Below, piece by piece: positions 1 to 64,000 of a DNA stretch of 64,000 nucleotides (positions within the stretch are counted from its first letter, which is position 1; each line of letters begins with the position of its first letter). The stretch is from positions 3,906,001 through 3,970,000 of the forward strand of contig NZ_CP159290.1 in NCBI RefSeq assembly GCF_040448685.1, written 5' to 3'. Source of the stretch: Cellulosimicrobium sp. ES-005 (GTDB lineage: Bacteria > Actinomycetota > Actinomycetes > Actinomycetales > Cellulomonadaceae). The notes beneath the pieces are model-generated. The model was given only the letters and a program-made list of their open reading frames with translations, was not told the origin of the DNA and did not search any database. A program made the translations under genes and the position numbers.

Positions 1-173
1 GTCTCCTCGTCGAGGTCGAGGCCCCAGGTCAGCGGGTCGTCCACCTCGGCGACGACGCCGTGGAACCGGGCGACGACCTGCTCCCACGTCGCGGGCGCGC
101 CCACCGACGGCGCGTCGCGCTCGTCGGCTCCCGGCGCGGCGGGGTCCTCGGGCTGCTGGTCCGGCTGGTGCAT
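1..173 (-). CDS. N-terminal part of an unidentified protein, cut by the window edge
   Basis: Reading leftwards from ATG at 173-171, the frame stays open for 57 codons to the window edge. It begins MHQPDQQPEDPAAPGADER, an acidic, proline-rich start, then continues into a more regular stretch (TWEQVVARFHGVVAEVDDPL) that looks like the beginning of a folded domain. Its codon third positions are strongly G/C, as in the neighbouring genes. It is divergent from clpC. I do not recognise the family. The product cannot be named from this fragment, but codon bias and a clean start make it likely to be a real gene. Confidence 0.6.
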   Translation of the reverse strand, partial: MHQPDQQPEDPAAPGADERDAPSVGAPATWEQVVARFHGVVAEVDDPLTWGLDLDEE

Positions 174-450
174 CGCTCTCGCCACCCTTCTGGCGTCCGT
201 GCGGGGCGCACTCCCGAGCCTGCACGGGGTGCGCGCCGCGGTCAACGTGGCGCGCGCGTGTCGGGCCGGGTGATTGCGCACGACGGCGTCCGGCGGCCCC
301 GCAGGTCACGGCCCGACCCCTCTTTCACGCCCCTGGCGAACAACGGCATACGGAGGGGGTGCGGCTCGTTCGAACCGCATAGAGTCAATGCGGTCAGGCT
401 TGTACCCGTCGTCCGGCGGGCAGGTGTACGCCGCTCACGAGGAGCAGCAC
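174..450. other. Divergent intergenic region upstream of clpC
   Basis: This 277-bp gap separates the clipped leftward gene from clpC and should hold both promoters. The only clear structure is the 7-bp inverted repeat at 374-394. A TTCGAA hexamer lies at 369-374, just before and overlapping by one base the left arm. No convincing small gene or RNA was seen. Confidence 0.5.
374..394. promoter_or_regulatory. Inverted repeat upstream of clpC, possible operator
   Basis: ACCGCAT and ATGCGGT form perfect 7-bp arms around a 7-nt spacer, 57 bp before the clpC start. The spacer edge includes TAGAGT (380-385), which fits an actinobacterial -10 hexamer, so the dyad could cover a promoter. It does not match the ClgR consensus as I remember it. 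Regulator unknown. Confidence 0.35.
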
Positions 451-3018
451 ATGTTCGAGAGATTCACAGACCGAGCCCGTCGGGTCGTCGTCCTCGCCCA
501 GGAAGAGGCGCGGATGCTCAACCACAACTACATCGGCACCGAGCACATCCTCCTCGGCCTCATCCACGAGGGCGAGGGTGTCGCGGCCAAGGCGCTGGAG
601 TCCCTCGGGATCTCCCTCGACGGCGTCCGCACCCAGGTGACCGAGATCATCGGCGAGGGCCAGCAGGCCCCGAGCGGGCACATCCCGTTCACGCCGCGCG
701 CCAAGAAGGTGCTCGAGCTGTCGCTGCGCGAGGCGCTGCAGCTCGGCCACAACTACATCGGCACCGAGCACATCCTGCTCGGTCTCATCCGTGAGGGCGA
801 GGGCGTCGCCGCCCAGGTCCTGACCAAGATGGGCGCCGACCTCAACAAGGTGCGCCAGCAGGTCATCCAGCTCCTGTCCGGCTACCAGGGCAAGGAGCCC
901 GTCGCCGCGGGCGGCCCCGCCGAGGGCCAGCCGTCCGGCTCGGCCGTGCTCGACCAGTTCGGGCGCAACCTCACCCAGGCCGCGCGCGAGGGCAAGCTCG
1001 ACCCGGTCATCGGGCGCAACCTCGAGATCGAGCGCGTCATGCAGGTGCTGAGCCGCCGCACCAAGAACAACCCGGTGCTGATCGGTGAGCCCGGCGTCGG
1101 CAAGACCGCCGTCGTCGAGGGCCTGGCCCAGGACATCGTGCGCGGCGACGTGCCCGAGACGCTCAAGGACAAGCAGCTCTACACGCTCGACCTCGGTGCG
1201 CTCGTGGCCGGCTCGCGCTACCGCGGCGACTTCGAGGAGCGCCTGAAGAAGGTGCTCAAGGAGATCCGCACGCGCGGCGACATCATCCTCTTCATCGACG
1301 AGATCCACACCCTCGTCGGGGCGGGTGCCGCCGAGGGCGCGATCGACGCCGCGAGCATCCTCAAGCCGATGCTCGCGCGCGGCGAGCTGCAGACGATCGG
1401 CGCGACCACGCTCGACGAGTACCGCAAGCACGTCGAGAAGGACCCGGCCCTGGAGCGCCGCTTCCAGCCGATCCAGGTCGCCGAGCCGTCGCTCAACCAC
1501 GCGATCGAGATCCTCAAGGGCCTGCGCGACCGCTACGAGGCGCACCACCGCGTGTCCATCACGGACGCCGCGCTCGTCTCCGCGGCCACGCTCGCGGACC
1601 GGTACATCAACGACCGGTTCCTCCCGGACAAGGCGATCGACCTCATCGACGAGGCGGGCGCGCGCCTGCGCATCCGCCGCATGACCGCCCCGCCGGAGCT
1701 CAAGGAGCTCGACGAGGAGATCGCCGAGGCACGCCGCGAGAAGGAGTCCGCGATCGACGCGCAGGACTTCGAGAAGGCCGCCGGCCTGCGCGACAAGGAG
1801 AAGCAGCTCACCGCGAAGCGCGCCGACAAGGAGAAGGCGTGGAAGTCCGGTGACCTGGACACCGTCGCCGAGGTGGACGAGGAGCTGATCGCGGAGGTCC
1901 TGGCCATGGCCACGGGCATCCCGGTCTTCAAGCTCACCGAGGAGGAGTCCAGCCGCCTGCTCAACATGGAGGACGAGCTGCACAAGCGCGTCGTCGGCCA
2001 GGAGGCCGCGATCAAGGCGCTGTCGCAGGCCATCCGCCGTACGCGTGCGGGCCTCAAGGACCCCAAGCGCCCCGGTGGGTCGTTCATCTTCGCCGGCCCC
2101 ACGGGCGTCGGGAAGACGGAGCTGGCCAAGGCGCTCGCCGAGTTCCTCTTCGGGGACGAGGACGCGCTCATCCAGCTCGACATGTCGGAGTTCTCCGAGA
2201 AGCACACCGTCTCGCGGCTGTTCGGCTCGCCCCCCGGCTACGTCGGGTACGACGAGGGTGGTCAGCTCACCGAGAAGGTGCGGCGCAAGCCGTTCTCGGT
2301 CGTCCTGTTCGACGAGGTGGAGAAGGCCCACGCGGACATCTTCAACTCGCTCCTGCAGATCCTCGAGGACGGTCGCCTGACCGACTCGCAGGGCCGTGTC
2401 GTGGACTTCAAGAACACCGTCATCATCATGACGACCAACCTCGGCACGCGGGACATCGCCAAGGGCGTCCAGACCGGCTTCAACGCCGGCGGCGACCTGG
2501 TCACGTCCTACGAGCGCATGAAGGCGAAGGTCAACGACGAGCTCAAGCAGCACTTCCGGCCTGAGTTCCTCAACCGCGTCGACGACGTGGTGGTCTTCCC
2601 GCAGCTCTCGCAGACCGAGATCATCCAGATCGTCGACCTCATGATCGCCCGTCTCGACACCCGCCTGCGGGACAAGGACATGGGCATCGAGCTCACGCAG
2701 CCCGCGAAGAACCTCCTCGCGGAGAAGGGCTACGACCCGGTCCTGGGTGCGCGTCCCCTGCGCCGCGCGATCCAGCGCGACATCGAGGACGTGCTCTCCG
2801 AGAAGATCCTGTTCGGCGAGCTCAAGGCCGGCGAGATCGTCCTGGTCGACGCCGAGGGCGAGGGCCTGCTCGGGGAGTTCACCTTCCGCGGTGTCTCCAA
2901 GGGCGAGCACGACCGCGGCCCGGTGAGCGTGGGCGCGGCCGCCGCGCTCGACGCCCCCACCGGCGTCTCGGTCCGCGACCTGCCCCCGACGGGCGAGCTG
3001 CAGGCCGGCGCGGAGTGA
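451..3018 (+). CDS. clpC: ATP-dependent Clp protease ATP-binding subunit ClpC
   Basis: 855 residues, typical for ClpC. It is a cytoplasmic AAA+ unfoldase that threads substrates into the ClpP peptidase. Domains in order: double Clp_N repeat (about 1-150, each with the [13 protein letters not shown] signature), first AAA+ module with Walker A GEPGVGKT (about 212-219) and Walker B LFIDEIH (280-286), UVR/middle domain (about 417-455), and second AAA+ module with GPTGVGKT (549-556) and [11 protein letters not shown] around D621-E622, then the Clp D2-small domain. The start at 451 was chosen because ClpC proteins begin [10 protein letters not shown] and a GAGGAG ribosome site lies just upstream, although the frame is open back to 274. 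The C-terminal tail (about 820-855) is a variable alanine/proline-rich extension. A strong terminator follows, so it is probably monocistronic. Confidence 0.97.
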
Positions 3019-3041
3019 CGCACTCCTGAAACGCCTGACAC

Positions 3042-3079
3042 ACGGGCCCCGATCCTCCACCCGGAGGGTCGGGGCCCGT
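3042..3079 (+). terminator. Rho-independent-like terminator of clpC
   Basis: A 17-bp stem begins with ACGGGCCCCGA and closes with TCGGGGCCCGT around a 4-nt loop (one G-T pair). It starts 24 bp after the clpC stop. No U-tract follows, as is usual in high-GC actinobacteria. Confidence 0.8.
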
Positions 3080-3535
3080 CGTCGTCTCGCCGAGAGAGAG
3101 CGGAGGCCGCGGGAGAGAGAACCAGCGGTCGCGACGTAGAGCTCCGCGAGCACTACCTCGAGACCGCTGGTTCTACCTCGCGGTGAGGGATGCGACGACG
3201 TTGCACGGCGTTACGTTCGTCCTCGTCGTGGGACGGGGTGCGGGTGCCCTTCCTGTGGCGTGCGCGCGCTGGCACAGTCCCCCGCATGCAGACGACACCG
3301 GGGGGCCATGTCGCCGTCCCCGCCGCCGATGCCGGGCGCGTGCCCGGCGTCGCGTGTCGCCGCGCGCTGAGCGCGCGCCCGCGCCGTCGGGCTGCGTGTC
3401 GTCCGACCCCGTGCCGCTGAGCACGTCGACGCACTGACCGACGGCCGCCCGGGCCGCCGTCGGGCCCGTTCACCACCTCGCCTCCCGCACGCGGCGTCCG
3501 CATGCCCCCGTGCGCTCTCCCCGAGAGGACTCGTC
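3080..3535. other. Intergenic region between clpC and the sulfonate operon
   Basis: 456 bp without a convincing gene. It contains the palindromic repeat at 3118-3174 and the leader/promoter region of the sulfonate operon. A 20-codon frame at 3308-3370 (MSPSPPPMPGACPASRVAAR) contains one cysteine, but nothing else marks it as a cysteine-attenuator leader peptide. Confidence 0.45.
3118..3174. repeat. Palindromic intergenic repeat, GGTAG/CTACC family
   Basis: Outer 13-bp arms AGAACCAGCGGTC (3118-3130) and GACCGCTGGTTCT (3162-3174) are perfect. The inner part contains GTAGAGCTC and CTACCTCG, the words that recur in the repeats at 22048-22120, 50083-50160 and 60177-60241. It lies downstream of the clpC terminator. 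Confidence 0.7.
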
Positions 3536-4681
3536 ATGCCCGCACACCCGCTCGTCCGTTCCTCCGCTCCGCCCGGCCGCCCGTCTGCGGGTCCGTCCGG
3601 CCGCCGCGGCGCGACCGCCGTCGCGCTCGGCCTCGTCGCACTCCTCGCGACGGGTGCGTGCGGTGCCGCGCAGGCGTCCGGCGGCACGGACCCGGCGGAC
3701 GGCGCGGCCCTCGCCGCCGACGCCGACCTGCCCACCGAGGTGCCCGAGGGCACGGTCCTGCGCATCGGCGACCCGACGACGCAGAAGGCGTTCGAGCTCG
3801 CCGGCGACGACCTCGACAGCGACTTCTCGTTCGAGGTCGAATGGGCCAACATCTCCGGCGGCCCCGCGACGACGGAGGCGTTCCGGGCGGGCTCGCTCGA
3901 CGTCGGCGCGGTGGCGGAGATCCCGCCGATCCACGCGACGTGGACGGGACTGGACGTGCAGATCTACGCGTCGATCTACCGGGAGAACTGGGAGGACGCG
4001 CCGATCTACGAGTTCGCGGGCGCGCCCGGGGTCGAGCTCGACTCGCTGGAGGACTTCCGCGGGCACCGCATCGCGTTCAGCCCGGGCCAGGCGCAGGGCG
4101 CGATCGTGCTCAAGGCGCTCCAGGAGGCCGGTCTCACGCAGGACGACGTCGAGCTCGTCGAGCTGCCGAGCACGGGCGACGTGTACTCGACGGCACTCGC
4201 CGCGGGCGAGGTCGACGTCGCCCCGCTGGGCGGGACGCAGCTCTTCCGCTACCTGGCCACCTATGAGGCGGACGGCGCGACGTCGGTCAAGCACCACCTG
4301 CGCGACGACGCCTCGCACCTCTACGGCCCGACGGAGGTCGTCGAGGACCCGGCCAAGGCCGCGGCGCTGCGCGAGTACGTCGCCGCCTGGGCGGCGGCGA
4401 AGGTCTGGATCGACGAGCACCCCGAGGAGTGGAAGCAGGGGTACTACGTCGAGGACCAGGGGCTGAGCGAGGAGGACGCGCAGTACCTCATCGACCACGC
4501 GCCCGTCCCGGACATCCCGTCCGACCTCACCGAGGGCATCGAGCGCACGCAGGCGACGATCGACCTGCTGGCGACCGAGCTCGACCAGGAGCCGTTCGAC
4601 GCGACGGACCTGTTCGACGAGCGGTTCGGTCCCGTCGCGGGCGAGGCCGCGGCGGCGGCGCGGGACGGGGGAGCGCAGTGA
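3536..4681 (+). CDS. Aliphatic sulfonate/taurine-type ABC transporter substrate-binding lipoprotein
   Basis: 381 residues. A basic N-terminus and hydrophobic segment end at LATGAC, with Cys42 as the likely lipidated residue, so the protein should be anchored outside the membrane. The mature part (from about residue 65) reads as a periplasmic-binding-protein-like NMT1/SsuA domain: LRIGDPTTQKAFELA, then EWANISGGPATTEAFRAGSLDVGAVAEIPP, a typical first-lobe pattern for sulfonate binders. GAGAGGA precedes the ATG. The first of five genes that overlap by 4 bp or more: SBP, permease, ATPase and two flavin monooxygenases. That context indicates organosulfonate uptake and desulfonation for sulfur. The precise substrate (alkanesulfonate, taurine, nitrilotriacetate-like) cannot be told from sequence. 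Confidence 0.88.
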   Translation: MPAHPLVRSSAPPGRPSAGPSGRRGATAVALGLVALLATGACGAAQASGGTDPADGAALAADADLPTEVPEGTVLRIGDPTTQKAFELAGDDLDSDFSFEVEWANISGGPATTEAFRAGSLDVGAVAEIPPIHATWTGLDVQIYASIYRENWEDAPIYEFAGAPGVELDSLEDFRGHRIAFSPGQAQGAIVLKALQEAGLTQDDVELVELPSTGDVYSTALAAGEVDVAPLGGTQLFRYLATYEADGATSVKHHLRDDASHLYGPTEVVEDPAKAAALREYVAAWAAAKVWIDEHPEEWKQGYYVEDQGLSEEDAQYLIDHAPVPDIPSDLTEGIERTQATIDLLATELDQEPFDATDLFDERFGPVAGEAAAAARDGGAQ

Positions 4682-5541
4682 GCGCGGCGGTCGTCGACCG
4701 GGTGGACCTCGCGGCCCCGAGGCTCGACGACGCACCCGCGACCACCTTCGACGTGCGCCCCCGCGGCACGCGCCTGGGGCTCGGCCGGCCGGTCCCGCTC
4801 GCGGCGCTCGTCGGCGTGACGCTCCTCGTCGGCGTCTGGTCGGTCGGCTCCGCCACGGGGCTCATCGACCCGCGCGTGCTCTCCGCACCGTGGACGGTCG
4901 TCACGACGGGTGCGGAGCTCGTCGCGAACGGCAAGCTCGGCGCGCACCTCGGGGTGTCCTTGACGCGCGCCGCGCTCGGGCTGGCGTTCGGCATCGTCGC
5001 GGGCGTCGTGCTCGCGCTCGCGGCCGGGCTGAGCCGGCTCGGCGACGCCGTGCTCGACGGCCCGATCCAGGTCAAGCGCGCCATCCCCAACCTCGCGCTC
5101 CTGCCGCTGCTCATCCTGTGGTTCGGGATCGGCGAGGAGATGAAGGTCATCACCATCGCGCTCGGCGTGTTCATCCCGATCTACCTGCACACGCACAACG
5201 GCCTGCGAGCGATCGACAGCCGCTACGTCGAGCTCGCCGAGACGGTGCAGCTCTCGCGGTGGCAGTTCGTGCGTCGCGTCATCCTGCCCGGCGCGCTGCC
5301 CGGGTTCTTCCTCGGGCTGCGGTTCGCGGTGACGGGGTCGATGCTCGCGCTCGTCGTGGTCGAGCAGGTCAACGCGACGGCCGGCATCGGCTACATGATG
5401 GAGCTCGCGCGGACGTACGGGCAGACGGAGATCATCCTCGTCGGCCTCGTGGTCTACGGCGTGCTGGGCTACTCCGCGGACCTCGCCGTCCGCCTCCTGC
5501 AGAGGAGGGTGCTGTCGTGGCGGCGCACGCTGGAGGACTGA
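4678..5541 (+). CDS. ssuC: Sulfonate-type ABC transporter permease
   Basis: 287 residues with a BPD_transp_1 fold and about six membrane segments, the first at roughly residues 40-60. The cytoplasmic EAA loop, with sequence ELAETVQLSRWQFVRRVILP, is the ATPase-docking motif. The GTG start at 4678 overlaps the stop of the binding protein (GTGA) and is preceded by a GGGGGA stretch. The frame is open further upstream, inside the binding-protein gene, but only the part after 4678 looks like a permease. It belongs to the SsuC/TauC/NitT-type subfamily, consistent with its neighbours. Confidence 0.9.
   Translation: MSAAVVDRVDLAAPRLDDAPATTFDVRPRGTRLGLGRPVPLAALVGVTLLVGVWSVGSATGLIDPRVLSAPWTVVTTGAELVANGKLGAHLGVSLTRAALGLAFGIVAGVVLALAAGLSRLGDAVLDGPIQVKRAIPNLALLPLLILWFGIGEEMKVITIALGVFIPIYLHTHNGLRAIDSRYVELAETVQLSRWQFVRRVILPGALPGFFLGLRFAVTGSMLALVVVEQVNATAGIGYMMELARTYGQTEIILVGLVVYGVLGYSADLAVRLLQRRVLSWRRTLED
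5501..5508 (+). promoter_or_regulatory. Strong ribosome binding site that decides the ATPase start
   Basis: AGAGGAGG lies 8 nt before GTG 5517, inside the end of the permease gene. It supports 5517 over the in-frame GTG at 5544, which has its own but shorter GGAGGA at 5532-5537. Either start leaves the ABC domain intact. Confidence 0.5.
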
Positions 5542-6320
5542 CCGTGGGGGAGGACCGCCCGACGGCGGTCGGCGCGGCCGTGCGGGTCCGCTCGCTCGTT
5601 CGGTCGTACGGGGAGCAGCGCATCCTCGACGACCTCGACCTCACCGTGGACGACGGCGAGTTCGTCGCGATCCTGGGTCGCTCGGGCTCGGGCAAGAGCA
5701 CGCTCCTGCGCGCGCTCGCCGCGCTCGACCACGGGGTAGACGGGTCGGGCGAGGTCGTCGTCCCGGACCAGGTGTCCGTCGTCTTCCAGGACTCGCGGCT
5801 GCTGCCGTGGGCGCGCGTGCTGGACAACGTGGTGCTCGGTCTCGACGCCGGGGCGCGCGGGCGGAGCGCCGCGCGGGACGCCGGCCGCGCGAGCCTCGCG
5901 GAGGTCGGCCTGGCCGGGCGCGAGCGCGCGTGGCCGAACGAGCTCTCGGGCGGCGAGCAGCAGCGCGTGTCGCTCGCCCGCTCGCTCGTGCGCTCGCCGC
6001 GCCTCCTGCTCGCCGACGAGCCGTTCGGCGCGCTCGACGCCCTGACCCGCATCCGGATGCACGCTCTGCTGCGGGACCTGTGCGCGCGGCACCGCCCCGC
6101 CGTCCTGCTCGTGACGCACGACGTGGACGAGGCGATCGTCCTCGCGGACCGCGTCGTCGTGCTCGACGAGGGACGCATCGCGGCCGAGCGCCGCATCGAC
6201 CAGAGCTACCGCCCCGGCGAGGCGCGCGACCCCGCCGACCCCCGCTTCTCCCGGCTCCGTACCGAGCTGCTCGACGCGCTCGGCGTGGTCCGGGACGACA
6301 GGAAGGACACCGCCGCATGA
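5517..6320 (+). CDS. ssuB: Sulfonate-type ABC transporter ATP-binding protein
   Basis: 267 residues. It hydrolyses ATP to drive the permease encoded just upstream. Walker A GRSGSGKST is at about 54-62, the Q-loop VVFQDSRLLPW follows, the ABC signature LSGGEQQ is at about 143-149, Walker B LLLADEPFGALDALT follows with D167, and the H-loop is LLVTHDVDEA. The combination of PFGALDALTR and the DSRLLPW Q-loop is usual in SsuB/TauB ATPases. With the GTG start at 5517 the gene overlaps the permease by 25 bp. Its ATGA end overlaps the next start, so it is translationally coupled to the monooxygenases. Confidence 0.9.
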   Translation: MAAHAGGLTVGEDRPTAVGAAVRVRSLVRSYGEQRILDDLDLTVDDGEFVAILGRSGSGKSTLLRALAALDHGVDGSGEVVVPDQVSVVFQDSRLLPWARVLDNVVLGLDAGARGRSAARDAGRASLAEVGLAGRERAWPNELSGGEQQRVSLARSLVRSPRLLLADEPFGALDALTRIRMHALLRDLCARHRPAVLLVTHDVDEAIVLADRVVVLDEGRIAAERRIDQSYRPGEARDPADPRFSRLRTELLDALGVVRDDRKDTAA

Positions 6321-7756
6321 CCCGCTACGACTCCGCAGGCCACCGCCCGGGGCGCCTGCACCTCAACGCGTTCCTCATGAGCACGGGCCACCACGAGGCG
6401 TCGTGGCGGCTGCCGGAGAGCGACCCGTCGTGGACGTCGACGAACATCGCGCACCTGCAGCGCCTCGCGCAGATCGCGGAGGCGGGCAGGCTCGACTCGA
6501 TCTTCTTCGCGGACGGCCCGGGGCTGCGGTCCGACGTCGGGCGCCGCCCGGCGGGGTCGCTCGACCCGCTCATCGTGCTCACGGCCATCGCGACCGTGAC
6601 CGAGCGCATCGGCCTCATCGCGACGGCGTCGACGACGTACAACTCGCCCTACAACCTCGCGCGGCGGTTCGCGTCGATCGACCACGTCTCCGGCGGTCGG
6701 GCCGGGTGGAACGTCGTGACGACGGCGGGGCCGGACATCGCGCGCAACTTCGGCCTCGACGACCAGCCTGCCCACGCGGTCCGGTACGAGCGCGCGGCGG
6801 AGTTCCTCGACGTCGCGTTCCAGCTCTGGGACTCGTGGGAGGACGACGCCGTGCTGGCCGACAAGGCCGCGGGCGTGTGGGCGGACGCGTCGAAGATTCA
6901 TGCCCCGGCGCACGCGGGGACGCACTTCTCCGTGCACGGCGCCCTCACCACGCCGCGCTCGCCGCAGGCGCGGCCGCTCATCGTGCAGGCCGGGTCGTCG
7001 GAGGACGGCAAGGACCTCGCCGCGCGCTACGCCGAGGCGGTGTTCACCGCGCACCAGACGCTCGACGACGCCCGCGACTTCTACGCCGACCTCAAGGCCC
7101 GGGCGGTCGCCGTCGGCCGCGACCCGGGGACGGTGAAGATCCTGCCCGGCATCGTCCCCGTCATCGGGTCGACCGAGGCGGACGCGCTCGCGCAGGAGCG
7201 CGAGCTCGACGAGCTCATCGTCCCGGAGTACGCGCGCGCCCAGCTCGCGAAGACGCTGCGGCTCGCGCCCGAGGACCTGCCGCTCGACCGCGAGCTGCCG
7301 GACGGTCTGCCCACCGAGGACGAGATCGAGGGGGCCAAGAGCCGGTACACGCTGATCGTCGAGCTCGCGCGGCGCGAGCGGCTCACGGTGCGCCAGCTCA
7401 TCGGGCGGCTCGGCGGCGGGCGCGGGCACCGCACGTTCGCGGGCACGCCCGAGCAGGTCGCCGACGCGATCCAGGACTGGTACGACGCCGAGGCCGCCGA
7501 CGGGTTCAACATCATGCCCGCGGTGCTGCCGTCGGGGCTCGAGCAGTTCGTCGACCACGTGCTACCCGTGCTGCGCGAGCGCGGCCTGTTCCGCGAGGAG
7601 TACGAGGGACGGACGCTGCGCGAGCACTACGGGCTCGAGCGGCCGGCGAACCGGTACGCACGAGCGGGTGAGGTCGACCCCGCCACCGCGGGCACCGCCC
7701 CCGGTGGCCCCGTGCCCGACGGCGGCGCGCGCGTCCTCGAGGAGGCCCTCGCGTGA
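6317..7756 (+). CDS. FMN-dependent monooxygenase of the NtaA/SnaA/DszA family
   Basis: 479 residues, a bacterial luciferase-like TIM barrel that uses reduced flavin and O2. The start MTRYDSAGHRPGRLHLNAFL and the later SIDHVSGGRAGWNVVTTAGPDIARNF are characteristic of the long NtaA/SnaA/DszA/SoxA branch rather than the shorter SsuD branch. Family members open C-S or C-N bonds of sulfonates, sulfones or nitrilotriacetate. It starts at ATG 6317 (ATGA overlap with the ATPase) and its TGA overlaps the GTG of the next gene. No flavin reductase gene is present here, so reduced FMN must come from elsewhere. The role in sulfur acquisition is inferred from the operon. Confidence 0.88.
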   Translation: MTRYDSAGHRPGRLHLNAFLMSTGHHEASWRLPESDPSWTSTNIAHLQRLAQIAEAGRLDSIFFADGPGLRSDVGRRPAGSLDPLIVLTAIATVTERIGLIATASTTYNSPYNLARRFASIDHVSGGRAGWNVVTTAGPDIARNFGLDDQPAHAVRYERAAEFLDVAFQLWDSWEDDAVLADKAAGVWADASKIHAPAHAGTHFSVHGALTTPRSPQARPLIVQAGSSEDGKDLAARYAEAVFTAHQTLDDARDFYADLKARAVAVGRDPGTVKILPGIVPVIGSTEADALAQERELDELIVPEYARAQLAKTLRLAPEDLPLDRELPDGLPTEDEIEGAKSRYTLIVELARRERLTVRQLIGRLGGGRGHRTFAGTPEQVADAIQDWYDAEAADGFNIMPAVLPSGLEQFVDHVLPVLRERGLFREEYEGRTLREHYGLERPANRYARAGEVDPATAGTAPGGPVPDGGARVLEEALA

Positions 7757-8829
7757 GCGCCGAGCACCTCTGGTACGTCCCGAACCAGGTCCGTCCAGGC
7801 CACCGCGGCGACGACGCGGTCGAGGGCCACAACAGCCTCGACACCCTGACGAACCACGCGCACGCGCTGGAACGCCACGGGTTCGCGGGCGCGCTGCTCG
7901 GGACGAGCTGGGGGCGTCCCGACACGTTCACCGTCGCGACGGCGCTCGCGGCCCGCACCACGACGTTCGAGCCGCTCGTCGCGATCCGGCCCGGGTTCTG
8001 GCGGCCCGCGCACTTCGCGTCCGCCGCCGCGACCCTCGACCACCTCAGCGGCGGCCGGCTGCGCGTCAACATCGTGTCCGGCACCGACGGGCAGGAGGCG
8101 TACGGCGACGGCGAGGCCGACCCCGCGCACCGGTATGCCCGGACGCGCGAGTTCCTGCAGATCGTGCGCCGCCTGTGGACGCAGGAGGAGGTCACGTACG
8201 CGGGCGAGCACTTCTCGGTGACGCGGTCACGGCTGGGTCCGCGCCCCGTGGCACGCGACGGCCGCGCGCACCCGCGGATCTACTTCGGCGGCGCGTCGGA
8301 GGCCGCGGAGCGGGTCGCCGCGACCGAGGCGGACGTGCAGCTCTTCTGGGGCGAGCCGCTCGACGGGATCGCGGAGCGCATCGACCGGCTGAAGCGCCTG
8401 AGCGCCGAGCTGGGGCGCGAGCACGCGCCGCTCGAGTTCGGCCTGCGGATCACGACGTTCGTCCGCGACACCACCGAGGAGGCGTGGGCCGACGCCGAGG
8501 CGAAGGTGGCGGAGCTGGCCGCGCGGTCGCAGGAGGGCGAGGCGTGGTCCGCGCGCGACCGGGGGCGGAGCACCGCCGTCGGGCAGCAGCGCCTGCTCGA
8601 CCTCGCGGCGCGCGGCGAGGTGCTCGACGACAACCTGTGGACGACGCCCGGCCGGTTCGGCGGCGGGGGAGCGGGCACGACGTGGCTCGTCGGCTCGGCG
8701 GAGGACGTCGCGAAGTCGCTGCGGCGCTACCAGGACCTCGGCGTCACGCACTTCGTCCTGTCGGACACCCCGTACCTGCGCGAGATCGAGCGCCAGGGCA
8801 CCCAGCTCCTCCCGCTCCTGCGCGACTGA
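7753..8829 (+). CDS. ssuD: Alkanesulfonate monooxygenase-like flavin enzyme (SsuD type)
   Basis: 358 residues, slightly shorter than typical SsuD. It is a luciferase-family TIM barrel: FEPLVAIRPGFWRPAHFA, then TLDHLSGGRLRVNIVSG and HRYARTREFLQIVRRLW are standard SsuD-like segments, and PRIYFGGASEAAERVA forms the phosphate-binding end of the flavin site. It would split alkanesulfonates to aldehyde and sulfite using FMNH2 and O2. GTG 7753 overlaps the previous stop by 4 bp, making this the last gene of the sulfonate operon. A palindromic repeat starts 14 bp after the stop. The symbol is by family resemblance; substrate range is not shown. Confidence 0.88.
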   Translation: MSAEHLWYVPNQVRPGHRGDDAVEGHNSLDTLTNHAHALERHGFAGALLGTSWGRPDTFTVATALAARTTTFEPLVAIRPGFWRPAHFASAAATLDHLSGGRLRVNIVSGTDGQEAYGDGEADPAHRYARTREFLQIVRRLWTQEEVTYAGEHFSVTRSRLGPRPVARDGRAHPRIYFGGASEAAERVAATEADVQLFWGEPLDGIAERIDRLKRLSAELGREHAPLEFGLRITTFVRDTTEEAWADAEAKVAELAARSQEGEAWSARDRGRSTAVGQQRLLDLAARGEVLDDNLWTTPGRFGGGGAGTTWLVGSAEDVAKSLRRYQDLGVTHFVLSDTPYLREIERQGTQLLPLLRD

Positions 8830-8842
8830 CCGAGCACCGCCC

Positions 8843-8906
8843 AGATCGACCCGCGCGTCGTGAGGTCGACCCCCTGAGGGTCGATCTCGGACGCGCGGGT
8901 CGATCT
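8843..8906. repeat. Palindromic intergenic repeat, GATCGACCC family
   Basis: Outer arms AGATCGACCCGCGCGTC (8843-8859) and GACGCGCGGGTCGATCT (8890-8906) are a perfect 17-bp inverted repeat. The loop holds GGTCGACC and GGGTCGATC, partial copies of the same word. Related units are at 17271-17326 and 19304-19375. It may act as the terminator of the sulfonate operon. Confidence 0.75.
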
Positions 8907-8961
8907 CGTGACGGCGACTCCTCCCGCGCGGGCCAGACCCGGCCCGGAGTACCGTCCGGAC

Positions 8962-9972
8962 GTGGACCGGGACCAGCTCGACGACCTCACCGCCCGCCTG
9001 CGCGCCGCCGGGTGCGTCTTCGCGGAGGAGGAGGCCGCGCTCCTCGCCGCGCGGGCCGACGACGACGCGCACCTCGACGCGCTCGTCGCGCGCCGGGTCG
9101 CGGGCGAGCCGCTCGAGCACGTGCTCGGGTACGTCGACTTCCACGGGCTCCGCGTCGCCGTCGACCCCGGGGTCTTCGTGCCGCGCCAGCGCACCGCGCT
9201 GCTCGTCGACGAGGCCGTCGCGCTCGGGCGGCGGGCCAGGCACCTGGACTGGCTGCCCGACGGCGGGACAGGCGGCGGGACAGGCAGCGTGACGGTCGGC
9301 GACGCCGACGGCGGAACAGGAAGCGTGACGGTTGGTGACGCCGACGCCGACGGCGGCGCGGTCGGCGCGGGTGGCGGGGCGGTCGGCAACCCCGACGGCG
9401 ACCGGGACGGCGGCCCGGACAGCGGCCTGGACCGTCGGATGGTCGGCCCGGCAGTGGTCGTGGTCGACCTGTGCTGCGGCGCCGGGGCGCTGGGGCTCGC
9501 GACCGCGGTGGGCCTCGGCGGCGCGGAGACCGTCGCGCTGCACGCGAGCGACGTCGACCCGGCCGCCGTCGCGTGCGCGGCGCGCAACGTCGCCGCGGTC
9601 GGCGGCAGCGCGTACGAGGGCGACCTGTTCGACCCGTTGCCGCCCGGTCTGCGCGGCCGGGTCGACCTGCTCCTCGCCAACGTGCCGTACGTGCCCACGG
9701 CCGAGATCCCGCTGCTGCCCCACGAGGCGCGCGACCACGAGGCCCACGTCGCGCTCGACGGCGGCGGCGACGGGCTGGACGTGCTGCGCCGCGTCGCCGC
9801 CGAGGCGCCCGCGTGGCTCGCTCCGGGCGGCCACCTGCTCACGGAGTCCGGCGAGCGCCAGGCGACGGGCGCCGTCGACGTCCTCGAACGGGCCGGACTG
9901 CGGGCGCGCGTCGTCCGCGACGAGGAGATCGGCGCGACGATCGTCGTCGGGACGCTCCCCGCCGAGGCGTGA
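8962..9972 (+). CDS. PrmC/HemK-like SAM-dependent methyltransferase with a low-complexity insert
   Basis: 336 residues from GTG 8962. The frame is open to GTG 8908 inside the repeat, but the family usually begins close to VDRDQLDDLTARLRAAGCVF. The N-terminal helical domain resembles PrmC (LEHVLGYVDFHGLRVAVDPGVFVPRQRT). The Rossmann SAM site is VVVVDLCCGAGALGL, and the catalytic loop is LLLANVPYVP, where PrmC has NPPY; NVPY or NAPY is seen in the paralogous putative protein N5-glutamine methyltransferases. Between them lies about 65 residues of Gly/Asp/Ala-rich sequence (nt 9253-9450) with a near-exact 11-residue repeat (GTGSVTVGDAD). The insert is probably a surface loop. Substrate unknown; it is not next to prfA. 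The stop lies inside the hairpin at 9969. Confidence 0.8.
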   Translation: MDRDQLDDLTARLRAAGCVFAEEEAALLAARADDDAHLDALVARRVAGEPLEHVLGYVDFHGLRVAVDPGVFVPRQRTALLVDEAVALGRRARHLDWLPDGGTGGGTGSVTVGDADGGTGSVTVGDADADGGAVGAGGGAVGNPDGDRDGGPDSGLDRRMVGPAVVVVDLCCGAGALGLATAVGLGGAETVALHASDVDPAAVACAARNVAAVGGSAYEGDLFDPLPPGLRGRVDLLLANVPYVPTAEIPLLPHEARDHEAHVALDGGGDGLDVLRRVAAEAPAWLAPGGHLLTESGERQATGAVDVLERAGLRARVVRDEEIGATIVVGTLPAEA

Positions 9973-10014
9973 GAAGTGGCCCCCGGGGCGTGCCGTTCAG
10001 GGGCCACTTCTCAC
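9969..10014. terminator. Perfect hairpin overlapping a stop codon, AGAAGTGGCCCC type
   Basis: Arms GTGAGAAGTGGCCCC (9969-9983) and GGGGCCACTTCTCAC (10000-10014) are a perfect 15-bp inverted repeat with a 16-nt loop. The left arm contains the TGA of the methyltransferase gene. It is shaped like the other gene-end repeats here but uses a different word. Confidence 0.7.
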
Positions 10015-10131
10015 GTCTCGTCACGCTCCGCGGGTGGACTCGCAGGTCTCGGTGCACGGATCCGGCCGCACGCGACAGGCTCTGGACGAAGGCCCGGGCG
10101 AACGTGCCGGCCTGCGGAGGGGGTGCCGACG

Positions 10132-10680
10132 ATGACCGACGGACGGGGACGACGGCGTGCGCGCGGGCTCGCCGCAGGACTGCTCGTCGCCGTGCTGCCC
10201 GCGTGCGGCGGCCCGGGAGGCCCGGTCACCGCGTGCCCCGCGGTCGGCTACGTGGCGCGCCTCGAGGTCCGGCTCGACGACTCCTGGCCGGATCGGGATG
10301 CCTACGGCGTGCTCGTGGGCTGCGTCGGGATCAACCCCTGCGGGCTCGTGCGCGACGGGACGGTCTCGCTCGACCCGGAGCCGATCCCCACGACGGTCCC
10401 CGACCACCTGGTCCTGCCGGACCGGCCCGAGGCTGCCCAGAGCTCGCCCGAGGCGGCGGCGGAGGACCTGCCCGTCGAGCCGTCGCGCGGCGGCTGGACG
10501 GGCTCCGCGACGAACGGCCCGGTCGGGCCGATCGCCGTCCGCGTCGTGGACCTCGCGTCGGGAGACGTCGTCGCCGAGCACGAGGTCGACCCCGTGTGGG
10601 AGACGACGACCGGCGACTTCGGGCCCGACTGCGGCGGGCCGTCGGTCGCGACGATCGAGGTCGCTGCCCCGTCGGTGTAG
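10132..10680 (+). CDS. Hypothetical lipoprotein
   Basis: 182 residues. A short basic start and hydrophobic stretch end in LPAC, so Cys25 should be lipidated and the protein held outside the membrane. The mature part has four cysteines in its first half (TACPAVGY, GCVGINPCG) and one in DFGPDCGG. It looks like a small beta-rich domain (ARLEVRLDD, IAVRVVDLASGDVVAEHEV). I recognise no family. GGAGGGGG precedes the ATG. It sits tail-to-tail with the kinase-like gene, with only 3 bp between the stops, and appears to be transcribed alone. Confidence 0.75.
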   Translation: MTDGRGRRRARGLAAGLLVAVLPACGGPGGPVTACPAVGYVARLEVRLDDSWPDRDAYGVLVGCVGINPCGLVRDGTVSLDPEPIPTTVPDHLVLPDRPEAAQSSPEAAAEDLPVEPSRGGWTGSATNGPVGPIAVRVVDLASGDVVAEHEVDPVWETTTGDFGPDCGGPSVATIEVAAPSV

Positions 10681-10683
10681 CGC

Positions 10684-11388
10684 CTACGCCGCGGAGGGCC
10701 GCAGGAGCGCGCGGATCTCCTTCTCGGCCTGCGTCGGCGTCAGCGCGCGACAGCCGAGCGACTCCCAGTGGCGCACGAGTGCGGGCTCGGCGCGCAGCAG
10801 CGCCCAGCCGCGCCGCAACAGCGTGACCGGCGGCTTGCGCATCTCCGCGAGGTCGCGCAGCAGGCGGAACCAGAACGTCATGAGACGCGGTCGGCGCAGG
10901 CAGATCGCGTCGGCCAGGACGTCCTGGGCGCGGCACGCCGCGACGATCTCCGCCGCGAAGATCCCCTCGGCCAGCACGACCCGCGAGCCCGTGACGTCGA
11001 GGCGCGTCGTCCCCGTGCGGCGCGACGTCGGGATGTCGTAGACCGGCACGTCCGCGTGCCCGGTCCGCGCGAGGTCGACGAGCGCCGCGACGGCGCCTGC
11101 GGCGTCCCACGACCGGGGGTCGTCCCAGTCGACGATGCCGAACCGCTGCGGCAGGTCCGGGTGGTCGTGGTCGAGGTAGAAGTCGTCGAGCGCGACGACC
11201 GGGAGGCCGAGGCGCCGCGTGAGCGACGTCTTGCCCGAGCCGGACGCGCCCGTGAGGAGCACGATGCGCGTCGGGACCTCGCGCGAGCCCGGCGGGAGGT
11301 CGAACAGCGCGGGGTCCGTGCCGAGGTCGTCGGTCGCCGGTCCTGTGCCGGCCTGGACCGGGCCGTCGACGTGCTGAGGGTCGCTCAC
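10684..11388 (-). CDS. Uridine kinase-like P-loop NTPase
   Basis: 234 residues from GTG 11388. Walker A GASGSGKTS follows IVLLTGASGSGKT, then VVALDDFYLDHDHPDLP and IVDWDDPRSWD are the typical DDFY/WD signature of the uridine kinase/phosphoribulokinase family. VVLAEGIFAAEIV and a basic helix with RDLAEMRKPP complete the fold. The likely reaction is phosphorylation of a nucleoside or small molecule in the cytosol. Annotators often call these simply ATP-binding protein. The frame is open far upstream; 11388 was chosen because homology-like sequence starts there. It is divergent from the Nudix gene. Confidence 0.8.
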   Translation of the reverse strand: MSDPQHVDGPVQAGTGPATDDLGTDPALFDLPPGSREVPTRIVLLTGASGSGKTSLTRRLGLPVVALDDFYLDHDHPDLPQRFGIVDWDDPRSWDAAGAVAALVDLARTGHADVPVYDIPTSRRTGTTRLDVTGSRVVLAEGIFAAEIVAACRAQDVLADAICLRRPRLMTFWFRLLRDLAEMRKPPVTLLRRGWALLRAEPALVRHWESLGCRALTPTQAEKEIRALLRPSAA

Positions 11389-11448
11389 GGGACCCCATTC
11401 TCGCAGCGCCGCACCGGGACGGTCACGCGCGCCGCGTAGCCTTCCCCG

Positions 11449-12099
11449 GTGACCGCACTCGACCCTGCCGCCCTGCTCGCCCGCGACGCCCTCGCCCGCC
11501 TCGACCGGTGGGAGCCGGTCGACGACGAGCAGGCGGCGCTCGCGGCCGAGTACCGCGCGTTCCTCCGCGGCGACGGTGGCTCCGTCGCGCGTGCCGACGC
11601 CGTCCGGCGCGACGGTGGCCCGCAGCACCTCACGGCGAGCTGCTTCGTGCTCAGCCCGGACCTGGCCCGCGTGCTGCTCTGCTTCCATCGCAAGGGCCAG
11701 TTCTGGGTCCAGGTGGGCGGGCACACCGAGCCGGGCGACACGACGCTCGCGGGCGCCGCCTACCGCGAGGCGCGCGAGGAGAGCGGCCTCGACGACCTCG
11801 TCCCGTTCGACCCGGACCCGTCCGCCGGCACCGCCCCCGGCGCCCGCGCCGACGCCGCGCCCGCCGCCCCGGTCGACGTGCACCGCCACGACCTCGCCGC
11901 GGCGTTCGGGACGTGCCGCACGCACTGGGACGTCGGGTTCGTCGCGTTCGCCGACCCGGACACGCGCACCGTCGTGAGCGACGAGAGCGAGGACGTCGCC
12001 TGGTTCCCGGTCGACACGCTGCCGTCCGGCACGCCGGACGACTTCCCCGTCCGCCTGGCGACGGTTCTCGCGGAGGTGCGCCACCGCCGTCGGGCATGA
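11449..12099 (+). CDS. Nudix hydrolase
   Basis: 216 residues. The Nudix motif reads GHTEPGDTTLAGAAYREAR and continues EESGL. Compared with the canonical G-x5-E-x7-REUXEEXGU it has Asp for the first Glu and one extra residue before REAREE, but the metal-binding REAREE core is intact. An alanine-rich loop (about residues 123-141) interrupts the domain after the motif. The enzyme should hydrolyse a nucleoside diphosphate derivative; the substrate is unknown. GTG 11449 is about 60 bp from the divergent kinase-like gene, so the two share a promoter region. Confidence 0.85.
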   Translation: MTALDPAALLARDALARLDRWEPVDDEQAALAAEYRAFLRGDGGSVARADAVRRDGGPQHLTASCFVLSPDLARVLLCFHRKGQFWVQVGGHTEPGDTTLAGAAYREAREESGLDDLVPFDPDPSAGTAPGARADAAPAAPVDVHRHDLAAAFGTCRTHWDVGFVAFADPDTRTVVSDESEDVAWFPVDTLPSGTPDDFPVRLATVLAEVRHRRRA

Positions 12100-12105
12100 G
12101 GGCCC

Positions 12106-12122
12106 GCTCTACCTCGGCGGGG
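12106..12122. repeat. Single arm of the GGTAG/CTACC repeat at the lutC stop
   Basis: GCTCTACCTCGGCGGGG occurs here and, identical over 17 bp, at 60225-60241. In both places the CTA is the reverse-strand TAG stop (lutC here, the GH42 gene there), and both proteins end in PPR. Confidence 0.7.
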
Positions 12123-12771
12123 CGAGGACCACGTGGAGGGTGCGTGGTCCGTGGACGCCCTCGACGCGGGAGAGCTCGATGTCGCTCGTCGCGCTGGGGC
12201 CGCTGATCCACGTCTGCGGTCGTTCCGGGTGCGCGGCGAGCAGCCGCACGGCCTCGGGCACGGTCTGCACCACCTGGTCCGTGCGCACGACGCAGACGTG
12301 CAGGTCGGGCACGAGCGTGATCGCCCGGCGGCCCTGGTCGGGCTCGCCGTCGAGCACGATCGTGCCGGTGTCGGCGATCGCGACGCACGCGGCCGTGACG
12401 ACGGCTTCCACCCGGTCGAGCTCGTCGGGCGTGCGCGGGTCGTCGCGTGCGTCGGGCACGACGGCGGTCCCGGCACCCAGCGCGCCCAGCCACGCGTCGT
12501 CGAGCCCCGGCGGCACGACGACGGACGCCGCGTCCGCGAGCACGTCGCCCACGATCGTGGCGACCTCGGCCGGGCCGGCGGCCCGGTGGACGTGCGCCCG
12601 GTACTCGACGAGCCGGTCGACGAGGACGTCCACGGCTCCCGGCGACCCCGGCGCGAGGTCGCCGCGCTCGCGGTACGCCCGCGGGACCCGGCCCGACGCC
12701 GCCGACCCGCCCGCCGTCGACCCCCCGAGCGCGGCGCGCACGCGGGCGAGGACGTCGTCACGCGCGCTCAC
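12109..12771 (-). CDS. lutC: LutC, LUD-domain lactate utilisation protein
   Basis: 220 residues, the size expected for LutC/YkgG. It forms, with LutA and LutB, the cytoplasmic iron-sulfur L-lactate dehydrogenase complex. The core IADTGTIVLDGEPDQGRRAITLVPDLHVCVV and the end WISGPSATSDIELSRVEGVHGP are LUD-domain signatures. An alanine/glycine-rich linker (about residues 15-28) follows the N-terminal helix. Its GTG start overlaps the lutB stop (TGA/GTG). The last codons and the TAG stop lie in a 17-bp sequence shared with the end of the GH42 gene. Last gene of lutABC. Confidence 0.92.
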   Translation of the reverse strand: MSARDDVLARVRAALGGSTAGGSAASGRVPRAYRERGDLAPGSPGAVDVLVDRLVEYRAHVHRAAGPAEVATIVGDVLADAASVVVPPGLDDAWLGALGAGTAVVPDARDDPRTPDELDRVEAVVTAACVAIADTGTIVLDGEPDQGRRAITLVPDLHVCVVRTDQVVQTVPEAVRLLAAHPERPQTWISGPSATSDIELSRVEGVHGPRTLHVVLAPPR

Positions 12772-14507
12772 CGACCCTCACCCCTCTCGCCGAACCCTGG
12801 ATCGTTCCCCGGTGCGGGCCCATCCTGAGGAGTGATCCCGGGTTCGGCGAACCCGCGATCGTTCCTCAGCGCGGACCGGTCCTGGGGAGGGACCACGGGG
12901 TCGGCCGGTGGGGTCGCACGGTCCGGGCGGTCGCGCCACCAGTCGCGGAAGGTCTGCTTCGCCGGGGCCGGGAGGTCGCGCGAGCGGGTCCAGGCGGACG
13001 CGGGGGGCGGGAGGGTCGTGATCCGGCCCGTCGGACCGGCGACCACGCGACCCAGACCCGCCGCCTTCTCCGCGAGCGCGAACCGTCGCGCGTCGGACAT
13101 GACGAACGACGCCGCCTTCATCGCGGCGCCCCAGCCGGTCGGGCGGCCGCGGTCGGCGTCGACCTCGCGCGCCCGGAGCTCGACGAGGATCGACGGGATG
13201 TCGATCTTCACGGGGCACACCTCGTAGCACGCGCCGCACAGCGTCGAGGCGTAGGGGAGCGACGCGTTGGGGTCGTGGTGGCCGGAGAGCCCGCCGGAGG
13301 ACTTCGTGAGCTGCGGCGTGAGGATCGCGCCGACCGGGCCGGGGTACACCGACCCGTAGGCGTGGCCGCCCACCCGCTCGTACACCGGGCACACGTTGAG
13401 GCACGCGGAGCAGCGGATGCAGTGCAGCGCGGCCCGCCCGACCTCGTCGGCGAGGACGTCGGTGCGCCCGTTGTCGAGCAGCACGAGGTGGAACTCCTGC
13501 GGGCCGTCGCCGGGCGTGACGCCCGTCCACAGGGACGTGTACGGGTTCATGCGCTCGCCCGTGGACGACCGCGGCAGGAGCTGGAGGAACACCTCCAGGT
13601 CGGTGTACGTGGGCACGACCTTCTCGATCCCCATGACCGTGATGAGCGTCTCGGGGAGCGTGAGGCACATGCGGCCGTTGCCCTCGGACTCGACGACGGT
13701 CAGCGTCCCCGTGTCCGCGACGCCGAAGTTCGCGCCGCTGATCGCGACCTTCGCCGAGAGGAACGTGCGGCGCAGGTGGGCGCGCGCGGCCATCGCGAGC
13801 TCGCGCGGGACGTCCGACAGGTCCGGCGGCGCGTCGCCCATGCGCGCGAGGAAGATCTCGCGGATCTCCGCGCGGTTGCGGTGGATCGCGGGCACGAGGA
13901 TGTGCGACGGCATGTCGTCGGCGAGCTGCACGATGAGCTCCGCGAGGTCCGTCTCGTACGCCGCGATCCCCTCGGCGGCGAGCGCCTCGTTGAGCCCGGT
14001 CTCCTGCGTCGCCATGGACTTCACCTTGACGACCTCGTCGACGCCCTTGGCCTTCACGAGGTCCGCGACGATCCGGTTCGCCTCGTCGGCGTCGCGCGCC
14101 CAGTGCACGACGCCGCCGCGCGCCACGACGTTGCGCTCCAGCTCCTCGAGGAGGTCGGGCAGGCGCGCCATGACGTCGGTCTTGATCGCGGAGCCCGCGT
14201 CGCGCAGCGCCTCCCAGTCCGGCACCTCGCCGACGACGGCGGCGCGCTTGTCCCGGATGGTCGAGGTCGCGTGCGCGAGGTTGCGGCGCAGCTGCGTGTT
14301 CTGCAGCGCCGCGCGCGCGGCGTCGGGGAACGCGTCGCCCCAGCGCAGCGGCGCGTCGGGGTGCGGCACGTCGCCGAACGCGTCCGACGCCGCCGCTGCG
14401 CCCGCCGAGGTACCCGCCGACGTGCCGCGCGCGCCCGGGCGCGCGACGTCGTCGGGCAGGGTGCGCGCGCCGCGCCGGACGGGCAGGCCGAGGAACGTGC
14501 GGCTCAC
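12768..14507 (-). CDS. lutB: LutB, iron-sulfur subunit of lactate dehydrogenase, with a repeat-derived tail
   Basis: 579 residues, longer than usual (about 470-520). An N-terminal LUD-type domain is followed by two 4Fe-4S motifs, CIRCSACLNVCP and TLCGACYEVCP, and a C-terminal helical region ending near KQTFRDWWRDR. It passes electrons from lactate oxidation. Two additions are odd. Residues about 20-45 are alanine/serine-rich. After the conserved end there are about 45 residues containing two tandem 19-residue copies, PQDRSALRNDRGFAEPGIT and PQDGPAPGNDPGFGERGEG, encoded by the 57-bp DNA repeat at 12787-12900. GTG 14507 overlaps the lutA stop. Confidence 0.93.
   Translation of the reverse strand: MSRTFLGLPVRRGARTLPDDVARPGARGTSAGTSAGAAAASDAFGDVPHPDAPLRWGDAFPDAARAALQNTQLRRNLAHATSTIRDKRAAVVGEVPDWEALRDAGSAIKTDVMARLPDLLEELERNVVARGGVVHWARDADEANRIVADLVKAKGVDEVVKVKSMATQETGLNEALAAEGIAAYETDLAELIVQLADDMPSHILVPAIHRNRAEIREIFLARMGDAPPDLSDVPRELAMAARAHLRRTFLSAKVAISGANFGVADTGTLTVVESEGNGRMCLTLPETLITVMGIEKVVPTYTDLEVFLQLLPRSSTGERMNPYTSLWTGVTPGDGPQEFHLVLLDNGRTDVLADEVGRAALHCIRCSACLNVCPVYERVGGHAYGSVYPGPVGAILTPQLTKSSGGLSGHHDPNASLPYASTLCGACYEVCPVKIDIPSILVELRAREVDADRGRPTGWGAAMKAASFVMSDARRFALAEKAAGLGRVVAGPTGRITTLPPPASAWTRSRDLPAPAKQTFRDWWRDRPDRATPPADPVVPPQDRSALRNDRGFAEPGITPQDGPAPGNDPGFGERGEGR
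12787..12900. repeat. Two tandem 57-bp repeats inside the 3' end of lutB
   Basis: Units begin at CGAACCC 12791 and CGAACCC 12848, offset 57 bp (19 codons). Both contain CGAACCC, GATCGTTCC and GGTCC/GCCCATCCTG-like segments. The junction GGGTTCGGCGAACCC is itself a palindrome. The similarity in style to the intergenic palindromes suggests a repeat element that has been read through in frame. Confidence 0.65.
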
Positions 14508-15298
14508 CGGGCACCCCCGCGCGTCGACGGACCGGCCCCGGCGAGGGCGGGCGTGTCCTTGGTGGACGCGAGGATCTCCGCGAAGTGGAGCGTGCGGACG
14601 CCCGCGCGGATGCGCGACAGGCCGCCGCCGATGTGCAGGAGGCACGACGCGTCGCCCGCGGTGAGGACCTCGGCGCCCGTCGCCTTCACGTGCGTCATCT
14701 TGTCGGCGAGCATCGCCGTCGAGGTCTCGGCGTTCTTCAGCGCGAAGGTGCCGCCGAACCCGCAGCACGCCTCCGCCGCGGGCAGCTCGACGAGGTCGAT
14801 GCCCGCGACCGCGCGCAGGAGGCGCAGCGGCTTGTCGCCGACGTGGAGCATGCGCAGCGAGTGGCACGTCGGGTGGTAGGTGACGCGGTGCGGGAAGTAG
14901 GCGCCGACGTCGGTCACGGCGAGCACGTCGACGAGCAGCTCGGACAGCTCGTACGTCTTCGCGGCGACCGCGTCGGCGGTGCGCGCGAGGTCGTCGAGGC
15001 CGGCGCGCCGGCAGACCATGCCCTGCTGGTGCCGCACGGACCCGGTGCACGAGCCGGACGGGACGACGATCGCGTCCCACTCGCCGTCGAGCACGGGGGA
15101 GAACGCCTCGACATGGTTCCGCACCACGGGGACCGCCTCGTCGAGGTACCCGGTGTTGACGTGCATCTGGCCGCAGCAGGCCTGGCGCTCGGGGAAGAAC
15201 ACCTCGTGCCCGAGGCGCTCGAGGAGGAGGGCGGTGGCGCGCGGTGCCTGCGGGAACATCACGTCGCCGAGGCAGGTCGCGGTGAGGGCTATGCGCAT
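14504..15298 (-). CDS. lutA: LutA, CCG-domain subunit of lactate dehydrogenase
   Basis: 264 residues. Two cysteine-rich CCG domains are visible: RQACCGQMHVN in the first half and AEACCGFGGTFALKN in the second, preceded by TCLGDVMFP at the start. These bind the substrate-side iron-sulfur centres in the LutABC complex. ATG 15298 was chosen because LutA begins MRIALTATCLGD and a GGAG lies just upstream; the frame is open further but low in similarity. First gene of lutABC. A GntR-type dyad (15389-15401) lies about 95 bp upstream and suggests lactate-responsive control. Confidence 0.93.
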   Translation of the reverse strand: MRIALTATCLGDVMFPQAPRATALLLERLGHEVFFPERQACCGQMHVNTGYLDEAVPVVRNHVEAFSPVLDGEWDAIVVPSGSCTGSVRHQQGMVCRRAGLDDLARTADAVAAKTYELSELLVDVLAVTDVGAYFPHRVTYHPTCHSLRMLHVGDKPLRLLRAVAGIDLVELPAAEACCGFGGTFALKNAETSTAMLADKMTHVKATGAEVLTAGDASCLLHIGGGLSRIRAGVRTLHFAEILASTKDTPALAGAGPSTRGGAR

Positions 15299-15388
15299 CA
15301 GGGCTCCGGGAGAGGGCGAGTCCGGTCCAGTCTCGCCGGGGCGCGTCCGTGCCGCCTGTCGAGACCCCCGCGGCGAGGCGCTGCGGTT

Positions 15389-15401
15389 GTGGTCGGACGA
15401 C
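15389..15401. promoter_or_regulatory. Putative LldR/FadR-type operator upstream of lutABC
   Basis: GTGGTCGGACGAC is a GTnGTCnGACnAC dyad and fits TNGTNNNACNA (15390-15400), the consensus I recall for the GntR-family lactate regulator LldR. No GntR gene lies in the window, so a distant regulator is implied. Confidence 0.45.
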
Positions 15402-15431
15402 GTGGCTCTGCCGGCCCTGGTGCGGTACGGA

Positions 15432-15470
15432 CGCCGGGGTGGCGGGACGGACGGTCCCACCACCCCGGCG
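15432..15470 (-). terminator. Terminator hairpin of the xylanase gene
   Basis: CGCCGGGGTGGCGGGAC and GTCCCACCACCCCGGCG pair over 17 bp with one mismatch and a 5-nt loop. It starts 9 bp after the xylanase stop and separates that gene from lutABC. Confidence 0.75.
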
Positions 15471-15478
15471 GTCTCCGG

Positions 15479-17191
<1,713 letters not shown>

Positions 17192-17270
17192 TACATGCTG
17201 GGACGGAGCACCGGCTTCTGGCTCGCTGGAAGCGGCTCGCCCCCTGCGGAGCCTCGTAGCGCGGCCCGGT

Positions 17271-17326
17271 CGACCCGAGCGTCGCGACGTCGACCCTCAG
17301 AGGGCCGATCTCGGACGCTCGGGTCG
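17271..17326. repeat. Palindromic repeat, GATCGACCC family, overlapping the end of a sigma factor gene
   Basis: CGACCCGAGCGTC (17271-17283) and GACGCTCGGGTCG (17314-17326) are perfect 13-bp arms. The right half runs into the coding sequence of the leftward ECF gene and supplies its stop codon (TGA at 17299-17297) and last residues. Confidence 0.75.
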
Positions 17327-18649
17327 ATCTCGCATCGCCTCGGCGAGCCCGGCCAGGCGGCGCTCCAGGAGGCGGCGGTCGCCCTCGCGGTCGACGAGCG
17401 CGAGGGCGCGACGCAGGTCGACGGCGGCCTCCGCGGGTCGGCCGGCGCGCTCGAGCAGCTCCGCGCGGACCGCGGGCAGCAGGTGGTACCCCGCGAGCGC
17501 GGGCTCGGCGGCGACGGCGTCGATCGCCGCGAGGCCGGGCTCCGCGCCGTGCACCTCGGCGACGGCGACCGCGCGGTTGAGCGCGACGACCGGCGAACCG
17601 GTGAGGTCGAGCAGCACGTCGTACAGGCCCAGGATCTGCGGCCAGTCGGTCGCCTCGGCGTCGGGGGCCTCGTCGTGCAGCGCCGCGACGGCGGCCTGCA
17701 CCTGGTACGCCCCGGGACGCCCGACGGCGAGCGCCGCCTCCAGCTCGGCCACTCCCTCCGCGATCTCGTCGTGCCGCCAGCGCGCGCGGTCCTGCTCCGC
17801 GAGGGTGCGCGTCGAGCCGTCGGGTCCGACGCGCTCGTCCCGGCGGGCGTGCTGGAGCAGCAGGAGGGCGAGCAGCCCGCGGGCCTCCGGCTCGTCGTCG
17901 AGCAGCCGTGCGGCCAGGCGCGCGAGCCGGACGGCGACGTCGGCGAGCGCACGCCGTTCGGCCGATCCCTCGACCACGTCGGAGGGCTCCGCCCAGGCGT
18001 CGTACCCCTCCGTGAAGAGCACGTACAGGACGGCGAGGACGCCGTCGACGCGCTCCGCCCGGAGCTCGGCGGGCGGCACCCGGAACGTCATCCCGGTCGC
18101 GTGGATGCGGCGCTTGGCCCGGACGAGGCGCTGCGCCATCGTCGCCTCGGGGACGAGGAAGGCGCGCGCGACCTGGGCGGTCGTCATGCCGGTCAGCGAC
18201 CGCAAGGTCAGGGCGACGCGAGCCTCGGCGGGCAGGGCCGGGTGGCAGCACGTGAACAGCAGGCGCAGGAGGTCGCCGTCCGGGTCGTCCAGGTCCCACG
18301 CGTCGTCCTCGAGGCCGAGGGCGACCTGCTCGACGACGGGGTCCGGGCCACCGTTCCGGGACCCGGCGTCGACGCGCTCGCCCAGGCGGCCCGCGGCGGC
18401 AACGCGCTCCGCCTCGACCCGTCGCCGGCGCAGGACGTCGATCGCGTGCCGGCGGGCCGTCGTCGTGAGCCAGGCGCCGGGCCGCTCGGGGACGCCGTCG
18501 CGGTCCCAGGTGCGCAGCGCGGTCGCGAACGCCTCCTGCGCGGACTCCTCGGCGAGGTCGAGGTCGCCCGTGCTGCGCGCGACCGCGCCGAGGACGCGTC
18601 CCCATTCGGTGCGGAACGCGTCCTCGACGGCGCGGCGCGGGTCCGTCAC
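17297..18649 (-). CDS. ECF42-type RNA polymerase sigma factor with C-terminal extension
   Basis: 450 residues. Sigma region 2 (EESAQEAFATALRTWDRDGVPERPGAWLTT) and region 4 (TTAQVARAFLVPEATMAQRLVRAKRRI) are followed by the long DUF6596/TPR-like C-terminal domain (about 180-445) that defines ECF42 factors, which lack an anti-sigma partner. ECF42 genes are known to sit next to DGPF/YCII genes, as here. The YCII gene ends 10 bp upstream, so the three genes 19186-17297 form an operon. The final residues, from MRDRPERPRSAL to the stop, are encoded inside the palindromic repeat, so the true conserved C-terminus is probably near LAGLAEA. Confidence 0.92.
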   Translation of the reverse strand: MTDPRRAVEDAFRTEWGRVLGAVARSTGDLDLAEESAQEAFATALRTWDRDGVPERPGAWLTTTARRHAIDVLRRRRVEAERVAAAGRLGERVDAGSRNGGPDPVVEQVALGLEDDAWDLDDPDGDLLRLLFTCCHPALPAEARVALTLRSLTGMTTAQVARAFLVPEATMAQRLVRAKRRIHATGMTFRVPPAELRAERVDGVLAVLYVLFTEGYDAWAEPSDVVEGSAERRALADVAVRLARLAARLLDDEPEARGLLALLLLQHARRDERVGPDGSTRTLAEQDRARWRHDEIAEGVAELEAALAVGRPGAYQVQAAVAALHDEAPDAEATDWPQILGLYDVLLDLTGSPVVALNRAVAVAEVHGAEPGLAAIDAVAAEPALAGYHLLPAVRAELLERAGRPAEAAVDLRRALALVDREGDRRLLERRLAGLAEAMRDRPERPRSAL

Positions 18650-18659
18650 GACCGGCGGG

Positions 18660-19016
18660 TCAGGAGCCGTCGAGGTCCAGCGGCCACGCAGGGTGCAGCT
18701 CGATCGCCCCGCCGTACGCCATGGGGTGCTCGGACGCGATGGCGATCGCGGCGTCCAGGTCGGGCGCCTCGAGGACGTCGAACCCGGCGATCGTCTCCTT
18801 GGTCTCGGAGAACGGCCCGTCGGTGACGAGGACCTTGCCGCCGCGCACCCGGACGCCGACGGCGTCCTCCGCGGGTCGCAGCCGGTCGCCCAGCACCGCG
18901 GCGCCGCTGCCGTAGTGGCGCCCGACCCACTCCTCGATCGGGGGTGCCGCCGCGGCCTCCTCGGGGCGCAGGTCGGGGTCGTGCGGCGTGCTGAGCACGA
19001 GCATGAGGTAACGCAT
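18660..19016 (-). CDS. YCII-related (DGPF) domain protein
   Basis: 118 residues. It starts MRYLMLVLSTPHDPD and carries the diagnostic VTDGPFSETKETIAGFDVLEA motif. YCII proteins are small ferredoxin-like-fold dimers of uncertain biochemistry that accompany ECF41/ECF42 sigma factors. ATG 19016 is preferred over the adjoining GTG 19019 because GGAGG lies at good spacing. The start overlaps the TGA of the small upstream gene (TGATG). The operon position suggests that it is a target or partner of the sigma factor. Confidence 0.9.
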   Translation of the reverse strand: MRYLMLVLSTPHDPDLRPEEAAAAPPIEEWVGRHYGSGAAVLGDRLRPAEDAVGVRVRGGKVLVTDGPFSETKETIAGFDVLEAPDLDAAIAIASEHPMAYGGAIELHPAWPLDLDGS

Positions 19017-19186
19017 CACAGGTCCTCCGCCCTCGTCGTCGCGGGCCGGCGGAGCGCCGTCGGCCCGTAGAGCACCACGTCGGCGGCGTCGATTCCGTCG
19101 CCCACGCCGCGCCGTCCGTCACGGTAGCGCGCGAGGTCCGGCGGCTGCTCCCGGTTCGCGGCGAGGATCGTCTCCAGAAAGGTCAT
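19016..19186 (-). CDS. Small 56-residue protein of unknown function
   Basis: From ATG 19186 the product is 56 residues, beginning MTFLETILAANREQPPDLA and ending TTRAEDL. CGAGGAGG lies 5-12 nt before the ATG, and the stop overlaps the YCII start as TGATG, both strong signs of a translated gene. It has an amphipathic start, a central RYRDGRRGVGDGIDAADVV segment, and no membrane helix or cysteine. I recognise no family. It is first in the operon with the YCII protein and ECF42 sigma factor and is easily missed because of its size. Confidence 0.65.
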   Translation of the reverse strand: MTFLETILAANREQPPDLARYRDGRRGVGDGIDAADVVLYGPTALRRPATTRAEDL

Positions 19187-19303
19187 CGTGCCTCCTCGGT
19201 CGTGCGGCCCGTGCGGCCGCTCACCAGGACGACGAACGACCGTCGCCGAGATCGACACCTCACGCGGACGAGTTCTGGGGAGCGGACTGCGGCGGGCGCT
19301 GGG

Positions 19304-19375
19304 CGCGAGATCGACCCGAGCATCCGAGATCGACCCTCGGGAGGTCGATCTGAAGGCGGACGGGTCGATCTCGCG
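19304..19375. repeat. Nested palindromic repeat, GATCGACCC family
   Basis: Outer arms CGCGAGATCGACCCG (19304-19318) and CGGGTCGATCTCGCG (19361-19375) are perfect over 15 bp. Inside lies a second stem, AGATCGACC and GGTCGATCT, made of the same word. It lies between the end of uxaC and the start of the ECF operon. Confidence 0.8.
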
Positions 19376-19401
19376 GGCGTGAGTGGGGTTCGGCGACGGG
19401 C

Positions 19402-20901
19402 TCACGCGCCCAGCGGGGGGTAGGAGGCCCTCGGGAGGTGGTAGGCGAGGTCGACGGCGGTGTCGATCGCCTCGTCGAAGTCGAGGCGGTGCTCGGCGAC
19501 GAGGCGGGCGAGGTGGCCGGCGTCGATCCGGCGTGCGAGGTCGTGGCGGGCGGGGATGGAGCAGAACGCGCGCGTGTCGTCGACGAACCCGCTCGTGTTG
19601 TAGAAGCCCGCGGTGTCGGTCGCGGCCTCGCGGAAGCGGCGCATGCCGTCGGGGGTGTCGAGGAACCACCACGGGGCGCCGAGCCGCAGCGCCGGGTAGA
19701 CCCCCGCGAGCGGGGCGAGCTCGCGCGAGAACGTGTCCTCGTCGACGGTGAACGCGATCATCCGGAAGCCCGGGTGGTGGCCGAACGCCTCGAGGACCGG
19801 ACGCAGCGCGCGGACGTACTCGGTGCGCTCGGGGATGTCGTAGCCCCTGTCGGGACCGTACGCCTGCACGACGCCGGCGCAGTGGTCGCGCAGGACGCCG
19901 GGGTGGAGCTGCATCACGAGGCCGTCCTCGGCCGACATCGCAGCCATCTGGAAGAGCATGTGCGCCGAGAACGCCCGGGCGTCCGCCGCGGTGGCCTCGC
20001 CGCGCAGCGCGCGGTCGAGGACGCGGGCGGCGTCGGCGTCGTCGAGGGGCGTGGTGTCCGCGGTGCGGTGGCCGTGGTCGGTCGCGCGGGCGCCGGCCGC
20101 GACGAACGCGGCGCGGCGCGCCCGGAGCGCGTCGAGGTAGGACCGGTAGTCGACGACGTCCGTCCCCGCGGCCGCGCCGAGCTCGGCCACCTGGGCGGCC
20201 CAGTCGGCGCGGTCGACGTGCAGGAGCGGGTCGGGGCGGAACGTCGGCACGACGCGCTCGCCCCAACCGTCCGCGGCGAGGCGCGCGTGGTCGGCGAGCG
20301 GGGACTGCGCGGGGTCGGTCGTCGCGAGGAGCTCGAGGCCGAACTGCTCGAAGAGCGCGCGCGGTCGGAACTCGGGTCGTGCGAGGCGGTCGACCAGGTG
20401 GTCGTACAGGGCGTCGGCGGTCTGTGCCGACGGGCGCACCGGGGCGCCGAAGACCTCGACGAGCGCGTGCTCGGTCCAGTAGCGCGTCGGGGTGCCGCGG
20501 AACAGGTGCCAGCCCGCGCAGAACCGGCGCCAGATCTCGCGCGGGTCCGTCTCGGCGGGCGCGGTGCCGTCGGGAGCGCCGGGCACGGGCGCGACGCCGA
20601 GGTCCTGGACGCCGCGCACGCCCGGCGCGCCGTGCGGTGACGTGCTCTGCGCGACGAGCATGCGCACGAGGTAGTGGTCGGGCGTGACGAACAGCGCCGC
20701 TGGGTCGCCGAACGACGCGTCGTCGGCGAGCAGCGCGGCGTCGACGTGCCCGTGCATGGAGACGATCGGGAGGTCGCGCGTCGCCGCGTAGACCTCGCGG
20801 GCGAGCGGTCGGAGCACGGGGTCGGCGGGGAGCGCGCGGTCGGGGTGCAGGGACCACGGCGCCGTCGCGGTGGTCGGGTCCAGGTGGGCCGTGCTCGTCA
20901 C
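19402..20901 (-). CDS. uxaC: Uronate isomerase
   Basis: 499 residues. It converts glucuronate to fructuronate and galacturonate to tagaturonate in the cytosol. Amidohydrolase-fold signatures: IVSMHGHVDAALLA (metal-site HxH), HLFRGTPTRYWTEHAL, HMLFQMAAMSAEDGLVMQLHPG, MIAFTVDEDTFSREL, and the conserved YNTSGFVDDTRAFCSIPARHD near the end. GTG 20901 is chosen because GGAGG at 20911-20907 gives ideal spacing; the in-frame ATG at 20919 has no ribosome site. It is divergent from a LacI gene, with operators between. The product feeds the UxuB/UxuA enzymes at 32.8-35.6 kb. Confidence 0.93.
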   Translation of the reverse strand: MTSTAHLDPTTATAPWSLHPDRALPADPVLRPLAREVYAATRDLPIVSMHGHVDAALLADDASFGDPAALFVTPDHYLVRMLVAQSTSPHGAPGVRGVQDLGVAPVPGAPDGTAPAETDPREIWRRFCAGWHLFRGTPTRYWTEHALVEVFGAPVRPSAQTADALYDHLVDRLARPEFRPRALFEQFGLELLATTDPAQSPLADHARLAADGWGERVVPTFRPDPLLHVDRADWAAQVAELGAAAGTDVVDYRSYLDALRARRAAFVAAGARATDHGHRTADTTPLDDADAARVLDRALRGEATAADARAFSAHMLFQMAAMSAEDGLVMQLHPGVLRDHCAGVVQAYGPDRGYDIPERTEYVRALRPVLEAFGHHPGFRMIAFTVDEDTFSRELAPLAGVYPALRLGAPWWFLDTPDGMRRFREAATDTAGFYNTSGFVDDTRAFCSIPARHDLARRIDAGHLARLVAEHRLDFDEAIDTAVDLAYHLPRASYPPLGA

Positions 20902-20922
20902 GGGTTCCTCCAGAGGCATCGT

Positions 20923-20936
20923 TGCGAACGTTTGCA
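20923..20936. promoter_or_regulatory. UxuR-like LacI operator O1 at uxaC
   Basis: TGCGAACGTTTGCA, a CG-centred dyad with 12 of 14 symmetric positions. The identical 14-mer is at 32656-32669. On the uxaC side it overlaps a possible -10 (TACGAT, 20941-20936 reverse). Confidence 0.75.
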
Positions 20937-20979
20937 TCGTACGCCACGGGGTCTCTCGGAGCGAAAGCCGCGGGGCCGC

Positions 20980-20993
20980 TACAATCGTTCGCA
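20980..20993. promoter_or_regulatory. UxuR-like operator O2 with overlapping -10 of the lacI gene
   Basis: TACAATCGTTCGCA: the first six bases are a good -10 (TACAAT) and the rest is the CGTTCGCA half of O1. The identical 14-mer is at 32713-32726. Distance to O1 is 57 bp in both places. Confidence 0.7.
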
Positions 20994-21037
20994 GCCCCGG
21001 GTCTCCCTGCGGGGCCCCGAGCGCCGAGGAGGCAGCC

Positions 21038-22057
21038 GTGGTCACCGTCCGTGACGTCGCCCGCGAGAGCGGGGTGTCGATCTCCACGGTCTCCCGCGCC
21101 CTCGCCGAGCCCGAGCGCGTCGCCCCGGAGACGCGCGACCGCGTCGTCGCCGTCGCCCACCGCCTCGGGTACCGGCCCAACCGCGCCGCGAGCGGGCTGC
21201 GTGCCGGTCGCACCGGGGCCCTCGGTCTCGTCGTGCCCGACCTGGAGAACCCGTACTTCGCGTCCGTGACCAAGGGCGTGCAGGCGCGGGCGCGCCAGAC
21301 GGGCCACGCCGTGTTCGTCGTCGACGCGGGGGAGGACCCCGCGCTCGAGACCGAGCTCGTGACCGGGCTGCGGTCCCAGACGGACGGGCTCGTGCTGTGC
21401 TCTCCGCGTGCCGCCGAGGCCGACCTGGACGCAGCGCGGGGCGCCCCCGTCGTCCTCGTCAACCTCCGGCACGACGGCGTGCCCTCCGTCTCCTCGGACG
21501 ACGCGCACGGCGTCGTCCTCGCCGTCGAGCACCTGCGGGCGCTCGGGCACCGCCGCGTCGCGTACGTCGGCGGGCCCGACCGGTCGTGGTCCGACGCGCG
21601 CCGCCGCGCCGGGCTCGACGTCGTCCGCGAGCGCTACCCCGACGTCGAGACCGTCACCGTGGGGTCGTTCCGCCCCCGTGTCGAGGGCGGTCGTGCGGCC
21701 GCCGACCTCGTCGTCGCGTCGGGGGCGACGGCGGTCCTCGCCTACAACGACCTCGTCGCCCTCGGCCTCGTCGCGCGACTCCGGGAGCGCGGCGTCGACG
21801 TGCCGCGCGACCTCAGCGTCGTCGGGTTCGACGACACGTTCGTCGCGACCCTCGCGTCGCCCCCGCTCACCACGGTCCGCACCGACCTCGCGCGCCTCGG
21901 TGCCCGCGCCGTCGACCGCCTGGTCGCGGCGCTCGGCACGCGTCGCGGGGCCGTCGCCGACGCCGACGGGTCGCCGGAGCCCGCGACGGCGCCCGACGAC
22001 GTCCTCCCCGTCGAGCTCATGGTGCGCGACTCCACGACCCTCGCCCCCGCGAGATAG
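21038..22057 (+). CDS. LacI-family transcriptional regulator, probable hexuronate repressor
   Basis: 339 residues from GTG 21038 (GAGGAGG upstream). The helix-turn-helix VTVRDVARESGVSISTVSRAL and hinge segment NRAASGLRAGRT occupy residues 1-60, and the periplasmic-binding-protein-like effector domain follows (GALGLVVPDLENPYFASVTKG; AVEHLRALGHRRVAYVGGP; VVGFDDTFVATLASPPLTTV). Divergent from uxaC, it probably represses uxaC, itself and the uxuBA operon in response to a hexuronate or its product, because the same operator pair occurs at both loci. The TAG stop lies inside a palindromic repeat. Confidence 0.9.
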   Translation: MVTVRDVARESGVSISTVSRALAEPERVAPETRDRVVAVAHRLGYRPNRAASGLRAGRTGALGLVVPDLENPYFASVTKGVQARARQTGHAVFVVDAGEDPALETELVTGLRSQTDGLVLCSPRAAEADLDAARGAPVVLVNLRHDGVPSVSSDDAHGVVLAVEHLRALGHRRVAYVGGPDRSWSDARRRAGLDVVRERYPDVETVTVGSFRPRVEGGRAAADLVVASGATAVLAYNDLVALGLVARLRERGVDVPRDLSVVGFDDTFVATLASPPLTTVRTDLARLGARAVDRLVAALGTRRGAVADADGSPEPATAPDDVLPVELMVRDSTTLAPAR

Positions 22058-22120
22058 AGCCTCCGGTCTCGGCGTAGAGCTCGCCGGGCTCTACCTCGCG
22101 ACGGGAGCCGCTATCTCGCG
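22048..22120. repeat. Palindromic intergenic repeat, GGTAG/CTACC family
   Basis: CGCGAGATAG (22048-22057) and CTATCTCGCG (22111-22120) are perfect outer arms. Inside are GTAGAGCTCG and GGGCTCTACCTCG. The left arm carries the TAG stop of the LacI gene. Confidence 0.75.
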
Positions 22121-22152
22121 CGCCACCTGGGTTCCATGGCGCACGACCGAGA

Positions 22153-22194
22153 CGGGGCCGCCTCGCGCGCCGAGTGGCGCGCGGGACGGCCCCG
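22153..22194 (-). terminator. Terminator hairpin of the secreted DUF1080 gene
   Basis: CGGGGCCGCCTCGCGCGCC and GGCGCGCGGGACGGCCCCG pair over 19 positions with a few mismatches and a 4-nt loop, 18 bp beyond the stop at 22212. Confidence 0.65.
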
Positions 22195-22211
22195 GGACCG
22201 GAGCGGGCCGG

Positions 22212-25200
22212 TCAGCCGCAGGACGGCTGGCCGTGCTCCGGGGTCGCGACGGTCTCCCGCTCGTCGGAGGTGTCGGACGGACGGGCGGTGACGGTCACGG
22301 ATCCGGCCGTCGGGTCCTCCACGCCCCGGACGGCGAACGACTGGTAGGCGTTCTTGCCAGGAGCGACGTCCGTGAACGTCCTGGACCCGTACGGCGTGTC
22401 GAGGACGACGTCCAGCGGGACGGTGTCCTCGTTGAGCGCGCGGACCGCGACGTACGGCGTGCCCGCGAGGCACCGGACCTCGGCGGTCGCGGTGATCGCG
22501 ACCTCCTCCTGGCCGGGCTCCTCGACGCTGGAGAGGCGCTCGATCCAGATGTTGCGGAACCGGGGGTTGAGGCCGGGGTCGCCGTGGTCCTGGAGCTTGA
22601 TGTACCCCGACGTCGGTCCCTCCGCCCGGCCGTTGCCGGTCTTGCCGGTGACGGCGACGTCGTCGTGCACGACCTGCCCGTTCCACACGAGCGTGAGGCG
22701 CGCGTCCTCGGTCTTCTTGCCGTCGGGGCCGAAGCGGGCTCCGCGGAACGTGATGTCGTACGTCTGCCACGTGCCCATCGGCGTCGCCGCGTTCACGTCG
22801 GGAGCCCTCTGGAGGTAGATCGCCCCGGCGTGGTCGTTCCGCGGCGGGTCGATGCCGAAGGACTCGAGCACCTGCACCTCGTACCGCTCCTGGATGTAGA
22901 CGCCGCTGTTGCCGCGCGCCTGGCCCGTGACGTCGGGCGCGTGCTCGGGCTGGTACCACTCGACGTGCATCCGGAAGTCGTCGAACTTCTCCTGGGTGCG
23001 GATGTCGCCGCCGAACGACTCGACGGAGCCGTCGGCGATCGGCCACGTCGCGGGACCGCCGCCGTTGACGGCCGCCCACTGGTCGAGGTCGTCGCCGTCG
23101 AACAGCGTGATGCGCTCGGTCGGGGTGACGGTGAGGCTGTCGAGGTTGACGTGCCCGATGTCGTCGTCGTCGTGCCGGATCGTGATGGTGTTGGCGCCCG
23201 CGCGCAGCGGCACGGTCTCGACCTGGGTGGCCCAGGTGGACCACGCCACGGTGCTGTCGAACCAGACCTGCTTGAGCTTCTCGCCGTTGACGTAGAGGCT
23301 CAGGTTCCTCGGCAGCGGCGCGGGGTCGCTGTTCTGGCCGTTGGCGTAGCGGATCGCGAGGTCGTGCAGGCCGGCCTCCTCGGTGCGGACGGCGAACGTC
23401 GTCTGGGCGCCCGGCTCCCAGTTGCGGTCGACGAACCCGGAGCCCGAGTAGCCGGCGTGGTTGCTGTTCCACCCGGCGCCGCCGCTGATGTCCGCGGCCT
23501 CGGCCTCGTAGACCGGCGGGGCGACGGAGCCGTCGGGCAGGCGGGTGAGGGTGTACCAGGCCTCGGTGCTCCACAGCTCCTGGCCGGTCTCGGACGCGAA
23601 GGGGCGCGGGGAGTGGACGTTCACGACCCGCCCGGGCTTCAGCCCGTCGATCTGGAGCGTGACGGTCTTCCGGTCCTCCGACACGGTCGCGGAGGCGACG
23701 TCGAGGTCCTCCTCGTCGACCTTCGGGCCGCCGTACTGCGGGGTCGCGACGTAGCGCCACTGCGCGGCGGTGTACTTCGACGCGAGGTCCTGCGCCGTCT
23801 CCTCGGAGAGCGGCTGCGTGTACTCGATCTCGAACCCGCCCTCGACGGCGCGCATCGCGAGCATGTCGAACGCGTCGTTGCCGTCGTACGTGAGCTTCTG
23901 CAGCCCGTACGAGAGCTTGCCCGCCTGGCCCCAGTTGCCCGACCAGCCGATGCCGCCGACGTAGATCGCGCCGTCGGGGCCGACGCTCGTGCGGCTGACG
24001 CCGGACTCGAGGCCCTGCGTCATGCGGAAGACGGCGCCCTGCTCCTGGCCTGCGACATCCTCGAGGTAGGCGCGCTGGAGCCCGCCGTACGTCACGTCGC
24101 CGATCGCGAGCTGCCCGGCGAACACGCCCTCGGTGAGCACGACCGGGTTGCTCGGCGAGTTCGAGATCTCGTTGTGCGGCATCCACAGGACCGGCTCGGT
24201 GACGGGCTGGTCGTCGTAGGGGCCGTCGGGGTTGGTGAAGTGGTTGTAGAACGCGCCCTCCTCGACGCGCACCAGCTTGGACGTCGGGATGCGGACGCCC
24301 TGGTTGTCGGTGACGTACATCGCGCCGTCGGTGCCCCAGCCCAGCCCGTTCGGGGTGCGCAGGCCGCCCGCGACGTACTCGACCTCGCCGGTCTCCTTGC
24401 TGATCTTCATGACCGAGCCGCGGTTCTCCGCGAGCTGCGGGTCGAGCGAGTTGCCGCCCGGCACCATGGCGATGCCGGTGGTGACGTAGAAGTAGCCGTC
24501 CTCGTAGAGGAGACCGAACGCGAACTCGTGGTAGTTGCCGCCGAACGGCCAGGTCGCGAACGTGTCGTACTCGTCGGCGACCTCGTCGCCGTCGGTGTCG
24601 ACGAGCGCCGTGAGGCCGTCCTTCTCGGACACGTAGATCGTGCCGTCGACGTACTTGAGGCCCATCGGCTCCGTCAGGCCCTCGGCGACCTTCGTGTAGG
24701 TCACGTCGTCCGCGCCGGTGTCGCCCTGGACGTGGTCGATCAGGTAGACCTCGCCGCGCTGCGTGAGCCGGTCGCCGCCCCACGTGGAGATGGCCAGACG
24801 GCCGTCGGGCAGCCAGTCCATGCCCGTCACCTGCGGCTGGAAGCCCTCGGGGCGCAGGTCGGTGAGCGTGTAGTCGGGGTGCACCTCGGTGAGCGGCAGG
24901 CCGTCGCCCGGTGCCTCGGTGATGCCCTCGCACTCCTTGCGGCCGGGCGACGTGACGCGCGTGACGTCGGCGTCGGTGCTCAGCACGGAGTTCGGGACGA
25001 GCACGTAGCCCGAGGCGCCCGGCGGCCGCCACTCGAGCTTGAGCCGCTGGTCGAACTCGCCGTCGAAGTGGTCGATGCGCAGCGCGCGGTAGCCCGCGTC
25101 GAGCTGGATCGACCCCTCCTTGGACGTCGCGCCGTGACGGCCCGGGTGGTCGACGACGAGCTCGTCGTCGAGCAGCAGTCGCGCGCCGTCGTCGTTCGTG

Positions 25201-25601
25201 ATCCGGAAGTCGTACGTGCCGGCTTCGGGGACGTTCAGGTACCCCGTCACCTCGGTGACGAACTTGTCCGTGAGGCCGAAGTCGGCCGCCGTGGTCCAGT
25301 CGATGGTCGGCATGATCTTGTCGACGTTGGGCGTCTGCCCGGGCTTGAGCGTGCAGTAGTCGTCGAGGATGACCTGGACGTCGAAGACGCGCAGGGTCAC
25401 GCCGGGCTCCTGCGGGCGGATGTCCGCCTGCGTCGCGGCGGGTGCCACGGCGGGTGCGGCGGTCGGCACCGCGGCCTGGGCCGTGAGGACGCCGGACGGC
25501 ACGGCCAGGGCGGCGAGCGCGGCCACGAGGGCACGCCGTCTTCTGCGGCGGGGCCGGGGCGTGCCGTGCGGGGGTGGTGCGTCGGTCGAGGGGTGTTCCA
25601 T
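22212..25601 (-). CDS. Large secreted PA14/beta-propeller/DUF1080 protein, putative 3-keto-glycoside-processing enzyme
   Basis: 1129 residues, secreted (signal segment up to about residue 45, TAQAA). Domains: PA14-like (about 60-190, with TYDFRITNDDGARLLLDDEL), a sorbosone-dehydrogenase-like beta-propeller (about 230-640; GMDWLPDGRLAISTWGGD, AGGLRTPNGLGWGTDGAMYV), a CBM6/35-like module (about 715-840; YEAEAADISGGAGWNSNHAGY), a DUF1080 jelly roll (about 850-1030; ITLFDGDDLDQW, GNSGVYIQERYEVQVLESFG), and an about 97-residue C-terminal domain starting EVAITATAEVRCLAG. DUF1080 members act on 3-keto-glucosides. The same C-terminal domain ends the GH30 protein at 56.5 kb. ATG 25601 has GGAGAGG upstream. 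Its promoter shares an operator with the 27.8-32.6 kb operon. Confidence 0.85.
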   Translation of the reverse strand: MEHPSTDAPPPHGTPRPRRRRRRALVAALAALAVPSGVLTAQAAVPTAAPAVAPAATQADIRPQEPGVTLRVFDVQVILDDYCTLKPGQTPNVDKIMPTIDWTTAADFGLTDKFVTEVTGYLNVPEAGTYDFRITNDDGARLLLDDELVVDHPGRHGATSKEGSIQLDAGYRALRIDHFDGEFDQRLKLEWRPPGASGYVLVPNSVLSTDADVTRVTSPGRKECEGITEAPGDGLPLTEVHPDYTLTDLRPEGFQPQVTGMDWLPDGRLAISTWGGDRLTQRGEVYLIDHVQGDTGADDVTYTKVAEGLTEPMGLKYVDGTIYVSEKDGLTALVDTDGDEVADEYDTFATWPFGGNYHEFAFGLLYEDGYFYVTTGIAMVPGGNSLDPQLAENRGSVMKISKETGEVEYVAGGLRTPNGLGWGTDGAMYVTDNQGVRIPTSKLVRVEEGAFYNHFTNPDGPYDDQPVTEPVLWMPHNEISNSPSNPVVLTEGVFAGQLAIGDVTYGGLQRAYLEDVAGQEQGAVFRMTQGLESGVSRTSVGPDGAIYVGGIGWSGNWGQAGKLSYGLQKLTYDGNDAFDMLAMRAVEGGFEIEYTQPLSEETAQDLASKYTAAQWRYVATPQYGGPKVDEEDLDVASATVSEDRKTVTLQIDGLKPGRVVNVHSPRPFASETGQELWSTEAWYTLTRLPDGSVAPPVYEAEAADISGGAGWNSNHAGYSGSGFVDRNWEPGAQTTFAVRTEEAGLHDLAIRYANGQNSDPAPLPRNLSLYVNGEKLKQVWFDSTVAWSTWATQVETVPLRAGANTITIRHDDDDIGHVNLDSLTVTPTERITLFDGDDLDQWAAVNGGGPATWPIADGSVESFGGDIRTQEKFDDFRMHVEWYQPEHAPDVTGQARGNSGVYIQERYEVQVLESFGIDPPRNDHAGAIYLQRAPDVNAATPMGTWQTYDITFRGARFGPDGKKTEDARLTLVWNGQVVHDDVAVTGKTGNGRAEGPTSGYIKLQDHGDPGLNPRFRNIWIERLSSVEEPGQEEVAITATAEVRCLAGTPYVAVRALNEDTVPLDVVLDTPYGSRTFTDVAPGKNAYQSFAVRGVEDPTAGSVTVTARPSDTSDERETVATPEHGQPSCG

Positions 25602-25671
25602 CAGCCTGCCTCTCCGTCGAGGACCGTGCGTCGGACTGCGCACAGGGCGCGCATCGGTGCGCTGTGCCGTC

Positions 25672-25720
25672 ACTATCCGGGCGCGCACGACGTCCGGGCA
25701 ACGAGTTGCCACTTGTTGCC
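25672..25720 (-). promoter_or_regulatory. Promoter and operator of the DUF1080 gene
   Basis: The reverse strand carries GGCAAC-TC-GTTGCC (25710-25697). Its right half continues into a -35 TTGCCC (25701-25696), followed after 18 bp by GATAGT (25677-25672). The 25 bp from 25720 to 25696 match 27584-27608 at 22 positions. Confidence 0.65.
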
Positions 25721-25755
25721 CGGCCCGGCGGCGACCGCGCCGCGGGCGGGTGCGG

Positions 25756-26760
25756 TCAGGCCGGGCGGCCGGTCGAGCCGCGCTCGACGAGCTTCGCCGG
25801 GAGCAGCGTCGGCCCGGCGGCCGGCGCGGGCGACGTGCGGAGCTGGGCCAGGAGCCGCTGGACCGCGAACGACCCGAAGTGGCGCAGCGGTGCGGCGACG
25901 GTCGTGAGCGGCGGGGTGCAGAAGTCCGAGCCGAAGATGTTGTCGAACCCGACGATGCTCAGGTCGCGCGGCACCTCGACCCCGAGCCGGCGCAGGCCGC
26001 GCATCGCGCCGATCGCGATGAGGTCGTTGTACGCGACGGCCGCCGTGGCGGGGTGCTTGACGAGCGACTTGGCCGCGGAGAGCCCGCCGGCGAGGGTCGG
26101 CGCGAACGGGCCGATCCGCCGCGCCTGCACGTCGGTCTCGCGTGTCGCCTCGCGGAACGCTCGCCAGCGCATCCCGTCGGCCCACGACGCCTCGGGCCCC
26201 GCGACGTAGGCGAGGCTCGTGTGCCCGAGCCCGGCCAGGTGCTCGACGGCGCTGCGCATGCCCTGGGCGTTGTCCGTCAGGACGCTCGGGACGTCGGTCA
26301 TGTGCCGGTTCATGACGACGGTGGGCCGCTGCTTCGCGGCGACCCGGATCGAGGAGTCCGAGAGCCGGGAGGTCGCGAGGATCAGACCTTCCACGAGGGG
26401 CAGCGTCCGGTCGAGCGCGCGGCGCTCCGCCTCGTCGGACTCGTGGGCGTCGACCATGAGCAGCGTGTACCCGGCGTCGCGGGCCGTCTTCTCCGCGCCG
26501 CGGATGATCTCGAAGAAGAAGGGGTTGGTCACGTCGGCCACGACGATCGCGAGCAGCGAGGTCCGGCCGCTCGGCAGGCCGCGGGCCAGCGGGTTCGTCC
26601 GGTACCCGAGCTCGTTGGCGACCTGGCGGATCCGCTCCGCGGTCTGCGCGTTGACGCGGCCGGGACGCGAGAACGTCCGTGACACGGTCGAGGGGGCGAC
26701 GCCGGCCGCCTGGGCGACGTCGTAGATCGTCGGGCTGGCACCATTGCCGGCTGAGGTCAT
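25756..26760 (-). CDS. LacI-family transcriptional regulator
   Basis: 334 residues from ATG 26760. The DNA-binding head PTIYDVAQAAGVAPSTVSRT is followed by GYRTNPLARGLPSGRT and the effector domain (LLAIVVADVTNPFFFEIIRGAEK; VEHLAGLGHTSLAYVAGPE; IVGFDNIFGSDFCTPPLTTV). It lies between the secreted DUF1080 gene and the isomerase/ABC/oxidoreductase operon. The same operator core, GGCAAC-NN-GTTGYC, occurs at both promoters, and a variant AACAAC-CG-GTTGTC lies at its own promoter. It is therefore the likely local, autoregulated repressor; the effector is unknown. Confidence 0.92.
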   Translation of the reverse strand: MTSAGNGASPTIYDVAQAAGVAPSTVSRTFSRPGRVNAQTAERIRQVANELGYRTNPLARGLPSGRTSLLAIVVADVTNPFFFEIIRGAEKTARDAGYTLLMVDAHESDEAERRALDRTLPLVEGLILATSRLSDSSIRVAAKQRPTVVMNRHMTDVPSVLTDNAQGMRSAVEHLAGLGHTSLAYVAGPEASWADGMRWRAFREATRETDVQARRIGPFAPTLAGGLSAAKSLVKHPATAAVAYNDLIAIGAMRGLRRLGVEVPRDLSIVGFDNIFGSDFCTPPLTTVAAPLRHFGSFAVQRLLAQLRTSPAPAAGPTLLPAKLVERGSTGRPA

Positions 26761-27071
26761 GCGGTCGGACTGTAACGGGCGTGACAGCGCCGGACAACAA
26801 CCGGTTGTCACCCTCGTGTCGCGGCCGTGCCCCGTGACCAGCCGATACGCACGCCGCGGCCGCCCGGTGCCCGCCCCTCGCGCCGCCCGACCGCAGGTCT
26901 CGTGGCAACCCACGGCAACCGACGGCAACTCCTTGACGGGCCCCGAACGGCATCCTCCAATGGCTCCGTGATCTCGCGTGCGAACGCGTCCCTGCGCCCG
27001 ACGACGGCACGTCGGCGGCCTGGACCTCGACCCTCCGGTGCCGTCCCGGTCCTGCCCGGCGGACGGCGTCG
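26761..27071. other. Intergenic region with phased GGCAAC half-sites
   Basis: 311 bp. Besides the LacI promoter it contains three GGCAAC words at 26904, 26914 and 26924, exactly 10 bp apart. The last is followed by a degenerate CTTGAC (26924-26937). They look like additional sites for the same regulator on one DNA face. Confidence 0.5.
26769..26809 (-). promoter_or_regulatory. Autoregulated promoter of the LacI gene
   Basis: Reverse strand: TTGTCC (26797-26792), 17 bp, TACAGT (26774-26769). The -35 is embedded in the dyad around ACAACCGGTTGT (26797-26808). Confidence 0.65.
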
Positions 27072-27359
27072 ATGAGCCGCACCGATCAGGCGCCGTCGGT
27101 CGACCTCGCCGTCGACCGCGCCCGTGACGGCGAGGCCGCCGTCCAGGTCGAGGCGGCCGAGAGCGAGCTGCGCCGCCTCGGCCTGGAGGACCTGCGGGTC
27201 CACCACCACGGCGACCTCGCCCGGGTCGAGGCTCCCCACACGGAGCTGCCGGTCGTGGCGGCCGAGCCCCTGCGCGGGGAGGTCCTGCGGGCCGTCCGGT
27301 CGGCGGGCTTCCGGCTCGTCGCGCTCGACCTCGGCACCCCGGCGGACCCCGGCACCTGA
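27072..27359 (+). pseudogene. Orphan fragment resembling the C-terminal part of LarE
   Basis: 95 residues. VEAAESELRRLGLEDLRVHH with HGDLARVEAP, then LRAVRSAGFRLVALDL, matches the pattern of the C-terminal segment of LarE, the sacrificial sulfur transferase that makes the lactate racemase cofactor. The N-terminal PP-loop domain with its ATP site is absent, and no frame upstream supplies it. It could be a decayed larE remnant or a small stand-alone domain. It starts at ATG 27072 without a clear ribosome site. The lar cofactor genes are not in the window. Confidence 0.45.
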
Positions 27360-27829
27360 CGCGCCGGCGCGCCCTCCGCGCGCCCTGCCCGGACCGCCGC
27401 CGACGCGGGCCGGGCAGCCGTCGACGGCCCCGTCACGGAACCGTCGCCGGGCGTCGCCCGGCGACGCCGACCGGTGGCAACCGACGGCAACCACGCCCTC
27501 CCGCGCGCCTCGTGCCCGCGCACGACCCGGCACCCGCGGTCCGGTGCGCCTGGTGCCGCGGTCGCTCGTCCAGCGCTGTCAGGTGCAACAAATGGCAACT
27601 CGTTGTCCGTGCCATGGCCCGCACCTACTGTCCATGCCAGGCGCACGGAGAACGAGCTCCGTGCGCAGGACCTCGACCACCGTCCCGTACGACCCCGCGT
27701 CCTCGCCTCACCGGCCCCGCGCCGCCCTCCGCACGAGCCCCTCCCCGGGCCGGAGGCTGCGCCCCGGTGGGCGCACGGTGCCGGCCGCGTCGTCGCCCGG
27801 GAGCCACCAGCAGAAGGGAGGGCGGCACG
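27360..27829. other. Promoter region of the isomerase/importer/oxidoreductase operon
   Basis: 470 bp without a convincing gene. It contains two GGCAAC half-sites 10 bp apart (27476 and 27486), the full operator and promoter at 27584-27631, and a leader of about 200 bp before the first start codon. Confidence 0.5.
27584..27631 (+). promoter_or_regulatory. Promoter and operator of the 27.8-32.6 kb operon
   Basis: Operator GGCAAC-TC-GTTGTC (27594-27607) runs into a -35 TTGTCC (27603-27608), then 17 bp, then TACTGT (27626-27631). The arrangement matches the DUF1080 promoter closely and resembles the lacI promoter. Confidence 0.7.
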
Positions 27830-28657
27830 ATGTGGACGCTCTCGGGCTTCGCCGACGAGATATCGCCCGACGTCGAGACGCAGTGCGTCGTCGCCTCCGA
27901 GCTCGGGCTGGGGTTCGTCGAGCTCCGCAGCGCGTGGGGGACCAACGTGCTCGACCTCGACGACGACCAGCGGGAGCGCGTCGCAAGCCTCCTGCGCGCG
28001 CACGACCTCCGCGTCTCCAGCATCGGGTCTCCCGTCGGCAAGATCTTCGTCGACGAGGACTTCGAGCCCCACCTCGACCGGATGCGGCACGCCGCCCGCG
28101 TCGCACGGGAGCTCGAGGCCCCGTACGTGCGCGTGTTCTCGTTCTTCGTCCGCCCCGGGACCGACCCGGCGTCGTGGCGCGACGTCGTCCTGCGCCGGAT
28201 GGCGGCGCTCGCCGACGTGGCGCGCGCGGCCGGCGTCGTGCTGGTCCACGAGAACGAGAAGGACATCTACGGGGACGTGCCCGAGCGCTGCCTGGACGTC
28301 GTGGAGTCGGTGGGCTCGCCGCACCTGGCGCTCGCGTGGGACTCGGCGAACTTCGTCCAGGTGGGCGTGCGGCCCTTCACCGACGGCTACGCGCTGCTGC
28401 GCCCGTACCTGGAGTACGTCCAGGTGAAGGACGCGCTCGCGGCGACGGGCGCCGTCGTGCCCGCCGGGCGCGGTGACGGTGAGGTCCCGGAGACCGTGCG
28501 GGCCCTGCGCGACGACGGCTTCGACGGGTTCTTCTCGCTCGAGCCGCACCTGAGCGACGCCCACAGCCTCGGCGGGTTCTCCGGGCCGGAGCTGTTCACC
28601 GAGGCCTGGGAGGCGTTCACCACGATCCTCGACGCCGAGGCGGTGCCCTTCCGATGA
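27830..28657 (+). CDS. Sugar phosphate isomerase/epimerase-type TIM-barrel protein
   Basis: 275 residues with the AP-endonuclease-2-like TIM barrel. MWTLSGFADEISPDVETQ opens the barrel, VVLVHENEKDIYGD supplies the first metal-binding Glu, LALAWDSANFVQVG the Asp, VQVKDALAATGAVVPAGRGDG the HVKD-like and GxGxG parts, and FFSLEPHLSDAH the last Glu. Members isomerise or epimerise sugars, or eliminate across 3-keto-sugars. GGGAGG lies before ATG 27830. First gene of the operon: its ATGA end overlaps the permease start. Combined with Gfo/Idh and DUF1080 partners, a 3-keto-glycoside lyase or isomerase role is attractive but unproven. Confidence 0.85.
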   Translation: MWTLSGFADEISPDVETQCVVASELGLGFVELRSAWGTNVLDLDDDQRERVASLLRAHDLRVSSIGSPVGKIFVDEDFEPHLDRMRHAARVARELEAPYVRVFSFFVRPGTDPASWRDVVLRRMAALADVARAAGVVLVHENEKDIYGDVPERCLDVVESVGSPHLALAWDSANFVQVGVRPFTDGYALLRPYLEYVQVKDALAATGAVVPAGRGDGEVPETVRALRDDGFDGFFSLEPHLSDAHSLGGFSGPELFTEAWEAFTTILDAEAVPFR

Positions 28658-29613
28658 CCGACGCTCCCCGCCCGGGCACCCCACCCACGACCAGGACCAC
28701 GACCATGGAGGACCGCACGATGACGACTGCCCAGGAAGTGCGACCGGCCAGCCAGGAGGCGCGCCCGCCCGTCGGGGCGGCCCGGCGCCCCGGCCCGCGC
28801 ACGCGCGGCACGACGTCGGCCGGCAGCCGGGTGGCGGCGGTCGCCTCGGCGGCCTGGCGTCCCGCGCTGGTGCTGCTCGCGCTGTTCGCCGTGTGGTGGT
28901 TCGTCGCGTGGCGCGAGCTCGTGCCGGCGTACCTGGTCCCGTCGCCGGGAGCCGTCTGGGACACGATGGTCGAGGACTGGGCCATGCTCGCCGAGCACAC
29001 CTGGGTGACCACGATGGAGACGGTCGTCGGGTTCGTGCTCGCCTCCGTGATCGGCGTCGCGACGGCGGTCCTGCTCGTCTACTCGCCGACGGCCGAGAAG
29101 TCGCTGTACCCGCTCATCCTCTTCGCCCAGGTGATCCCCAAGATCGCGATCGCTCCGATCCTCGTGGTCTGGTTCGGGTTCGGCGCCGCCCCCAAGATCA
29201 TCCTCGCGGTGCTCATCGCGTTCTTCCCGGTCGTGGTCTCGGCCGTCGCCGGGCTGCGGTCGATCGACCCGGAGCTGCTGGAGATGTCGGCGACCATGGG
29301 CGCGTCGCGCTGGAAGACCTTCCGCAAGATCCGCTTCCCGGGGTCGCTGCCCCAGCTCATGTCCGGGCTCAAGGTCGCCGTCACGCTCGCGGTGGTGGGG
29401 GCGGTCGTCGGCGAGTTCGTCGGCGCCGACCGCGGCCTCGGGTACGTGCTGCTCCTCGCGAGCGGCAACCTCGACGCGCCGCTCCTGTTCGCCGACCTCA
29501 TCCTCATGTCGCTCATCGGCGTCGTGCTGTTCCTCCTCGTCGAGCTGCTGGAGCGGCTCCTCATCCCGTGGCACGCGTCGCGGCGCGGGAACCTCGTCCT
29601 CGCGTCCTCCTGA
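28654..29613 (+). CDS. NitT/TauT-family ABC transporter permease
   Basis: 319 residues. A long Thr/Arg/Pro-rich cytoplasmic start (about 1-58) is followed by about six membrane helices, beginning PALVLLALFAVWWFVAW. The EAA loop reads SATMGASRWKTFRKIRFPGS, and VWFGFGAAPKIILAVLIAFFP is typical of the SsuC/ThiX branch. Internal in-frame ATGs at 28705 and 28720 could be the true start; ATG 28654 overlaps the previous stop. A 10-bp hairpin separates it from the binding-protein gene. Confidence 0.87.
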   Translation: MTDAPRPGTPPTTRTTTMEDRTMTTAQEVRPASQEARPPVGAARRPGPRTRGTTSAGSRVAAVASAAWRPALVLLALFAVWWFVAWRELVPAYLVPSPGAVWDTMVEDWAMLAEHTWVTTMETVVGFVLASVIGVATAVLLVYSPTAEKSLYPLILFAQVIPKIAIAPILVVWFGFGAAPKIILAVLIAFFPVVVSAVAGLRSIDPELLEMSATMGASRWKTFRKIRFPGSLPQLMSGLKVAVTLAVVGAVVGEFVGADRGLGYVLLLASGNLDAPLLFADLILMSLIGVVLFLLVELLERLLIPWHASRRGNLVLASS

Positions 29614-29638
29614 CACGCCCCTGACCCACCCCAGAGTT

Positions 29639-29662
29639 CGCCGCCTCGACGACGAGGCGGCG
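29639..29662 (+). terminator. Intra-operon hairpin between permease and binding-protein genes
   Basis: CGCCGCCTCG and CGAGGCGGCG form a perfect 10-bp stem with a 4-nt loop, ending 20 bp before the start of the binding-protein gene. It may set different expression levels by attenuation or by protecting a processed 5' end of the binding-protein mRNA. Confidence 0.55.
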
Positions 29663-29682
29663 CGAGCAGAAGGAGTCTTCCC

Positions 29683-30705
29683 ATGCGTGGTGCACGTCTG
29701 ACAGTCTCGCTGGCCGCGGCCGGCGTCGTGGTGGCGGGGACGGCGGCCTGCGGGCAGTCGGCCGACCCGTCCGGGCCCGCGGAGGGCGAGGGCGGCCTCA
29801 CCGAGGTCACCGTCACCCTCAACTGGGTGCCCTACGGCGAGCACGCGCCGTTCTACTACGGCGTCGAGCAGGGCATCTTCGAGGAGGAGGGCATCGACCT
29901 CACGATCCAGCCGGGCAACGGGTCGGGGAACACGGTCCAGCAGGTCGCGCAGCGCAACACCGACTTCGGCTGGGCCGACACGCCACCGCTCGCGAACGCC
30001 ATCAGCTCGGGCATGCCGGTGCGCAGCGTGGGCGTGTTCCTCCAGACCGGGCCCAGCTCGGTCGAGTTCTTCGCCGACCAGGGCATCACCGAGCCCGCCG
30101 ACCTGGTGGGCAAGACGGTCGGCGGCACGCCGGGCGACGCGATGTACGGGACGTTCCCGGCCTGGCTGGAGCTCAACGGCGTCGACCCGGCCGACGTGAC
30201 CGTGGTCAACGTCGACGCCGCGGGCAAGATCGCCGCGCTCATCGAGGGCAAGGTTGACGCGATCCAGGGGTTCCACCACGACCAGGCGCCGACGATCGAG
30301 AACCAGACCGGCGAGGAGGTCGACGCGCTGCCCTTCGCGGACTTCGGCATGAACCTGCTCGGTACCGGCCTGGTGGCCAACGAGAAGCTCATCGCGGACG
30401 ACCCGGAGCTCGTCGAGGCGATGGTGCGCGCGACGTCGCGGGCGTTCCTCGGGGCGTCCGAGGACCCGGGCGCGGCGGTCGCGGCCATGGCCGCGGGCGC
30501 CGAGCAGGCGCCCGACGAGGCGGTGCTGGCGGCCCAGCTCGCCGCGACGATCGACCTGCTGAACCTCGAGGACGCCCCCGCACCCGGCGTGAACACCGAG
30601 GAGCAGTGGACGGACACCCTGACGTTCCTGTCCGAGAACACGGACTTCGACGGCGGCACGACCCCGACCGACTTCTGGGACGGCGCGTTCGGGGCGGACC
30701 TGTGA
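29683..30705 (+). CDS. NMT1/THI5-like ABC transporter substrate-binding lipoprotein
   Basis: 340 residues. The signal peptide ends at GTAAC with Cys23 as lipidation site. The mature domain begins EVTVTLNWVPYGEHAPFYYG and continues with GVEQGIFEEEGIDLTIQPGNGSG, the standard NMT1/THI5 opening used by hydroxymethylpyrimidine, riboflavin and related binders. FGWADTPPLANAISSGMPVRSVG and KVDAIQGFHHDQAPTIENQ follow. AGAAGGAG precedes the ATG. Thiamine or flavin precursors are the usual ligands of relatives, but the operon partners (isomerase, Gfo/Idh enzyme, LacI control) argue for a sugar-like ligand. Confidence 0.87.
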   Translation: MRGARLTVSLAAAGVVVAGTAACGQSADPSGPAEGEGGLTEVTVTLNWVPYGEHAPFYYGVEQGIFEEEGIDLTIQPGNGSGNTVQQVAQRNTDFGWADTPPLANAISSGMPVRSVGVFLQTGPSSVEFFADQGITEPADLVGKTVGGTPGDAMYGTFPAWLELNGVDPADVTVVNVDAAGKIAALIEGKVDAIQGFHHDQAPTIENQTGEEVDALPFADFGMNLLGTGLVANEKLIADDPELVEAMVRATSRAFLGASEDPGAAVAAMAAGAEQAPDEAVLAAQLAATIDLLNLEDAPAPGVNTEEQWTDTLTFLSENTDFDGGTTPTDFWDGAFGADL

Positions 30706-31517
30706 CCGCGACCGAGCTCACCGCCCCCGTCGACGCGGTCGGCGCCGACCCCATCATCGAGGTCCGCGACCTCACGATGCGCTTCACGTCGAAGCGGTCC
30801 GAGACCGTGGCGCTCGACGACGTCTCCCTGAGCGTCCAGCCGGGCGAGTTCGTCACGATCGTCGGGCCGTCCGGCTGCGGCAAGTCGACGCTGCTGAAGA
30901 TCGTCGCGGGCCTCACGGCCTACACCGAGGGCGAGGTGCGCCTGTACGGGCAGCCCGTCACGCGCCCGCAGCGCGAGATCGGGTTCGCGTTCCAGCGCTC
31001 GGCGCTGCTCGAGTGGCGCGGGGTGCGCAAGAACATCCTGCTCCAGGCGGAGATGCGGGGCATGGACAAGCGCCGGGCGCAGGAGCGTGCGGACGCGCTC
31101 ATCGCCCTGACCGGGCTCACGGGCTTCGAGAAGGCGCTGCCGCACGAGCTGTCCGGCGGCATGCAGCAGCGCGTCGCGCTGTGCCGGGCCCTGCTGCACG
31201 AGCCGCGCGTCCTGCTCATGGACGAGCCGTTCGGCGCGCTCGACGCACTCACGCGCGAGCAGATGAACATCGAGATGAACCGCATCTGGCGCGAGACCGG
31301 CACGACCATCGTGCTCGTCACGCACTCGGTGCCCGAGGCGGTGTTCCTCGGGAGCCGGATCGTCGTCATGAGCCCGCGCCCCGGACGGATCGTCGAGACC
31401 CTCGAGCCCGGGCTGCCCGACGAGCGCGACTACGGCACGACGCTCGTCGACCCCCGGTTCACGGGTGCCGCCGAGCGGCTGCGCGACCTGCTCGGCGCCA
31501 GCCACGTCGCCGAGTGA
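30702..31517 (+). CDS. NitT/TauT-family ABC transporter ATP-binding protein
   Basis: 271 residues from GTG 30702, overlapping the SBP stop. Walker A GPSGCGKST (55-63), Q-loop GFAFQRSALLEW, signature LSGGMQQRVALCRAL, Walker B VLLMDEPFGALDALT, and H-loop IVLVTHSVPEAVF. The SVPEAVFLGSRIVVMS segment is typical of the NitT/TauT ATPases. It energises the permease encoded at 28654. Its stop overlaps the GTG of the oxidoreductase gene. Confidence 0.9.
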   Translation: MTATELTAPVDAVGADPIIEVRDLTMRFTSKRSETVALDDVSLSVQPGEFVTIVGPSGCGKSTLLKIVAGLTAYTEGEVRLYGQPVTRPQREIGFAFQRSALLEWRGVRKNILLQAEMRGMDKRRAQERADALIALTGLTGFEKALPHELSGGMQQRVALCRALLHEPRVLLMDEPFGALDALTREQMNIEMNRIWRETGTTIVLVTHSVPEAVFLGSRIVVMSPRPGRIVETLEPGLPDERDYGTTLVDPRFTGAAERLRDLLGASHVAE

Positions 31518-32620
31518 GCGCGTCCGTGCGGTCGGCTCCGGAGGACGCCGGACCCGTCGTCGGCGTCGGGATCGTCGGGATGGGCAGCATCGGCGTGCTG
31601 CACGCGCGGGCGCTGCGTGATCTGGCGCCGCGTGCGCGGCTCGTCGCGTACTCCGGCGGCGCGGTGCTCGACGACGACGTGACGCCGGCCGGACCGGCGG
31701 CGCACGTGGCGCCGGACGAGGTGGTCCGCCATGAGGGCGTCGACGTCGTGGCGATCTGCACGCCGAGCGGGAGCCACGCGCGCCTCGCGCTCGCGGCGCT
31801 CGCGGCAGGCAGGCACGTCGTCGTGGAGAAGCCGCTCGCGGTGACCGTCGAGGACGCCCTCCGCGTCGAGCGGGAGGCGCGCGAGCGGGGCCTGGTCGTC
31901 TCGATGGTCTCGCAGCGCCGCTTCGAGCCCCCGCACCAGGCGCTCCGGCGCGCGCTCGACGACGGCGCCCTCGGGGAGCTGCGCCTCGTCGCGACGCACG
32001 TGCCCTGGTACCGCGACGACGACTACTACGCCGCGGCGCGGTGGCGGTCGTCCACGGCGGAGGGCGGCGGGTCGCTCATGAACCAGGGCGTGCACAACGT
32101 CGACCTCCTGCGCTGGCTGTGCGGGCCGGTCGAGTCGGTCACCGCGCAGGCCGGGACGCTCGCGCGCGGGGGAGTGCTCGGCGAGGCCCCGGGGGACCTC
32201 GCCGAGGACACGACCGTGGCGACGCTGCGCCTCGCGTCGGGCGCGCTCGGCGTCGTCACGACGACGACGGCCACGCCCCCGGGCTTCCCCGCGACCCTCG
32301 CTCTCCACGGGTCGCGCGGCTCGGTGGAGCTCGCGCAGGACGAGGTCCTCCGATGGGACGTGCCGGGCGTCCCGGCGCCCACGTCGGGATCCTCGGCGGG
32401 CGGCGCGGCCGACCCGCTCGCGATCGGGCACGCCGGCCACCGCGTGCAGTGGGAGCGGGTGCTCGCGGCCCTGGACGGCACGGCACCGCCACCGGTCGAC
32501 GCCGCCGACGCCGTGGAGACCGTCCGGCTCCTGTGCGCGATCCGCGAGGCTGCCGCGACCGGGCGGGTCGTCCGCCCGGCCGACCTCGCGGGGCCCAGAG
32601 TGCCGACGCCGGTGCGGTGA
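31514..32620 (+). CDS. Gfo/Idh/MocA-family oxidoreductase
   Basis: 368 residues from GTG 31514. An N-terminal Rossmann fold (VGVGIVGMGSIGVLHARAL) binds NAD(P). HVVVEKPLAVTVEDA carries the conserved EKP motif with Lys106. The C-terminal half has RWRSSTAEGGGSLMNQGVHNVDLL with the catalytic-site GxxxNQGxH pattern. Such enzymes oxidise or reduce sugar hydroxyls, commonly at C3 of glucosides or C1 of inositols. Last gene of the five-gene operon beginning at 27830. Together with the TIM-barrel protein and the co-regulated DUF1080 enzyme, C3 oxidation is a reasonable guess. Confidence 0.9.
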   Translation: MSASVRSAPEDAGPVVGVGIVGMGSIGVLHARALRDLAPRARLVAYSGGAVLDDDVTPAGPAAHVAPDEVVRHEGVDVVAICTPSGSHARLALAALAAGRHVVVEKPLAVTVEDALRVEREARERGLVVSMVSQRRFEPPHQALRRALDDGALGELRLVATHVPWYRDDDYYAAARWRSSTAEGGGSLMNQGVHNVDLLRWLCGPVESVTAQAGTLARGGVLGEAPGDLAEDTTVATLRLASGALGVVTTTTATPPGFPATLALHGSRGSVELAQDEVLRWDVPGVPAPTSGSSAGGAADPLAIGHAGHRVQWERVLAALDGTAPPPVDAADAVETVRLLCAIREAAATGRVVRPADLAGPRVPTPVR

Positions 32621-32655
32621 CGCCGTCGGCACGCGCGCCGTCCTGCGAATCCCGC

Positions 32656-32726
32656 TGCGAACGTTTGCAAACCTCTGCATACGGAGACCTCAGTACCCAG
32701 ATCCGCCATGACTACAATCGTTCGCA
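32656..32726 (+). promoter_or_regulatory. uxuBA promoter with two UxuR-like operators
   Basis: TGCGAACGTTTGCA (32656-32669) and TACAATCGTTCGCA (32713-32726) repeat exactly the two words found between uxaC and lacI, again 57 bp apart. TACAAT is the likely -10 of uxuBA. Confidence 0.75.
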
Positions 32727-32805
32727 TTCCCTGCTCCCCGGGGCTCGTCCCCGGTCCGACCACCCGGTGACACCGTCGCCGACCCGAGACCCCGCTGGAG
32801 GCCGC

Positions 32806-34446
32806 GTGACAGCCCCGACCGACGTCCCGAGCCGACCCGGCCCGACGTCGTCCGCTGCGACGCCGGCGGACGCCGCGCGATCGGCGCGACCGCGTCTGCG
32901 CCGCGCCGCCCGTCCCGCGTTCCCGCCGGCGCCCGTCCTCCCGACGCAGGTCGGGATCGTCCACCTCGGGATCGGCGCCTTCCACCGCGCGCACCAGGCG
33001 GTCGTCACCGAGGACGCCGCGCGCGCCACGGGCGAGACCTGCTGGGGCATCCTCGGCGTGACGCAGCGCTCCGCGTCGGTCCGCGACCAGCTCCGACCGC
33101 AGGACGGGGTCTACACCGTGCTGACCGTCGGGCCCGACGGCGCGTCCCCGCGCGTGGTGGGGTCGGTGACCGACGTCGCGTGGCCGGCCGAGGAGACGCC
33201 GCGCGTCCTCGCAGCGCTCGCCGCACCGACGACCCACGTCGTGACGCTCACGGTCACCGAGAAGGGGTACGCGCGCCGGGCCGACGGTCACCTCGACGTC
33301 GACGCGGTCGCGGGCGACCTCGAGGTGCTGCGCCGCGAGGAGGCGGCGACGAGCTCTCCGGGCGGGGGCGCGCCGGGCGTGGGTGTCCCGGGCGACGCCG
33401 CGGAGGAGGACGCCCACGGCGTCGCGGCGACCAGCGCCGTCGGGCTCCTCGTGCGCGGGCTCGCGGCGCGGCGTCGGGCCGAGGGCGCGCCCCTGACCGT
33501 GCTGAGCTGCGACAACCTCGCCGACAACGGGCACGTGCTCGCCCGGCTCGTGGGCGAGGCGGTCGACGCCGCACTCCCGGGCGCCGAGGGAGATGCGCTG
33601 CGCGCCTGGCTCGCCGCGTCGGTGACCTTCCCGTGCAGCATGGTCGACCGCATCGTGCCGGCCACGACGCCCGCGCAGCGCGACGAGGTCGAGACGCTGC
33701 TCGGCGCGCGCGACGAGGGCCTGGTCGTGGCGGAGCCGTTCCTCCAGTGGGTGATCGAGGACCGCTTCGCCGGGCCGCGCCCCGCCTGGGAGCGAGGCGG
33801 GGCGACGCTCACGCGCGACGTCGCGCCCTACGAGCGCGCGAAGCTGCGCCTGCTCAACGGGGCGCACTCCTACCTCGCGTACGCGGGCTCGCTCGCCGGG
33901 CACACGACGATCGCCGAGGCCGTCGCCGACCCGGCGCTCGCCGCGGGCGCCCGGGCGCTCCAGGCCGACGCGCTCGCGACGCTCGACGCGCCGGACGGCG
34001 TCGACCTCGCCGCGTACGCGCAGACGCTGCTCGACCGGTTCGCCAACCCCGCGACGGGGCACACGACGCGACAGGTCGCGGCGGACGGCACGCAGAAGAT
34101 CCCGTTCCGCTGGGGCGCGACGCTCGCCGACCTCCTCGCGGCGCGCCCGGACGCCTCGGCGCCGCAGGGCGTCGTGGCGGCGCTCGCCGCGTGGGCCGGG
34201 TACGTCGTCGCGGAGGTGCGCGCGGGCCGCACGGTGGACGACCCGCGCGGCGACGAGCTGGGCGCGGTGGTCGCGGGCGCGCCCGACGCCGCGGCGGCCG
34301 TCCGCGCGCTCGTCCGCCTCCCCGGCCTGCTGCCCGGGGTCCCGGACGCGCGCCTGGACGAGATCGCCGACGGGGCCGTCGCTGCGGCCGTCGGCGCGAG
34401 CACGACCGGCACGACCGGCACGACGAACGAGGAGGCTGCGCCGTGA
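32806..34446 (+). CDS. uxuB: Mannitol dehydrogenase-family fructuronate reductase
   Basis: 546 residues. The long-chain polyol dehydrogenase fold starts with GIVHLGIGAFHRAHQAV (NAD site). VLSCDNLADNG and VTFPCSMVDRIVP are conserved, and VAPYERAKLRLLNGAHSYLAY carries the catalytic Lys/Asn/His cluster. It reduces fructuronate to mannonate (or tagaturonate to altronate). The next gene, a mannonate dehydratase, favours fructuronate. An alanine/arginine-rich N-terminal tail of about 45 residues and a Gly/Ala insert around 185-200 are additions. GTG 32806 has GGAGG 4 nt upstream. Controlled with uxaC by a shared operator pair. Confidence 0.9.
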   Translation: MTAPTDVPSRPGPTSSAATPADAARSARPRLRRAARPAFPPAPVLPTQVGIVHLGIGAFHRAHQAVVTEDAARATGETCWGILGVTQRSASVRDQLRPQDGVYTVLTVGPDGASPRVVGSVTDVAWPAEETPRVLAALAAPTTHVVTLTVTEKGYARRADGHLDVDAVAGDLEVLRREEAATSSPGGGAPGVGVPGDAAEEDAHGVAATSAVGLLVRGLAARRRAEGAPLTVLSCDNLADNGHVLARLVGEAVDAALPGAEGDALRAWLAASVTFPCSMVDRIVPATTPAQRDEVETLLGARDEGLVVAEPFLQWVIEDRFAGPRPAWERGGATLTRDVAPYERAKLRLLNGAHSYLAYAGSLAGHTTIAEAVADPALAAGARALQADALATLDAPDGVDLAAYAQTLLDRFANPATGHTTRQVAADGTQKIPFRWGATLADLLAARPDASAPQGVVAALAAWAGYVVAEVRAGRTVDDPRGDELGAVVAGAPDAAAAVRALVRLPGLLPGVPDARLDEIADGAVAAAVGASTTGTTGTTNEEAAP

Positions 34447-35564
34447 AGATGGGGTTCCGCTGGTACGGGGAGGGGAACGACACGGTCACGCTCGACCACG
34501 TGCGCCAGGTCCCCGGCGTGGAGACGATCGTGTGGAGCCTGCACGGCAAGCAGGCCGGCGAGGTGTGGGAGCAGGCGGAGATCGACGCCGAGGTCGCGAC
34601 GATCACCGGGCTGAGCGACGAGGCCCGCGCGCGCGGGATCACCCGGACCTTCGACGCCGAGGTGGTCGAGTCCGTCAACGTGCACGAGTCGATCAAGCTC
34701 GGCAAGACCGTCCTCGGGCGCAGCCGCGACGAGGCGATCGAGAACTACGTGACGACGATCCGCCGGCTGGGCCGGGCCGGGGTGAAGGTCGTCTGCTACA
34801 ACTTCATGCCCGTCTTCGACTGGCTGCGCACCGACCTGTGGCGCCCGCTGCCCGACGGCTCGACCGCGCTGTTCTTCGAGCGGGCCGTCGTGGACGCGCT
34901 CTCGCCGCAGAGCCTCATCGCCGACATGGAGGCGAACACGCACGGCCTCACGCTGCCCGGCTGGGAGCCCGAGCGGCTCGCGAGCTTCGCCGAGCTCGAC
35001 GCCGCCTACGAGGGCGTGACGCGCGAGGACATGTACGCCCACTACCGGTACTTCCTCGACGCCGTGATCCCCGCGTGCGAGGAGGCCGACGTCAAGCTCG
35101 GCGTGCACCCCGACGACCCGCCCTACGACGTGTTCGGCTGGCCTCGCGTCGTGTCGACGAAGGACGACCTCGCGCGCGTGCTGTCCCTCCACGACAGCCC
35201 GTACCACGGCCTGACGCTGTGCCTCGGCAGCTTCTCGGCGAACCCCGACCAGGACGCGGTCGACGCCGTGCGCACGTTCATGGACCGCATCCACTTCACG
35301 CACGTGCGCAACATCAAGCACCTGGGGAACGGCGACTTCACCGAGGTCGCGCACCGCGCGTGCGAGGGCAGCGTCGACACGACGGGCATCATGCGCGCGT
35401 ACGCCGAGGCGGGCTACCAGGGCTACGTGCGCCCCGACCACGGCCGGCACCTGTGGGACGAGAACACGACGAACAAGCCCCGCCCCGGCTACGGCCTGTA
35501 CGACCGCGCGCTCGGCGTCCAGTACCTGCTCGGCGCCTGGGACGCGTTCCGGTACGACGCCTGA
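34443..35564 (+). CDS. uxuA: Mannonate dehydratase
   Basis: 373 residues. It converts D-mannonate to 2-keto-3-deoxygluconate. MGFRWYGEGNDTVTLDHVRQ and VPGVETIVWSLHGKQAGEVW are the usual UxuA opening. VKLGVHPDDPPYDVFGWPRV with the His/Asp metal ligands and FTHVRNIKHLG complete the TIM-barrel active site. GTG 34443 overlaps the uxuB stop and GAGGAGG lies upstream; ATG 34449 is an alternative. With uxaC and uxuB it completes glucuronate to KDG. The kinase and aldolase for KDG are not in the window. Confidence 0.95.
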   Translation: MKMGFRWYGEGNDTVTLDHVRQVPGVETIVWSLHGKQAGEVWEQAEIDAEVATITGLSDEARARGITRTFDAEVVESVNVHESIKLGKTVLGRSRDEAIENYVTTIRRLGRAGVKVVCYNFMPVFDWLRTDLWRPLPDGSTALFFERAVVDALSPQSLIADMEANTHGLTLPGWEPERLASFAELDAAYEGVTREDMYAHYRYFLDAVIPACEEADVKLGVHPDDPPYDVFGWPRVVSTKDDLARVLSLHDSPYHGLTLCLGSFSANPDQDAVDAVRTFMDRIHFTHVRNIKHLGNGDFTEVAHRACEGSVDTTGIMRAYAEAGYQGYVRPDHGRHLWDENTTNKPRPGYGLYDRALGVQYLLGAWDAFRYDA

Positions 35565-35595
35565 CGACTCGGCACGAGCTGCGGGACGCTCTGCG

Positions 35596-36510
35596 TCACG
35601 CCATCGTGATGATGGTCTTGCCGGTCGGCCGCTCGGTGGGGTTGAGCGCGTCGGGCGCCTCGGCGAGCGGGCGAACCGTGCCGATGGTGGTGCGGAGCCG
35701 TCCGGTGCGCACGCGCGCGACGATCTCGGTGAGCTGGGCCCGGTCCGGCTCGACGACGAAGAAGATCGACCGGCCGTCCTCGGGCTGCCGGGCCGGGGGC
35801 TCGGCGATCGTCACGAGGGTGCCGCCGGCCTGGACGAGGTCGGTGGACCGGGCGGCGACGTCTCCGCCGATGACGTCGAACACCAGGTTGACGCGTCCGA
35901 CGGCGGCGAGGTCGTCGGCACCGAGATCGACGAACTCGTGGGCGCCGTGGTCGAGCGCCGCCGCGCGGTCGGCCGTGCGGCCGGTGCCGATGACGTAGGC
36001 CCCGGCCTCGCGCGCGAGCTGGGACGCGACGGAGCCGACGCCGCCGGCGGCCCCGTGCACCAGGACGGTCTGCCCCGCCTGGAGGCGGCCGTGCTCGAAC
36101 AGGCCCTGCCAGGCCGTCAGGCCGGAGACGGGCAGGCTCGCCGCGGTCACGAAGTCGACGTCGGCCGGCAGCGGCGCGAGGTTCCGGGCCTCGACGGCGA
36201 CGTACTCGGCGAGCGTGCCGTTCCTGGTCCAGTCGGCGAGCCCGAGCACGCGCTGCCCGACGTCGAGGCCGGTGGTGCCGTAACCGAGGCCGGTGACGAC
36301 CCCGGCGAGCTCGTGTCCGGGGATGCTCGGCGTACGGTCACGCCCGGCACGGTCCGTCCACGTCGCCGGCCAGGTGAGCTCCCCGGGCGTGAAGCCGGAG
36401 GCGTGGACGCGGACGACGACGTCGTTCTCCGACGCGTGCGGCTCGGGTTGCTCGGTCAGCGCCATCCCTGCGGTTCCGGCGTCGGGGTCGGTCACGATGA
36501 TCGCCTGCAT
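35596..36510 (-). CDS. NADPH:quinone reductase-like zinc-independent alcohol dehydrogenase family protein
   Basis: 304 residues, medium-chain dehydrogenase fold: PSIPGHELAGVVTGLGYGTTG in the catalytic domain and VLVHGAAGGVGSVASQLARE as the NADPH-binding motif. The zinc-ligand cysteines of true alcohol dehydrogenases are absent, so a quinone or enal reductase is more likely. It lies 60 bp downstream of an ECF41-like sigma gene on the same strand. ECF41 operons typically carry such oxidoreductases, so the sigma factor may drive it. Convergent with uxuA, with 31 bp between. Confidence 0.87.
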   Translation of the reverse strand: MQAIIVTDPDAGTAGMALTEQPEPHASENDVVVRVHASGFTPGELTWPATWTDRAGRDRTPSIPGHELAGVVTGLGYGTTGLDVGQRVLGLADWTRNGTLAEYVAVEARNLAPLPADVDFVTAASLPVSGLTAWQGLFEHGRLQAGQTVLVHGAAGGVGSVASQLAREAGAYVIGTGRTADRAAALDHGAHEFVDLGADDLAAVGRVNLVFDVIGGDVAARSTDLVQAGGTLVTIAEPPARQPEDGRSIFFVVEPDRAQLTEIVARVRTGRLRTTIGTVRPLAEAPDALNPTERPTGKTIITMA

Positions 36511-36570
36511 AGGTGTGCTCCTGTTCGGGTGGAGGTGTGCACCAGATAGACGACGCTGCCCGGTCCCGTG

Positions 36571-37467
36571 TCAGGTGGGGCGCCAGGTCCGCAGCTTGTG
36601 GGGGTTCCACTGGACGAGGACCGCACGCACCGCGCCGCTGTCGGTGACCAGCTCCAGGACGCCGCTGGTGTCCCCGTCCCGGTCGAAGGTGAGGACGACC
36701 CCGGACGGGGTCTCGCGCAGCCGGAGCGTGGTCGGCGCCTGACGGGCCAGGACCCCGACGACGAACCGCGCGACCTTCTCGGCTCCGCGCACGGGGTTGA
36801 GGGCCGCGCGCGCGACGCCACCGCCGTCGGAGAGCAGGGTCACGTCCGGGTGCAGCAGCCTGAGCAGCTCGGCGACGTCGCCGGTGACGGCGGCGCGCTG
36901 GAACGCGGCGGTGAGCGAGGGGTCGGGGACGCCGCTCACGTCGCCGCCCGCTGCGACACGAGCGCGCGCCGACGACGCGAGCTGGCGGACGGCACCCGGC
37001 GAGCGGTCGAGCACGTCCGCGACCTCGGCGACGGGGACGTCGAACACGTCGCGGAGGACGAACGCGACGCGCTCCGCCGGCGTCATCGACTCCATCACCG
37101 TCAGCAGGGCCATGCTCACGGACTCCGACCGCACGGCGAGCTCGGCGGGGTCGCCGTCCTGGAGGGTCGGGGTGGCGTAGCGCCCGTCGGCCACCGGCTC
37201 GGGCAGCCACGGGCCGACGTACCTGTCGTGGCGCCGCGGCGCGCTCTTCAGGACGTCCAGGCACACGCGGCTCGTCGTCCTCGCGAACCACCCCACGCGG
37301 TTCGTCACCGCCTCGCGACCCGCGTCGTCGAGGCGGTACCAGCGGACGAACGCCTCCTGCACGGCGTCCTCGGCGTCGGCGACCGTGCCGAGCATCCGGA
37401 ATGCCAGGCCGACCAGGCGGTCCCGGTCCACGTCCCTCGGTCCTGAGGTCTGCGACATGACAGCCAT
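36571..37467 (-). CDS. SigJ/ECF41-like RNA polymerase sigma factor
   Basis: 298 residues from ATG 37467 (neighbouring ATGs at 37470 and 37458 are alternatives; none has a clear ribosome site). Region 2: LVGLAFRMLGTVADAEDAVQEAFVRWY. Region 4: LRDVFDVPVAEVADVLDRSPGAVRQLASSARARV. The C-terminal SnoaL/NTF2-like domain (about 185-298; FQRAAVTGDVAELLRLLHPDV, DGGG, NPVRG) is the built-in regulatory domain of ECF41/SigJ factors that replaces a separate anti-sigma factor. The downstream oxidoreductase is the probable target. Confidence 0.9.
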   Translation of the reverse strand: MAVMSQTSGPRDVDRDRLVGLAFRMLGTVADAEDAVQEAFVRWYRLDDAGREAVTNRVGWFARTTSRVCLDVLKSAPRRHDRYVGPWLPEPVADGRYATPTLQDGDPAELAVRSESVSMALLTVMESMTPAERVAFVLRDVFDVPVAEVADVLDRSPGAVRQLASSARARVAAGGDVSGVPDPSLTAAFQRAAVTGDVAELLRLLHPDVTLLSDGGGVARAALNPVRGAEKVARFVVGVLARQAPTTLRLRETPSGVVLTFDRDGDTSGVLELVTDSGAVRAVLVQWNPHKLRTWRPT

Positions 37468-37547
37468 CATCCGCCGGACCGGCGCCTCGAGGCGCACGCG
37501 AGGGACACCCGGAGGACGGACCCCGCGGGGGTTCACGGTCCGTGCGG

Positions 37548-37967
37548 CTAGGCGTCCCCGGCGGCGGACCTCGCCTCGCCCCAGCCGTACCAGCGCTCGA
37601 CCTCGATCCACGCGCTGACGCGCGGGCTGTGCCGGTTCGCGTACTCACGCCCCGTATAGTGCCGAGAGATCCGGTCGATGTCGGCCAGGCCCTCGTCGGG
37701 GCTCAGCTCCGTGACACGTCCGACGAGCGTCACGTGCGTGTACCAGTTCTCGTCGAGCACGGTGAGCGAGACGCGCGGGTCCTTCCGCAGGTGCCGGAGG
37801 CGCACGCGCGACTCGTCGAGGTTGACGAGCACGCGGCCGTCGTCCTCCCAGACGTACCACGTCGCCGCGGTGACGGGTGCGCCGTCGGACCGCGCGGTCG
37901 CCATGACGGCGGCGTTCGGGCGGCGCAGCAGCTCGACGAGACGGGACGGCAGCGGGGGTCGGGACAC
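37548..37967 (-). CDS. PPOX-class F420/FMN-binding protein
   Basis: 139 residues with the split beta-barrel: NAAVMATARSDGAPVTAATWYVWEDDGRVLVN, then RHLRKDPRVSLTVLDENWYTHVTLVGRV, the pattern of pyridoxamine-phosphate-oxidase-like flavin or F420 proteins. The substrate is unknown. GTG 37967 is preceded by a TGGAGGAG ribosome site. It appears to be a single-gene unit. Confidence 0.88.
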   Translation of the reverse strand: MSRPPLPSRLVELLRRPNAAVMATARSDGAPVTAATWYVWEDDGRVLVNLDESRVRLRHLRKDPRVSLTVLDENWYTHVTLVGRVTELSPDEGLADIDRISRHYTGREYANRHSPRVSAWIEVERWYGWGEARSAAGDA

Positions 37968-38055
37968 GACGGCTCCTCCAGGTCGGGACGGCGGGACGTC
38001 CCGACGCTACGGCACGCGAGGTCCGTCAGCGCGTCCGGGGCGCGCCGCGCCCGGT

Positions 38056-39114
38056 TCACGAGACGCTCGGGGACTCGTCCCGGGCGAACGCGCCGACGTC
38101 GGGGTCGTAGGTCACGGTCCGCGACTGGTCGAGCTCGACGAGCACCAGGGCGTCGAGCCAGCGGCCCGGGGCACCGCCGCTACCGCCACGGCCCGGCGCC
38201 GGGAGATCGGCGGCGTCCGGGTCGTCCTGCACGTCGTGCACGACGACGACCGGTGCGCCGGGCAGGGGCACGCGGTCCGGCGGCGCGACGAGCAGGACCT
38301 CGACGCTCCGCTCCGCTCCCGGTGGTCCGTAGGCGACGGTCGCGTCGAACCGCGGCCGTCCGTCGTCGGTCCACGAACCCAGGTACCGCCGGTCGACGAG
38401 CGAGCCCGGCGTGCGGACCCCGTCACGCCGCAGCGCGCGCAGTCGCTCCTGGACGGCTCGGGCCTCGAGCTGCGCCTCGGTCGCCGAGAGGACGGCGACC
38501 ACGCCCCCCGCCAGCGCCCCGACGGCCACGCACGCGAGCGCGAGGAGCGGCTCGAGCTCGAGGTCTCGTGCGAGGGGGTGCGCGACGTCCGCGAGGTCCA
38601 GCCCGACGACGGTACCCACCCCGAGGGCGACGCCGAGGAGCGCGGTGGCCCACGTCAGGCGCGACGCGACGCGGGCGGACCCGCTCGCGCCGAGGGCGAC
38701 GGTGTGGACGCCGAGAAGGAGGACGCACGCGGGGAGCGCGACGACGGCGAGCGCGACCACGAGCCACCACGGAGCCGGGCGGCCTCCCGGCAGGGCGCCC
38801 GCGCCGAGCAGGTGGCCGGCGAGCAGGGTGAGGGCGGCCCCGGCGACGACCGCCACCAGCGCACCCGAGCCGAGGACCAGCCAGGTCAGGTAGCGCGACT
38901 GCGCGCGGGGCGAGAGGGGGGTCTCGACGACGGCGCGGCCGTGCCGGTCGCGGACGGCGAACGCCGGGATCCCGGGGCTGAGGAACCCCGGGTTGCCGGG
39001 CAGGCCCGTCAGCCCGGCCGCCGGCTCCGAGGCCGAGCCCCAGCTCGGGGCGTCCACCGGCGGGGCGGAGGCCGGTCCGTCGCGGCCGTCGAGGTCGTCT
39101 CGCGATGCGGTCAT
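38056..39114 (-). CDS. Integral membrane protein of unknown function
   Basis: 352 residues. An acidic/proline-rich start (1-65) is followed by four predicted membrane helices (about 75-100, 116-138, 148-172, 184-208; for example YLTWLVLGSGALVAVVAGAA), then a cytoplasmic or external domain of about 145 residues (DATVAYGPPGAERSVEVLLV; GAPVVVVHDVQDDPDA). The layout resembles DUF3592-like membrane proteins, but I cannot confirm that. GAGGAGG precedes ATG 39114. Confidence 0.8.
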   Translation of the reverse strand: MTASRDDLDGRDGPASAPPVDAPSWGSASEPAAGLTGLPGNPGFLSPGIPAFAVRDRHGRAVVETPLSPRAQSRYLTWLVLGSGALVAVVAGAALTLLAGHLLGAGALPGGRPAPWWLVVALAVVALPACVLLLGVHTVALGASGSARVASRLTWATALLGVALGVGTVVGLDLADVAHPLARDLELEPLLALACVAVGALAGGVVAVLSATEAQLEARAVQERLRALRRDGVRTPGSLVDRRYLGSWTDDGRPRFDATVAYGPPGAERSVEVLLVAPPDRVPLPGAPVVVVHDVQDDPDAADLPAPGRGGSGGAPGRWLDALVLVELDQSRTVTYDPDVGAFARDESPSVS

Positions 39115-39248
39115 GGCAGCCCTCCTCTCTGGTCAAGAAAACCTCAAGTGCAGGGTAGGGGATGGTGGGCGAGATGTCACCGCCCCGGTGCGCGGCGGGG
39201 TCCGTCCGGGTCTCCTGACGAGGTCGTTCGGGCGCGGCGGCGCGTGAC

Positions 39249-40286
39249 ATGATCGACCTCATGCTCACTCCCGCCACCGGCGCGGCCGGGTCGCGCATCG
39301 CCGGCCTCGGTCACTTCCAGCCCGAGAAGACGCTGACGAACGACGACATCGCGCAGCTCGTCGAGACCAACGACGAGTGGATCCGCTCGCGCACGGGGAT
39401 CGTCACGCGGCACGTCGCCGACGACGACACGACCGTCGCCGACATGGCCACCGCGGCCGCGCGCCACGCGCTCACCGACGCGGGCGTCGACCCCGCCGAG
39501 GTCGACCTCGTCATCGTCGCCACCGCCACCGCGACCGACCGCTCGCCCAACACCGCCGGCCGCGTCGCCTATCACCTGCGCACCGGCGTCATGCCCGGGC
39601 AGTCGACGCCCGAGGAGGCGTCCGAGCTCGACCTGCGCGGCGTCGTCGGGCCCGCGGTGCTCGACGTCAACGTCGCGTGCTCCGGGTTCGCCCACTCCGT
39701 CGGCCTCGCCGACCAGGCGATCCGCGCGGGCTCCGCCCGCACCGCCGTCGTCATCGGTGCGGAGAAGCTCACCGCGTTCACCGACTGGACCGACCGCAGC
39801 ACGTGCATCCTCACCGCCGACGGCGCGGGCGCCGCCGTGCTGCGCGCGACGGACGAGCCCGGCGTCGGTCCCGTGACCTGGGGCTCCGAGCCCGACCTCA
39901 CCCCCGCCGTGCTCATCGAGTCGCCCGCCGACAAGTTTGCCCAGGACGGCCGCGCCGTCTTCAAGTGGGCCATCACGCGCGCCGCCGACCGCGCGCGCTC
40001 CGTCGTGGAGCGCTCCGGAGCCTCGCTCGACGACATCGAGGTGCTCGTCGCGCACCAGGCGAACCTGCGCATCATCGAGCCCCTCGCGAAGTCGCTCGGG
40101 CTGGAGTCCAAGATCGTCGTCACCGACATCGTCGAATCCGGCAACACGTCCGCCGCGTCCATCCCGCTCGGGCTCTCCAAGTGGTGGCACGCCGGCAAGA
40201 TCCCCGCCGGCGTCCCGGCGCTCCTCTTCGGGTTCGGCGGCGGGTTCGCCTGGGCGGGCCAGGTCGTGGAGACCCCGACCCGCTGA
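39249..40286 (+). CDS. Beta-ketoacyl-ACP synthase III (FabH-like)
   Basis: 345 residues. Thiolase fold with the complete KAS III triad: Cys144 in VACSGFAH, His269 in HQANLRI and Asn299 in SGNTSAAS. GLGHFQPEKTLTNDDIAQLVETNDEWIRSRTGI is the standard start. It condenses an acyl-CoA with malonyl-ACP. The gene stands apart from other fab genes, so it may be a secondary copy rather than the housekeeping initiator. ATG 39261 (MLTPATG) is an alternative start; neither has a strong ribosome site. The repeat-rich 40.3-41.1 kb region follows directly. Confidence 0.92.
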   Translation: MIDLMLTPATGAAGSRIAGLGHFQPEKTLTNDDIAQLVETNDEWIRSRTGIVTRHVADDDTTVADMATAAARHALTDAGVDPAEVDLVIVATATATDRSPNTAGRVAYHLRTGVMPGQSTPEEASELDLRGVVGPAVLDVNVACSGFAHSVGLADQAIRAGSARTAVVIGAEKLTAFTDWTDRSTCILTADGAGAAVLRATDEPGVGPVTWGSEPDLTPAVLIESPADKFAQDGRAVFKWAITRAADRARSVVERSGASLDDIEVLVAHQANLRIIEPLAKSLGLESKIVVTDIVESGNTSAASIPLGLSKWWHAGKIPAGVPALLFGFGGGFAWAGQVVETPTR

Positions 40287-40368
40287 CACCGCTCGCGCCG
40301 CGCCTGCCGGTCCCATGCTTCGGGTCGCTTCTGGTCGGGTCGCTGGGTCGCCTCCGGTCGAGTTCCGC

Positions 40369-40447
40369 GAGGGGCGGGGCGGGTCTACCATCCGCCGCTC
40401 GTCCCTCGCGGCTCCCGCCAGACCCGCCACGACCCGCCCCACCCCTC
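40369..40447 (+). repeat. Hairpin element, copy 1
   Basis: Terminal inverted repeats of 17 bp, GAGGGGCGGGGCGGGTC and GACCCGCCCCACCCCTC (one mismatch), flank a 45-bp core beginning TACCATCCGCCGCTCG. The core equals the reverse complement of copy 2 at 44 of 45 positions. Confidence 0.8.
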
Positions 40448-40579
40448 GCTCCACCCGACCTCCCCGTCCGTCTCACCAGGTGCCCGCGGACGTGCGTGCC
40501 GCGACGGAGCGCGGTGGTGCGGGGTCAGCGCGACGCGCCGGGGTGGTCGGCGCACGCCTCCCGGGATGGATGAGGCTGG

Positions 40580-40621
40580 CTCGCGGCTCGCGGCTCGCGG
40601 CTCGCGGCTCGCGGCTCGCGG
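40580..40621. repeat. Six tandem copies of a heptamer
   Basis: CTCGCGG repeats six times without error, then degrades to CTCACCG. It is a likely slippage tract. Confidence 0.9.
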
Positions 40622-40656
40622 CTCACCGCAGCAAGGTCCGGCCCAGCACCGACGAC

Positions 40657-40712
40657 GAGATGCGAGTTGTTGCCCTCTCCACCGTCCGTGGAGGGGCAAC
40701 AACTCGCATCTC
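40657..40712. repeat. Long hairpin, GAGATGCGAGTTGTTGCC type
   Basis: The left arm begins GAGATGCGAGTTGTTGCC and the right arm ends GGCAACAACTCGCATCTC: 18 perfect pairs, then a 1-nt bulge and about 7 further pairs, with a short loop. Built like the gene-end palindromes but with its own word. Confidence 0.75.
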
Positions 40713-40877
40713 ATGATCCGTCAGCCGTCGGCTGTGACGGTCGGTGGGTGGGTGCGTCGCCCTCGACTCGCCCCTGTACCGGGCCGAGGGGGTGATCGTC
40801 GTGACCGTCCGGAGCACTGCGGGCCTGGGCCCGACCGATCTCCTGAGGTGAGACCTTCTGCGAGGGCCGACGCCGGA

Positions 40878-40960
40878 GCGGAGGGTGGGGCGGGTCGTGG
40901 CGGGTCTGGCGGGAGCCGCGAGGAACGAGCGGCGGATGGTAGACCCGCCCCACCCTCCGC
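40878..40960 (-). repeat. Hairpin element, copy 2 (inverted)
   Basis: Perfect 19-bp terminal inverted repeats GCGGAGGGTGGGGCGGGTC (40878-40896) and GACCCGCCCCACCCTCCGC (40942-40960) around the same 45-bp core as copy 1 in opposite orientation. Confidence 0.85.
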
Positions 40961-41041
40961 GGAGGTGTCGGGCCGGAGGTGACCGGTCGACGGACATCCG
41001 TGGAGGTGCCGGGCCGGGGCGACCGGAGGGGCGTACCCGGC

Positions 41042-41077
41042 TGTCGGCCGCCCGGGTCCGACGCCGGGCGGCCGACA
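41042..41077 (-). terminator. Terminator of the discoidin gene cluster
   Basis: TGTCGGCCGCCCG and CGGGCGGCCGACA, perfect 13-bp stem with a 10-nt loop, 18 bp beyond the stop of the last gene. Confidence 0.75.
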
Positions 41078-41094
41078 CGGGGCCGTGGCTTCCT

Positions 41095-43704
41095 TTACGG
41101 GTAGCTGACGACCTTCGCCGGGACGGTCTCGACGCCGCTGGCGCGGGGGCCGACGCCGTTGATGACGTGCTCGTACGTGCCCACTCCGCCGAGCGAGACG
41201 GTCAGCAGCGTGTGCATCCGCACGCCCGGGGTGACCGGGACCTCGAACCCGTTGTCGGAGACGATCGACGCGTCGGACGTGAACACGCAGTAGGAGCCCA
41301 GGCCCCAGGCCTCGTGGTGCTGCACGTGGTCCGCGACCTTGTACGCCGCCCACCCGCGGATGCCGTCGTGGTTCCACGCGGCCTGGTTCGGCGGGTCGTA
41401 GGGGAGCTCGTTCTGGTAGAAGATCGTGCGCCCCCGCTCGCCGTTCCACAGGGTGTTGTACTTCTGGTAGTGCTCGACGAAGAGGCCGTAGCCGTCGACG
41501 TCGTCGCCGTTGACCACGAGGCCGTGGTCGGCGGTGTTGACGTCCCAGCCGATGCCCTCGCCGTGGTCGCCGCGCCACGACCAGATGTGGTCGACGATCG
41601 TGTCGTCCGCGTTGATGACGATCGCGCTCTCCACCTTGCCCGCGTGGGCGCCGCCGACGCGGACGAACACGTCGTGGATCGAGATCGGGTCGTCCGCGTG
41701 GTCCGCGGCCGATCCCTCGGCGCCGACGGTGAGCATCGACGGGGACTCGGTCGCCCCGGCGTCGAACAGGACGCTCGCGACGCGGACGCCGTCGACGTCG
41801 CCGACCTGGAGCGCGGTCTGCCCGGCGGTGGGCACGATCGTGGCGTAGCCGAGACCGAGCACGACCGTGTCGGCGCGGTTCACCTCGATCGTCTCGTCGA
41901 GCTCGTAGACGCCGGGCGTGAGCAGGAGGTGCAGGCCCTGGTCGAGCGCGGCGTTGATGTGCTCGGCGGTGTCGCCGGGGTGCGCGACGTAGAAGTCGTC
42001 GAGCGGGATCGACGTTCCGGGCGTGGATCCGTTCTTCCACGTCGCGCCGCGCGTGCCCTCGCGCAGCGACGGCACGAAGACGGCGTAGTCGTCGCCGTCG
42101 AGGTAGAGGTACGGCTTCTCGCGGATCGTGCCCGTGGTGTCGAGCGTGGTGACGGCGGGCTCGGGGAACGTCGTCGGCGGGGCGTTCTCGGTGCCGGAGA
42201 ACACCATGTTCCACAGCGTGCCGTCCCAGCCGCCCGTGAGCGTCGAGTCGCGCGTGTACCACTGCTGCTGGGTGTAGCCCCGCACCTGGCCGTCGACGAT
42301 GGAGTCGGCGGTGAAGCCGCCCGACGCCCACCCGTAGCGGGACGAGTGCAGCATGAGGTTGCCCTTGACGTGGATGCGACGCATGGGCGCCGCCTGCGAG
42401 ACGGCCCAGCGCATGTCGCCGCCGGTCGGGGTGACGGCGAGGTTCTCGATGGAGCGCCAGAAGTTCTGCGTCGCGTTCCCCTCGAACCACTCCGCGTCGG
42501 CCCAGACGCCGCCGGTGATGTTCACGTCGTCGGGGTTCTTGCCGAGGCCGTTGACCGCGGTGTTGAAGCCGACGTTGACGTGCACCGGGTACGTGCCGGG
42601 CTCGAAGAGGAACTGGTCGCGGCGCAGGCCGAACTGGCTCTCCTCCTGCGCGGCGTACGCCGCGTCGACGGCGGCCTGGATCTGGTCGACCGGGGTGCCG
42701 GGGCCGAACACGTGCACGTTGGGCCCGAGGTCCCCGCCGCCCTCGATCGGCTCGCCCGTGCCGGGGTTCGGTGTCCCGTCAGCCGTGGTCAGCACGCGCA
42801 GCTCCCAGATCGAGTAGCCCCAGCCGGTCCCGCGCTCGGTGCCGACGAGCCGGACGTAGCGGCCCGAGCCGGTGACGTCGAGAACCTGCGTGCCGCCGGT
42901 CCCGTCGGTCACCGTGTGCAGCGTGCGCCACAGGGTGCCGTCGTCGGACGTCTCGACGCGGAAGCCCTTGCCGTAGGCGCCCTCCCAGTCGATCTCGATC
43001 CCGCAGACGGGCTTGATCGCGCCTAGGTCGACCTGGAGCCACTGCGCGTCGGAGAAGTCGCTGCTCCAGCGCGTGTCGGCCTTGCCGTCCACGGCGAGGC
43101 CCGCGGCGTACGCGCCCTCGGTGGACGACGCCGTCGCCACCTTCCCGAGCGCGGCGTTCGTCGTGCAGTCGTCGCCGGGCCCGCCCGGGTCGACCGTCCC
43201 GCCGTCGGTCCCGGGCGTGCCGAACACCTGGAGCTCCCACAGCGAGTAGCCGTAGCCGGTGCCGCGCTCGGTGCCGAGCAGGCGTACGTACCGCCCGGTC
43301 CCGGACACGGGCAGGGTCTGCTGCCCGCCCGCACCGTCGGTGACCGTCCGCAGCGTGCGCCAGGTCGCGCCGTCGTCGGAGGCTTCGATGCGGAAGCCCT
43401 TGCCGTAGGCGCCCTCCCAGGTCAGGGCGACGGACGAGAGCGTCGAGACCTGGCCGAGGTCGACCTGGAGCCACTGGCCCTCGGAGAACTCGCTGCTCCA
43501 GCGCGTGCTCAGGTCGCCGTCGACGGCCCGTGCGGCGACGTGGTCGCCCTCGACGCTCGAGGCGGTCGCGGTCTTGCCCTGGGAGAGGTCGACGGGTTCC
43601 GCCGCGGTCGCGACGGGCGCCGCGAGCGGGGCCGCGACGCACGCCGCGGTCAGGCCCGCGGCGAGGGAGGCCAGGCGGTGCCTGGCCGGGGTTCGGAGAT
43701 GCAT
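41095..43704 (-). CDS. Secreted protein with two discoidin domains and a beta-helix (GH55-like) domain
   Basis: 869 residues, signal peptide to about residue 35. Two F5/8 type C domains follow (about 38-160 and 170-300), both with the DG.xxTRWSS.F...QWLQVDLG motif, and an acidic linker. The main domain (about 325-869) starts NVHVFGPGTPVDQIQAAVDA and continues with RRDQFLFEPGTYPVHVNVGF. It has repeated short strands and TPGVYELDETIEVNRADTVVLG, as in right-handed beta-helix or GH55-like glucanases. A beta-1,3-glucan-active enzyme is likely but the family assignment is uncertain. Last gene of the leftward cluster 47642-41095. Confidence 0.8.
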   Translation of the reverse strand: MHLRTPARHRLASLAAGLTAACVAAPLAAPVATAAEPVDLSQGKTATASSVEGDHVAARAVDGDLSTRWSSEFSEGQWLQVDLGQVSTLSSVALTWEGAYGKGFRIEASDDGATWRTLRTVTDGAGGQQTLPVSGTGRYVRLLGTERGTGYGYSLWELQVFGTPGTDGGTVDPGGPGDDCTTNAALGKVATASSTEGAYAAGLAVDGKADTRWSSDFSDAQWLQVDLGAIKPVCGIEIDWEGAYGKGFRVETSDDGTLWRTLHTVTDGTGGTQVLDVTGSGRYVRLVGTERGTGWGYSIWELRVLTTADGTPNPGTGEPIEGGGDLGPNVHVFGPGTPVDQIQAAVDAAYAAQEESQFGLRRDQFLFEPGTYPVHVNVGFNTAVNGLGKNPDDVNITGGVWADAEWFEGNATQNFWRSIENLAVTPTGGDMRWAVSQAAPMRRIHVKGNLMLHSSRYGWASGGFTADSIVDGQVRGYTQQQWYTRDSTLTGGWDGTLWNMVFSGTENAPPTTFPEPAVTTLDTTGTIREKPYLYLDGDDYAVFVPSLREGTRGATWKNGSTPGTSIPLDDFYVAHPGDTAEHINAALDQGLHLLLTPGVYELDETIEVNRADTVVLGLGYATIVPTAGQTALQVGDVDGVRVASVLFDAGATESPSMLTVGAEGSAADHADDPISIHDVFVRVGGAHAGKVESAIVINADDTIVDHIWSWRGDHGEGIGWDVNTADHGLVVNGDDVDGYGLFVEHYQKYNTLWNGERGRTIFYQNELPYDPPNQAAWNHDGIRGWAAYKVADHVQHHEAWGLGSYCVFTSDASIVSDNGFEVPVTPGVRMHTLLTVSLGGVGTYEHVINGVGPRASGVETVPAKVVSYP

Positions 43705-43755
43705 GGTCCTGCCTTCTTCGGGTCGGTGGGCCGTACCGGGGCACGGCCGTGCCCC

Positions 43756-43801
43756 GGGTGCGGCGCCGTCGTGGTCGACGACGCCGCACCCGTCGGGCGG
43801 T
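43756..43801 (-). terminator. Intercistronic hairpin after the DUF1996 gene
   Basis: GGGTGCGGCG (43756-43765) pairs with CGCCGCACCC (43792-43801). An inner GTCGT/ACGAC extends the stem. It may attenuate transcription into the last gene. Confidence 0.6.
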
Positions 43802-43807
43802 GGGGTG

Positions 43808-45217
43808 TCAGCCGACGAGCTGGTAGTTCTCGTCGAGCACGGTGCCGCGGTGCGGCTTGTAGAGGTCGTACCCGCGGGGGTTGCACTGGAGCCCGCCGTT
43901 GATGCAGTGCTCCACGAGGCGCTCCAGCACCTCGGGCTCCCAGCCGTTGATGAAGTCGTAGTGCCACGACTGGTCGGAGCCGCTGACGAGCCGCACGTCG
44001 GACATGTCACCGCTCACGGGCCACGCGATCTTGAACTCGATCATCGGGACCGCGATCGGGTGCGTCATGGGGCACTGCCCGTCCACGGGGTACGCCATGT
44101 GCGCGCCGTGGCCCATGTGCGCCGAGGCGTCGGGGGACAGGTGCATGCCGTCCCAGCAGCTCGGCGCCTGGTAGCGGATGTTGAGCTCGGTGCCCTCGGG
44201 GCAGTGCGCCGGGATGTCCCAGCTCTTCGAGATGTCGCCGCACTCCCAGCCCTCGACGGCGCCCGGCGCGGTCCGGAACTCGTCGTACGTCGCCATCATG
44301 TCGCCCGCGACGAACCGCAGGCCGGGCGGGAAGGGCTTGACCTTCGTGTAGTCGTCGATCCCCGACTTGTAGTAGATCGTCAGGGGGATGTCGGGCTCGA
44401 TCGGGACGCCGTTCTTCTCGATCGCCGGGAACCAGTAGGACGAGTGGTCCTGCGGGACGGTGCAGGTCGACTCGGTGTCCTCGAACAGGTCCTCGGGCAC
44501 CGTGAACGCGTCGGTCACGCGGTTGCCGACGAACGTGTGCAGGTGCGACTTCCCCGGCTGCCCCGGGAAGACGATCGGGTCGTCGGGCAGGAAGTGCGAG
44601 AACGAGCAGTTCGCCTGGAACTCGTGGTGCGTGACCTCGTCGTCCCACTCCGGCGGCACCTCGGGCTCGGGGGCGTCGCCGTCGCCGAACACCTGGAGCT
44701 CGTACAGCGAGTAGCCGTACTGGGTGCCGCGCTCGGTGCCGACGACCTGGACGTAGCGGCCCGTCACGTCGACGTCGAACGACTGCACGCCGCCCGTCCC
44801 GTCGACGACGGTCGCGACGGTCGCCCAGGACTGCCCGTCCTGCGACACCTGGACCGTGAAGTCCTTGCCGTACGCGGCCTCCCAGTCGAGGACGACGCGG
44901 TCGAGGTCGTGCGGCTCGCCGAGGTCGACGCGGAGCCACTGGTCGTCGCTCGGCTGGCTCGCCCAACGGGTGGACCGGTCGCCGTCGACCGCGAACCGGG
45001 GCCCCAGGCCGCCGGACTCGGAGCTCGACGCCGCCGTGAGCGCGCCCTGGGAGAGCAGGGTGTCCGGGGCGGCTGCGGCGCTCGTCGTGACGACGACCGA
45101 GGCCGACGCCACGAGGACGCCGGTCATCGTCGCGGCGATCCGGCGTCGGCGCGTCCCGGGGCGGCGGATGCCGTGCCGGGGAGGCGATAGCGTGGTGGTG
45201 CGTGTCGTGCCGTGCAT
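43808..45217 (-). CDS. Secreted discoidin plus DUF1996 protein
   Basis: 469 residues. Arg-rich signal peptide (to about 50), an F5/8 type C domain (about 52-180; AVDGDRSTRWASQPSDDQWL), a Pro/Glu linker, then DUF1996 (about 195-469). The DUF1996 core has QANCSFSHFLPDDPIVFPG, GKSHLHTFVGN (HxHxF), WFPAIEKNGVPIEPD, SCWDGMHLSPD, and WHYDFINGW near the end. DUF1996 is found in secreted fungal and actinobacterial proteins and has no agreed activity. GAAGGAGG precedes ATG 45217. Middle gene of the discoidin cluster. Confidence 0.87.
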   Translation of the reverse strand: MHGTTRTTTLSPPRHGIRRPGTRRRRIAATMTGVLVASASVVVTTSAAAAPDTLLSQGALTAASSSESGGLGPRFAVDGDRSTRWASQPSDDQWLRVDLGEPHDLDRVVLDWEAAYGKDFTVQVSQDGQSWATVATVVDGTGGVQSFDVDVTGRYVQVVGTERGTQYGYSLYELQVFGDGDAPEPEVPPEWDDEVTHHEFQANCSFSHFLPDDPIVFPGQPGKSHLHTFVGNRVTDAFTVPEDLFEDTESTCTVPQDHSSYWFPAIEKNGVPIEPDIPLTIYYKSGIDDYTKVKPFPPGLRFVAGDMMATYDEFRTAPGAVEGWECGDISKSWDIPAHCPEGTELNIRYQAPSCWDGMHLSPDASAHMGHGAHMAYPVDGQCPMTHPIAVPMIEFKIAWPVSGDMSDVRLVSGSDQSWHYDFINGWEPEVLERLVEHCINGGLQCNPRGYDLYKPHRGTVLDENYQLVG

Positions 45218-45324
45218 GCTTCCTCCTTCGAGGTCGTCGCGCGCTGCGGAGCCTCTCGGGCAGGAGCGCGCGACGCTGCGCGGATGATGGGCACGCCCGG
45301 CGTCTGTCACCGGGCGCCGTGCCG

Positions 45325-45352
45325 GGTGGGGGCGGTTGCCGCCGCCCCCACC
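45325..45352 (-). terminator. Intercistronic hairpin after the GH-A gene
   Basis: GGTGGGGGCGG and CCGCCCCCACC, a perfect 11-bp stem with a 6-nt loop, 17 bp beyond the stop of the upstream gene. Confidence 0.65.
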
Positions 45353-45368
45353 TGGACGTCTGTGGGTG

Positions 45369-47642
45369 TCAGCGCTGGTAGACGCCGAGCTCGAACAGGG
45401 AGTAGCCCCACGCGGTGCCGCGCGCGTCGAGCTGGAGCCGCACGTAGCGGCCGGTACCCGCGACGTCGAGGCTGTCGACCCCGCCGTCGCCGTCCGTCAC
45501 CGTGCGGACCGTCGTCCAGGACTGCCCGTCGTTCGAGGTCTGGATCCTGTAGGCCTTGCCGAACGCCGTCTCCCAGACGAGCTGGACGTGCTGGAACGCC
45601 TGGACCGAGCCGAGGTCGACCGTCAGCCACTCGTCGTCGTTCCAGCTGCTCGCCCAGCGCGTGCTCTGGTCGCCGTCGGTCGCCTGGCCGGGGGACCAGT
45701 TGCCGTTCCAGGGGTCGAAGCTCGACGCCGTGGTGGTCTTGCCCTGCGCGATGTTCGTCCCGGCGACCGGCGGGGCCACGACGCGGAACGACCGCGTCTC
45801 GACCCCGACGTTCCCCTTCCCGTCCTCGGCCCACACGTAGAGCTTCCACACGCCGAGCCGCGAGGGCGCGGTGACCGAGAACGTCCCCGGGCCCGTGCTC
45901 GTGAGCTCGGTCCAGGCGAGGCCGCCGGCGCCGTCGACGTACTTGCTGTTGAAGAACGCGACGTAGTTGATCGGGTCGCCGTCGGGGTCGGTCGCGGCGA
46001 GGTCGACGTCCAGCGTCGCGCCGGCGGTCACGGACGTCGAGCCCGGGATCGTCATGCCGGTGATGCGCGGGGCCGTGTTCACGCCCGTGAGGTCGACGCC
46101 CCACGTCTTGGCGATCGCGTGGTAGCCGAGGCGCTTGTTGTTGCCGGGCGTGACGTTGAACCACACCCCGCCGAAGTCGCCCTCGACGCCGTAGTGGAAG
46201 AACGTCGCGCCGAGCGCCTTGCCCTCGTGCTCCATGAGGCACTTCCAGGACAGCGGCAGCGCGCGGCTCTTCTCGATGTCGGTGGGCTCGTCCGGGACGC
46301 CGTTCACGTCGTCGGGGACCTCCCACTCGCCGGCCGCGCCGCCCTCGGTGAGGACGTACGGCTTCCCGTAGTCCCCGGCCTCCCACGCCGCGGCGATGCT
46401 GCACACGTCGCCGTACGCGTTGATGGAGAGCAGGTCCAGGTCGGGCGCGTGGTCGCGGATGTACGGCCACGCGCCGGTCCACGCGTCGGTGTTCGACGTC
46501 GGGTGGTTCGGGTCGATCGCGTGGATCGCGACGCTCACCTCGTTGACGAACGACGCGTAGGCGTTGCGGATCTCCTCGAGGTCCGTGCCGGAGTAGCAGT
46601 TCTGGAGGCCGAGGATCGCCTCGTTGCCGATGTTCCACATCAGTACGGCCGGGTGGTCCTTGTACTCCTGCACCCAGCGCAGGATGTCGGCCTTGGTGTC
46701 GTTCTTGTACGTCGTGTCGGTGCGGTAGTCGATGCAGCCGCCCGACCCCGGGCCGCCGCCGGGCATGAGCCAGAAGCCCGCGATGACGCGGACGTCGTGC
46801 TCGGCCGCGGCGTCGAAGATCGCGCGCGAGTCGGCGCCCGTGCCCCAGGTGCGGGTCGTGTTGCCGTTGATGTCGGCGAGGCCCTGCATGCGCGGCCCGG
46901 TCTCCTCGGCGCTCGTGCCGCCCCACGTGAATCCGCGCACCGTGTACGGCTGCCCGTCCACCTGGAGGTCCCAGTCGCCGTTCCCGCCGACGACCTCGAC
47001 GACGCTCGGCCCCGAGTCCTTGACCGGCACCGTCGGGTGGCCGGGGCGCACGTAGTCGGGGAACGGGTCGGTCGGGTCACCGGGGTCGGTCGGGTCGACC
47101 GGCCCCGAGCTGCCCGCCTCGCCGAACACGCGGAACTCGTAGAGCGAGTGGCCGTAGCCGCCCGGGCGGGCGGTCGACAGGACGCGCACGTACCGCCCCT
47201 CGCCGTCGACGTCGAGCACGTCGGTGCCGCCGTCGCCCTGGGTCGTGGAGTAGAGCGTGCGCCAGGCGGAGGCGTCGTCGGAGACCTGGACCTGGTAGGC
47301 CGACGAGTAGGCGCCCTCCCAGACGAGCTCCACACGGTCGACGCTCGCGTCCTGCTCCAGGTCGACCTGGAGCCACTGGGGGTCGCTCCAGGCGCTGGAC
47401 CAGCGCGTGCCGAGGTCGCCGTCGACGGCGTTGCCCGCGGCGTACCCGGCCCAGTCGTCCTGGACGGACGACGCGGTGGCGGGCTTGCCCTGGGACAGGA
47501 GCACCGGCTCGGCGCTCGCGGTCGTCGCCGGCACGACCAGCGCCGCACCCGCGAGGGCGCCGGAGGCCAGCGTCGCGAGCGCGGCGCGAGCCGCTCGGCG
47601 TCTGCGGGGCCGCGCGGGGGCGGTGGGGGATGTGGTGCGCAT
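45369..47642 (-). CDS. Secreted clan GH-A glycoside hydrolase flanked by two discoidin domains
   Basis: 757 residues. Signal peptide (to about 44), F5/8 type C domain (about 47-175), linker, then a TIM-barrel hydrolase (about 205-520) with candidate acid/base Glu341 in WNIGNEAI and nucleophile Glu433 in PYVLTEGGA. A bacterial Ig-like domain (about 525-615; ITGMTIPGSTSVTAGATLDV) and a second F5/8 domain (about 625-757) end the protein. The barrel resembles GH2/GH5-type enzymes; the substrate is not evident, though the GH55-like neighbour hints at beta-1,3-glucan. First gene behind the operator-controlled promoter at 47749-47803. Confidence 0.85.
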   Translation of the reverse strand: MRTTSPTAPARPRRRRAARAALATLASGALAGAALVVPATTASAEPVLLSQGKPATASSVQDDWAGYAAGNAVDGDLGTRWSSAWSDPQWLQVDLEQDASVDRVELVWEGAYSSAYQVQVSDDASAWRTLYSTTQGDGGTDVLDVDGEGRYVRVLSTARPGGYGHSLYEFRVFGEAGSSGPVDPTDPGDPTDPFPDYVRPGHPTVPVKDSGPSVVEVVGGNGDWDLQVDGQPYTVRGFTWGGTSAEETGPRMQGLADINGNTTRTWGTGADSRAIFDAAAEHDVRVIAGFWLMPGGGPGSGGCIDYRTDTTYKNDTKADILRWVQEYKDHPAVLMWNIGNEAILGLQNCYSGTDLEEIRNAYASFVNEVSVAIHAIDPNHPTSNTDAWTGAWPYIRDHAPDLDLLSINAYGDVCSIAAAWEAGDYGKPYVLTEGGAAGEWEVPDDVNGVPDEPTDIEKSRALPLSWKCLMEHEGKALGATFFHYGVEGDFGGVWFNVTPGNNKRLGYHAIAKTWGVDLTGVNTAPRITGMTIPGSTSVTAGATLDVDLAATDPDGDPINYVAFFNSKYVDGAGGLAWTELTSTGPGTFSVTAPSRLGVWKLYVWAEDGKGNVGVETRSFRVVAPPVAGTNIAQGKTTTASSFDPWNGNWSPGQATDGDQSTRWASSWNDDEWLTVDLGSVQAFQHVQLVWETAFGKAYRIQTSNDGQSWTTVRTVTDGDGGVDSLDVAGTGRYVRLQLDARGTAWGYSLFELGVYQR

Positions 47643-47748
47643 CGTGTTCGTCTACCTCTCCGTCCGCCCCAGGTCGGCGTCGACCCGGGGCACAGTTCGT
47701 CGTCGAGCCGTGCCCCCAGCCGCGGCGCCGCGGCTGAGGTGTGAAGCA

Positions 47749-47766
47749 GGGAGAGCGCTCTTACCC
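47749..47766. promoter_or_regulatory. LacI operator of the discoidin cluster
   Basis: GGGAGAGCGCTCTTACCC, with a perfect central AGAGCGCTCT. It sits just downstream of the -10 and so would block transcription of the gene ending at 45369. It is similar to CebR-type sites (TGGGAGCGCTCCCA). Confidence 0.75.
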
Positions 47767-47774
47767 GAGGCCCG

Positions 47775-47803
47775 AGTTTTCACCCGCTCGCGAGGGCTGT
47801 CAA
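47775..47803 (-). promoter_or_regulatory. Promoter of the discoidin cluster
   Basis: Reverse strand TTGACA (47803-47798), 17 bp, AAAACT (47780-47775). The -35 is a consensus match; the -10 is weaker. Confidence 0.5.
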
Positions 47804-47930
47804 GCGCATGACCCTCTCGAGACGCCGGGAATAACCGTATAAATACCCCGAAAACGGGCGCCAACTCTGACAAACTGGTCAGTAAGAAATGTCCCGGCAG
47901 CACGGGGCGCGGGCAGGACCGACCGCGGCA

Positions 47931-47947
47931 GGAAAGCGCTCTTACCC
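47931..47947. promoter_or_regulatory. Second operator, in front of the LacI gene
   Basis: GGAAAGCGCTCTTACCC, the same AGCGCTCTTACCC word as at 47749-47766, 18 bp before the GTG of the regulator. This suggests autoregulation. Confidence 0.75.
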
Positions 47948-47964
47948 CTGCTATCGTCGGGAGC

Positions 47965-49011
47965 GTGAGCGAGGACGTGCAGCACCGGGCGCCGACGCTC
48001 GACGACGTCGCCCGGGTGGCCGGCGTGTCGCGCGCGACGGTCTCGCGCGTCGTCAACGGCAAGCGCAAGGTCGCGCCCGCCGTCCAGGAGGTCGTCCTGG
48101 AGGCCGTGGCGACCACGGGCTACGTGCCCAACCGGGCCGCGCGCTCGCTCGTCACGCGCCGCACGGGGACGGTCGCCGTCGTGGTCTCCGGCGCCGAGCC
48201 GGGCCCCGACGACGGCCTGCACCTCCCGCGCCTGCTCGCCGACCCGTTCTTCGGCCGCGTCGTGGGGTCGTTCGTGCGGTCGCTGCGGCCGCACGACGTC
48301 CACCCCGTGCTCATGCTCGCCGACGGCGACGAGGCGAGGCGGCAGGTCGTGTCCTACCTGCGGTTCGGCAACGCCGACGGCGCGCTCCTGGTCTCCACCC
48401 ACGCCGACGACCCGCTCCCCGAGCAGCTCCTGGCCACGGGCAGACCCGTGGTGCTCTTCGCGCGGCCCCCGCGGCCCCTCCCGGTGAGCTACGTCGACGT
48501 CGCGAACACCGACGGCGCTCGCCTCGCCGCGCACCACCTGCTGGACCGCGGGTGCCGGACCGTCGGGGTGGTGTCCGGCCCGCTCGACGTCCTCGCCGCC
48601 CGGGACCGTCTCGACGGCTTCCGCGACGCCATGGCCCGCCGGGGCCACGCGTACGTGCCGAGCGTCGAGGGCAACTTCACGGTCGAGAGCGGCGAGGCCG
48701 CGATGCTCGAGCTGTTGCGCACCGCGCCCGGGATCGACGGCGTCTTCGTCTCGAACGACGTCATGGCGCAGGGGGCGATCCACGCGCTGCGCGAGCAGGG
48801 CCGCCGGGTGCCTGACGACGTCGCCGTCGTGGGGTTCGACGACAGCCCCGCCGGCACGCTCACGCGGCCGGCCCTCACGACCGTGCGCCAGCCCGTGGAG
48901 GAGATGGCGGCCGAGATGGCGCGACTCCTGCTGGAGCAGGTGGAGAACGGCGAGCCGCGGGTCACGTCGCGGATCTTCGACCCCGTGCTCGTCGTGCGCG
49001 ACTCGGCCTAG
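47965..49011 (+). CDS. LacI-family transcriptional regulator of the discoidin cluster
   Basis: 348 residues from GTG 47965. HTH APTLDDVARVAGVSRATVSR and NGKRKVAPAVQEVVLEAVA, hinge PNRAARSLVTRRT, then the sugar-binding-protein-like domain (LADPFFGRVVGSFVRSLRPHD; HHLLDRGCRTVGVVSGP; VAVVGFDDSPAGTLTRPALTTV). It is divergent from the three secreted discoidin proteins and shares an AGCGCT-centred operator with them, so it is their probable repressor, probably released by an oligosaccharide. Confidence 0.93.
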   Translation: MSEDVQHRAPTLDDVARVAGVSRATVSRVVNGKRKVAPAVQEVVLEAVATTGYVPNRAARSLVTRRTGTVAVVVSGAEPGPDDGLHLPRLLADPFFGRVVGSFVRSLRPHDVHPVLMLADGDEARRQVVSYLRFGNADGALLVSTHADDPLPEQLLATGRPVVLFARPPRPLPVSYVDVANTDGARLAAHHLLDRGCRTVGVVSGPLDVLAARDRLDGFRDAMARRGHAYVPSVEGNFTVESGEAAMLELLRTAPGIDGVFVSNDVMAQGAIHALREQGRRVPDDVAVVGFDDSPAGTLTRPALTTVRQPVEEMAAEMARLLLEQVENGEPRVTSRIFDPVLVVRDSA

Positions 49012-49042
49012 CGTCCCGCGAGCGGGAAGGCAGAATGGGCCC

Positions 49043-50092
49043 ATGCCTCTCGCTCCGCGCTACGTCGCCGCCGACGACCGTTACGACACCATGACCTACC
49101 GCCGGACGGGGCGCAGCGGCCTCGACCTCCCCGCGATCTCGCTCGGACTGTGGCACAACTTCGGAGACGTGAACCCGTTCGAGACGCAGCGCGCCGTGCT
49201 GCGCCGCGCGTTCGACCTCGGGATCACGCACTTCGACCTCGCCAACAACTACGGCCCGCCCTACGGCTCCGCGGAGGAGAACTTCGGCCGCCACCTCGCG
49301 CAGGACCTCGGCGCGTACCGCGACGAGCTCGTCATCTCCTCCAAGGCCGGGTACGACATGTGGCCCGGGCCGTACGGCGACGGCGGCTCGCGCAAGTACC
49401 TCCTGTCCTCGCTCGACCAGTCGCTGACGCGCATGGGCCTCGACTACGTGGACGTCTTCTACCACCACCGCCCGGACCCGAGCACCCCGCTCGAGGAGTC
49501 CATGCGGGCGCTGCACGACGCCGTCCAGCAGGGCAAGGCGCTCTACGTCGGCGTGTCGAACTACTCGCCGTCCCGCACGCGCGAGGCCGCCGCGATCCTC
49601 GCCGACCTCGGCACCCCGCTGCTCATCCACCAGCCCAGCTACTCGATGCTCAACCGCCACGTCGAGGACCTGGCGCACGAGGACCCGTACGACGGCGTCC
49701 AGAGCGAGTCGCTGCTCGACGTCGTGGGCGACCTCGGCGTCGGCACCATCGTGTTCTCGCCGCTCCAGCAGGGCCTGCTCACCGACCGCTACCTCTCCGG
49801 CTCCGCGCCCGAGGGATCGCGCGCCGCCCGCCCCGACTCGCCGTTCCTGTCCGAGCAGAACCTCGACGAGGCTTACCTCGAGAAGGCTCGCGCGCTGAAC
49901 GAGATCGCCGCCGGCCGCGACCAGACCCTCGCCCAGCTCGCCCTCGCCTGGGTGCTCCGCGACGACCGCGTCACGTCCGCGCTCATCGGCGCGAGCAGCG
50001 TGCGCCAGCTCGAGAACAACGTCGCCGCGCTCGCGGCACCCCCGCTCACCCCCGACGAGACGGACGCCATCGAGTCCGCCCTCGCGAGGTAG
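49043..50092 (+). CDS. Aldo/keto reductase, YghZ-like
   Basis: 349 residues. The (beta/alpha)8 NADPH reductase fold is clear: GLDLPAISLGLWHNFGDV, ITHFDLANNYGPPYGSAEENF (catalytic Asp/Tyr), ISSKAGYDMWPGPYGDGGSRKYL (catalytic Lys), DVFYHHRPD (His), and ALIGASSVRQLENNV (NADPH site). The WPGPYGDGGSRKYL segment is typical of the L-glyceraldehyde-3-phosphate reductase (YghZ/GpR) group. Starts at ATG 49043, 31 bp after the LacI gene, so it may be read through from it. Its TAG stop is inside the nested palindrome. Confidence 0.92.
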   Translation: MPLAPRYVAADDRYDTMTYRRTGRSGLDLPAISLGLWHNFGDVNPFETQRAVLRRAFDLGITHFDLANNYGPPYGSAEENFGRHLAQDLGAYRDELVISSKAGYDMWPGPYGDGGSRKYLLSSLDQSLTRMGLDYVDVFYHHRPDPSTPLEESMRALHDAVQQGKALYVGVSNYSPSRTREAAAILADLGTPLLIHQPSYSMLNRHVEDLAHEDPYDGVQSESLLDVVGDLGVGTIVFSPLQQGLLTDRYLSGSAPEGSRAARPDSPFLSEQNLDEAYLEKARALNEIAAGRDQTLAQLALAWVLRDDRVTSALIGASSVRQLENNVAALAAPPLTPDETDAIESALAR

Positions 50093-50160
50093 AACCGAAC
50101 CGCCGGTCGCGAGGTAGAGCTCGCGGGGCTCTACCTCGGGTCCGGAGGTTCTACCTCGCG
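50083..50160. repeat. Nested double palindrome between convergent genes
   Basis: Outer arms CGCGAGGTAGAACC (50083-50096) and GGTTCTACCTCGCG (50147-50160); inner arms CGAGGTAGAGC (50110-50120) and GCTCTACCTCG (50128-50138). All are perfect. The left outer GGTAG gives the stop of the aldo/keto reductase and an inner CTACC gives the stop of the converging sigma gene. Confidence 0.85.
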
Positions 50161-51513
50161 ACCATGGGCGGGGTGCGGGTCGGCAGACGACGACGCCGCG
50201 GCGGCGCGCTCCAGGAGGAGCTGGCGCTCGTGGCGGGTCGGGGCGAGGGCAGCGGCGCGTTCGAGGACGTCCGCGGCCTCGGCGTGCCGTCCCAGCCGGG
50301 TGAGCAGGTCGCCGCGCACGGCGCCGTAGAGGTGGTGGCGGGCGAGGCGCGGGTCGTCCGCGACGGCGTCGAGCACGACGAGCGCGGCGTCGGGACCGTC
50401 CGCGTAGCCGACGGCGACGGCGCGGTTGAGCTCGACGACGGGGGAGGGCGCGACGGACGCGAGCGCGTCGTAGAGGGCGACGATCGCCTCCCAGTCGGTG
50501 TCCGCCCAGGCCGTGGCCCGTGCGTGGCACGCGGCGATCGCGGCCTGGAGGGAGTAGGGACCGAGCGGCTTCCCGGCGCGCGTGCCCAGCGCGAGCGCGC
50601 GGTCGAGCGCGGCGAGGCCGTGGCGGACGAGGAGGCGGTCCCAGCGTGCACGGTCCTGGTCCTGGAGCAGCACGGGCTCGCCGTCGGGCCCGGTGCGCGC
50701 GGCGAAGCGTGACGCCTGGAGCTCCATGAGCGCGACGAGCCCGTGCACCTCCGGCTCGCCCGGGAGCAGCCCGGCGAGCACCCGCCCGAGCCGCATCGCG
50801 TCGTCGGCGAGCTCGCGCCGTACCCACGCGTCTCCCGACGTGGCGGCGTACCCCTCGGTGAAGACGAGGTACACGACCTCGAGCACGGCGGGCACGCGGG
50901 CGGCGAGCTCGTCGGCCTGCGGGACGTCGAACGGGACGTTCGCCTCGGCGAGCGTCCGCTTCGCGCGCGAGACGCGCTGCCCGACCGTCGCGGAGGGGAC
51001 GAGGAACGCGCGCGCGATCTCGTCCGTCGTCAGTCCCCCCACGAGGCGCAGGGTGAGCGCGACGCGGGAGTCGCGCGGGAGCACGGGGTGACAGGCGACG
51101 AGCACGAGCGCGAGCAGGTCGTCGCCCACGGGGTCCTCGACGATCGCGTCGGGGGCCGGGACCGACCCCACGAGGACCGCGCCGCCGTCGCCCGGGTGCG
51201 CGACCGCCGTCGTCCCTCCGCCGGACCGCGCACCGGGCGCGGCGAGGTCCGCCGCGAGCCGCGCGTACTTCTCGTCGCGCGTGCGCTCGCGGCGGACCAG
51301 GTCGACGGCGCGGCGGCGCGCCACGGTCGTCAGCCACGCGCCGGGGTTGTCCGGGACGCCCTGCTCGGGCCACTGCTCGAGCGCGGCGACGAACGCCTCC
51401 TGGGCGACCTCCTCGGCGAGGCCGACGTCGCGCAGGGTCCGCGCGAGGCCCGCGACGAGCCGCGGCGACTCGATGCGCCACACGGCCTCGACGGTGCGGG
51501 AGACGTCGGTCAT
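50131..51513 (-). CDS. ECF42-type RNA polymerase sigma factor
   Basis: 460 residues, the same layout as the factor at 17297: region 2 (GLAEEVAQEAFVAALEQWPEQGVPDNPGAWLTT), region 4 (TTDEIARAFLVPSATVGQRVSRAKR) and a long C-terminal TPR-like domain (about 200-440; VYLVFTEGYAATSGDAW, YSLQAAIAACHA, SPVVELNRAVAVGYADGPDAAL). An Ala/Gly-rich insert lies between the sigma regions (about 90-125). A YCII gene lies 37 bp upstream on the same strand. The last residues, GREVEPPDPR, are encoded within the palindromic repeat, as in the other copy. Confidence 0.93.
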   Translation of the reverse strand: MTDVSRTVEAVWRIESPRLVAGLARTLRDVGLAEEVAQEAFVAALEQWPEQGVPDNPGAWLTTVARRRAVDLVRRERTRDEKYARLAADLAAPGARSGGGTTAVAHPGDGGAVLVGSVPAPDAIVEDPVGDDLLALVLVACHPVLPRDSRVALTLRLVGGLTTDEIARAFLVPSATVGQRVSRAKRTLAEANVPFDVPQADELAARVPAVLEVVYLVFTEGYAATSGDAWVRRELADDAMRLGRVLAGLLPGEPEVHGLVALMELQASRFAARTGPDGEPVLLQDQDRARWDRLLVRHGLAALDRALALGTRAGKPLGPYSLQAAIAACHARATAWADTDWEAIVALYDALASVAPSPVVELNRAVAVGYADGPDAALVVLDAVADDPRLARHHLYGAVRGDLLTRLGRHAEAADVLERAAALAPTRHERQLLLERAAAASSSADPHPAHGREVEPPDPR

Positions 51514-51550
51514 CGTCGTACCCCTGTCATACCCCTGCCCGGAGCAGGGC

Positions 51551-51988
51551 TCAGGAGCCCTGCTGCGCGCGGATCTGCTCGGCGAGGCGCTCGTCCTTCG
51601 CGCGCTGCTCGGGCGTGTACTCGGCGCCGAAGTCCTCGACCTCGAAGATCGGCCGGATCTCGAGGACCTCCTCCAGGCCCATGCTCGGGTCGCTGGGGCA
51701 CTTGCGGGCCCACTCGACGGCCTCCTCGAGCGAGGAGACCTGCCAGATCCAGTACCCGGCGACGATCTCCTTGGACTCGGTGAACGGCCCGTCGACGACG
51801 GACGTCTCGCCGCCGCGGAACACGACGCGCGCGGCCTTGGCCGTGGGCTGCAGTCCCTGGCCGTCGAGCATGATGCCCGCCTTGACGAGCTCCTCGTTGT
51901 ACGCGCCCATCTGGGCGAGCATCTCCTGGGTGGGGGCGATCTTGTCCTCGTCGGCCCCGTTGCCCGTGATCATGACCATGACGCGCAT
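51551..51988 (-). CDS. YCII-related (DGPF) domain protein
   Basis: 145 residues. MRVMVMITGNGADEDKIAPTQE opens the fold, VVDGPFTESKEIVAGYWIWQV carries the DGPF motif, and a charged C-terminal tail (TPEQRAKDERLAEQIRAQQ) follows. It is upstream of, and probably cotranscribed with, the ECF42 sigma gene. Distinct in sequence from the YCII protein at 18660, so the two modules are not a recent duplication. Confidence 0.92.
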   Translation of the reverse strand: MRVMVMITGNGADEDKIAPTQEMLAQMGAYNEELVKAGIMLDGQGLQPTAKAARVVFRGGETSVVDGPFTESKEIVAGYWIWQVSSLEEAVEWARKCPSDPSMGLEEVLEIRPIFEVEDFGAEYTPEQRAKDERLAEQIRAQQGS

Positions 51989-52106
51989 GACGTTCCTCCT
52001 CGGTGAGTGCCTCCTCGACCCTAGTGTCGTGAAGGCGCGTTCACCCTGACGTCGGACGGCGCCCCCGGGTTTTCGACACGCGTCGCCGACGAGTTTCGCC
52101 GAGGCG

Positions 52107-52904
52107 TCAGCGGAAGCGCTGGACGGCGAGCGGCGCGGCCTCCGCGAGCCCCCGCACGGCCGGGTGGTCGGCGCCCGGCGCGGTCCCGGCGAAGACGTCG
52201 CGCAGCGCGCCGGAGGCGACGAAGGTCCCGTCGGCGAGCACGTGCACGGTGGGGCACATCCGCTCGACGAGCTCGAGGTCGTGCGAGACGAGCAGCACCG
52301 CGGTGCCGAGCTCGGCCGTCGCGGCGCCGAGGCGACGCACGACGTCGCCGCGCATGGCCGGGTCGACGGCGGTGAGCGGCTCGTCGAGCAGGAGGGCGCG
52401 CGGGCGCGTGGCGAGCGCGACGGCGAGCGCGACGCGCTGCTTCTCGCCGCCGGAGAGCGAGTGGATCGTGCGCGGGGCGTACCGGGGCTCGAGCGCGACG
52501 TCGCCGAGCAGGTCCTCGACGGAGCGGCCGCTCGGGCGCCCGGCCCTGCGGGCGTCCTTGAGCGCGGCGGACAGCGTGCGGTCGACGGTCCAGCGCGGGT
52601 CGATCCCGATCCCGGCGAGGCCGTCCTGCGAGACGCGCCGCACGTCGGCGGTGAACTGCTTCTTGTCCCGGCGCGAGAGCTTGGTGACGGTGCGGCCGGC
52701 GTACGTGACGTGGCCCGCGGTCGGGCGCACGAGCCCGACGAGCGCCCGCACGACCGTGGACTTGCCGGCGCCCGACTCGCCGACGATCCCGACCGGCGGG
52801 GTGCCCGGGACGACGTCGAGGTCGATGCCGTGCACGACGTCGGGCCCTCCGTAGCCGGCCGCGAGGCCGGTGGCGCGCAGGATCGGGGTGGTCGTCGTGC
52901 TCAT
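52107..52904 (-). CDS. Orphan OppF/DppF-like ABC ATPase
   Basis: 265 residues. Walker A GIVGESGAGKST, signature LSGGEKQRVALAVALA, Walker B LLLDEPLTAVDPAMRG, H-loop VLLVSHDLELVERM. The VGIVGESGAGKSTVVRALVGL and DGTFVASGALRDVFAG segments fit the second ATPase of oligopeptide or nickel importers. No partner permease, binding protein or first ATPase lies within the window. Either it pairs with a distant system or it is the remnant of one. It appears monocistronic. Confidence 0.87.
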   Translation of the reverse strand: MSTTTTPILRATGLAAGYGGPDVVHGIDLDVVPGTPPVGIVGESGAGKSTVVRALVGLVRPTAGHVTYAGRTVTKLSRRDKKQFTADVRRVSQDGLAGIGIDPRWTVDRTLSAALKDARRAGRPSGRSVEDLLGDVALEPRYAPRTIHSLSGGEKQRVALAVALATRPRALLLDEPLTAVDPAMRGDVVRRLGAATAELGTAVLLVSHDLELVERMCPTVHVLADGTFVASGALRDVFAGTAPGADHPAVRGLAEAAPLAVQRFR

Positions 52905-53165
52905 GGGTCACCTTCTGGTCGTCGGGGCCGGGCGGGCGGTCCGGGGCCCCGCTCGTCCGACGAACGACGCTACCGCGGAGTTCCGTGGCGTCGCTCACGG
53001 TGCCCGTCGCCGCCCCGGCGGCCCCGCGACGCGGGGCAGGGTTCGGGCTCGGAGCCCGGGGCGCGGTAGCCTGGGGCACTCGACCAGGATCCTCGAGCCC
53101 AGGTGGTCCGTCGACCCGCACCGCGGCACCCCTGCCGGTGTGCGGCGACCCGGACGGAGGACCAC

Positions 53166-55448
53166 GTGACCAGGACGGTCGACGAGCCGGAGCTGCTGGC
53201 GCCCGGCGAGGCGGTGGACCTCGACAACTGCGCACGCGAGCCCATCCACGTGCCCGGCATGATCCAGCCCCGCGGCGTGCTGCTCGTCGTGCGCGAGCAC
53301 GACGGCGTGCTGCTCCAGGCGTCGGCGAACGTCGCGCGGCACCTGGGCGTCCCGGCCGAGGAGCTGGTCGGCCGACCGCTCGCCGACGCGCTGGGCGCGG
53401 AACCGGCACGCCGCGTGCTCGACCACGCCGTGAACGTCGGCGACCTCGCGACGCGCAACCCCGTGACGCTGGACCTCGACCGCTGGGACGGGGCGCCCGT
53501 CGCCGTGGACGCCGTGCTCCACCGGCCCCCGCTGCCCGTGGACGCGGCCGAGACCGAGCCGGTGCTCGTCGTCGAGCTCGAGACGGCCGCGGGCGCGCGC
53601 CCCCTCACGTTCCCGAACACCTACCTCGCCGTGCGGCACGCGCTGCGCGACCTGGAGCGTGCCGCGACCCTCGACGAGCTGTACGACGACGCCGCCCGGC
53701 ACGTGCGCGAGCTCACCGGGTTCGACCGCGTGATGATCTACCGCTTCGACGCCGCGTACAACGGCGAGGTGGTGGCCGAGGCGCGCCGCGAGGACCTCAA
53801 CGCGTTCCTCGGGCTGCACTACCCGGCGTCGGACATCCCGCCGCAGGCCCGGGCGCTGTACGAGAAGAACTGGATCCGGCTCATCGCGGACGTGGACTAC
53901 GCGCCCCAGCCGATCGTGCCGGCGCTCCTGCCGACCACGGGCGCGCCGCTCGACCTCACGTACTCCACGCTGCGCAGCGTCTCGCCGATCCACCTCGAGT
54001 ACCTGCGCAACATGGGCGTGCGCGCGTCGATGTCGATCTCGCTCCTGCGGGAGGGCCGGCTGTGGGGGCTCATCGCGTGCCACCACTACGCCGGACCGCA
54101 CGAGCCGCCGTACGAGGTCCGCACGGCTGCCGAGTTCCTCGGATCGGCGCTCTCGGTCCGGCTCGTCGCGCAGGCCGAGGACGAGCGCGAGGCCGAGGTG
54201 CGGCGCGCGGAGGGCGTCCTCGCCCATCTCGCCGCCGACAGCCGCGACGAGAGCGTCCCGATCGGCACCGCGCTGACCCGCTCGGGCTGGCTGCGGCGCC
54301 TCGTCCGGGCCGACGGTGCGGTCGTCGTCGCGGAGGGCGGCCTCATCAAGGTCGGCAGCACGCCCGACGAGGACGGGTGCCGCGCGCTCGTCGCCTGGGT
54401 GCTCGGCCACGGCGAGGACCTCGTCGCGACCGAGGCGCTGGGCCGCGACGCGCCGGACGTCGCGGCGCTCGCGCCCGACGTCGCGGGAGTGATGGGCATC
54501 GTGCTCCCCGAGGGGCAGGTCGTCGTGTGGGTGCGCGACGAGGTGCTGCGGCACGTCGACTGGGGCGGCGACCCGTACAACAAGGCGATCGCGCAACGCG
54601 AGGGCGCGACGGTCCGGCTGAGCCCGCGCAAGTCCTTCGAGCGCTGGCGCGAGGTCGTGCGCGGCCACAGCGCGCCGTGGACGGCGGACCAGACCGACGT
54701 CGCGACGTCGCTGCGGGGCCACCTGGTGGAGGCGCTGTACCTGCGCGGACGCAAGGCCGTGCGCGCGACGGAGGAGCTGCAGCGCAGCCTCCTGCCGGCG
54801 CTGCTCCCGGACGTCCCGGGCTGGACGCTCCAGTCGCGCTACGAGTCCGCCGGCACCGGCCTGGTCGGCGGCGACTGGTACGACGCCCTCGTGCTCCCGT
54901 CGGGCCGCCTCGCGCTCGTCGTCGGCGACGTCACGGGCCACGGTCTCCAGGCCGCCGCGACGATGGGCCAGCTCGGCACGACGCTGCGCGCCGCGCTCGT
55001 GAGCTCGGGCTCGGCGGTCGAGGCCGTGGCACGGCTGGGCGAGGTCGCCCGCTGGACCCTGCCGGGCGAGGTCGCGACGCTCGCGGTCGCCCTCCTGGAC
55101 CCGGCGAGCGGCGTCGTCGAGCACGTGTCCGTGGGGCACCCGCCCCTGCTCGTCGTCGGGCCGGACGGCACGACGACGTGGGCCGAGCGCGCGAGCGTCC
55201 CCCCGCTGGGGATCGTCGACCGCGTCCCGACCGCGCACGTGCTCCAGGTCCCGCGCGGGGGAGCGCTCGTGCTCTACAGCGACGGGCTGGTCGAGCGTCG
55301 CGGCGAGTCGATCCGGGACGGCCTCGACCGGCTCGCGGCGGTCTTCGCGGCGGGCCCGGACGCGGACGTGGACGGCATCGTCACGGCGGCGCGCGACCCG
55401 CGCTCCGCGGACGACGCGACGCTGCTCCTCGTGCGCCGCGACGCCTGA
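53166..55448 (+). CDS. Bacteriophytochrome-type photosensor with PP2C (SpoIIE) phosphatase output
   Basis: 760 residues from GTG 53166 (GGAGG upstream). PAS_2 domain with Cys22 in LDNCAREPIHVPGMIQPRG, the position of the biliverdin-binding Cys of bacteriophytochromes. GAF domain (about 155-325) with HYPASDIPPQARALY (Asp223) and SPIHLEYLRNMGVRASMSIS (His276). PHY domain (about 330-515) with the tongue motif PRKSF at 487-491. The output is a PP2C-type serine phosphatase (about 535-760; GGDWYDAL, VVGDVTGHGLQAAATM, LYSDGLVER). Predicted to sense red/far-red light and dephosphorylate a STAS antagonist. Two divergent partner-switching genes lie next door. No heme oxygenase is present in the window. 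Confidence 0.92.
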   Translation: MTRTVDEPELLAPGEAVDLDNCAREPIHVPGMIQPRGVLLVVREHDGVLLQASANVARHLGVPAEELVGRPLADALGAEPARRVLDHAVNVGDLATRNPVTLDLDRWDGAPVAVDAVLHRPPLPVDAAETEPVLVVELETAAGARPLTFPNTYLAVRHALRDLERAATLDELYDDAARHVRELTGFDRVMIYRFDAAYNGEVVAEARREDLNAFLGLHYPASDIPPQARALYEKNWIRLIADVDYAPQPIVPALLPTTGAPLDLTYSTLRSVSPIHLEYLRNMGVRASMSISLLREGRLWGLIACHHYAGPHEPPYEVRTAAEFLGSALSVRLVAQAEDEREAEVRRAEGVLAHLAADSRDESVPIGTALTRSGWLRRLVRADGAVVVAEGGLIKVGSTPDEDGCRALVAWVLGHGEDLVATEALGRDAPDVAALAPDVAGVMGIVLPEGQVVVWVRDEVLRHVDWGGDPYNKAIAQREGATVRLSPRKSFERWREVVRGHSAPWTADQTDVATSLRGHLVEALYLRGRKAVRATEELQRSLLPALLPDVPGWTLQSRYESAGTGLVGGDWYDALVLPSGRLALVVGDVTGHGLQAAATMGQLGTTLRAALVSSGSAVEAVARLGEVARWTLPGEVATLAVALLDPASGVVEHVSVGHPPLLVVGPDGTTTWAERASVPPLGIVDRVPTAHVLQVPRGGALVLYSDGLVERRGESIRDGLDRLAAVFAAGPDADVDGIVTAARDPRSADDATLLLVRRDA

Positions 55449-55484
55449 GCGCGTCGCGGCGGGTCGACGGGCAGCCGACAGCGG

Positions 55485-55958
55485 TCAGCCGACGGGGAGG
55501 AGCGCGCTGCGCACCGAGGCGCCGCCGCGGAAGACCGGGACGTCGAACCGCGCCCACACGTGCTTCTCGCCGGTACCGGCCCGGAACCAGCCGACGGCCG
55601 TCGACGCCCGCTGCGCGAGCACGAGGCCGAACCCGCCCGCGCCCGGTGAGCGCCGCCCGGCCACGACCGGCGCGGCCGGCGAGTGGTCCACGACGTCCAC
55701 GACGAGCTCGCGCCCGTCGCTGAGCAGACGGACGCGCGTGGGCGGCAGGCCGTGCCGCAGGGCGTTGGTGGCGAGCTCGCTCGCCACGAGGACGACGCGC
55801 TCCGGCGTCGCCTCGAGCGCGCGGTCCGGCGGGAGCGGCCCGCCGGTGAGGAGGCGGTGCAGGCCCTCGCGCAGCGTCGCGAGGTCGCCCAGTCCGCGCA
55901 GCGGCCAGGAGCCGATCTCGACGAAGCCGACGGGGACCGCGGCGTGCTCGACGCTCAC
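55485..55958 (-). CDS. Anti-sigma-factor-like serine kinase (HATPase_c_2)
   Basis: 157 residues, RsbW/SpoIIAB-like. N-box ELATNALRHG, G1-like VDVVDHSP and G2-like GAGGFGLVLAQRAS form the GHKL ATP site. There is a 40-residue extension before the ATPase core and a short tail. It would bind a sigma factor and phosphorylate the STAS protein encoded just upstream. The GTG start overlaps the stop of that gene. The sigma factor itself is not adjacent. Confidence 0.88.
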   Translation of the reverse strand: MSVEHAAVPVGFVEIGSWPLRGLGDLATLREGLHRLLTGGPLPPDRALEATPERVVLVASELATNALRHGLPPTRVRLLSDGRELVVDVVDHSPAAPVVAGRRSPGAGGFGLVLAQRASTAVGWFRAGTGEKHVWARFDVPVFRGGASVRSALLPVG

Positions 55959-56287
55959 GCGCCGTCCTCGCCGGTGGTGTCGTCCGCGATCTCGAACAGG
56001 TCGACGACCCCGCTGAGCTCCAGCAGGTCGCGGACGCGGCGCGGGACGCGCTCCAGCACGGGCGACCCCGACCCGGCGGTGGCGGCGTGGTAGAGCAGGC
56101 GCAGGCCGCCCGAGTCCATGAAGGTCACGTCACCGAGGTCGACGTGGATGCGATCGTCCGCCGACTGCGCGAGCCGCAGCAGCTCGTCCTCGCGGCGGGC
56201 CTGGACCGCGGCGTCGATCTCGCCTCGCATGGTCCAGCGCGTGCCGCCGCTCGTGGTCAGGACGTCGCCGCTCGTCGTCGGGGTCAC
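55955..56287 (-). CDS. STAS-domain anti-anti-sigma factor
   Basis: 110 residues. RIHVDLGDVTFMDSGGLRLL contains the conserved phosphorylatable Ser in DSGG. WTMRGEIDAAVQARREDELL and ELSGVVDLFEI complete the SpoIIAA/RsbV fold. It would titrate the anti-sigma kinase when unphosphorylated. GTG 56287 has GAGGAGGAG upstream. With the kinase and the convergent phytochrome phosphatase it forms a full partner-switching set. Confidence 0.9.
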   Translation of the reverse strand: MTPTTSGDVLTTSGGTRWTMRGEIDAAVQARREDELLRLAQSADDRIHVDLGDVTFMDSGGLRLLYHAATAGSGSPVLERVPRRVRDLLELSGVVDLFEIADDTTGEDGA

Positions 56288-56440
56288 CGTGGTGCGCTCC
56301 TCCTCGTCCCGGCACGGTGCCGGGCACCCGGGACACGGTACGCGGACCTGCCGACGCTCGCTCTGCGATCCGGCGCGTGGCGCCGACCTTTCCGGATCCG
56401 GTCCGTGCGTCGTCGCACGTCCCGGCCCGCGGGACGGCGA

Positions 56441-56480
56441 CGGGCCCGGTCGACGTCGCGGGGGACGTCGACCGGGCCCG
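56441..56480 (-). terminator. Terminator of the GH30 gene
   Basis: CGGGCCCGGTCGACGTC and GACGTCGACCGGGCCCG, a perfect 17-bp stem with a 6-nt loop, starting 19 bp beyond the stop. Confidence 0.85.
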
Positions 56481-56498
56481 CACGGTGGGCCGGACCTC

Positions 56499-59400
56499 TC
56501 AGCAGGTGCGCGCGTCGAACGCGACCTCGAGCGGTGCGTACCCGTCGACCGTCACGACGGCCGTCCCGGCGGGGACGGACGCGGCGCGCGACGCGAACGA
56601 CTGGTACGCGTTCGTGCCCGGGGCGACTCCCGCGAACGTCCGCGTGCCGTACGGCGTCGCGAGCGTCACGTCGAGCGGCGCGTCGCCGTCGTTCGTGGCG
56701 CGGACCGCGACGTAGACCTTCCCGGCCAGGCACCGCGTCTCGGCGACGGCGGAGACCGGGGCGCTGCCCGCGTCGGCGGTCCAGCGCAGGGCGTACGCCT
56801 GCTCCGTGCCGTCCTCGGCGGTGACGCGCACGGTCGTCGTGCCGGGGACGGCGTCGGCGGCCTCGACCGCGACCGTCGCCCAGGGGTCGTGCGCGACCGC
56901 CGCGACGGCCGGCACCCCGCCCGCGACGGGCACGTCGTACGCCGTCACCGCGGGGTCGAACCCGGCGAGGGGCTCGCCGGCCACCGTGATGCCCGACGCC
57001 GCGGCGTCGGTCCCCGTGCCGGGCACCTTGGCGAGGACCTCGATCTCGGAGACGACCAGGTGCGTGTTCGCCCGCGCCGTGAGGACGACGCGCACGGACG
57101 ACGTCCGCACGTCCGCGGGGATCTCGACCGCGGGCGCGGGGCCGTCGGGCGAGGCGTCCACGGTGACGGGCGCGCCGACGTCGGTCCACGTGCCGCCCAC
57201 GAGGGCCTGGAGCCGGACGGACTGCGCCCAGCTCGCGCTGGACCCGTCCTTCCAGAACCGCGTCACGACGCCCGTGACGTCCCGGTCGGCGGGGAGCGTG
57301 ACCGTGAGCGTGTCGGACGTCCGCTTGGTGCCCGACACCCAGTTCGACCACGCCTTGTCGGTGAGGTTGCCGTTCACGACGCCGCCGACGGCGTAGCCCG
57401 GCTCGGTGAACGTCGCGCTCGCGGTCGTGCCCGCGGCGAGCGCGACGTTGGCGGACGCCGCCTCGGTCACCTGGACGCGGACGGTGGCCGGGAGCGTGGC
57501 GCCCGCCCCGGCGTCGGCCGTGCCGGAGAGCTCGACGACCCCGACGGCGTCGTACGCGTCCGCGGGGGCGTCGTCCCAGACCACGGGGCGCGGCACCTCG
57601 GCCCCGCCCGCCGCCACCGCGGTGACGGTCGCCGGGAGCGTCGGCGTGCCGCCCGCGTACGCCTTGGCGCGCGCGGGGAGCGTGGAGGTGAGCTCGTCGA
57701 CGACGACGGTCGCCGTCGCGGCGACCTCGCCGCCGGTCGGCGTGGCCACGGTGCCCGTCACCTCGACGGTGCCGGGCTCGGCCCACGCGTCGTCGTCCGG
57801 CACGTCCCACGTCACGGGGAGCGCGCCGCGCGCCCCGTCGCGGTAGACGGGCGTGACGGTCGCGGGGAGCTCGGGCGCGGTGCCCGGCGTCGTGAACGCC
57901 TCGACCGGCTCGGTGCCCAGGACCGTCTCGTCGACGACCCGCCAGCGCTGGTTCACGCCGGAGTTCGCGAGGTACGTGCCCACGGGGGAACCGTCAGCCG
58001 TGGCCTGGCCGCCGACCTCGAGGAGGGTCTTCGAGGACGCGTTGACGAGCGTGAAGGTGCCGTCGCCGGTCGTCGAGAGGATCCACTGCGCGGCGAGCGG
58101 GGTGTCCGCGACGTCGGCGGGCGCGTCCTGGAGGACAGCGGACGTGTCGGCCGTGACGGCGAGCTGGCGGCCCGTGGCCGCGTTCGTCACGGCGTAGCGC
58201 GTGCGGTGCGTGCCGGAGCCCTCGGGGGCGCCGAGCGCCGTGAGCTCCCACGCCTGCTCCGCGACCGGCGCGTCGGTGCGGATCACGACGCCCGTGCCCG
58301 ACGCCGACGGCGCGAGCGAGCGGTCCGCCTGCACGCCGTCGAGACGGTAGGCGTGACCGTCCTGGACGAGCGCGGCGTCGTCCGCGACGCCGGAGACGCC
58401 GTCGACGACGAACGTCGTCACGGACTCGGCCGGCACGACGAGCGTCGCGCTCGGACCGTCCGCACCCGTCTCGACGGCCACCGGCTCGCCCTCGACGAGG
58501 TAGCCGGCCGTGCTCGTGACCACGGGGGTGACGGTCGCATCGGACCCGACCGCACCGAACTTCGACAGGTCGAGCGTCACGGCGCGCTCGGCCTTCGTGG
58601 CGTTCACGTGCACGACCGTCGCGGACGTGCCGTCGGCCGACACCGCGGCCGTGCTGCTCGCGTCGTCCGAGCGGATCAGCGAGTCGCCCGGCTCGATGTA
58701 GTGCGTGAAGTTCTGGGTCGCCCAGTACTTCGTGTTCGTGTAGATCGGGCACGTCTCGAGCGTGTCCTCGGCCGTGCAGTCGAACGGGATCTGGATCTCG
58801 CCCCAGTTCATGCCGTTCGCGCTCTCGCCGCCCGGCGCCATGTTGGCGTAGTCCTCGACCGGCTGCCAGAACACCCACGCGCTCGGCTCGAGCTCGCGCA
58901 GGTCGTCGACGATGTGCTGCGCGCTGCCGAGGCCGGACTCCATGGTCTCGAAGTCCTGGCCCGTCGAGCTCCAGTTCCCGCCGACCTCGCTCATCCACAG
59001 CGGCTTGTCCTCGCCCTTGGCGATGTCACGGACCGTCGTGCGCTGGCCCGTGCCGTAGGTGTGGACGTTGAGCTGCGACACCTGGTCGCGGACCGCCTGC
59101 GGGTACGCGTTCCAGTTGGTCGCGAACGTGCCGGGGTTCGTCTCGTCCATCGCCGAGATGACGGCGTCGGTCGAGGAGCCCTCGAGCGCCGCGGCGAGCG
59201 CCGGGACGACCTTCGCCTGGAGCGCGGGGCTCATGTGGGCGCCCTCCTGGCGGCCCCCGGTCGGGTTGCCGTCGCTGCCGAGCTGGGTGCCCCAGTAGTT
59301 CGTGTTGGGCTCGTTGAACGGGTCGATCGTGTCGACCTCGATGCCGTGCGCGTCCTCGAGGCGCTCGGTCACGCCGACCAGGTACGCCGCGAAGTCGTCG

Positions 59401-60098
59401 ATGCTCTCCGTCTTGAGCTGGTCCGCGGTCGAGCTGAACCCGCCCGAGACGTACCCGCTCACGGTCATGAACCACGGCGGGGAGTTGCTGAACGTCTCCC
59501 AGTGCGTGACGTCGTCCTTGATGCGGTCGACCCACCAGCGCTGCGTCGCGTCGGCGTCCTCGTCCCAGTGGTCCGGGTTCTCGGGGTCCCACCAGTCCAC
59601 GTCGGTGCGCGTCGTGCCCTCGGGCGCCTTCCACCAGCCGTCGACGGCGCCGCCCGCGCGCAGGTAGTCCGGTACGTCGGGAGCGTTCCCGCCGCCGACG
59701 TTGTAGCGCGCGATGTTGAGGTTGAGGCCCTCGTCGCCGAACACCATGTCCGCGAGCTTCTCGCGGATCTCGTCCGGGTAGCCGCCCGTGGCGTTGGCGA
59801 ACCACACGAGGCTCGTGCCCCAGCCCTCGAACGGCGCGCCCGCGTACGACGGGTCGGGCGTGACGGTGACGCCCGCGACGTCGGCCGCGGCCGCCGTCGT
59901 ACCCGTCGCGGCGACCGCGCCCAGGGGCGAGGCCTGCGCGGGCAGGGCCGCGAGCGCGCAGCCCGCGACGAGCGCCCCGGCGCCGAGGCCCGCGACGACG
60001 CGGGCCCCCGTCCGGCGGGCGGCCGGGCCGCCCGGGCGGGTGCGGCGAGGACCGGGTGGTCCACCCCGCGTGGTCGTGTCGGTCTCGGTCGGGCTCAT
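56499..60098 (-). CDS. Secreted multidomain GH30 glycoside hydrolase, probable endo-beta-1,6-galactanase
   Basis: 1199 residues. Signal segment to about 55. GH30 catalytic region (about 75-540), with acid/base Glu263 in DPFNEPN and nucleophile Glu371 in WMSEVGGN; FEGWGTSLVWFANATGGYPD is typical of the galactanase/xylanase branch. Then a ricin-like lectin domain (about 555-690), two Ig-like 4 domains (about 700-860), a discoidin-like domain (about 865-1010), a cadherin-like segment (about 1020-1100), and an 87-residue C-terminal domain starting APVSAVAETRCLAGKVYVAV that is also on the DUF1080 protein. AAGGAGGTGG lies before ATG 60098. The neighbouring beta-galactosidase and sugar importer suggest arabinogalactan side-chain use. 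Confidence 0.9.
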   Translation of the reverse strand: MSPTETDTTTRGGPPGPRRTRPGGPAARRTGARVVAGLGAGALVAGCALAALPAQASPLGAVAATGTTAAAADVAGVTVTPDPSYAGAPFEGWGTSLVWFANATGGYPDEIREKLADMVFGDEGLNLNIARYNVGGGNAPDVPDYLRAGGAVDGWWKAPEGTTRTDVDWWDPENPDHWDEDADATQRWWVDRIKDDVTHWETFSNSPPWFMTVSGYVSGGFSSTADQLKTESIDDFAAYLVGVTERLEDAHGIEVDTIDPFNEPNTNYWGTQLGSDGNPTGGRQEGAHMSPALQAKVVPALAAALEGSSTDAVISAMDETNPGTFATNWNAYPQAVRDQVSQLNVHTYGTGQRTTVRDIAKGEDKPLWMSEVGGNWSSTGQDFETMESGLGSAQHIVDDLRELEPSAWVFWQPVEDYANMAPGGESANGMNWGEIQIPFDCTAEDTLETCPIYTNTKYWATQNFTHYIEPGDSLIRSDDASSTAAVSADGTSATVVHVNATKAERAVTLDLSKFGAVGSDATVTPVVTSTAGYLVEGEPVAVETGADGPSATLVVPAESVTTFVVDGVSGVADDAALVQDGHAYRLDGVQADRSLAPSASGTGVVIRTDAPVAEQAWELTALGAPEGSGTHRTRYAVTNAATGRQLAVTADTSAVLQDAPADVADTPLAAQWILSTTGDGTFTLVNASSKTLLEVGGQATADGSPVGTYLANSGVNQRWRVVDETVLGTEPVEAFTTPGTAPELPATVTPVYRDGARGALPVTWDVPDDDAWAEPGTVEVTGTVATPTGGEVAATATVVVDELTSTLPARAKAYAGGTPTLPATVTAVAAGGAEVPRPVVWDDAPADAYDAVGVVELSGTADAGAGATLPATVRVQVTEAASANVALAAGTTASATFTEPGYAVGGVVNGNLTDKAWSNWVSGTKRTSDTLTVTLPADRDVTGVVTRFWKDGSSASWAQSVRLQALVGGTWTDVGAPVTVDASPDGPAPAVEIPADVRTSSVRVVLTARANTHLVVSEIEVLAKVPGTGTDAAASGITVAGEPLAGFDPAVTAYDVPVAGGVPAVAAVAHDPWATVAVEAADAVPGTTTVRVTAEDGTEQAYALRWTADAGSAPVSAVAETRCLAGKVYVAVRATNDGDAPLDVTLATPYGTRTFAGVAPGTNAYQSFASRAASVPAGTAVVTVDGYAPLEVAFDARTC

Positions 60099-60127
60099 CC
60101 CTGAGCCACCTCCTTCGCGTCGCTGCG

Positions 60128-60135
60128 AACCGGTT
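60128..60135. promoter_or_regulatory. Possible LacI core palindrome upstream of the GH30 gene
   Basis: AACCGGTT lies within GCGAACCGGTTGC, 30 bp before the GH30 start. Only the central 8 bp are symmetric, so this is a weak candidate for an operator. Confidence 0.3.
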
Positions 60136-60176
60136 GCTGCACCGGGTGCGGGTCGGTCCCGCGGGGTCTGTTCGGC

Positions 60177-60241
60177 CGAGGTAGAGGCGTGGTCATGACC
60201 ACGCCTCTACCTCGCGCTACCGGGGCTCTACCTCGGCGGGG
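60177..60241. repeat. Perfect 38-bp palindrome plus an arm, GGTAG/CTACC family
   Basis: The arm CGAGGTAGAGGCGTGGTCA (60177-60195) is followed at once by its complement (60196-60214), with no loop. A further GCTCTACCTCGGCGGGG (60225-60241) carries the stop of the GH42 gene. Confidence 0.85.
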
Positions 60242-62372
60242 TCGGCTCGGCCGAGCGGCGGACGACGGCGACGCCGCGCGGCTCGAGCAGGATCGCTCCG
60301 GTCTCCGGGGAGCCAGTGCCCGACGGCGCGAGGCGGCGGCCTGCGAGGACGTCGCCCGCGACGTCGGGCACCTCGACCGGGCGCGCCGTGCGGTTGACGA
60401 GGAACCAGAAGTCGTCGGAGCCGTCCGTCCGCACCGCGAGCTCGACGTCGCCGCGGACGGCGGCGGGCAGCTCGCTGCGCACGCCCGCGTCGTCGAGCAG
60501 GCGCGCGAGCACGGGGACGAGGCCGAGGCGCCCGAACCGCGTGGAGACGTACGCGGCGGAGCCCGCGCCGTCCCCGGACCGGACCGTCCGCCGCGTCACC
60601 GCGGCGCGGCCCGCCTGCTCACCGGTCTTGTACCAGCCCAGCACCTCGACGTCGGGGTCGACGACGTCCACCGGCTCGGTCCACAGGGTGCCCTCGAGCT
60701 GCTCGCCCGCGAGCTCGACCGTCGCGCTCTCGCCGTCCAGCAGCGGGGCGAACTCCTCGACGCGGACGCCGAGCAGGTCGCGCAGCGCGCCGGGGTAGCC
60801 GCCGAGCCACGCGTGGTCGTCCTGGTCGACGACGCCCGAGAAGTACGTGGTGACGAGGTGGCCCCCGCCCTCGACGAACGCCGTGAGGCGGTCCCGGAGG
60901 TCGACGGGGACCACGTGCAGCACGGGCGCCACGACGACGTCGTACGTCGCGAGGTCCGTCGCCGTGGGCACCACGTCCGCCCGCACGCCGAGCGCGAGGA
61001 ACGCCGAGTACCAGTCGAGCGCCTCCTGCCGGTAGCGCAGCCGGTCCGTGGGGTGGGAGTCGAGCTCGCTCGCCCACCACGAGTCCCAGTCGAAGACGAT
61101 CGCGGCCCGCGCGGGCTTCTGCTCGCTGCCCGCGACGGGGGCGAGGTCGCGCAGGGTCGCACCGAGCGCGACGACGTCGCGGAACAGGCGTGAGCGCTCG
61201 CCGGCGTGCGGGAGCATGCCCGAGTGGTACTTCTCGGCGCCCGCCGCGGACTGGCGCCACTGGAAGTAGCAGACCGCGTCGGCGCCGTGCGCGACGTGGG
61301 TGAGCGAGTCCCGCGCGAGCTCGCCCGGCTTCTTCGCGACGTTGACGGGCTGCCAGTTCACTGCGCTCGTCGAGTGCTCCATGAGGAACCACGGGCGGTG
61401 CCGGGCGATGCCGCCCGTGAGGTTCGCGGAGAACGAGAGCTCGTCGAGGGCCTGCGGCCCGGGGAGCACGTAGTGGTCGTTGGAGACGAAGTCCAGCTCG
61501 TCCGCCCAGGCGGCGTAGTCCATGCCCTTCGTCTCGCCCATGACCATGAAGTTCGTCGTCACGGGGACGTCGGGCGTGACGCGGCGCAGGATCGCGGCCT
61601 CCGCGCGCAGGTACTCCCGCAGCGCGTCCGACGAGAACCGCTTGAAGTCGAGCTGCTGCGTCGGGTTCGGGTGCGACGCGGCCAGGCGGGGCGGCAGGAT
61701 CTGCTCCCACGCGCTGTAGCGCTGGGACCAGAACGCCGTGCCCCACGCGTCGTTGAGCGCGTCGAGGGTCGTGTAGCGCTCGCGCAGCCACGTGCGGAAC
61801 GCGGCGGCGGCGTCGTCGGAGAAGTCGTCGACGTTGTGGCAGCCCAGCTCGTTGGAGACGTGCCACGCGACGAGCGCCGGGTGGTCCCCGTACCGCTCGG
61901 CCATGCGCTCCACGAGGCGCAGCGCGTGCTCGCGGAAGACCGGCGACGTCGGGCGCCACTGCTGCCGGGCGCCCGGCCACAGGGTCTCGCCCGTGCGGGT
62001 CTGGGGCAGGATCTCCGGGTGCTTCGTCGTGAGCCACGGCGGCGGCGAGGCCGTCGCCGTCGCGAGGTCGACCGTGATGCCGTTCGCGTGGAGCAGGTCC
62101 ATGACCTCGTCGAGCCACGCGAAGTCCCACGTGTGCTCCGTCGGCTGGATCCGCGCCCACGAGAAGATCGCGAGCGAGACCACCGTGACGCCCGCCTCGC
62201 GCATGAGGCGCACGTCCTCCGCCCAGACCTCGCGCGGCCACTGGTCCGGGTTGTAGTCCGCGCCGTAGGACAGGCCCGACGGCGCGTACGCGTCGGACGC
62301 TCCGACGGCCGCGCCCGGGGGCGTGTGCGGCCCGGGACGGCGCAGCCAGCGGAACGGGGTGGGGGTGGACAT
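60228..62372 (-). CDS. GH42 beta-galactosidase
   Basis: 714 residues, intracellular (no signal peptide). GLSYGADYNPDQWPREVWAED is the GH42 opening. Glu175 in WHVSNELGCH is the acid/base and Glu332 in FLMEHSTSAVNW the nucleophile. The trimerisation domain (VADVVPTATDLATYDVVVAP) and a small C-terminal beta domain follow. It removes terminal galactose from imported galacto-oligosaccharides. A short Pro-rich leader of about 30 residues precedes the domain. It lies downstream of the sugar-binding lipoprotein gene with a strong hairpin between, and its TAG stop lies in a repeat arm. Confidence 0.95.
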   Translation of the reverse strand: MSTPTPFRWLRRPGPHTPPGAAVGASDAYAPSGLSYGADYNPDQWPREVWAEDVRLMREAGVTVVSLAIFSWARIQPTEHTWDFAWLDEVMDLLHANGITVDLATATASPPPWLTTKHPEILPQTRTGETLWPGARQQWRPTSPVFREHALRLVERMAERYGDHPALVAWHVSNELGCHNVDDFSDDAAAAFRTWLRERYTTLDALNDAWGTAFWSQRYSAWEQILPPRLAASHPNPTQQLDFKRFSSDALREYLRAEAAILRRVTPDVPVTTNFMVMGETKGMDYAAWADELDFVSNDHYVLPGPQALDELSFSANLTGGIARHRPWFLMEHSTSAVNWQPVNVAKKPGELARDSLTHVAHGADAVCYFQWRQSAAGAEKYHSGMLPHAGERSRLFRDVVALGATLRDLAPVAGSEQKPARAAIVFDWDSWWASELDSHPTDRLRYRQEALDWYSAFLALGVRADVVPTATDLATYDVVVAPVLHVVPVDLRDRLTAFVEGGGHLVTTYFSGVVDQDDHAWLGGYPGALRDLLGVRVEEFAPLLDGESATVELAGEQLEGTLWTEPVDVVDPDVEVLGWYKTGEQAGRAAVTRRTVRSGDGAGSAAYVSTRFGRLGLVPVLARLLDDAGVRSELPAAVRGDVELAVRTDGSDDFWFLVNRTARPVEVPDVAGDVLAGRRLAPSGTGSPETGAILLEPRGVAVVRRSAEPTPPR

Positions 62373-62428
62373 GCAGGCTCCTCAGGTGCTCGCAGAGCGG
62401 TCGGTGGCGGGTGGGGCCACCGGCGGGT

Positions 62429-62465
62429 GGCCGCGTGGTCGTACCGGGGGCACGACCACGCGGCC
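62429..62465 (-). terminator. Hairpin between the sugar-binding-protein and GH42 genes
   Basis: GGCCGCGTGGTCGT and ACGACCACGCGGCC, a perfect 14-bp stem with a 9-nt loop. It either ends the transporter transcript or attenuates it before the GH42 gene. Confidence 0.75.
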
Positions 62466-62516
62466 GTTCGGGGCAGGGCCGCCGGGCGCCCCGGCAGGCG
62501 CCCGGCGGGGATCAGG

Positions 62517-63857
62517 TCACTCGTTGACGGTGAAGCCCTGCTCGGTGCCGTACTTCGCCGACGCGTCCTGCCAGGCCTTCAGGCCGTCGGCGAGGGTCGT
62601 GCCCGAGACGTACGCCTGGCCCACGGTGTCGTTGAAGATCGAGTTCGCGTAGACCTGGAACGGCAGGTACGACCAGCCCTCGACGACGTCGGCAGCGGAC
62701 TGCGCGAGGACCTCGTTGATCTTCTGGCCGCCGAAGTACTCGGACTCGTAGCCCTGGAACTCGTCCGACTCCAGCTCGGCCGTCGTGGCCGGGAACGCGC
62801 CGCCGTCGACGCGCGCCTGCACGCCGTCGCCCGCGTTCGCGTACTCGAGGAAGCCGTAGGCGAGCGCCTGCTGCGAGCTCGCCGCGGTCACGGACAGCGC
62901 GGAGCCGCCGTTCTCGGAGCTGGCCGACGCGCCCTCCTCCCACTGCGGGAGCGGGGCCACGCGCCACTTGCCGGCGCCGTCGGGCACGCCGGACTCGAGG
63001 TTCGCGGGCATCCACGCGCCGATCGCGAGCGTCGCGATCGTGCCGTTGCCGAGGCCCTGGTACCACTCGTCGCTCCACGAGCTGACCGGCGCGAGCAGGT
63101 CCTCGTCGATGAGCGTCTGCCACGTCTCGGCGAACTGCGTGCTGCCCTCGTCCGCGAGGTCGATGGTCACGTCCGTGCCGTCGACCTGGAACGGCTGGCC
63201 GCCGGCCTGCCAGATGAGCGACGTCGTGAAGCCCGCGTCACCCGTGTCGTTGGTGATGTACACGTTCGGGTCGGCCGCGTGCAGGGCGCGCGCCGCCTCG
63301 ACGAAGCCGTCCCACGTCGTCGGCACCTCGATGCCGTGCTGCGTGAAGACCTCCTCGTTGTAGAAGAGGGCCATGGGGCCGGAGTCCATGGGGAGGCCGA
63401 AGATGCCCTCGCCCTGCTGGACGGCGCTCCACGGCCCCGGCGTGAACGTGCCGTCGAGCTCGTCGGCGCCCAGCGCGGAGAGGTCGGCCAGCGCGTCGGA
63501 GAGCGCGAACTGGGGGAGCGCGTAGTACTCGACCTGCGCGACGTCGGGCACGCCCTTGCCGGCCGCGATCGCGTTCTGGAGCGCGGTGTACTGGTCGTTG
63601 CCGGTGCCCGCGTTGACGAGCTCGACGTCGACGTTCGGGTACTTCGCCTCGAAGTCGGTGACGACCTGCTCGAGCGTGGGCTCCCAGGCCCACACCGTGA
63701 GGCTGCCGCCCTCCTCGAGAGCCGCGGCGACGTCGTCGGCCGAGGCCGCGTCCCCGCCGGAGTCGTTGCCGCCGCCGGAGCTGCAGGCGGCCAGGGCGAG
63801 CGCGACGACGCCGGTGGCGGCGACGGCACGCAGGGTGCGGGTGGTGCGGACGGACAT
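62517..63857 (-). CDS. Sugar ABC transporter substrate-binding lipoprotein (family 1)
   Basis: 446 residues. Signal peptide with lipobox LAAC (Cys25), then a Ser/Gly/Asp-rich linker. The family 1 binding fold begins SLTVWAWEPTLEQVVTDFEAK; GKGVPDVAQVEYYALPQF and GIFGLPMDSGPMALFYNEEVF are conserved. GAGAGGAACC precedes ATG 63857. It delivers an oligosaccharide to the MalFG-type permease, part of which is at the window end. The adjacent beta-galactosidase and galactanase make galacto-oligosaccharides the likely ligand. Confidence 0.92.
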   Translation of the reverse strand: MSVRTTRTLRAVAATGVVALALAACSSGGGNDSGGDAASADDVAAALEEGGSLTVWAWEPTLEQVVTDFEAKYPNVDVELVNAGTGNDQYTALQNAIAAGKGVPDVAQVEYYALPQFALSDALADLSALGADELDGTFTPGPWSAVQQGEGIFGLPMDSGPMALFYNEEVFTQHGIEVPTTWDGFVEAARALHAADPNVYITNDTGDAGFTTSLIWQAGGQPFQVDGTDVTIDLADEGSTQFAETWQTLIDEDLLAPVSSWSDEWYQGLGNGTIATLAIGAWMPANLESGVPDGAGKWRVAPLPQWEEGASASSENGGSALSVTAASSQQALAYGFLEYANAGDGVQARVDGGAFPATTAELESDEFQGYESEYFGGQKINEVLAQSAADVVEGWSYLPFQVYANSIFNDTVGQAYVSGTTLADGLKAWQDASAKYGTEQGFTVNE

Positions 63858-63939
63858 GGGGGTTCCTCTCACTTCGTCGTCAGACGGATCGGGTGGTGCA
63901 CACGCGCTGCGGGCGGCAGGGCATGGGGTCGGGGTCCGG

Positions 63940-64000
63940 TCACTCCTTGACGGACCCGGCGGCGAGGCCGGACTGCCAGTAGCGCTGGAGGAGCAGGAAG
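63940..64000 (-). CDS. C-terminal end of a carbohydrate ABC permease (MalG type), cut by the window edge
   Basis: Only the last 19 codons are present: FLLLQRYWQSGLAAGSVKE and a stop. This is the usual C-terminus of MalG-type sugar permeases (QRYxxxGLxAGxVK). It lies 82 bp upstream of the binding-protein gene on the same strand. In this operon the permease therefore precedes the binding protein, the reverse of the common order. Confidence 0.85.
   Translation of the reverse strand, partial: FLLLQRYWQSGLAAGSVKE

What the first reader, a model, noticed from the sequence alone, without database searches (positions are those of the whole stretch)
50083..50160. Nested palindromes built from GAGGTAG that supply stop codons to converging genes
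The repeat is a double hairpin (14-bp outer and 11-bp inner arms, all perfect), and both converging genes end on its TAG trinucleotides. Relatives occur at 3118-3174, 22048-22120, 60177-60241 and as one arm at 12106-12122. In four of the five places a gene stop codon lies inside the repeat. The elements may be bidirectional terminators or REP-like elements that prefer gene ends.
Basis: seen in the sequence. Interest (0 to 1): 0.72.

Follow-up and report, generated by a model that had tools for sequence, protein, structure and literature searches.

The report
Gene-end repeats targeted by RNA-guided transposon
Cellulosimicrobium bacteria carry scores of short palindromic DNA repeats, mostly at the ends of genes, where they may help transcripts stop; the same repeat also sits inside a few proteins and is the landing site of a jumping gene of the RNA-guided IS110 family.

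Summary
The double hairpin at 50082-50161 is real. It belongs to a repeat family found so far in Cellulosimicrobium and a few relatives. Its S-form unit GAGGTAGARNCNNGGTC has 149 exact copies in this genome, 0 for the reversed control. There are two main forms: a nested hairpin (D, ~79 nt) with compensatory changes, and 21-bp arrays facing inward (S). Of 42 clusters with known neighbours, 23 lie between converging and 2 between diverging genes; 19 stop codons, all TAG, fall inside elements. RAYT was not found, and no T-run follows, so the classical terminator definition is not met; a U-less two-way 3'-end hairpin is likeliest but unproven. (2) In 3 of 45 unit groups, arrays lie antisense in genes, read in frame as (DQGSTSA)n; unit number varies between species. 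Verdict: RAYT-less variant of the REP kind.

The parts
50082..50161 (.). D-form element: nested double hairpin between converging genes (outer arms 50082-50096/50147-50161, inner perfect arms 50110-50120/50128-50138)
   Evidence: orthologous AKR gene ends compared in 16 genomes
49043..50092 (+). aldo/keto reductase gene; its TAG stop 50090-50092 is in the outermost unit
   Evidence: Pfam PF00248; coding score
50131..51513 (-). sigma-70 factor with DUF6596; its TAG stop 50131-50133 is in the inner unit, so its last codons lie in the 3' half of the element
   Evidence: Pfam; coding score
3110..3182 (.). D-form element about 90 nt past the stop of a + gene (424-3018), in tandem context
22048..22120 (.). 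D-form element with GAGATAG outer units; the LacI gene (called as 21038-22057 +) stops on its first TAG
60177..60235 (.). S-form element: 38-nt perfect palindrome (60177-60214) plus one further inverted unit; the GH42 gene (60228-62372 -) stops on the last unit
12108..12115 (-). lone unit core GAGGTAGA; the - gene 12109-12771 (coding score only) stops on its TAG. ACCGCCGTCGGGCATGA at 12083-12099 resembles the block beside arrays in composite elements
   Evidence: 86.8% over 38 nt to a relative's composite
8836..8913 (+). related double hairpin with GAGATCGAC/GAGGTCGAC arms and G.U pairs, just past the TGA of the + gene 7753-8829

Best explanation
The feature is one copy of a REP-like dispersed repeat family of Cellulosimicrobium, whose S form is built from a directional 21-bp unit (GAGGTAGARNCNNGGTC plus 4). 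Shown here: where units of both directions occur they face inward, with few exceptions, so transcripts of either strand can fold into long hairpins; elements cluster at gene 3' ends, mostly between converging genes, often supplying the stop codon; unit number changes quickly; and the unit is the insertion site of an IS110-family transposon whose non-coding leader carries part of the same sequence. Inferred: (a) the hairpins act as U-less, two-way 3'-end elements (termination or protection of the 3' end), which would explain why pairing is kept while sequence and form change; (b) the IS110 reads the unit through a bridge-RNA guide; (c) the family spreads by an enzyme not yet identified and not by a RAYT, while arrays grow and shrink by slippage between 21-bp copies.
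For: Copies: 149 exact units, 0 reversed control; 25 palindromes, 0 control; present in 14 of 15 other same-genus genomes, 4 of 21 from other genera of the family (three with a single copy), 0 of 22 from other families of the order. Placement: 42 of 43 clusters have both neighbours known: 23 convergent, 17 tandem, 2 divergent, p about 1e-6 against intergenic bases; 46 of 63 facing 3' ends within 30 nt; 19 stops inside, all TAG, against 61 TAG among 394 complete genes in the sample. Set not picked by palindromes, the first 100 listed of 149 exact units = 45 groups: 20 convergent, 15 tandem, 4 divergent, 3 inside genes, 3 at an edge. Pairing in nine D elements: 86.9% of cells pair, 8 of 33 pairs change on both sides (reached by 9 of 500 shuffles), covariation score reached by 0 of 500. 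At 1050600 a relative has an unrelated hairpin of -59.3 kcal/mol in the same interval. IS110: 5 of 5 junctions in the unit; 5 of 5 same-species sites have units and no IS; 13-nt match in the leader, 0 of 2000 simulations.
Against: No T-run: mean 1.29 T in 10 nt, 4 or more T in 5 of 84 flanks. Tandem elements of the family show no sense-strand preference in stability (sense better 5, antisense 9, tie 3), and unit orientation in tandem gaps is not tied to the gene (22 sense, 21 antisense). Preference for gene ends could simply mean that insertion there does least harm. Arrays without partner units fold weakly (two-unit stretches at -11.5 to -12.5 kcal/mol). The nine D elements are paralogues, for which shuffle controls are lenient. 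No transcript data were available. The model searches scored only 150 of 9065 and 150 of 9872 candidates, so those copy numbers are lower bounds.
Confidence: 0.62

Rival explanations
1. Purely selfish repeat: the family spreads by an unknown transposition mechanism and survives at gene 3' ends only because insertions elsewhere are removed; hairpins follow from the inverted structure and do nothing for the host.
For: Unit number differs between two genomes of one species at 4 of 14 shared places; copies occur inside genes where the reading frame tolerates them; no T-run; no sense-strand preference in tandem elements; an IS110 exploits the unit.
Against: Paired changes on both sides in the D form; an unrelated strong hairpin fills the interval at one orthologous place; the adjoining stop is within 30 nt at 46 of 63 facing 3' ends, closer than tolerance alone seems to require.
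Confidence: 0.3
2. Array of binding sites for an unknown DNA-binding protein: the 21-bp period (two helical turns) lines sites up on one face, giving a roadblock to RNA polymerase or a chromosome-organising site.
For: Spacing is 21 bp in 64 of 66 neighbouring same-strand units that match the pattern; looser units also show 20 and 22.
Against: 21 bp is also seven codons, and arrays occur in frame in genes; outer and inner units of D elements lie 20 or 25 bp apart; variable positions co-vary as pairs. The fixed core GAGGTAGA is built into the search pattern and is no evidence.
Confidence: 0.06
3. Fail-safe stop codons: each unit brings a TAG every seven codons in the same frame, catching read-through.
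For: 19 stops inside elements, all TAG; a 21-bp period keeps frame.
Against: Where the stop lies outside the element, the outer TAG is in frame in 11 of 34 cases, the chance level; 21 of 43 units in tandem gaps point the wrong way.
Confidence: 0.02

Closest known systems
REP/BIME elements of Proteobacteria
   Same: Short palindromic repeats in high copy, mostly downstream of genes (passages of PMC3733652), and targets of IS elements (abstract of PMC1525189).
   Different: No RAYT domain found; GTAG is inside the stem, not an unpaired tag; head-to-tail 21-bp arrays. The passages seen of PMC3733652 list the phyla of GTAG- and CGTC-REPs without Actinobacteria, and a word search of its text for 'actino' found 0.
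IS621/IS110 bridge-RNA elements that insert in REP (passages of PMC11208160)
   Same: The IS found here has both IS110 Pfam domains and passes the NCBIfam model 'IS110 family RNA-guided transposase', has a 296-nt leader and one target inside a repeat.
   Different: The target is a different repeat family, in an actinobacterium; the guide assignment here is by sequence only.
Rickettsia palindromic elements (RPE)
   Same: A repeat read in frame inside unrelated metabolic genes (passage of review PMC10969869).
   Different: RPEs are about 150 bp; here a 21-bp unit gives a heptapeptide repeat, and most copies are at gene ends.
U-lacking and bidirectional transcript 3' ends of high-GC bacteria
   Same: Stable stems without a U-tract, and two-way ends, as reported for Streptomyces clavuligerus (passages of PMC8269248).
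   Different: The passages describe no dispersed sequence family; ends were measured there, not here.

Membership tests
REP/BIME (RAYT-associated) | High-copy short palindromes, mainly intergenic and downstream of genes | tested here: met
REP/BIME (RAYT-associated) | Unpaired GTAG or CGTC tag at one end of the stem | tested here: not met
   GTAG is paired within the arm in the D and S elements folded
REP/BIME (RAYT-associated) | RAYT (Y1_Tnp) gene in the genome | tested here: not met
   0 of 29 genomes, own and 15 same-genus included; 5 of 14 control genomes ring
Classical intrinsic terminator | Stable hairpin at gene 3' end | tested here: met
Classical intrinsic terminator | T/U-run after the stem | tested here: not met
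   4 or more T in 5 of 84 flanks
Classical intrinsic terminator | Stops transcription | not testable with these tools
   needs RNA 3'-end data or reporters
MITE | Terminal inverted repeats shared with an autonomous transposon | tested here: inconclusive
   composite elements have inward arrays and shared cargo; of ten genes beside arrays tested by Pfam, two were transposases, both copies of the inserted IS110
MITE | Target-site duplication and clean empty sites | tested here: inconclusive
   the element at 1604497 is absent from a same-species genome, but present in the next species, so loss is likelier
IS110 family (the inserted transposon) | DEDD and Transposase_20 domains | tested here: met
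IS110 family (the inserted transposon) | Fixed target sequence | tested here: met
   5 of 5 copies between GAGGTAGAGC and CGTGG
IS110 family (the inserted transposon) | Bridge RNA with target and donor guides | tested here: inconclusive
   13-nt target match and 8-nt donor-junction match in the leader; the two right-hand guides are tentative; expression not tested
Rickettsia palindromic elements | In-frame presence inside unrelated genes | tested here: met
   3 genes
Rickettsia palindromic elements | About 150-bp palindrome with an open frame | tested here: not met
   in-gene copies are head-to-tail 21-bp units in one direction

The most novel reading that the evidence does not exclude
A single 21-bp sequence works in three ways that together make it a safe genomic parasite: facing pairs make strand-symmetric 3'-end hairpins; in sense its TAG can close a gene; in antisense all three frames are open and, inside genes, it is read as a hydrophilic heptapeptide linker (DQGSTSA)n. 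An RNA-guided IS110 has programmed its bridge RNA to this repeat and so inherits ready-made harmless landing sites, and the repeat itself is spread by a mechanism that is not RAYT.
Probability: 0.35. Interest if true: 0.75.

Novelty: new variant of a known kind. Interest (0 to 1): 0.62.

Why it matters
In the papers whose passages I saw, REP families are mainly proteobacterial and tied to RAYT enzymes. Here a high-GC actinobacterial genus has a comparable family without a detectable RAYT, so another route of spread and upkeep should exist. The family makes several questions testable: whether repeat hairpins supply U-less two-way gene ends in high-GC bacteria, how one repeat can live both at stop codons and in frame inside core enzymes, and how IS110 guides become programmed to abundant harmless targets. 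Five near-identical IS copies, with unit-bearing IS-free sites in a same-species genome, are a natural experiment on bridge-RNA targeting.

Tried and rejected
RAYT-driven REP: not supported, no Y1_Tnp match in 29 genomes. Fail-safe stop codons: not supported, outer TAG in frame in 11 of 34. 'Sense arrays trailing each gene', an idea from the long arrays beside the AKR gene in relatives: not upheld, 22 sense and 21 antisense units in tandem gaps. RNA-strand preference by G.U pairs: all 51 tandem hairpins of the sample lean to the sense strand (24 better, 11 worse, 16 ties), but the GAGGTAG family does not (5, 9, 3). Rfam: no match in the window or in 5 loci holding composites. No tRNA in the window. 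A first unit pattern had one N too many and counted other units; replaced. Literature: eight searches; no listed title concerns this repeat, but the library lacks most subscription journals, so this is no proof of novelty. Of papers I saw: abstract and section list of PMC1525189; passages of PMC11208160, PMC3733652, PMC12306157, PMC8269248 and PMC10969869; listings only for the rest. The names BIME and I-shaped terminator as applied here are partly recalled.

Full report
1. The observation. The element at 50082-50161 has 15-bp perfect outer arms and an 11-bp perfect inner pair within a longer 88% pair. It folds strongly from either strand (-61.6 and -54.4 kcal/mol, z -8.0 and -6.3). The flanking genes are an aldo/keto reductase and a sigma-70 factor; both stop on TAGs of the element. 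The listed relatives are real, but of two forms: 3110 and 22048 share the double form (D), 60177 is a perfect palindrome with one extra unit (S), and 12108 is a single unit. I also found 8836-8913, a double hairpin with other arm letters. Thirteen long inverted repeats of any sequence occur in the window, 0 in each of three Markov sequences.

2. The family. The window lies at 3906001-3970000 of a closed 4,855,880-bp genome. A scan of named genomes with an S-form pattern returned 77 stretches, 73 titled Cellulosimicrobium, 3 Oerskovia flava and 1 Sphaerisporangium cinnabarinum; records of the window's own genome may be left out there, so its genus is inferred. The palindrome GAGGTAGA-N0-30-TCTACCTC occurs 25 times in the own genome, in 14 of 15 other same-genus genomes, in 4 of 21 genomes of other genera of the family (18 copies in one, 1 each in three), and in 0 of 22 genomes of other families in the order; the reversed control gave 0 in each genome. 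The S unit GAGGTAGARNCNNGGTC has 149 exact copies against 0 for the control. Among pattern-matching units in the own-genome stretches I hold, 64 of 66 neighbouring same-strand pairs are exactly 21 bp apart, and 12 of 21 facing pairs form a 36-bp palindrome; looser units also show 20 and 22 bp. Where both directions occur they point inward, with a few exceptions; one-direction arrays also occur. Covariance models gave 74 and 72 strand-hits, with only 150 of 9065 and 150 of 9872 candidates scored. At 60 bits or more the D model marks 15 places, 9 of which built the model.

3. Placement. Genes were called with my own codon-usage caller, trained on 95,250 codons; it is not an official annotation. 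In the loci then held, 43 clusters passed my limit; some elements with more changes, such as window 22048, did not, and a few rows are two halves of one composite. Of the 43, 23 lie between converging genes, 17 in tandem gaps, 2 between diverging genes and 1 at a locus edge. Against the share of intergenic bases the convergent excess has p about 1e-6 and the divergent deficit p about 3e-4; 46 of 63 facing 3' ends are within 30 nt, 19 of them overlapping, while 4 of 21 facing 5' ends are within 30 nt. All 19 stops inside elements (17 elements) are TAG, while TAG ends 61 of 394 complete genes in the 464-kb sample. As that set came mostly from palindrome and model searches, I repeated the count on the first 100 listed of 149 exact units, in 45 groups: 20 convergent, 15 tandem, 4 divergent, 3 inside genes, 3 at edges; convergent p about 2e-5 on the 39 classed. 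Long hairpins of any sequence are common at gene ends here: of 194 in 464 kb, 96 are in genes and 98 outside, 31 of these in the 62 convergent gaps and 10 in the 60 divergent gaps; the limit was lax (16 in 200 kb of one-strand random sequence).

4. Structure is kept while sequence changes. In nine D elements 86.9% of cells pair against 36-46% in slid controls; 8 of 33 pairs change on both sides (9 of 500 shuffles reach that), and no shuffle reaches the covariation score. The nine are paralogues of one genome, so the changes show constraint within the family, and the shuffle control is lenient for related sequences. At the AKR gene end, read in 16 genomes (forms judged by eye), the gene's own end GAGGTAG or a near form is kept in most, while what follows differs: D form (own, same-species G059, G009, G011), S-like arrays (G002, G003, G007, G012), arrays around 0.1-1 kb of cargo (G001, G004, G005), a short hairpin (G013), or none clear (G006, G008, G010, G014). 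At 15 own elements compared with two genomes, same-species G059 keeps 14, with a different unit number at 4, and lacks one. In G009, 13 places could be compared: 12 hold a family element, and at 1050600 an unrelated hairpin (-59.3 kcal/mol) fills the interval. At 4038865 G009 has a D where the own genome has an S, but paralogous genes make that orthology uncertain.

5. Composite elements. In some places left and right arrays are separated by cargo in which no gene was called, made partly of two modules of about 190 bp with long-loop inverted repeats. A 687-bp probe gave 69 matching pieces in the own genome and 108 in G005, with 35 candidates scored per genome. In 10 of 17 fetched own loci an array lies within 15 nt of the outer end of the R module; in others the IS110 or more distance intervenes. 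No Rfam family matches. What the modules are is open.

6. An IS110 sits in the unit. Four loci next to R modules share a 355-aa gene; the two copies tested have both IS110 domains, and NCBIfam names it 'IS110 family RNA-guided transposase'. Five near-identical copies exist in the own genome and no full copy in 15 others of the genus, same-species G059 included. All 5 lie at the same point and orientation in the unit, GAGGTAGAGC | IS | CGTGG (borders certain only to 1-2 nt). At the 5 places found in G059 by a left-flank match there are units and no IS in the stretch read; at 755321 and 278732 the unit equals the joined own flanks, at 4 of 5 it is plainly the GCCGTGG type, and at 4012154 two neighbouring units make it ambiguous. 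GCCGT units make up 13 of the 100 listed. A fragment of the IS left end sits in a unit in G004. The IS has a 296-nt leader and 16 nt after the gene. The leader holds CGAGGTAGAGCCG, 13 nt of the target in the sense expected of a left target guide (0 of 2000 Markov leaders reach 13), and GGATCTGT, 8 nt of the joined ends, as a left donor guide would. GCTACGG as right target guide and GACTC-GT-CACAG as right donor guide are my reading by eye of the leader, in line with the layout in passages of PMC11208160. The leader also holds GCCGTGGTCG in the sense direction, which that layout does not predict; a captured piece of an array is therefore a rival origin of the matches.

7. Copies inside genes. 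Three of the 45 unit groups lie inside called genes, all antisense to the gene. Nitrate reductase alpha chain: repeats at residues 467-493, in the stretch 433-538 that does not align to 1q16. Glycine dehydrogenase: repeats at 467-486, just past the end of the GDC-P match at 463 and across the break (475/509) where the solved relative has 4 residues. Pyridoxal-dependent decarboxylase: repeats at 218-244, before the main Pfam stretch 251-420. All three read the same frame, (DQGSTSA)n, although all antisense frames of the consensus are open; the sense strand has a stop in one frame. Between the own genome and G009 the unit number changes with the frame kept open: 4 to 3, 3 to 1 and 4 to 1; G059 matches the own number.

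8. Reading. Firm: a dispersed repeat family with inward-facing units at gene 3' ends, structurally constrained, changing quickly, with an IS110 inserted in its unit. Inferred: a U-less two-way 3'-end role and bridge-RNA guidance. Against the first stand the missing T-run, the lack of strand preference in tandem elements, and the possibility that gene ends are merely tolerant. Unknown: how the repeat itself moves. It works like REP/BIME in several respects, but it is not filed as RAYT-type REP, because the enzyme and the unpaired tag were tested and not met.

Noticed in passing
L150:14183-14374 and 14674-14865 (own genome 4314183-4314865): Two high-copy non-coding modules of about 190 bp with long-loop inverted repeats, between GAGGTAG arrays; 69 matching pieces in the own genome and 108 in one relative. 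Nature open.
   Followed up: partly
L146:10229-10290, 16889-16953, 5713-5773, 7233-7283; L143:17456-17518, 18900-18962; L145:7420-7488: A second hairpin repeat family around ACGACATGAGGGTCGTTATC outside genes, several near gene ends.
   Followed up: no
L138:19785-19846; L134:19100-19163; L145:4007-4074; L136:12941-13008; L135:5388-5453: Further hairpin types seen twice or with the same nested design (CCGAACCCGGGGTCGTTCC, CGAGNGCTGCG, GAGATCGGCGGT).
   Followed up: no
window 8836-8913: Nested double hairpin of the same design with GAGATCGAC/GAGGTCGAC arms and G.U pairs, found by the model on one strand only, just past a + strand stop.
   Followed up: partly
window 9963-10020: Hairpin CGAGGCGTGAGAAGTGGCCCC... 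overlapping a + strand gene end.
   Followed up: no
L088 (QAPD01000013.1): A record titled Sphaerisporangium cinnabarinum ATCC 31213 carries an S element with the same form and gene distances as locus L030 of an unnamed relative; the name may be wrong.
   Followed up: no
G000:C1:277352, 315619, 755309, 4012142, 4592346: Five near-identical IS110 copies in this strain and no full copy in a same-species genome: probably a recent burst.
   Followed up: yes
L143:16216-16264: Very long G and C homopolymer runs between converging genes.
   Followed up: no
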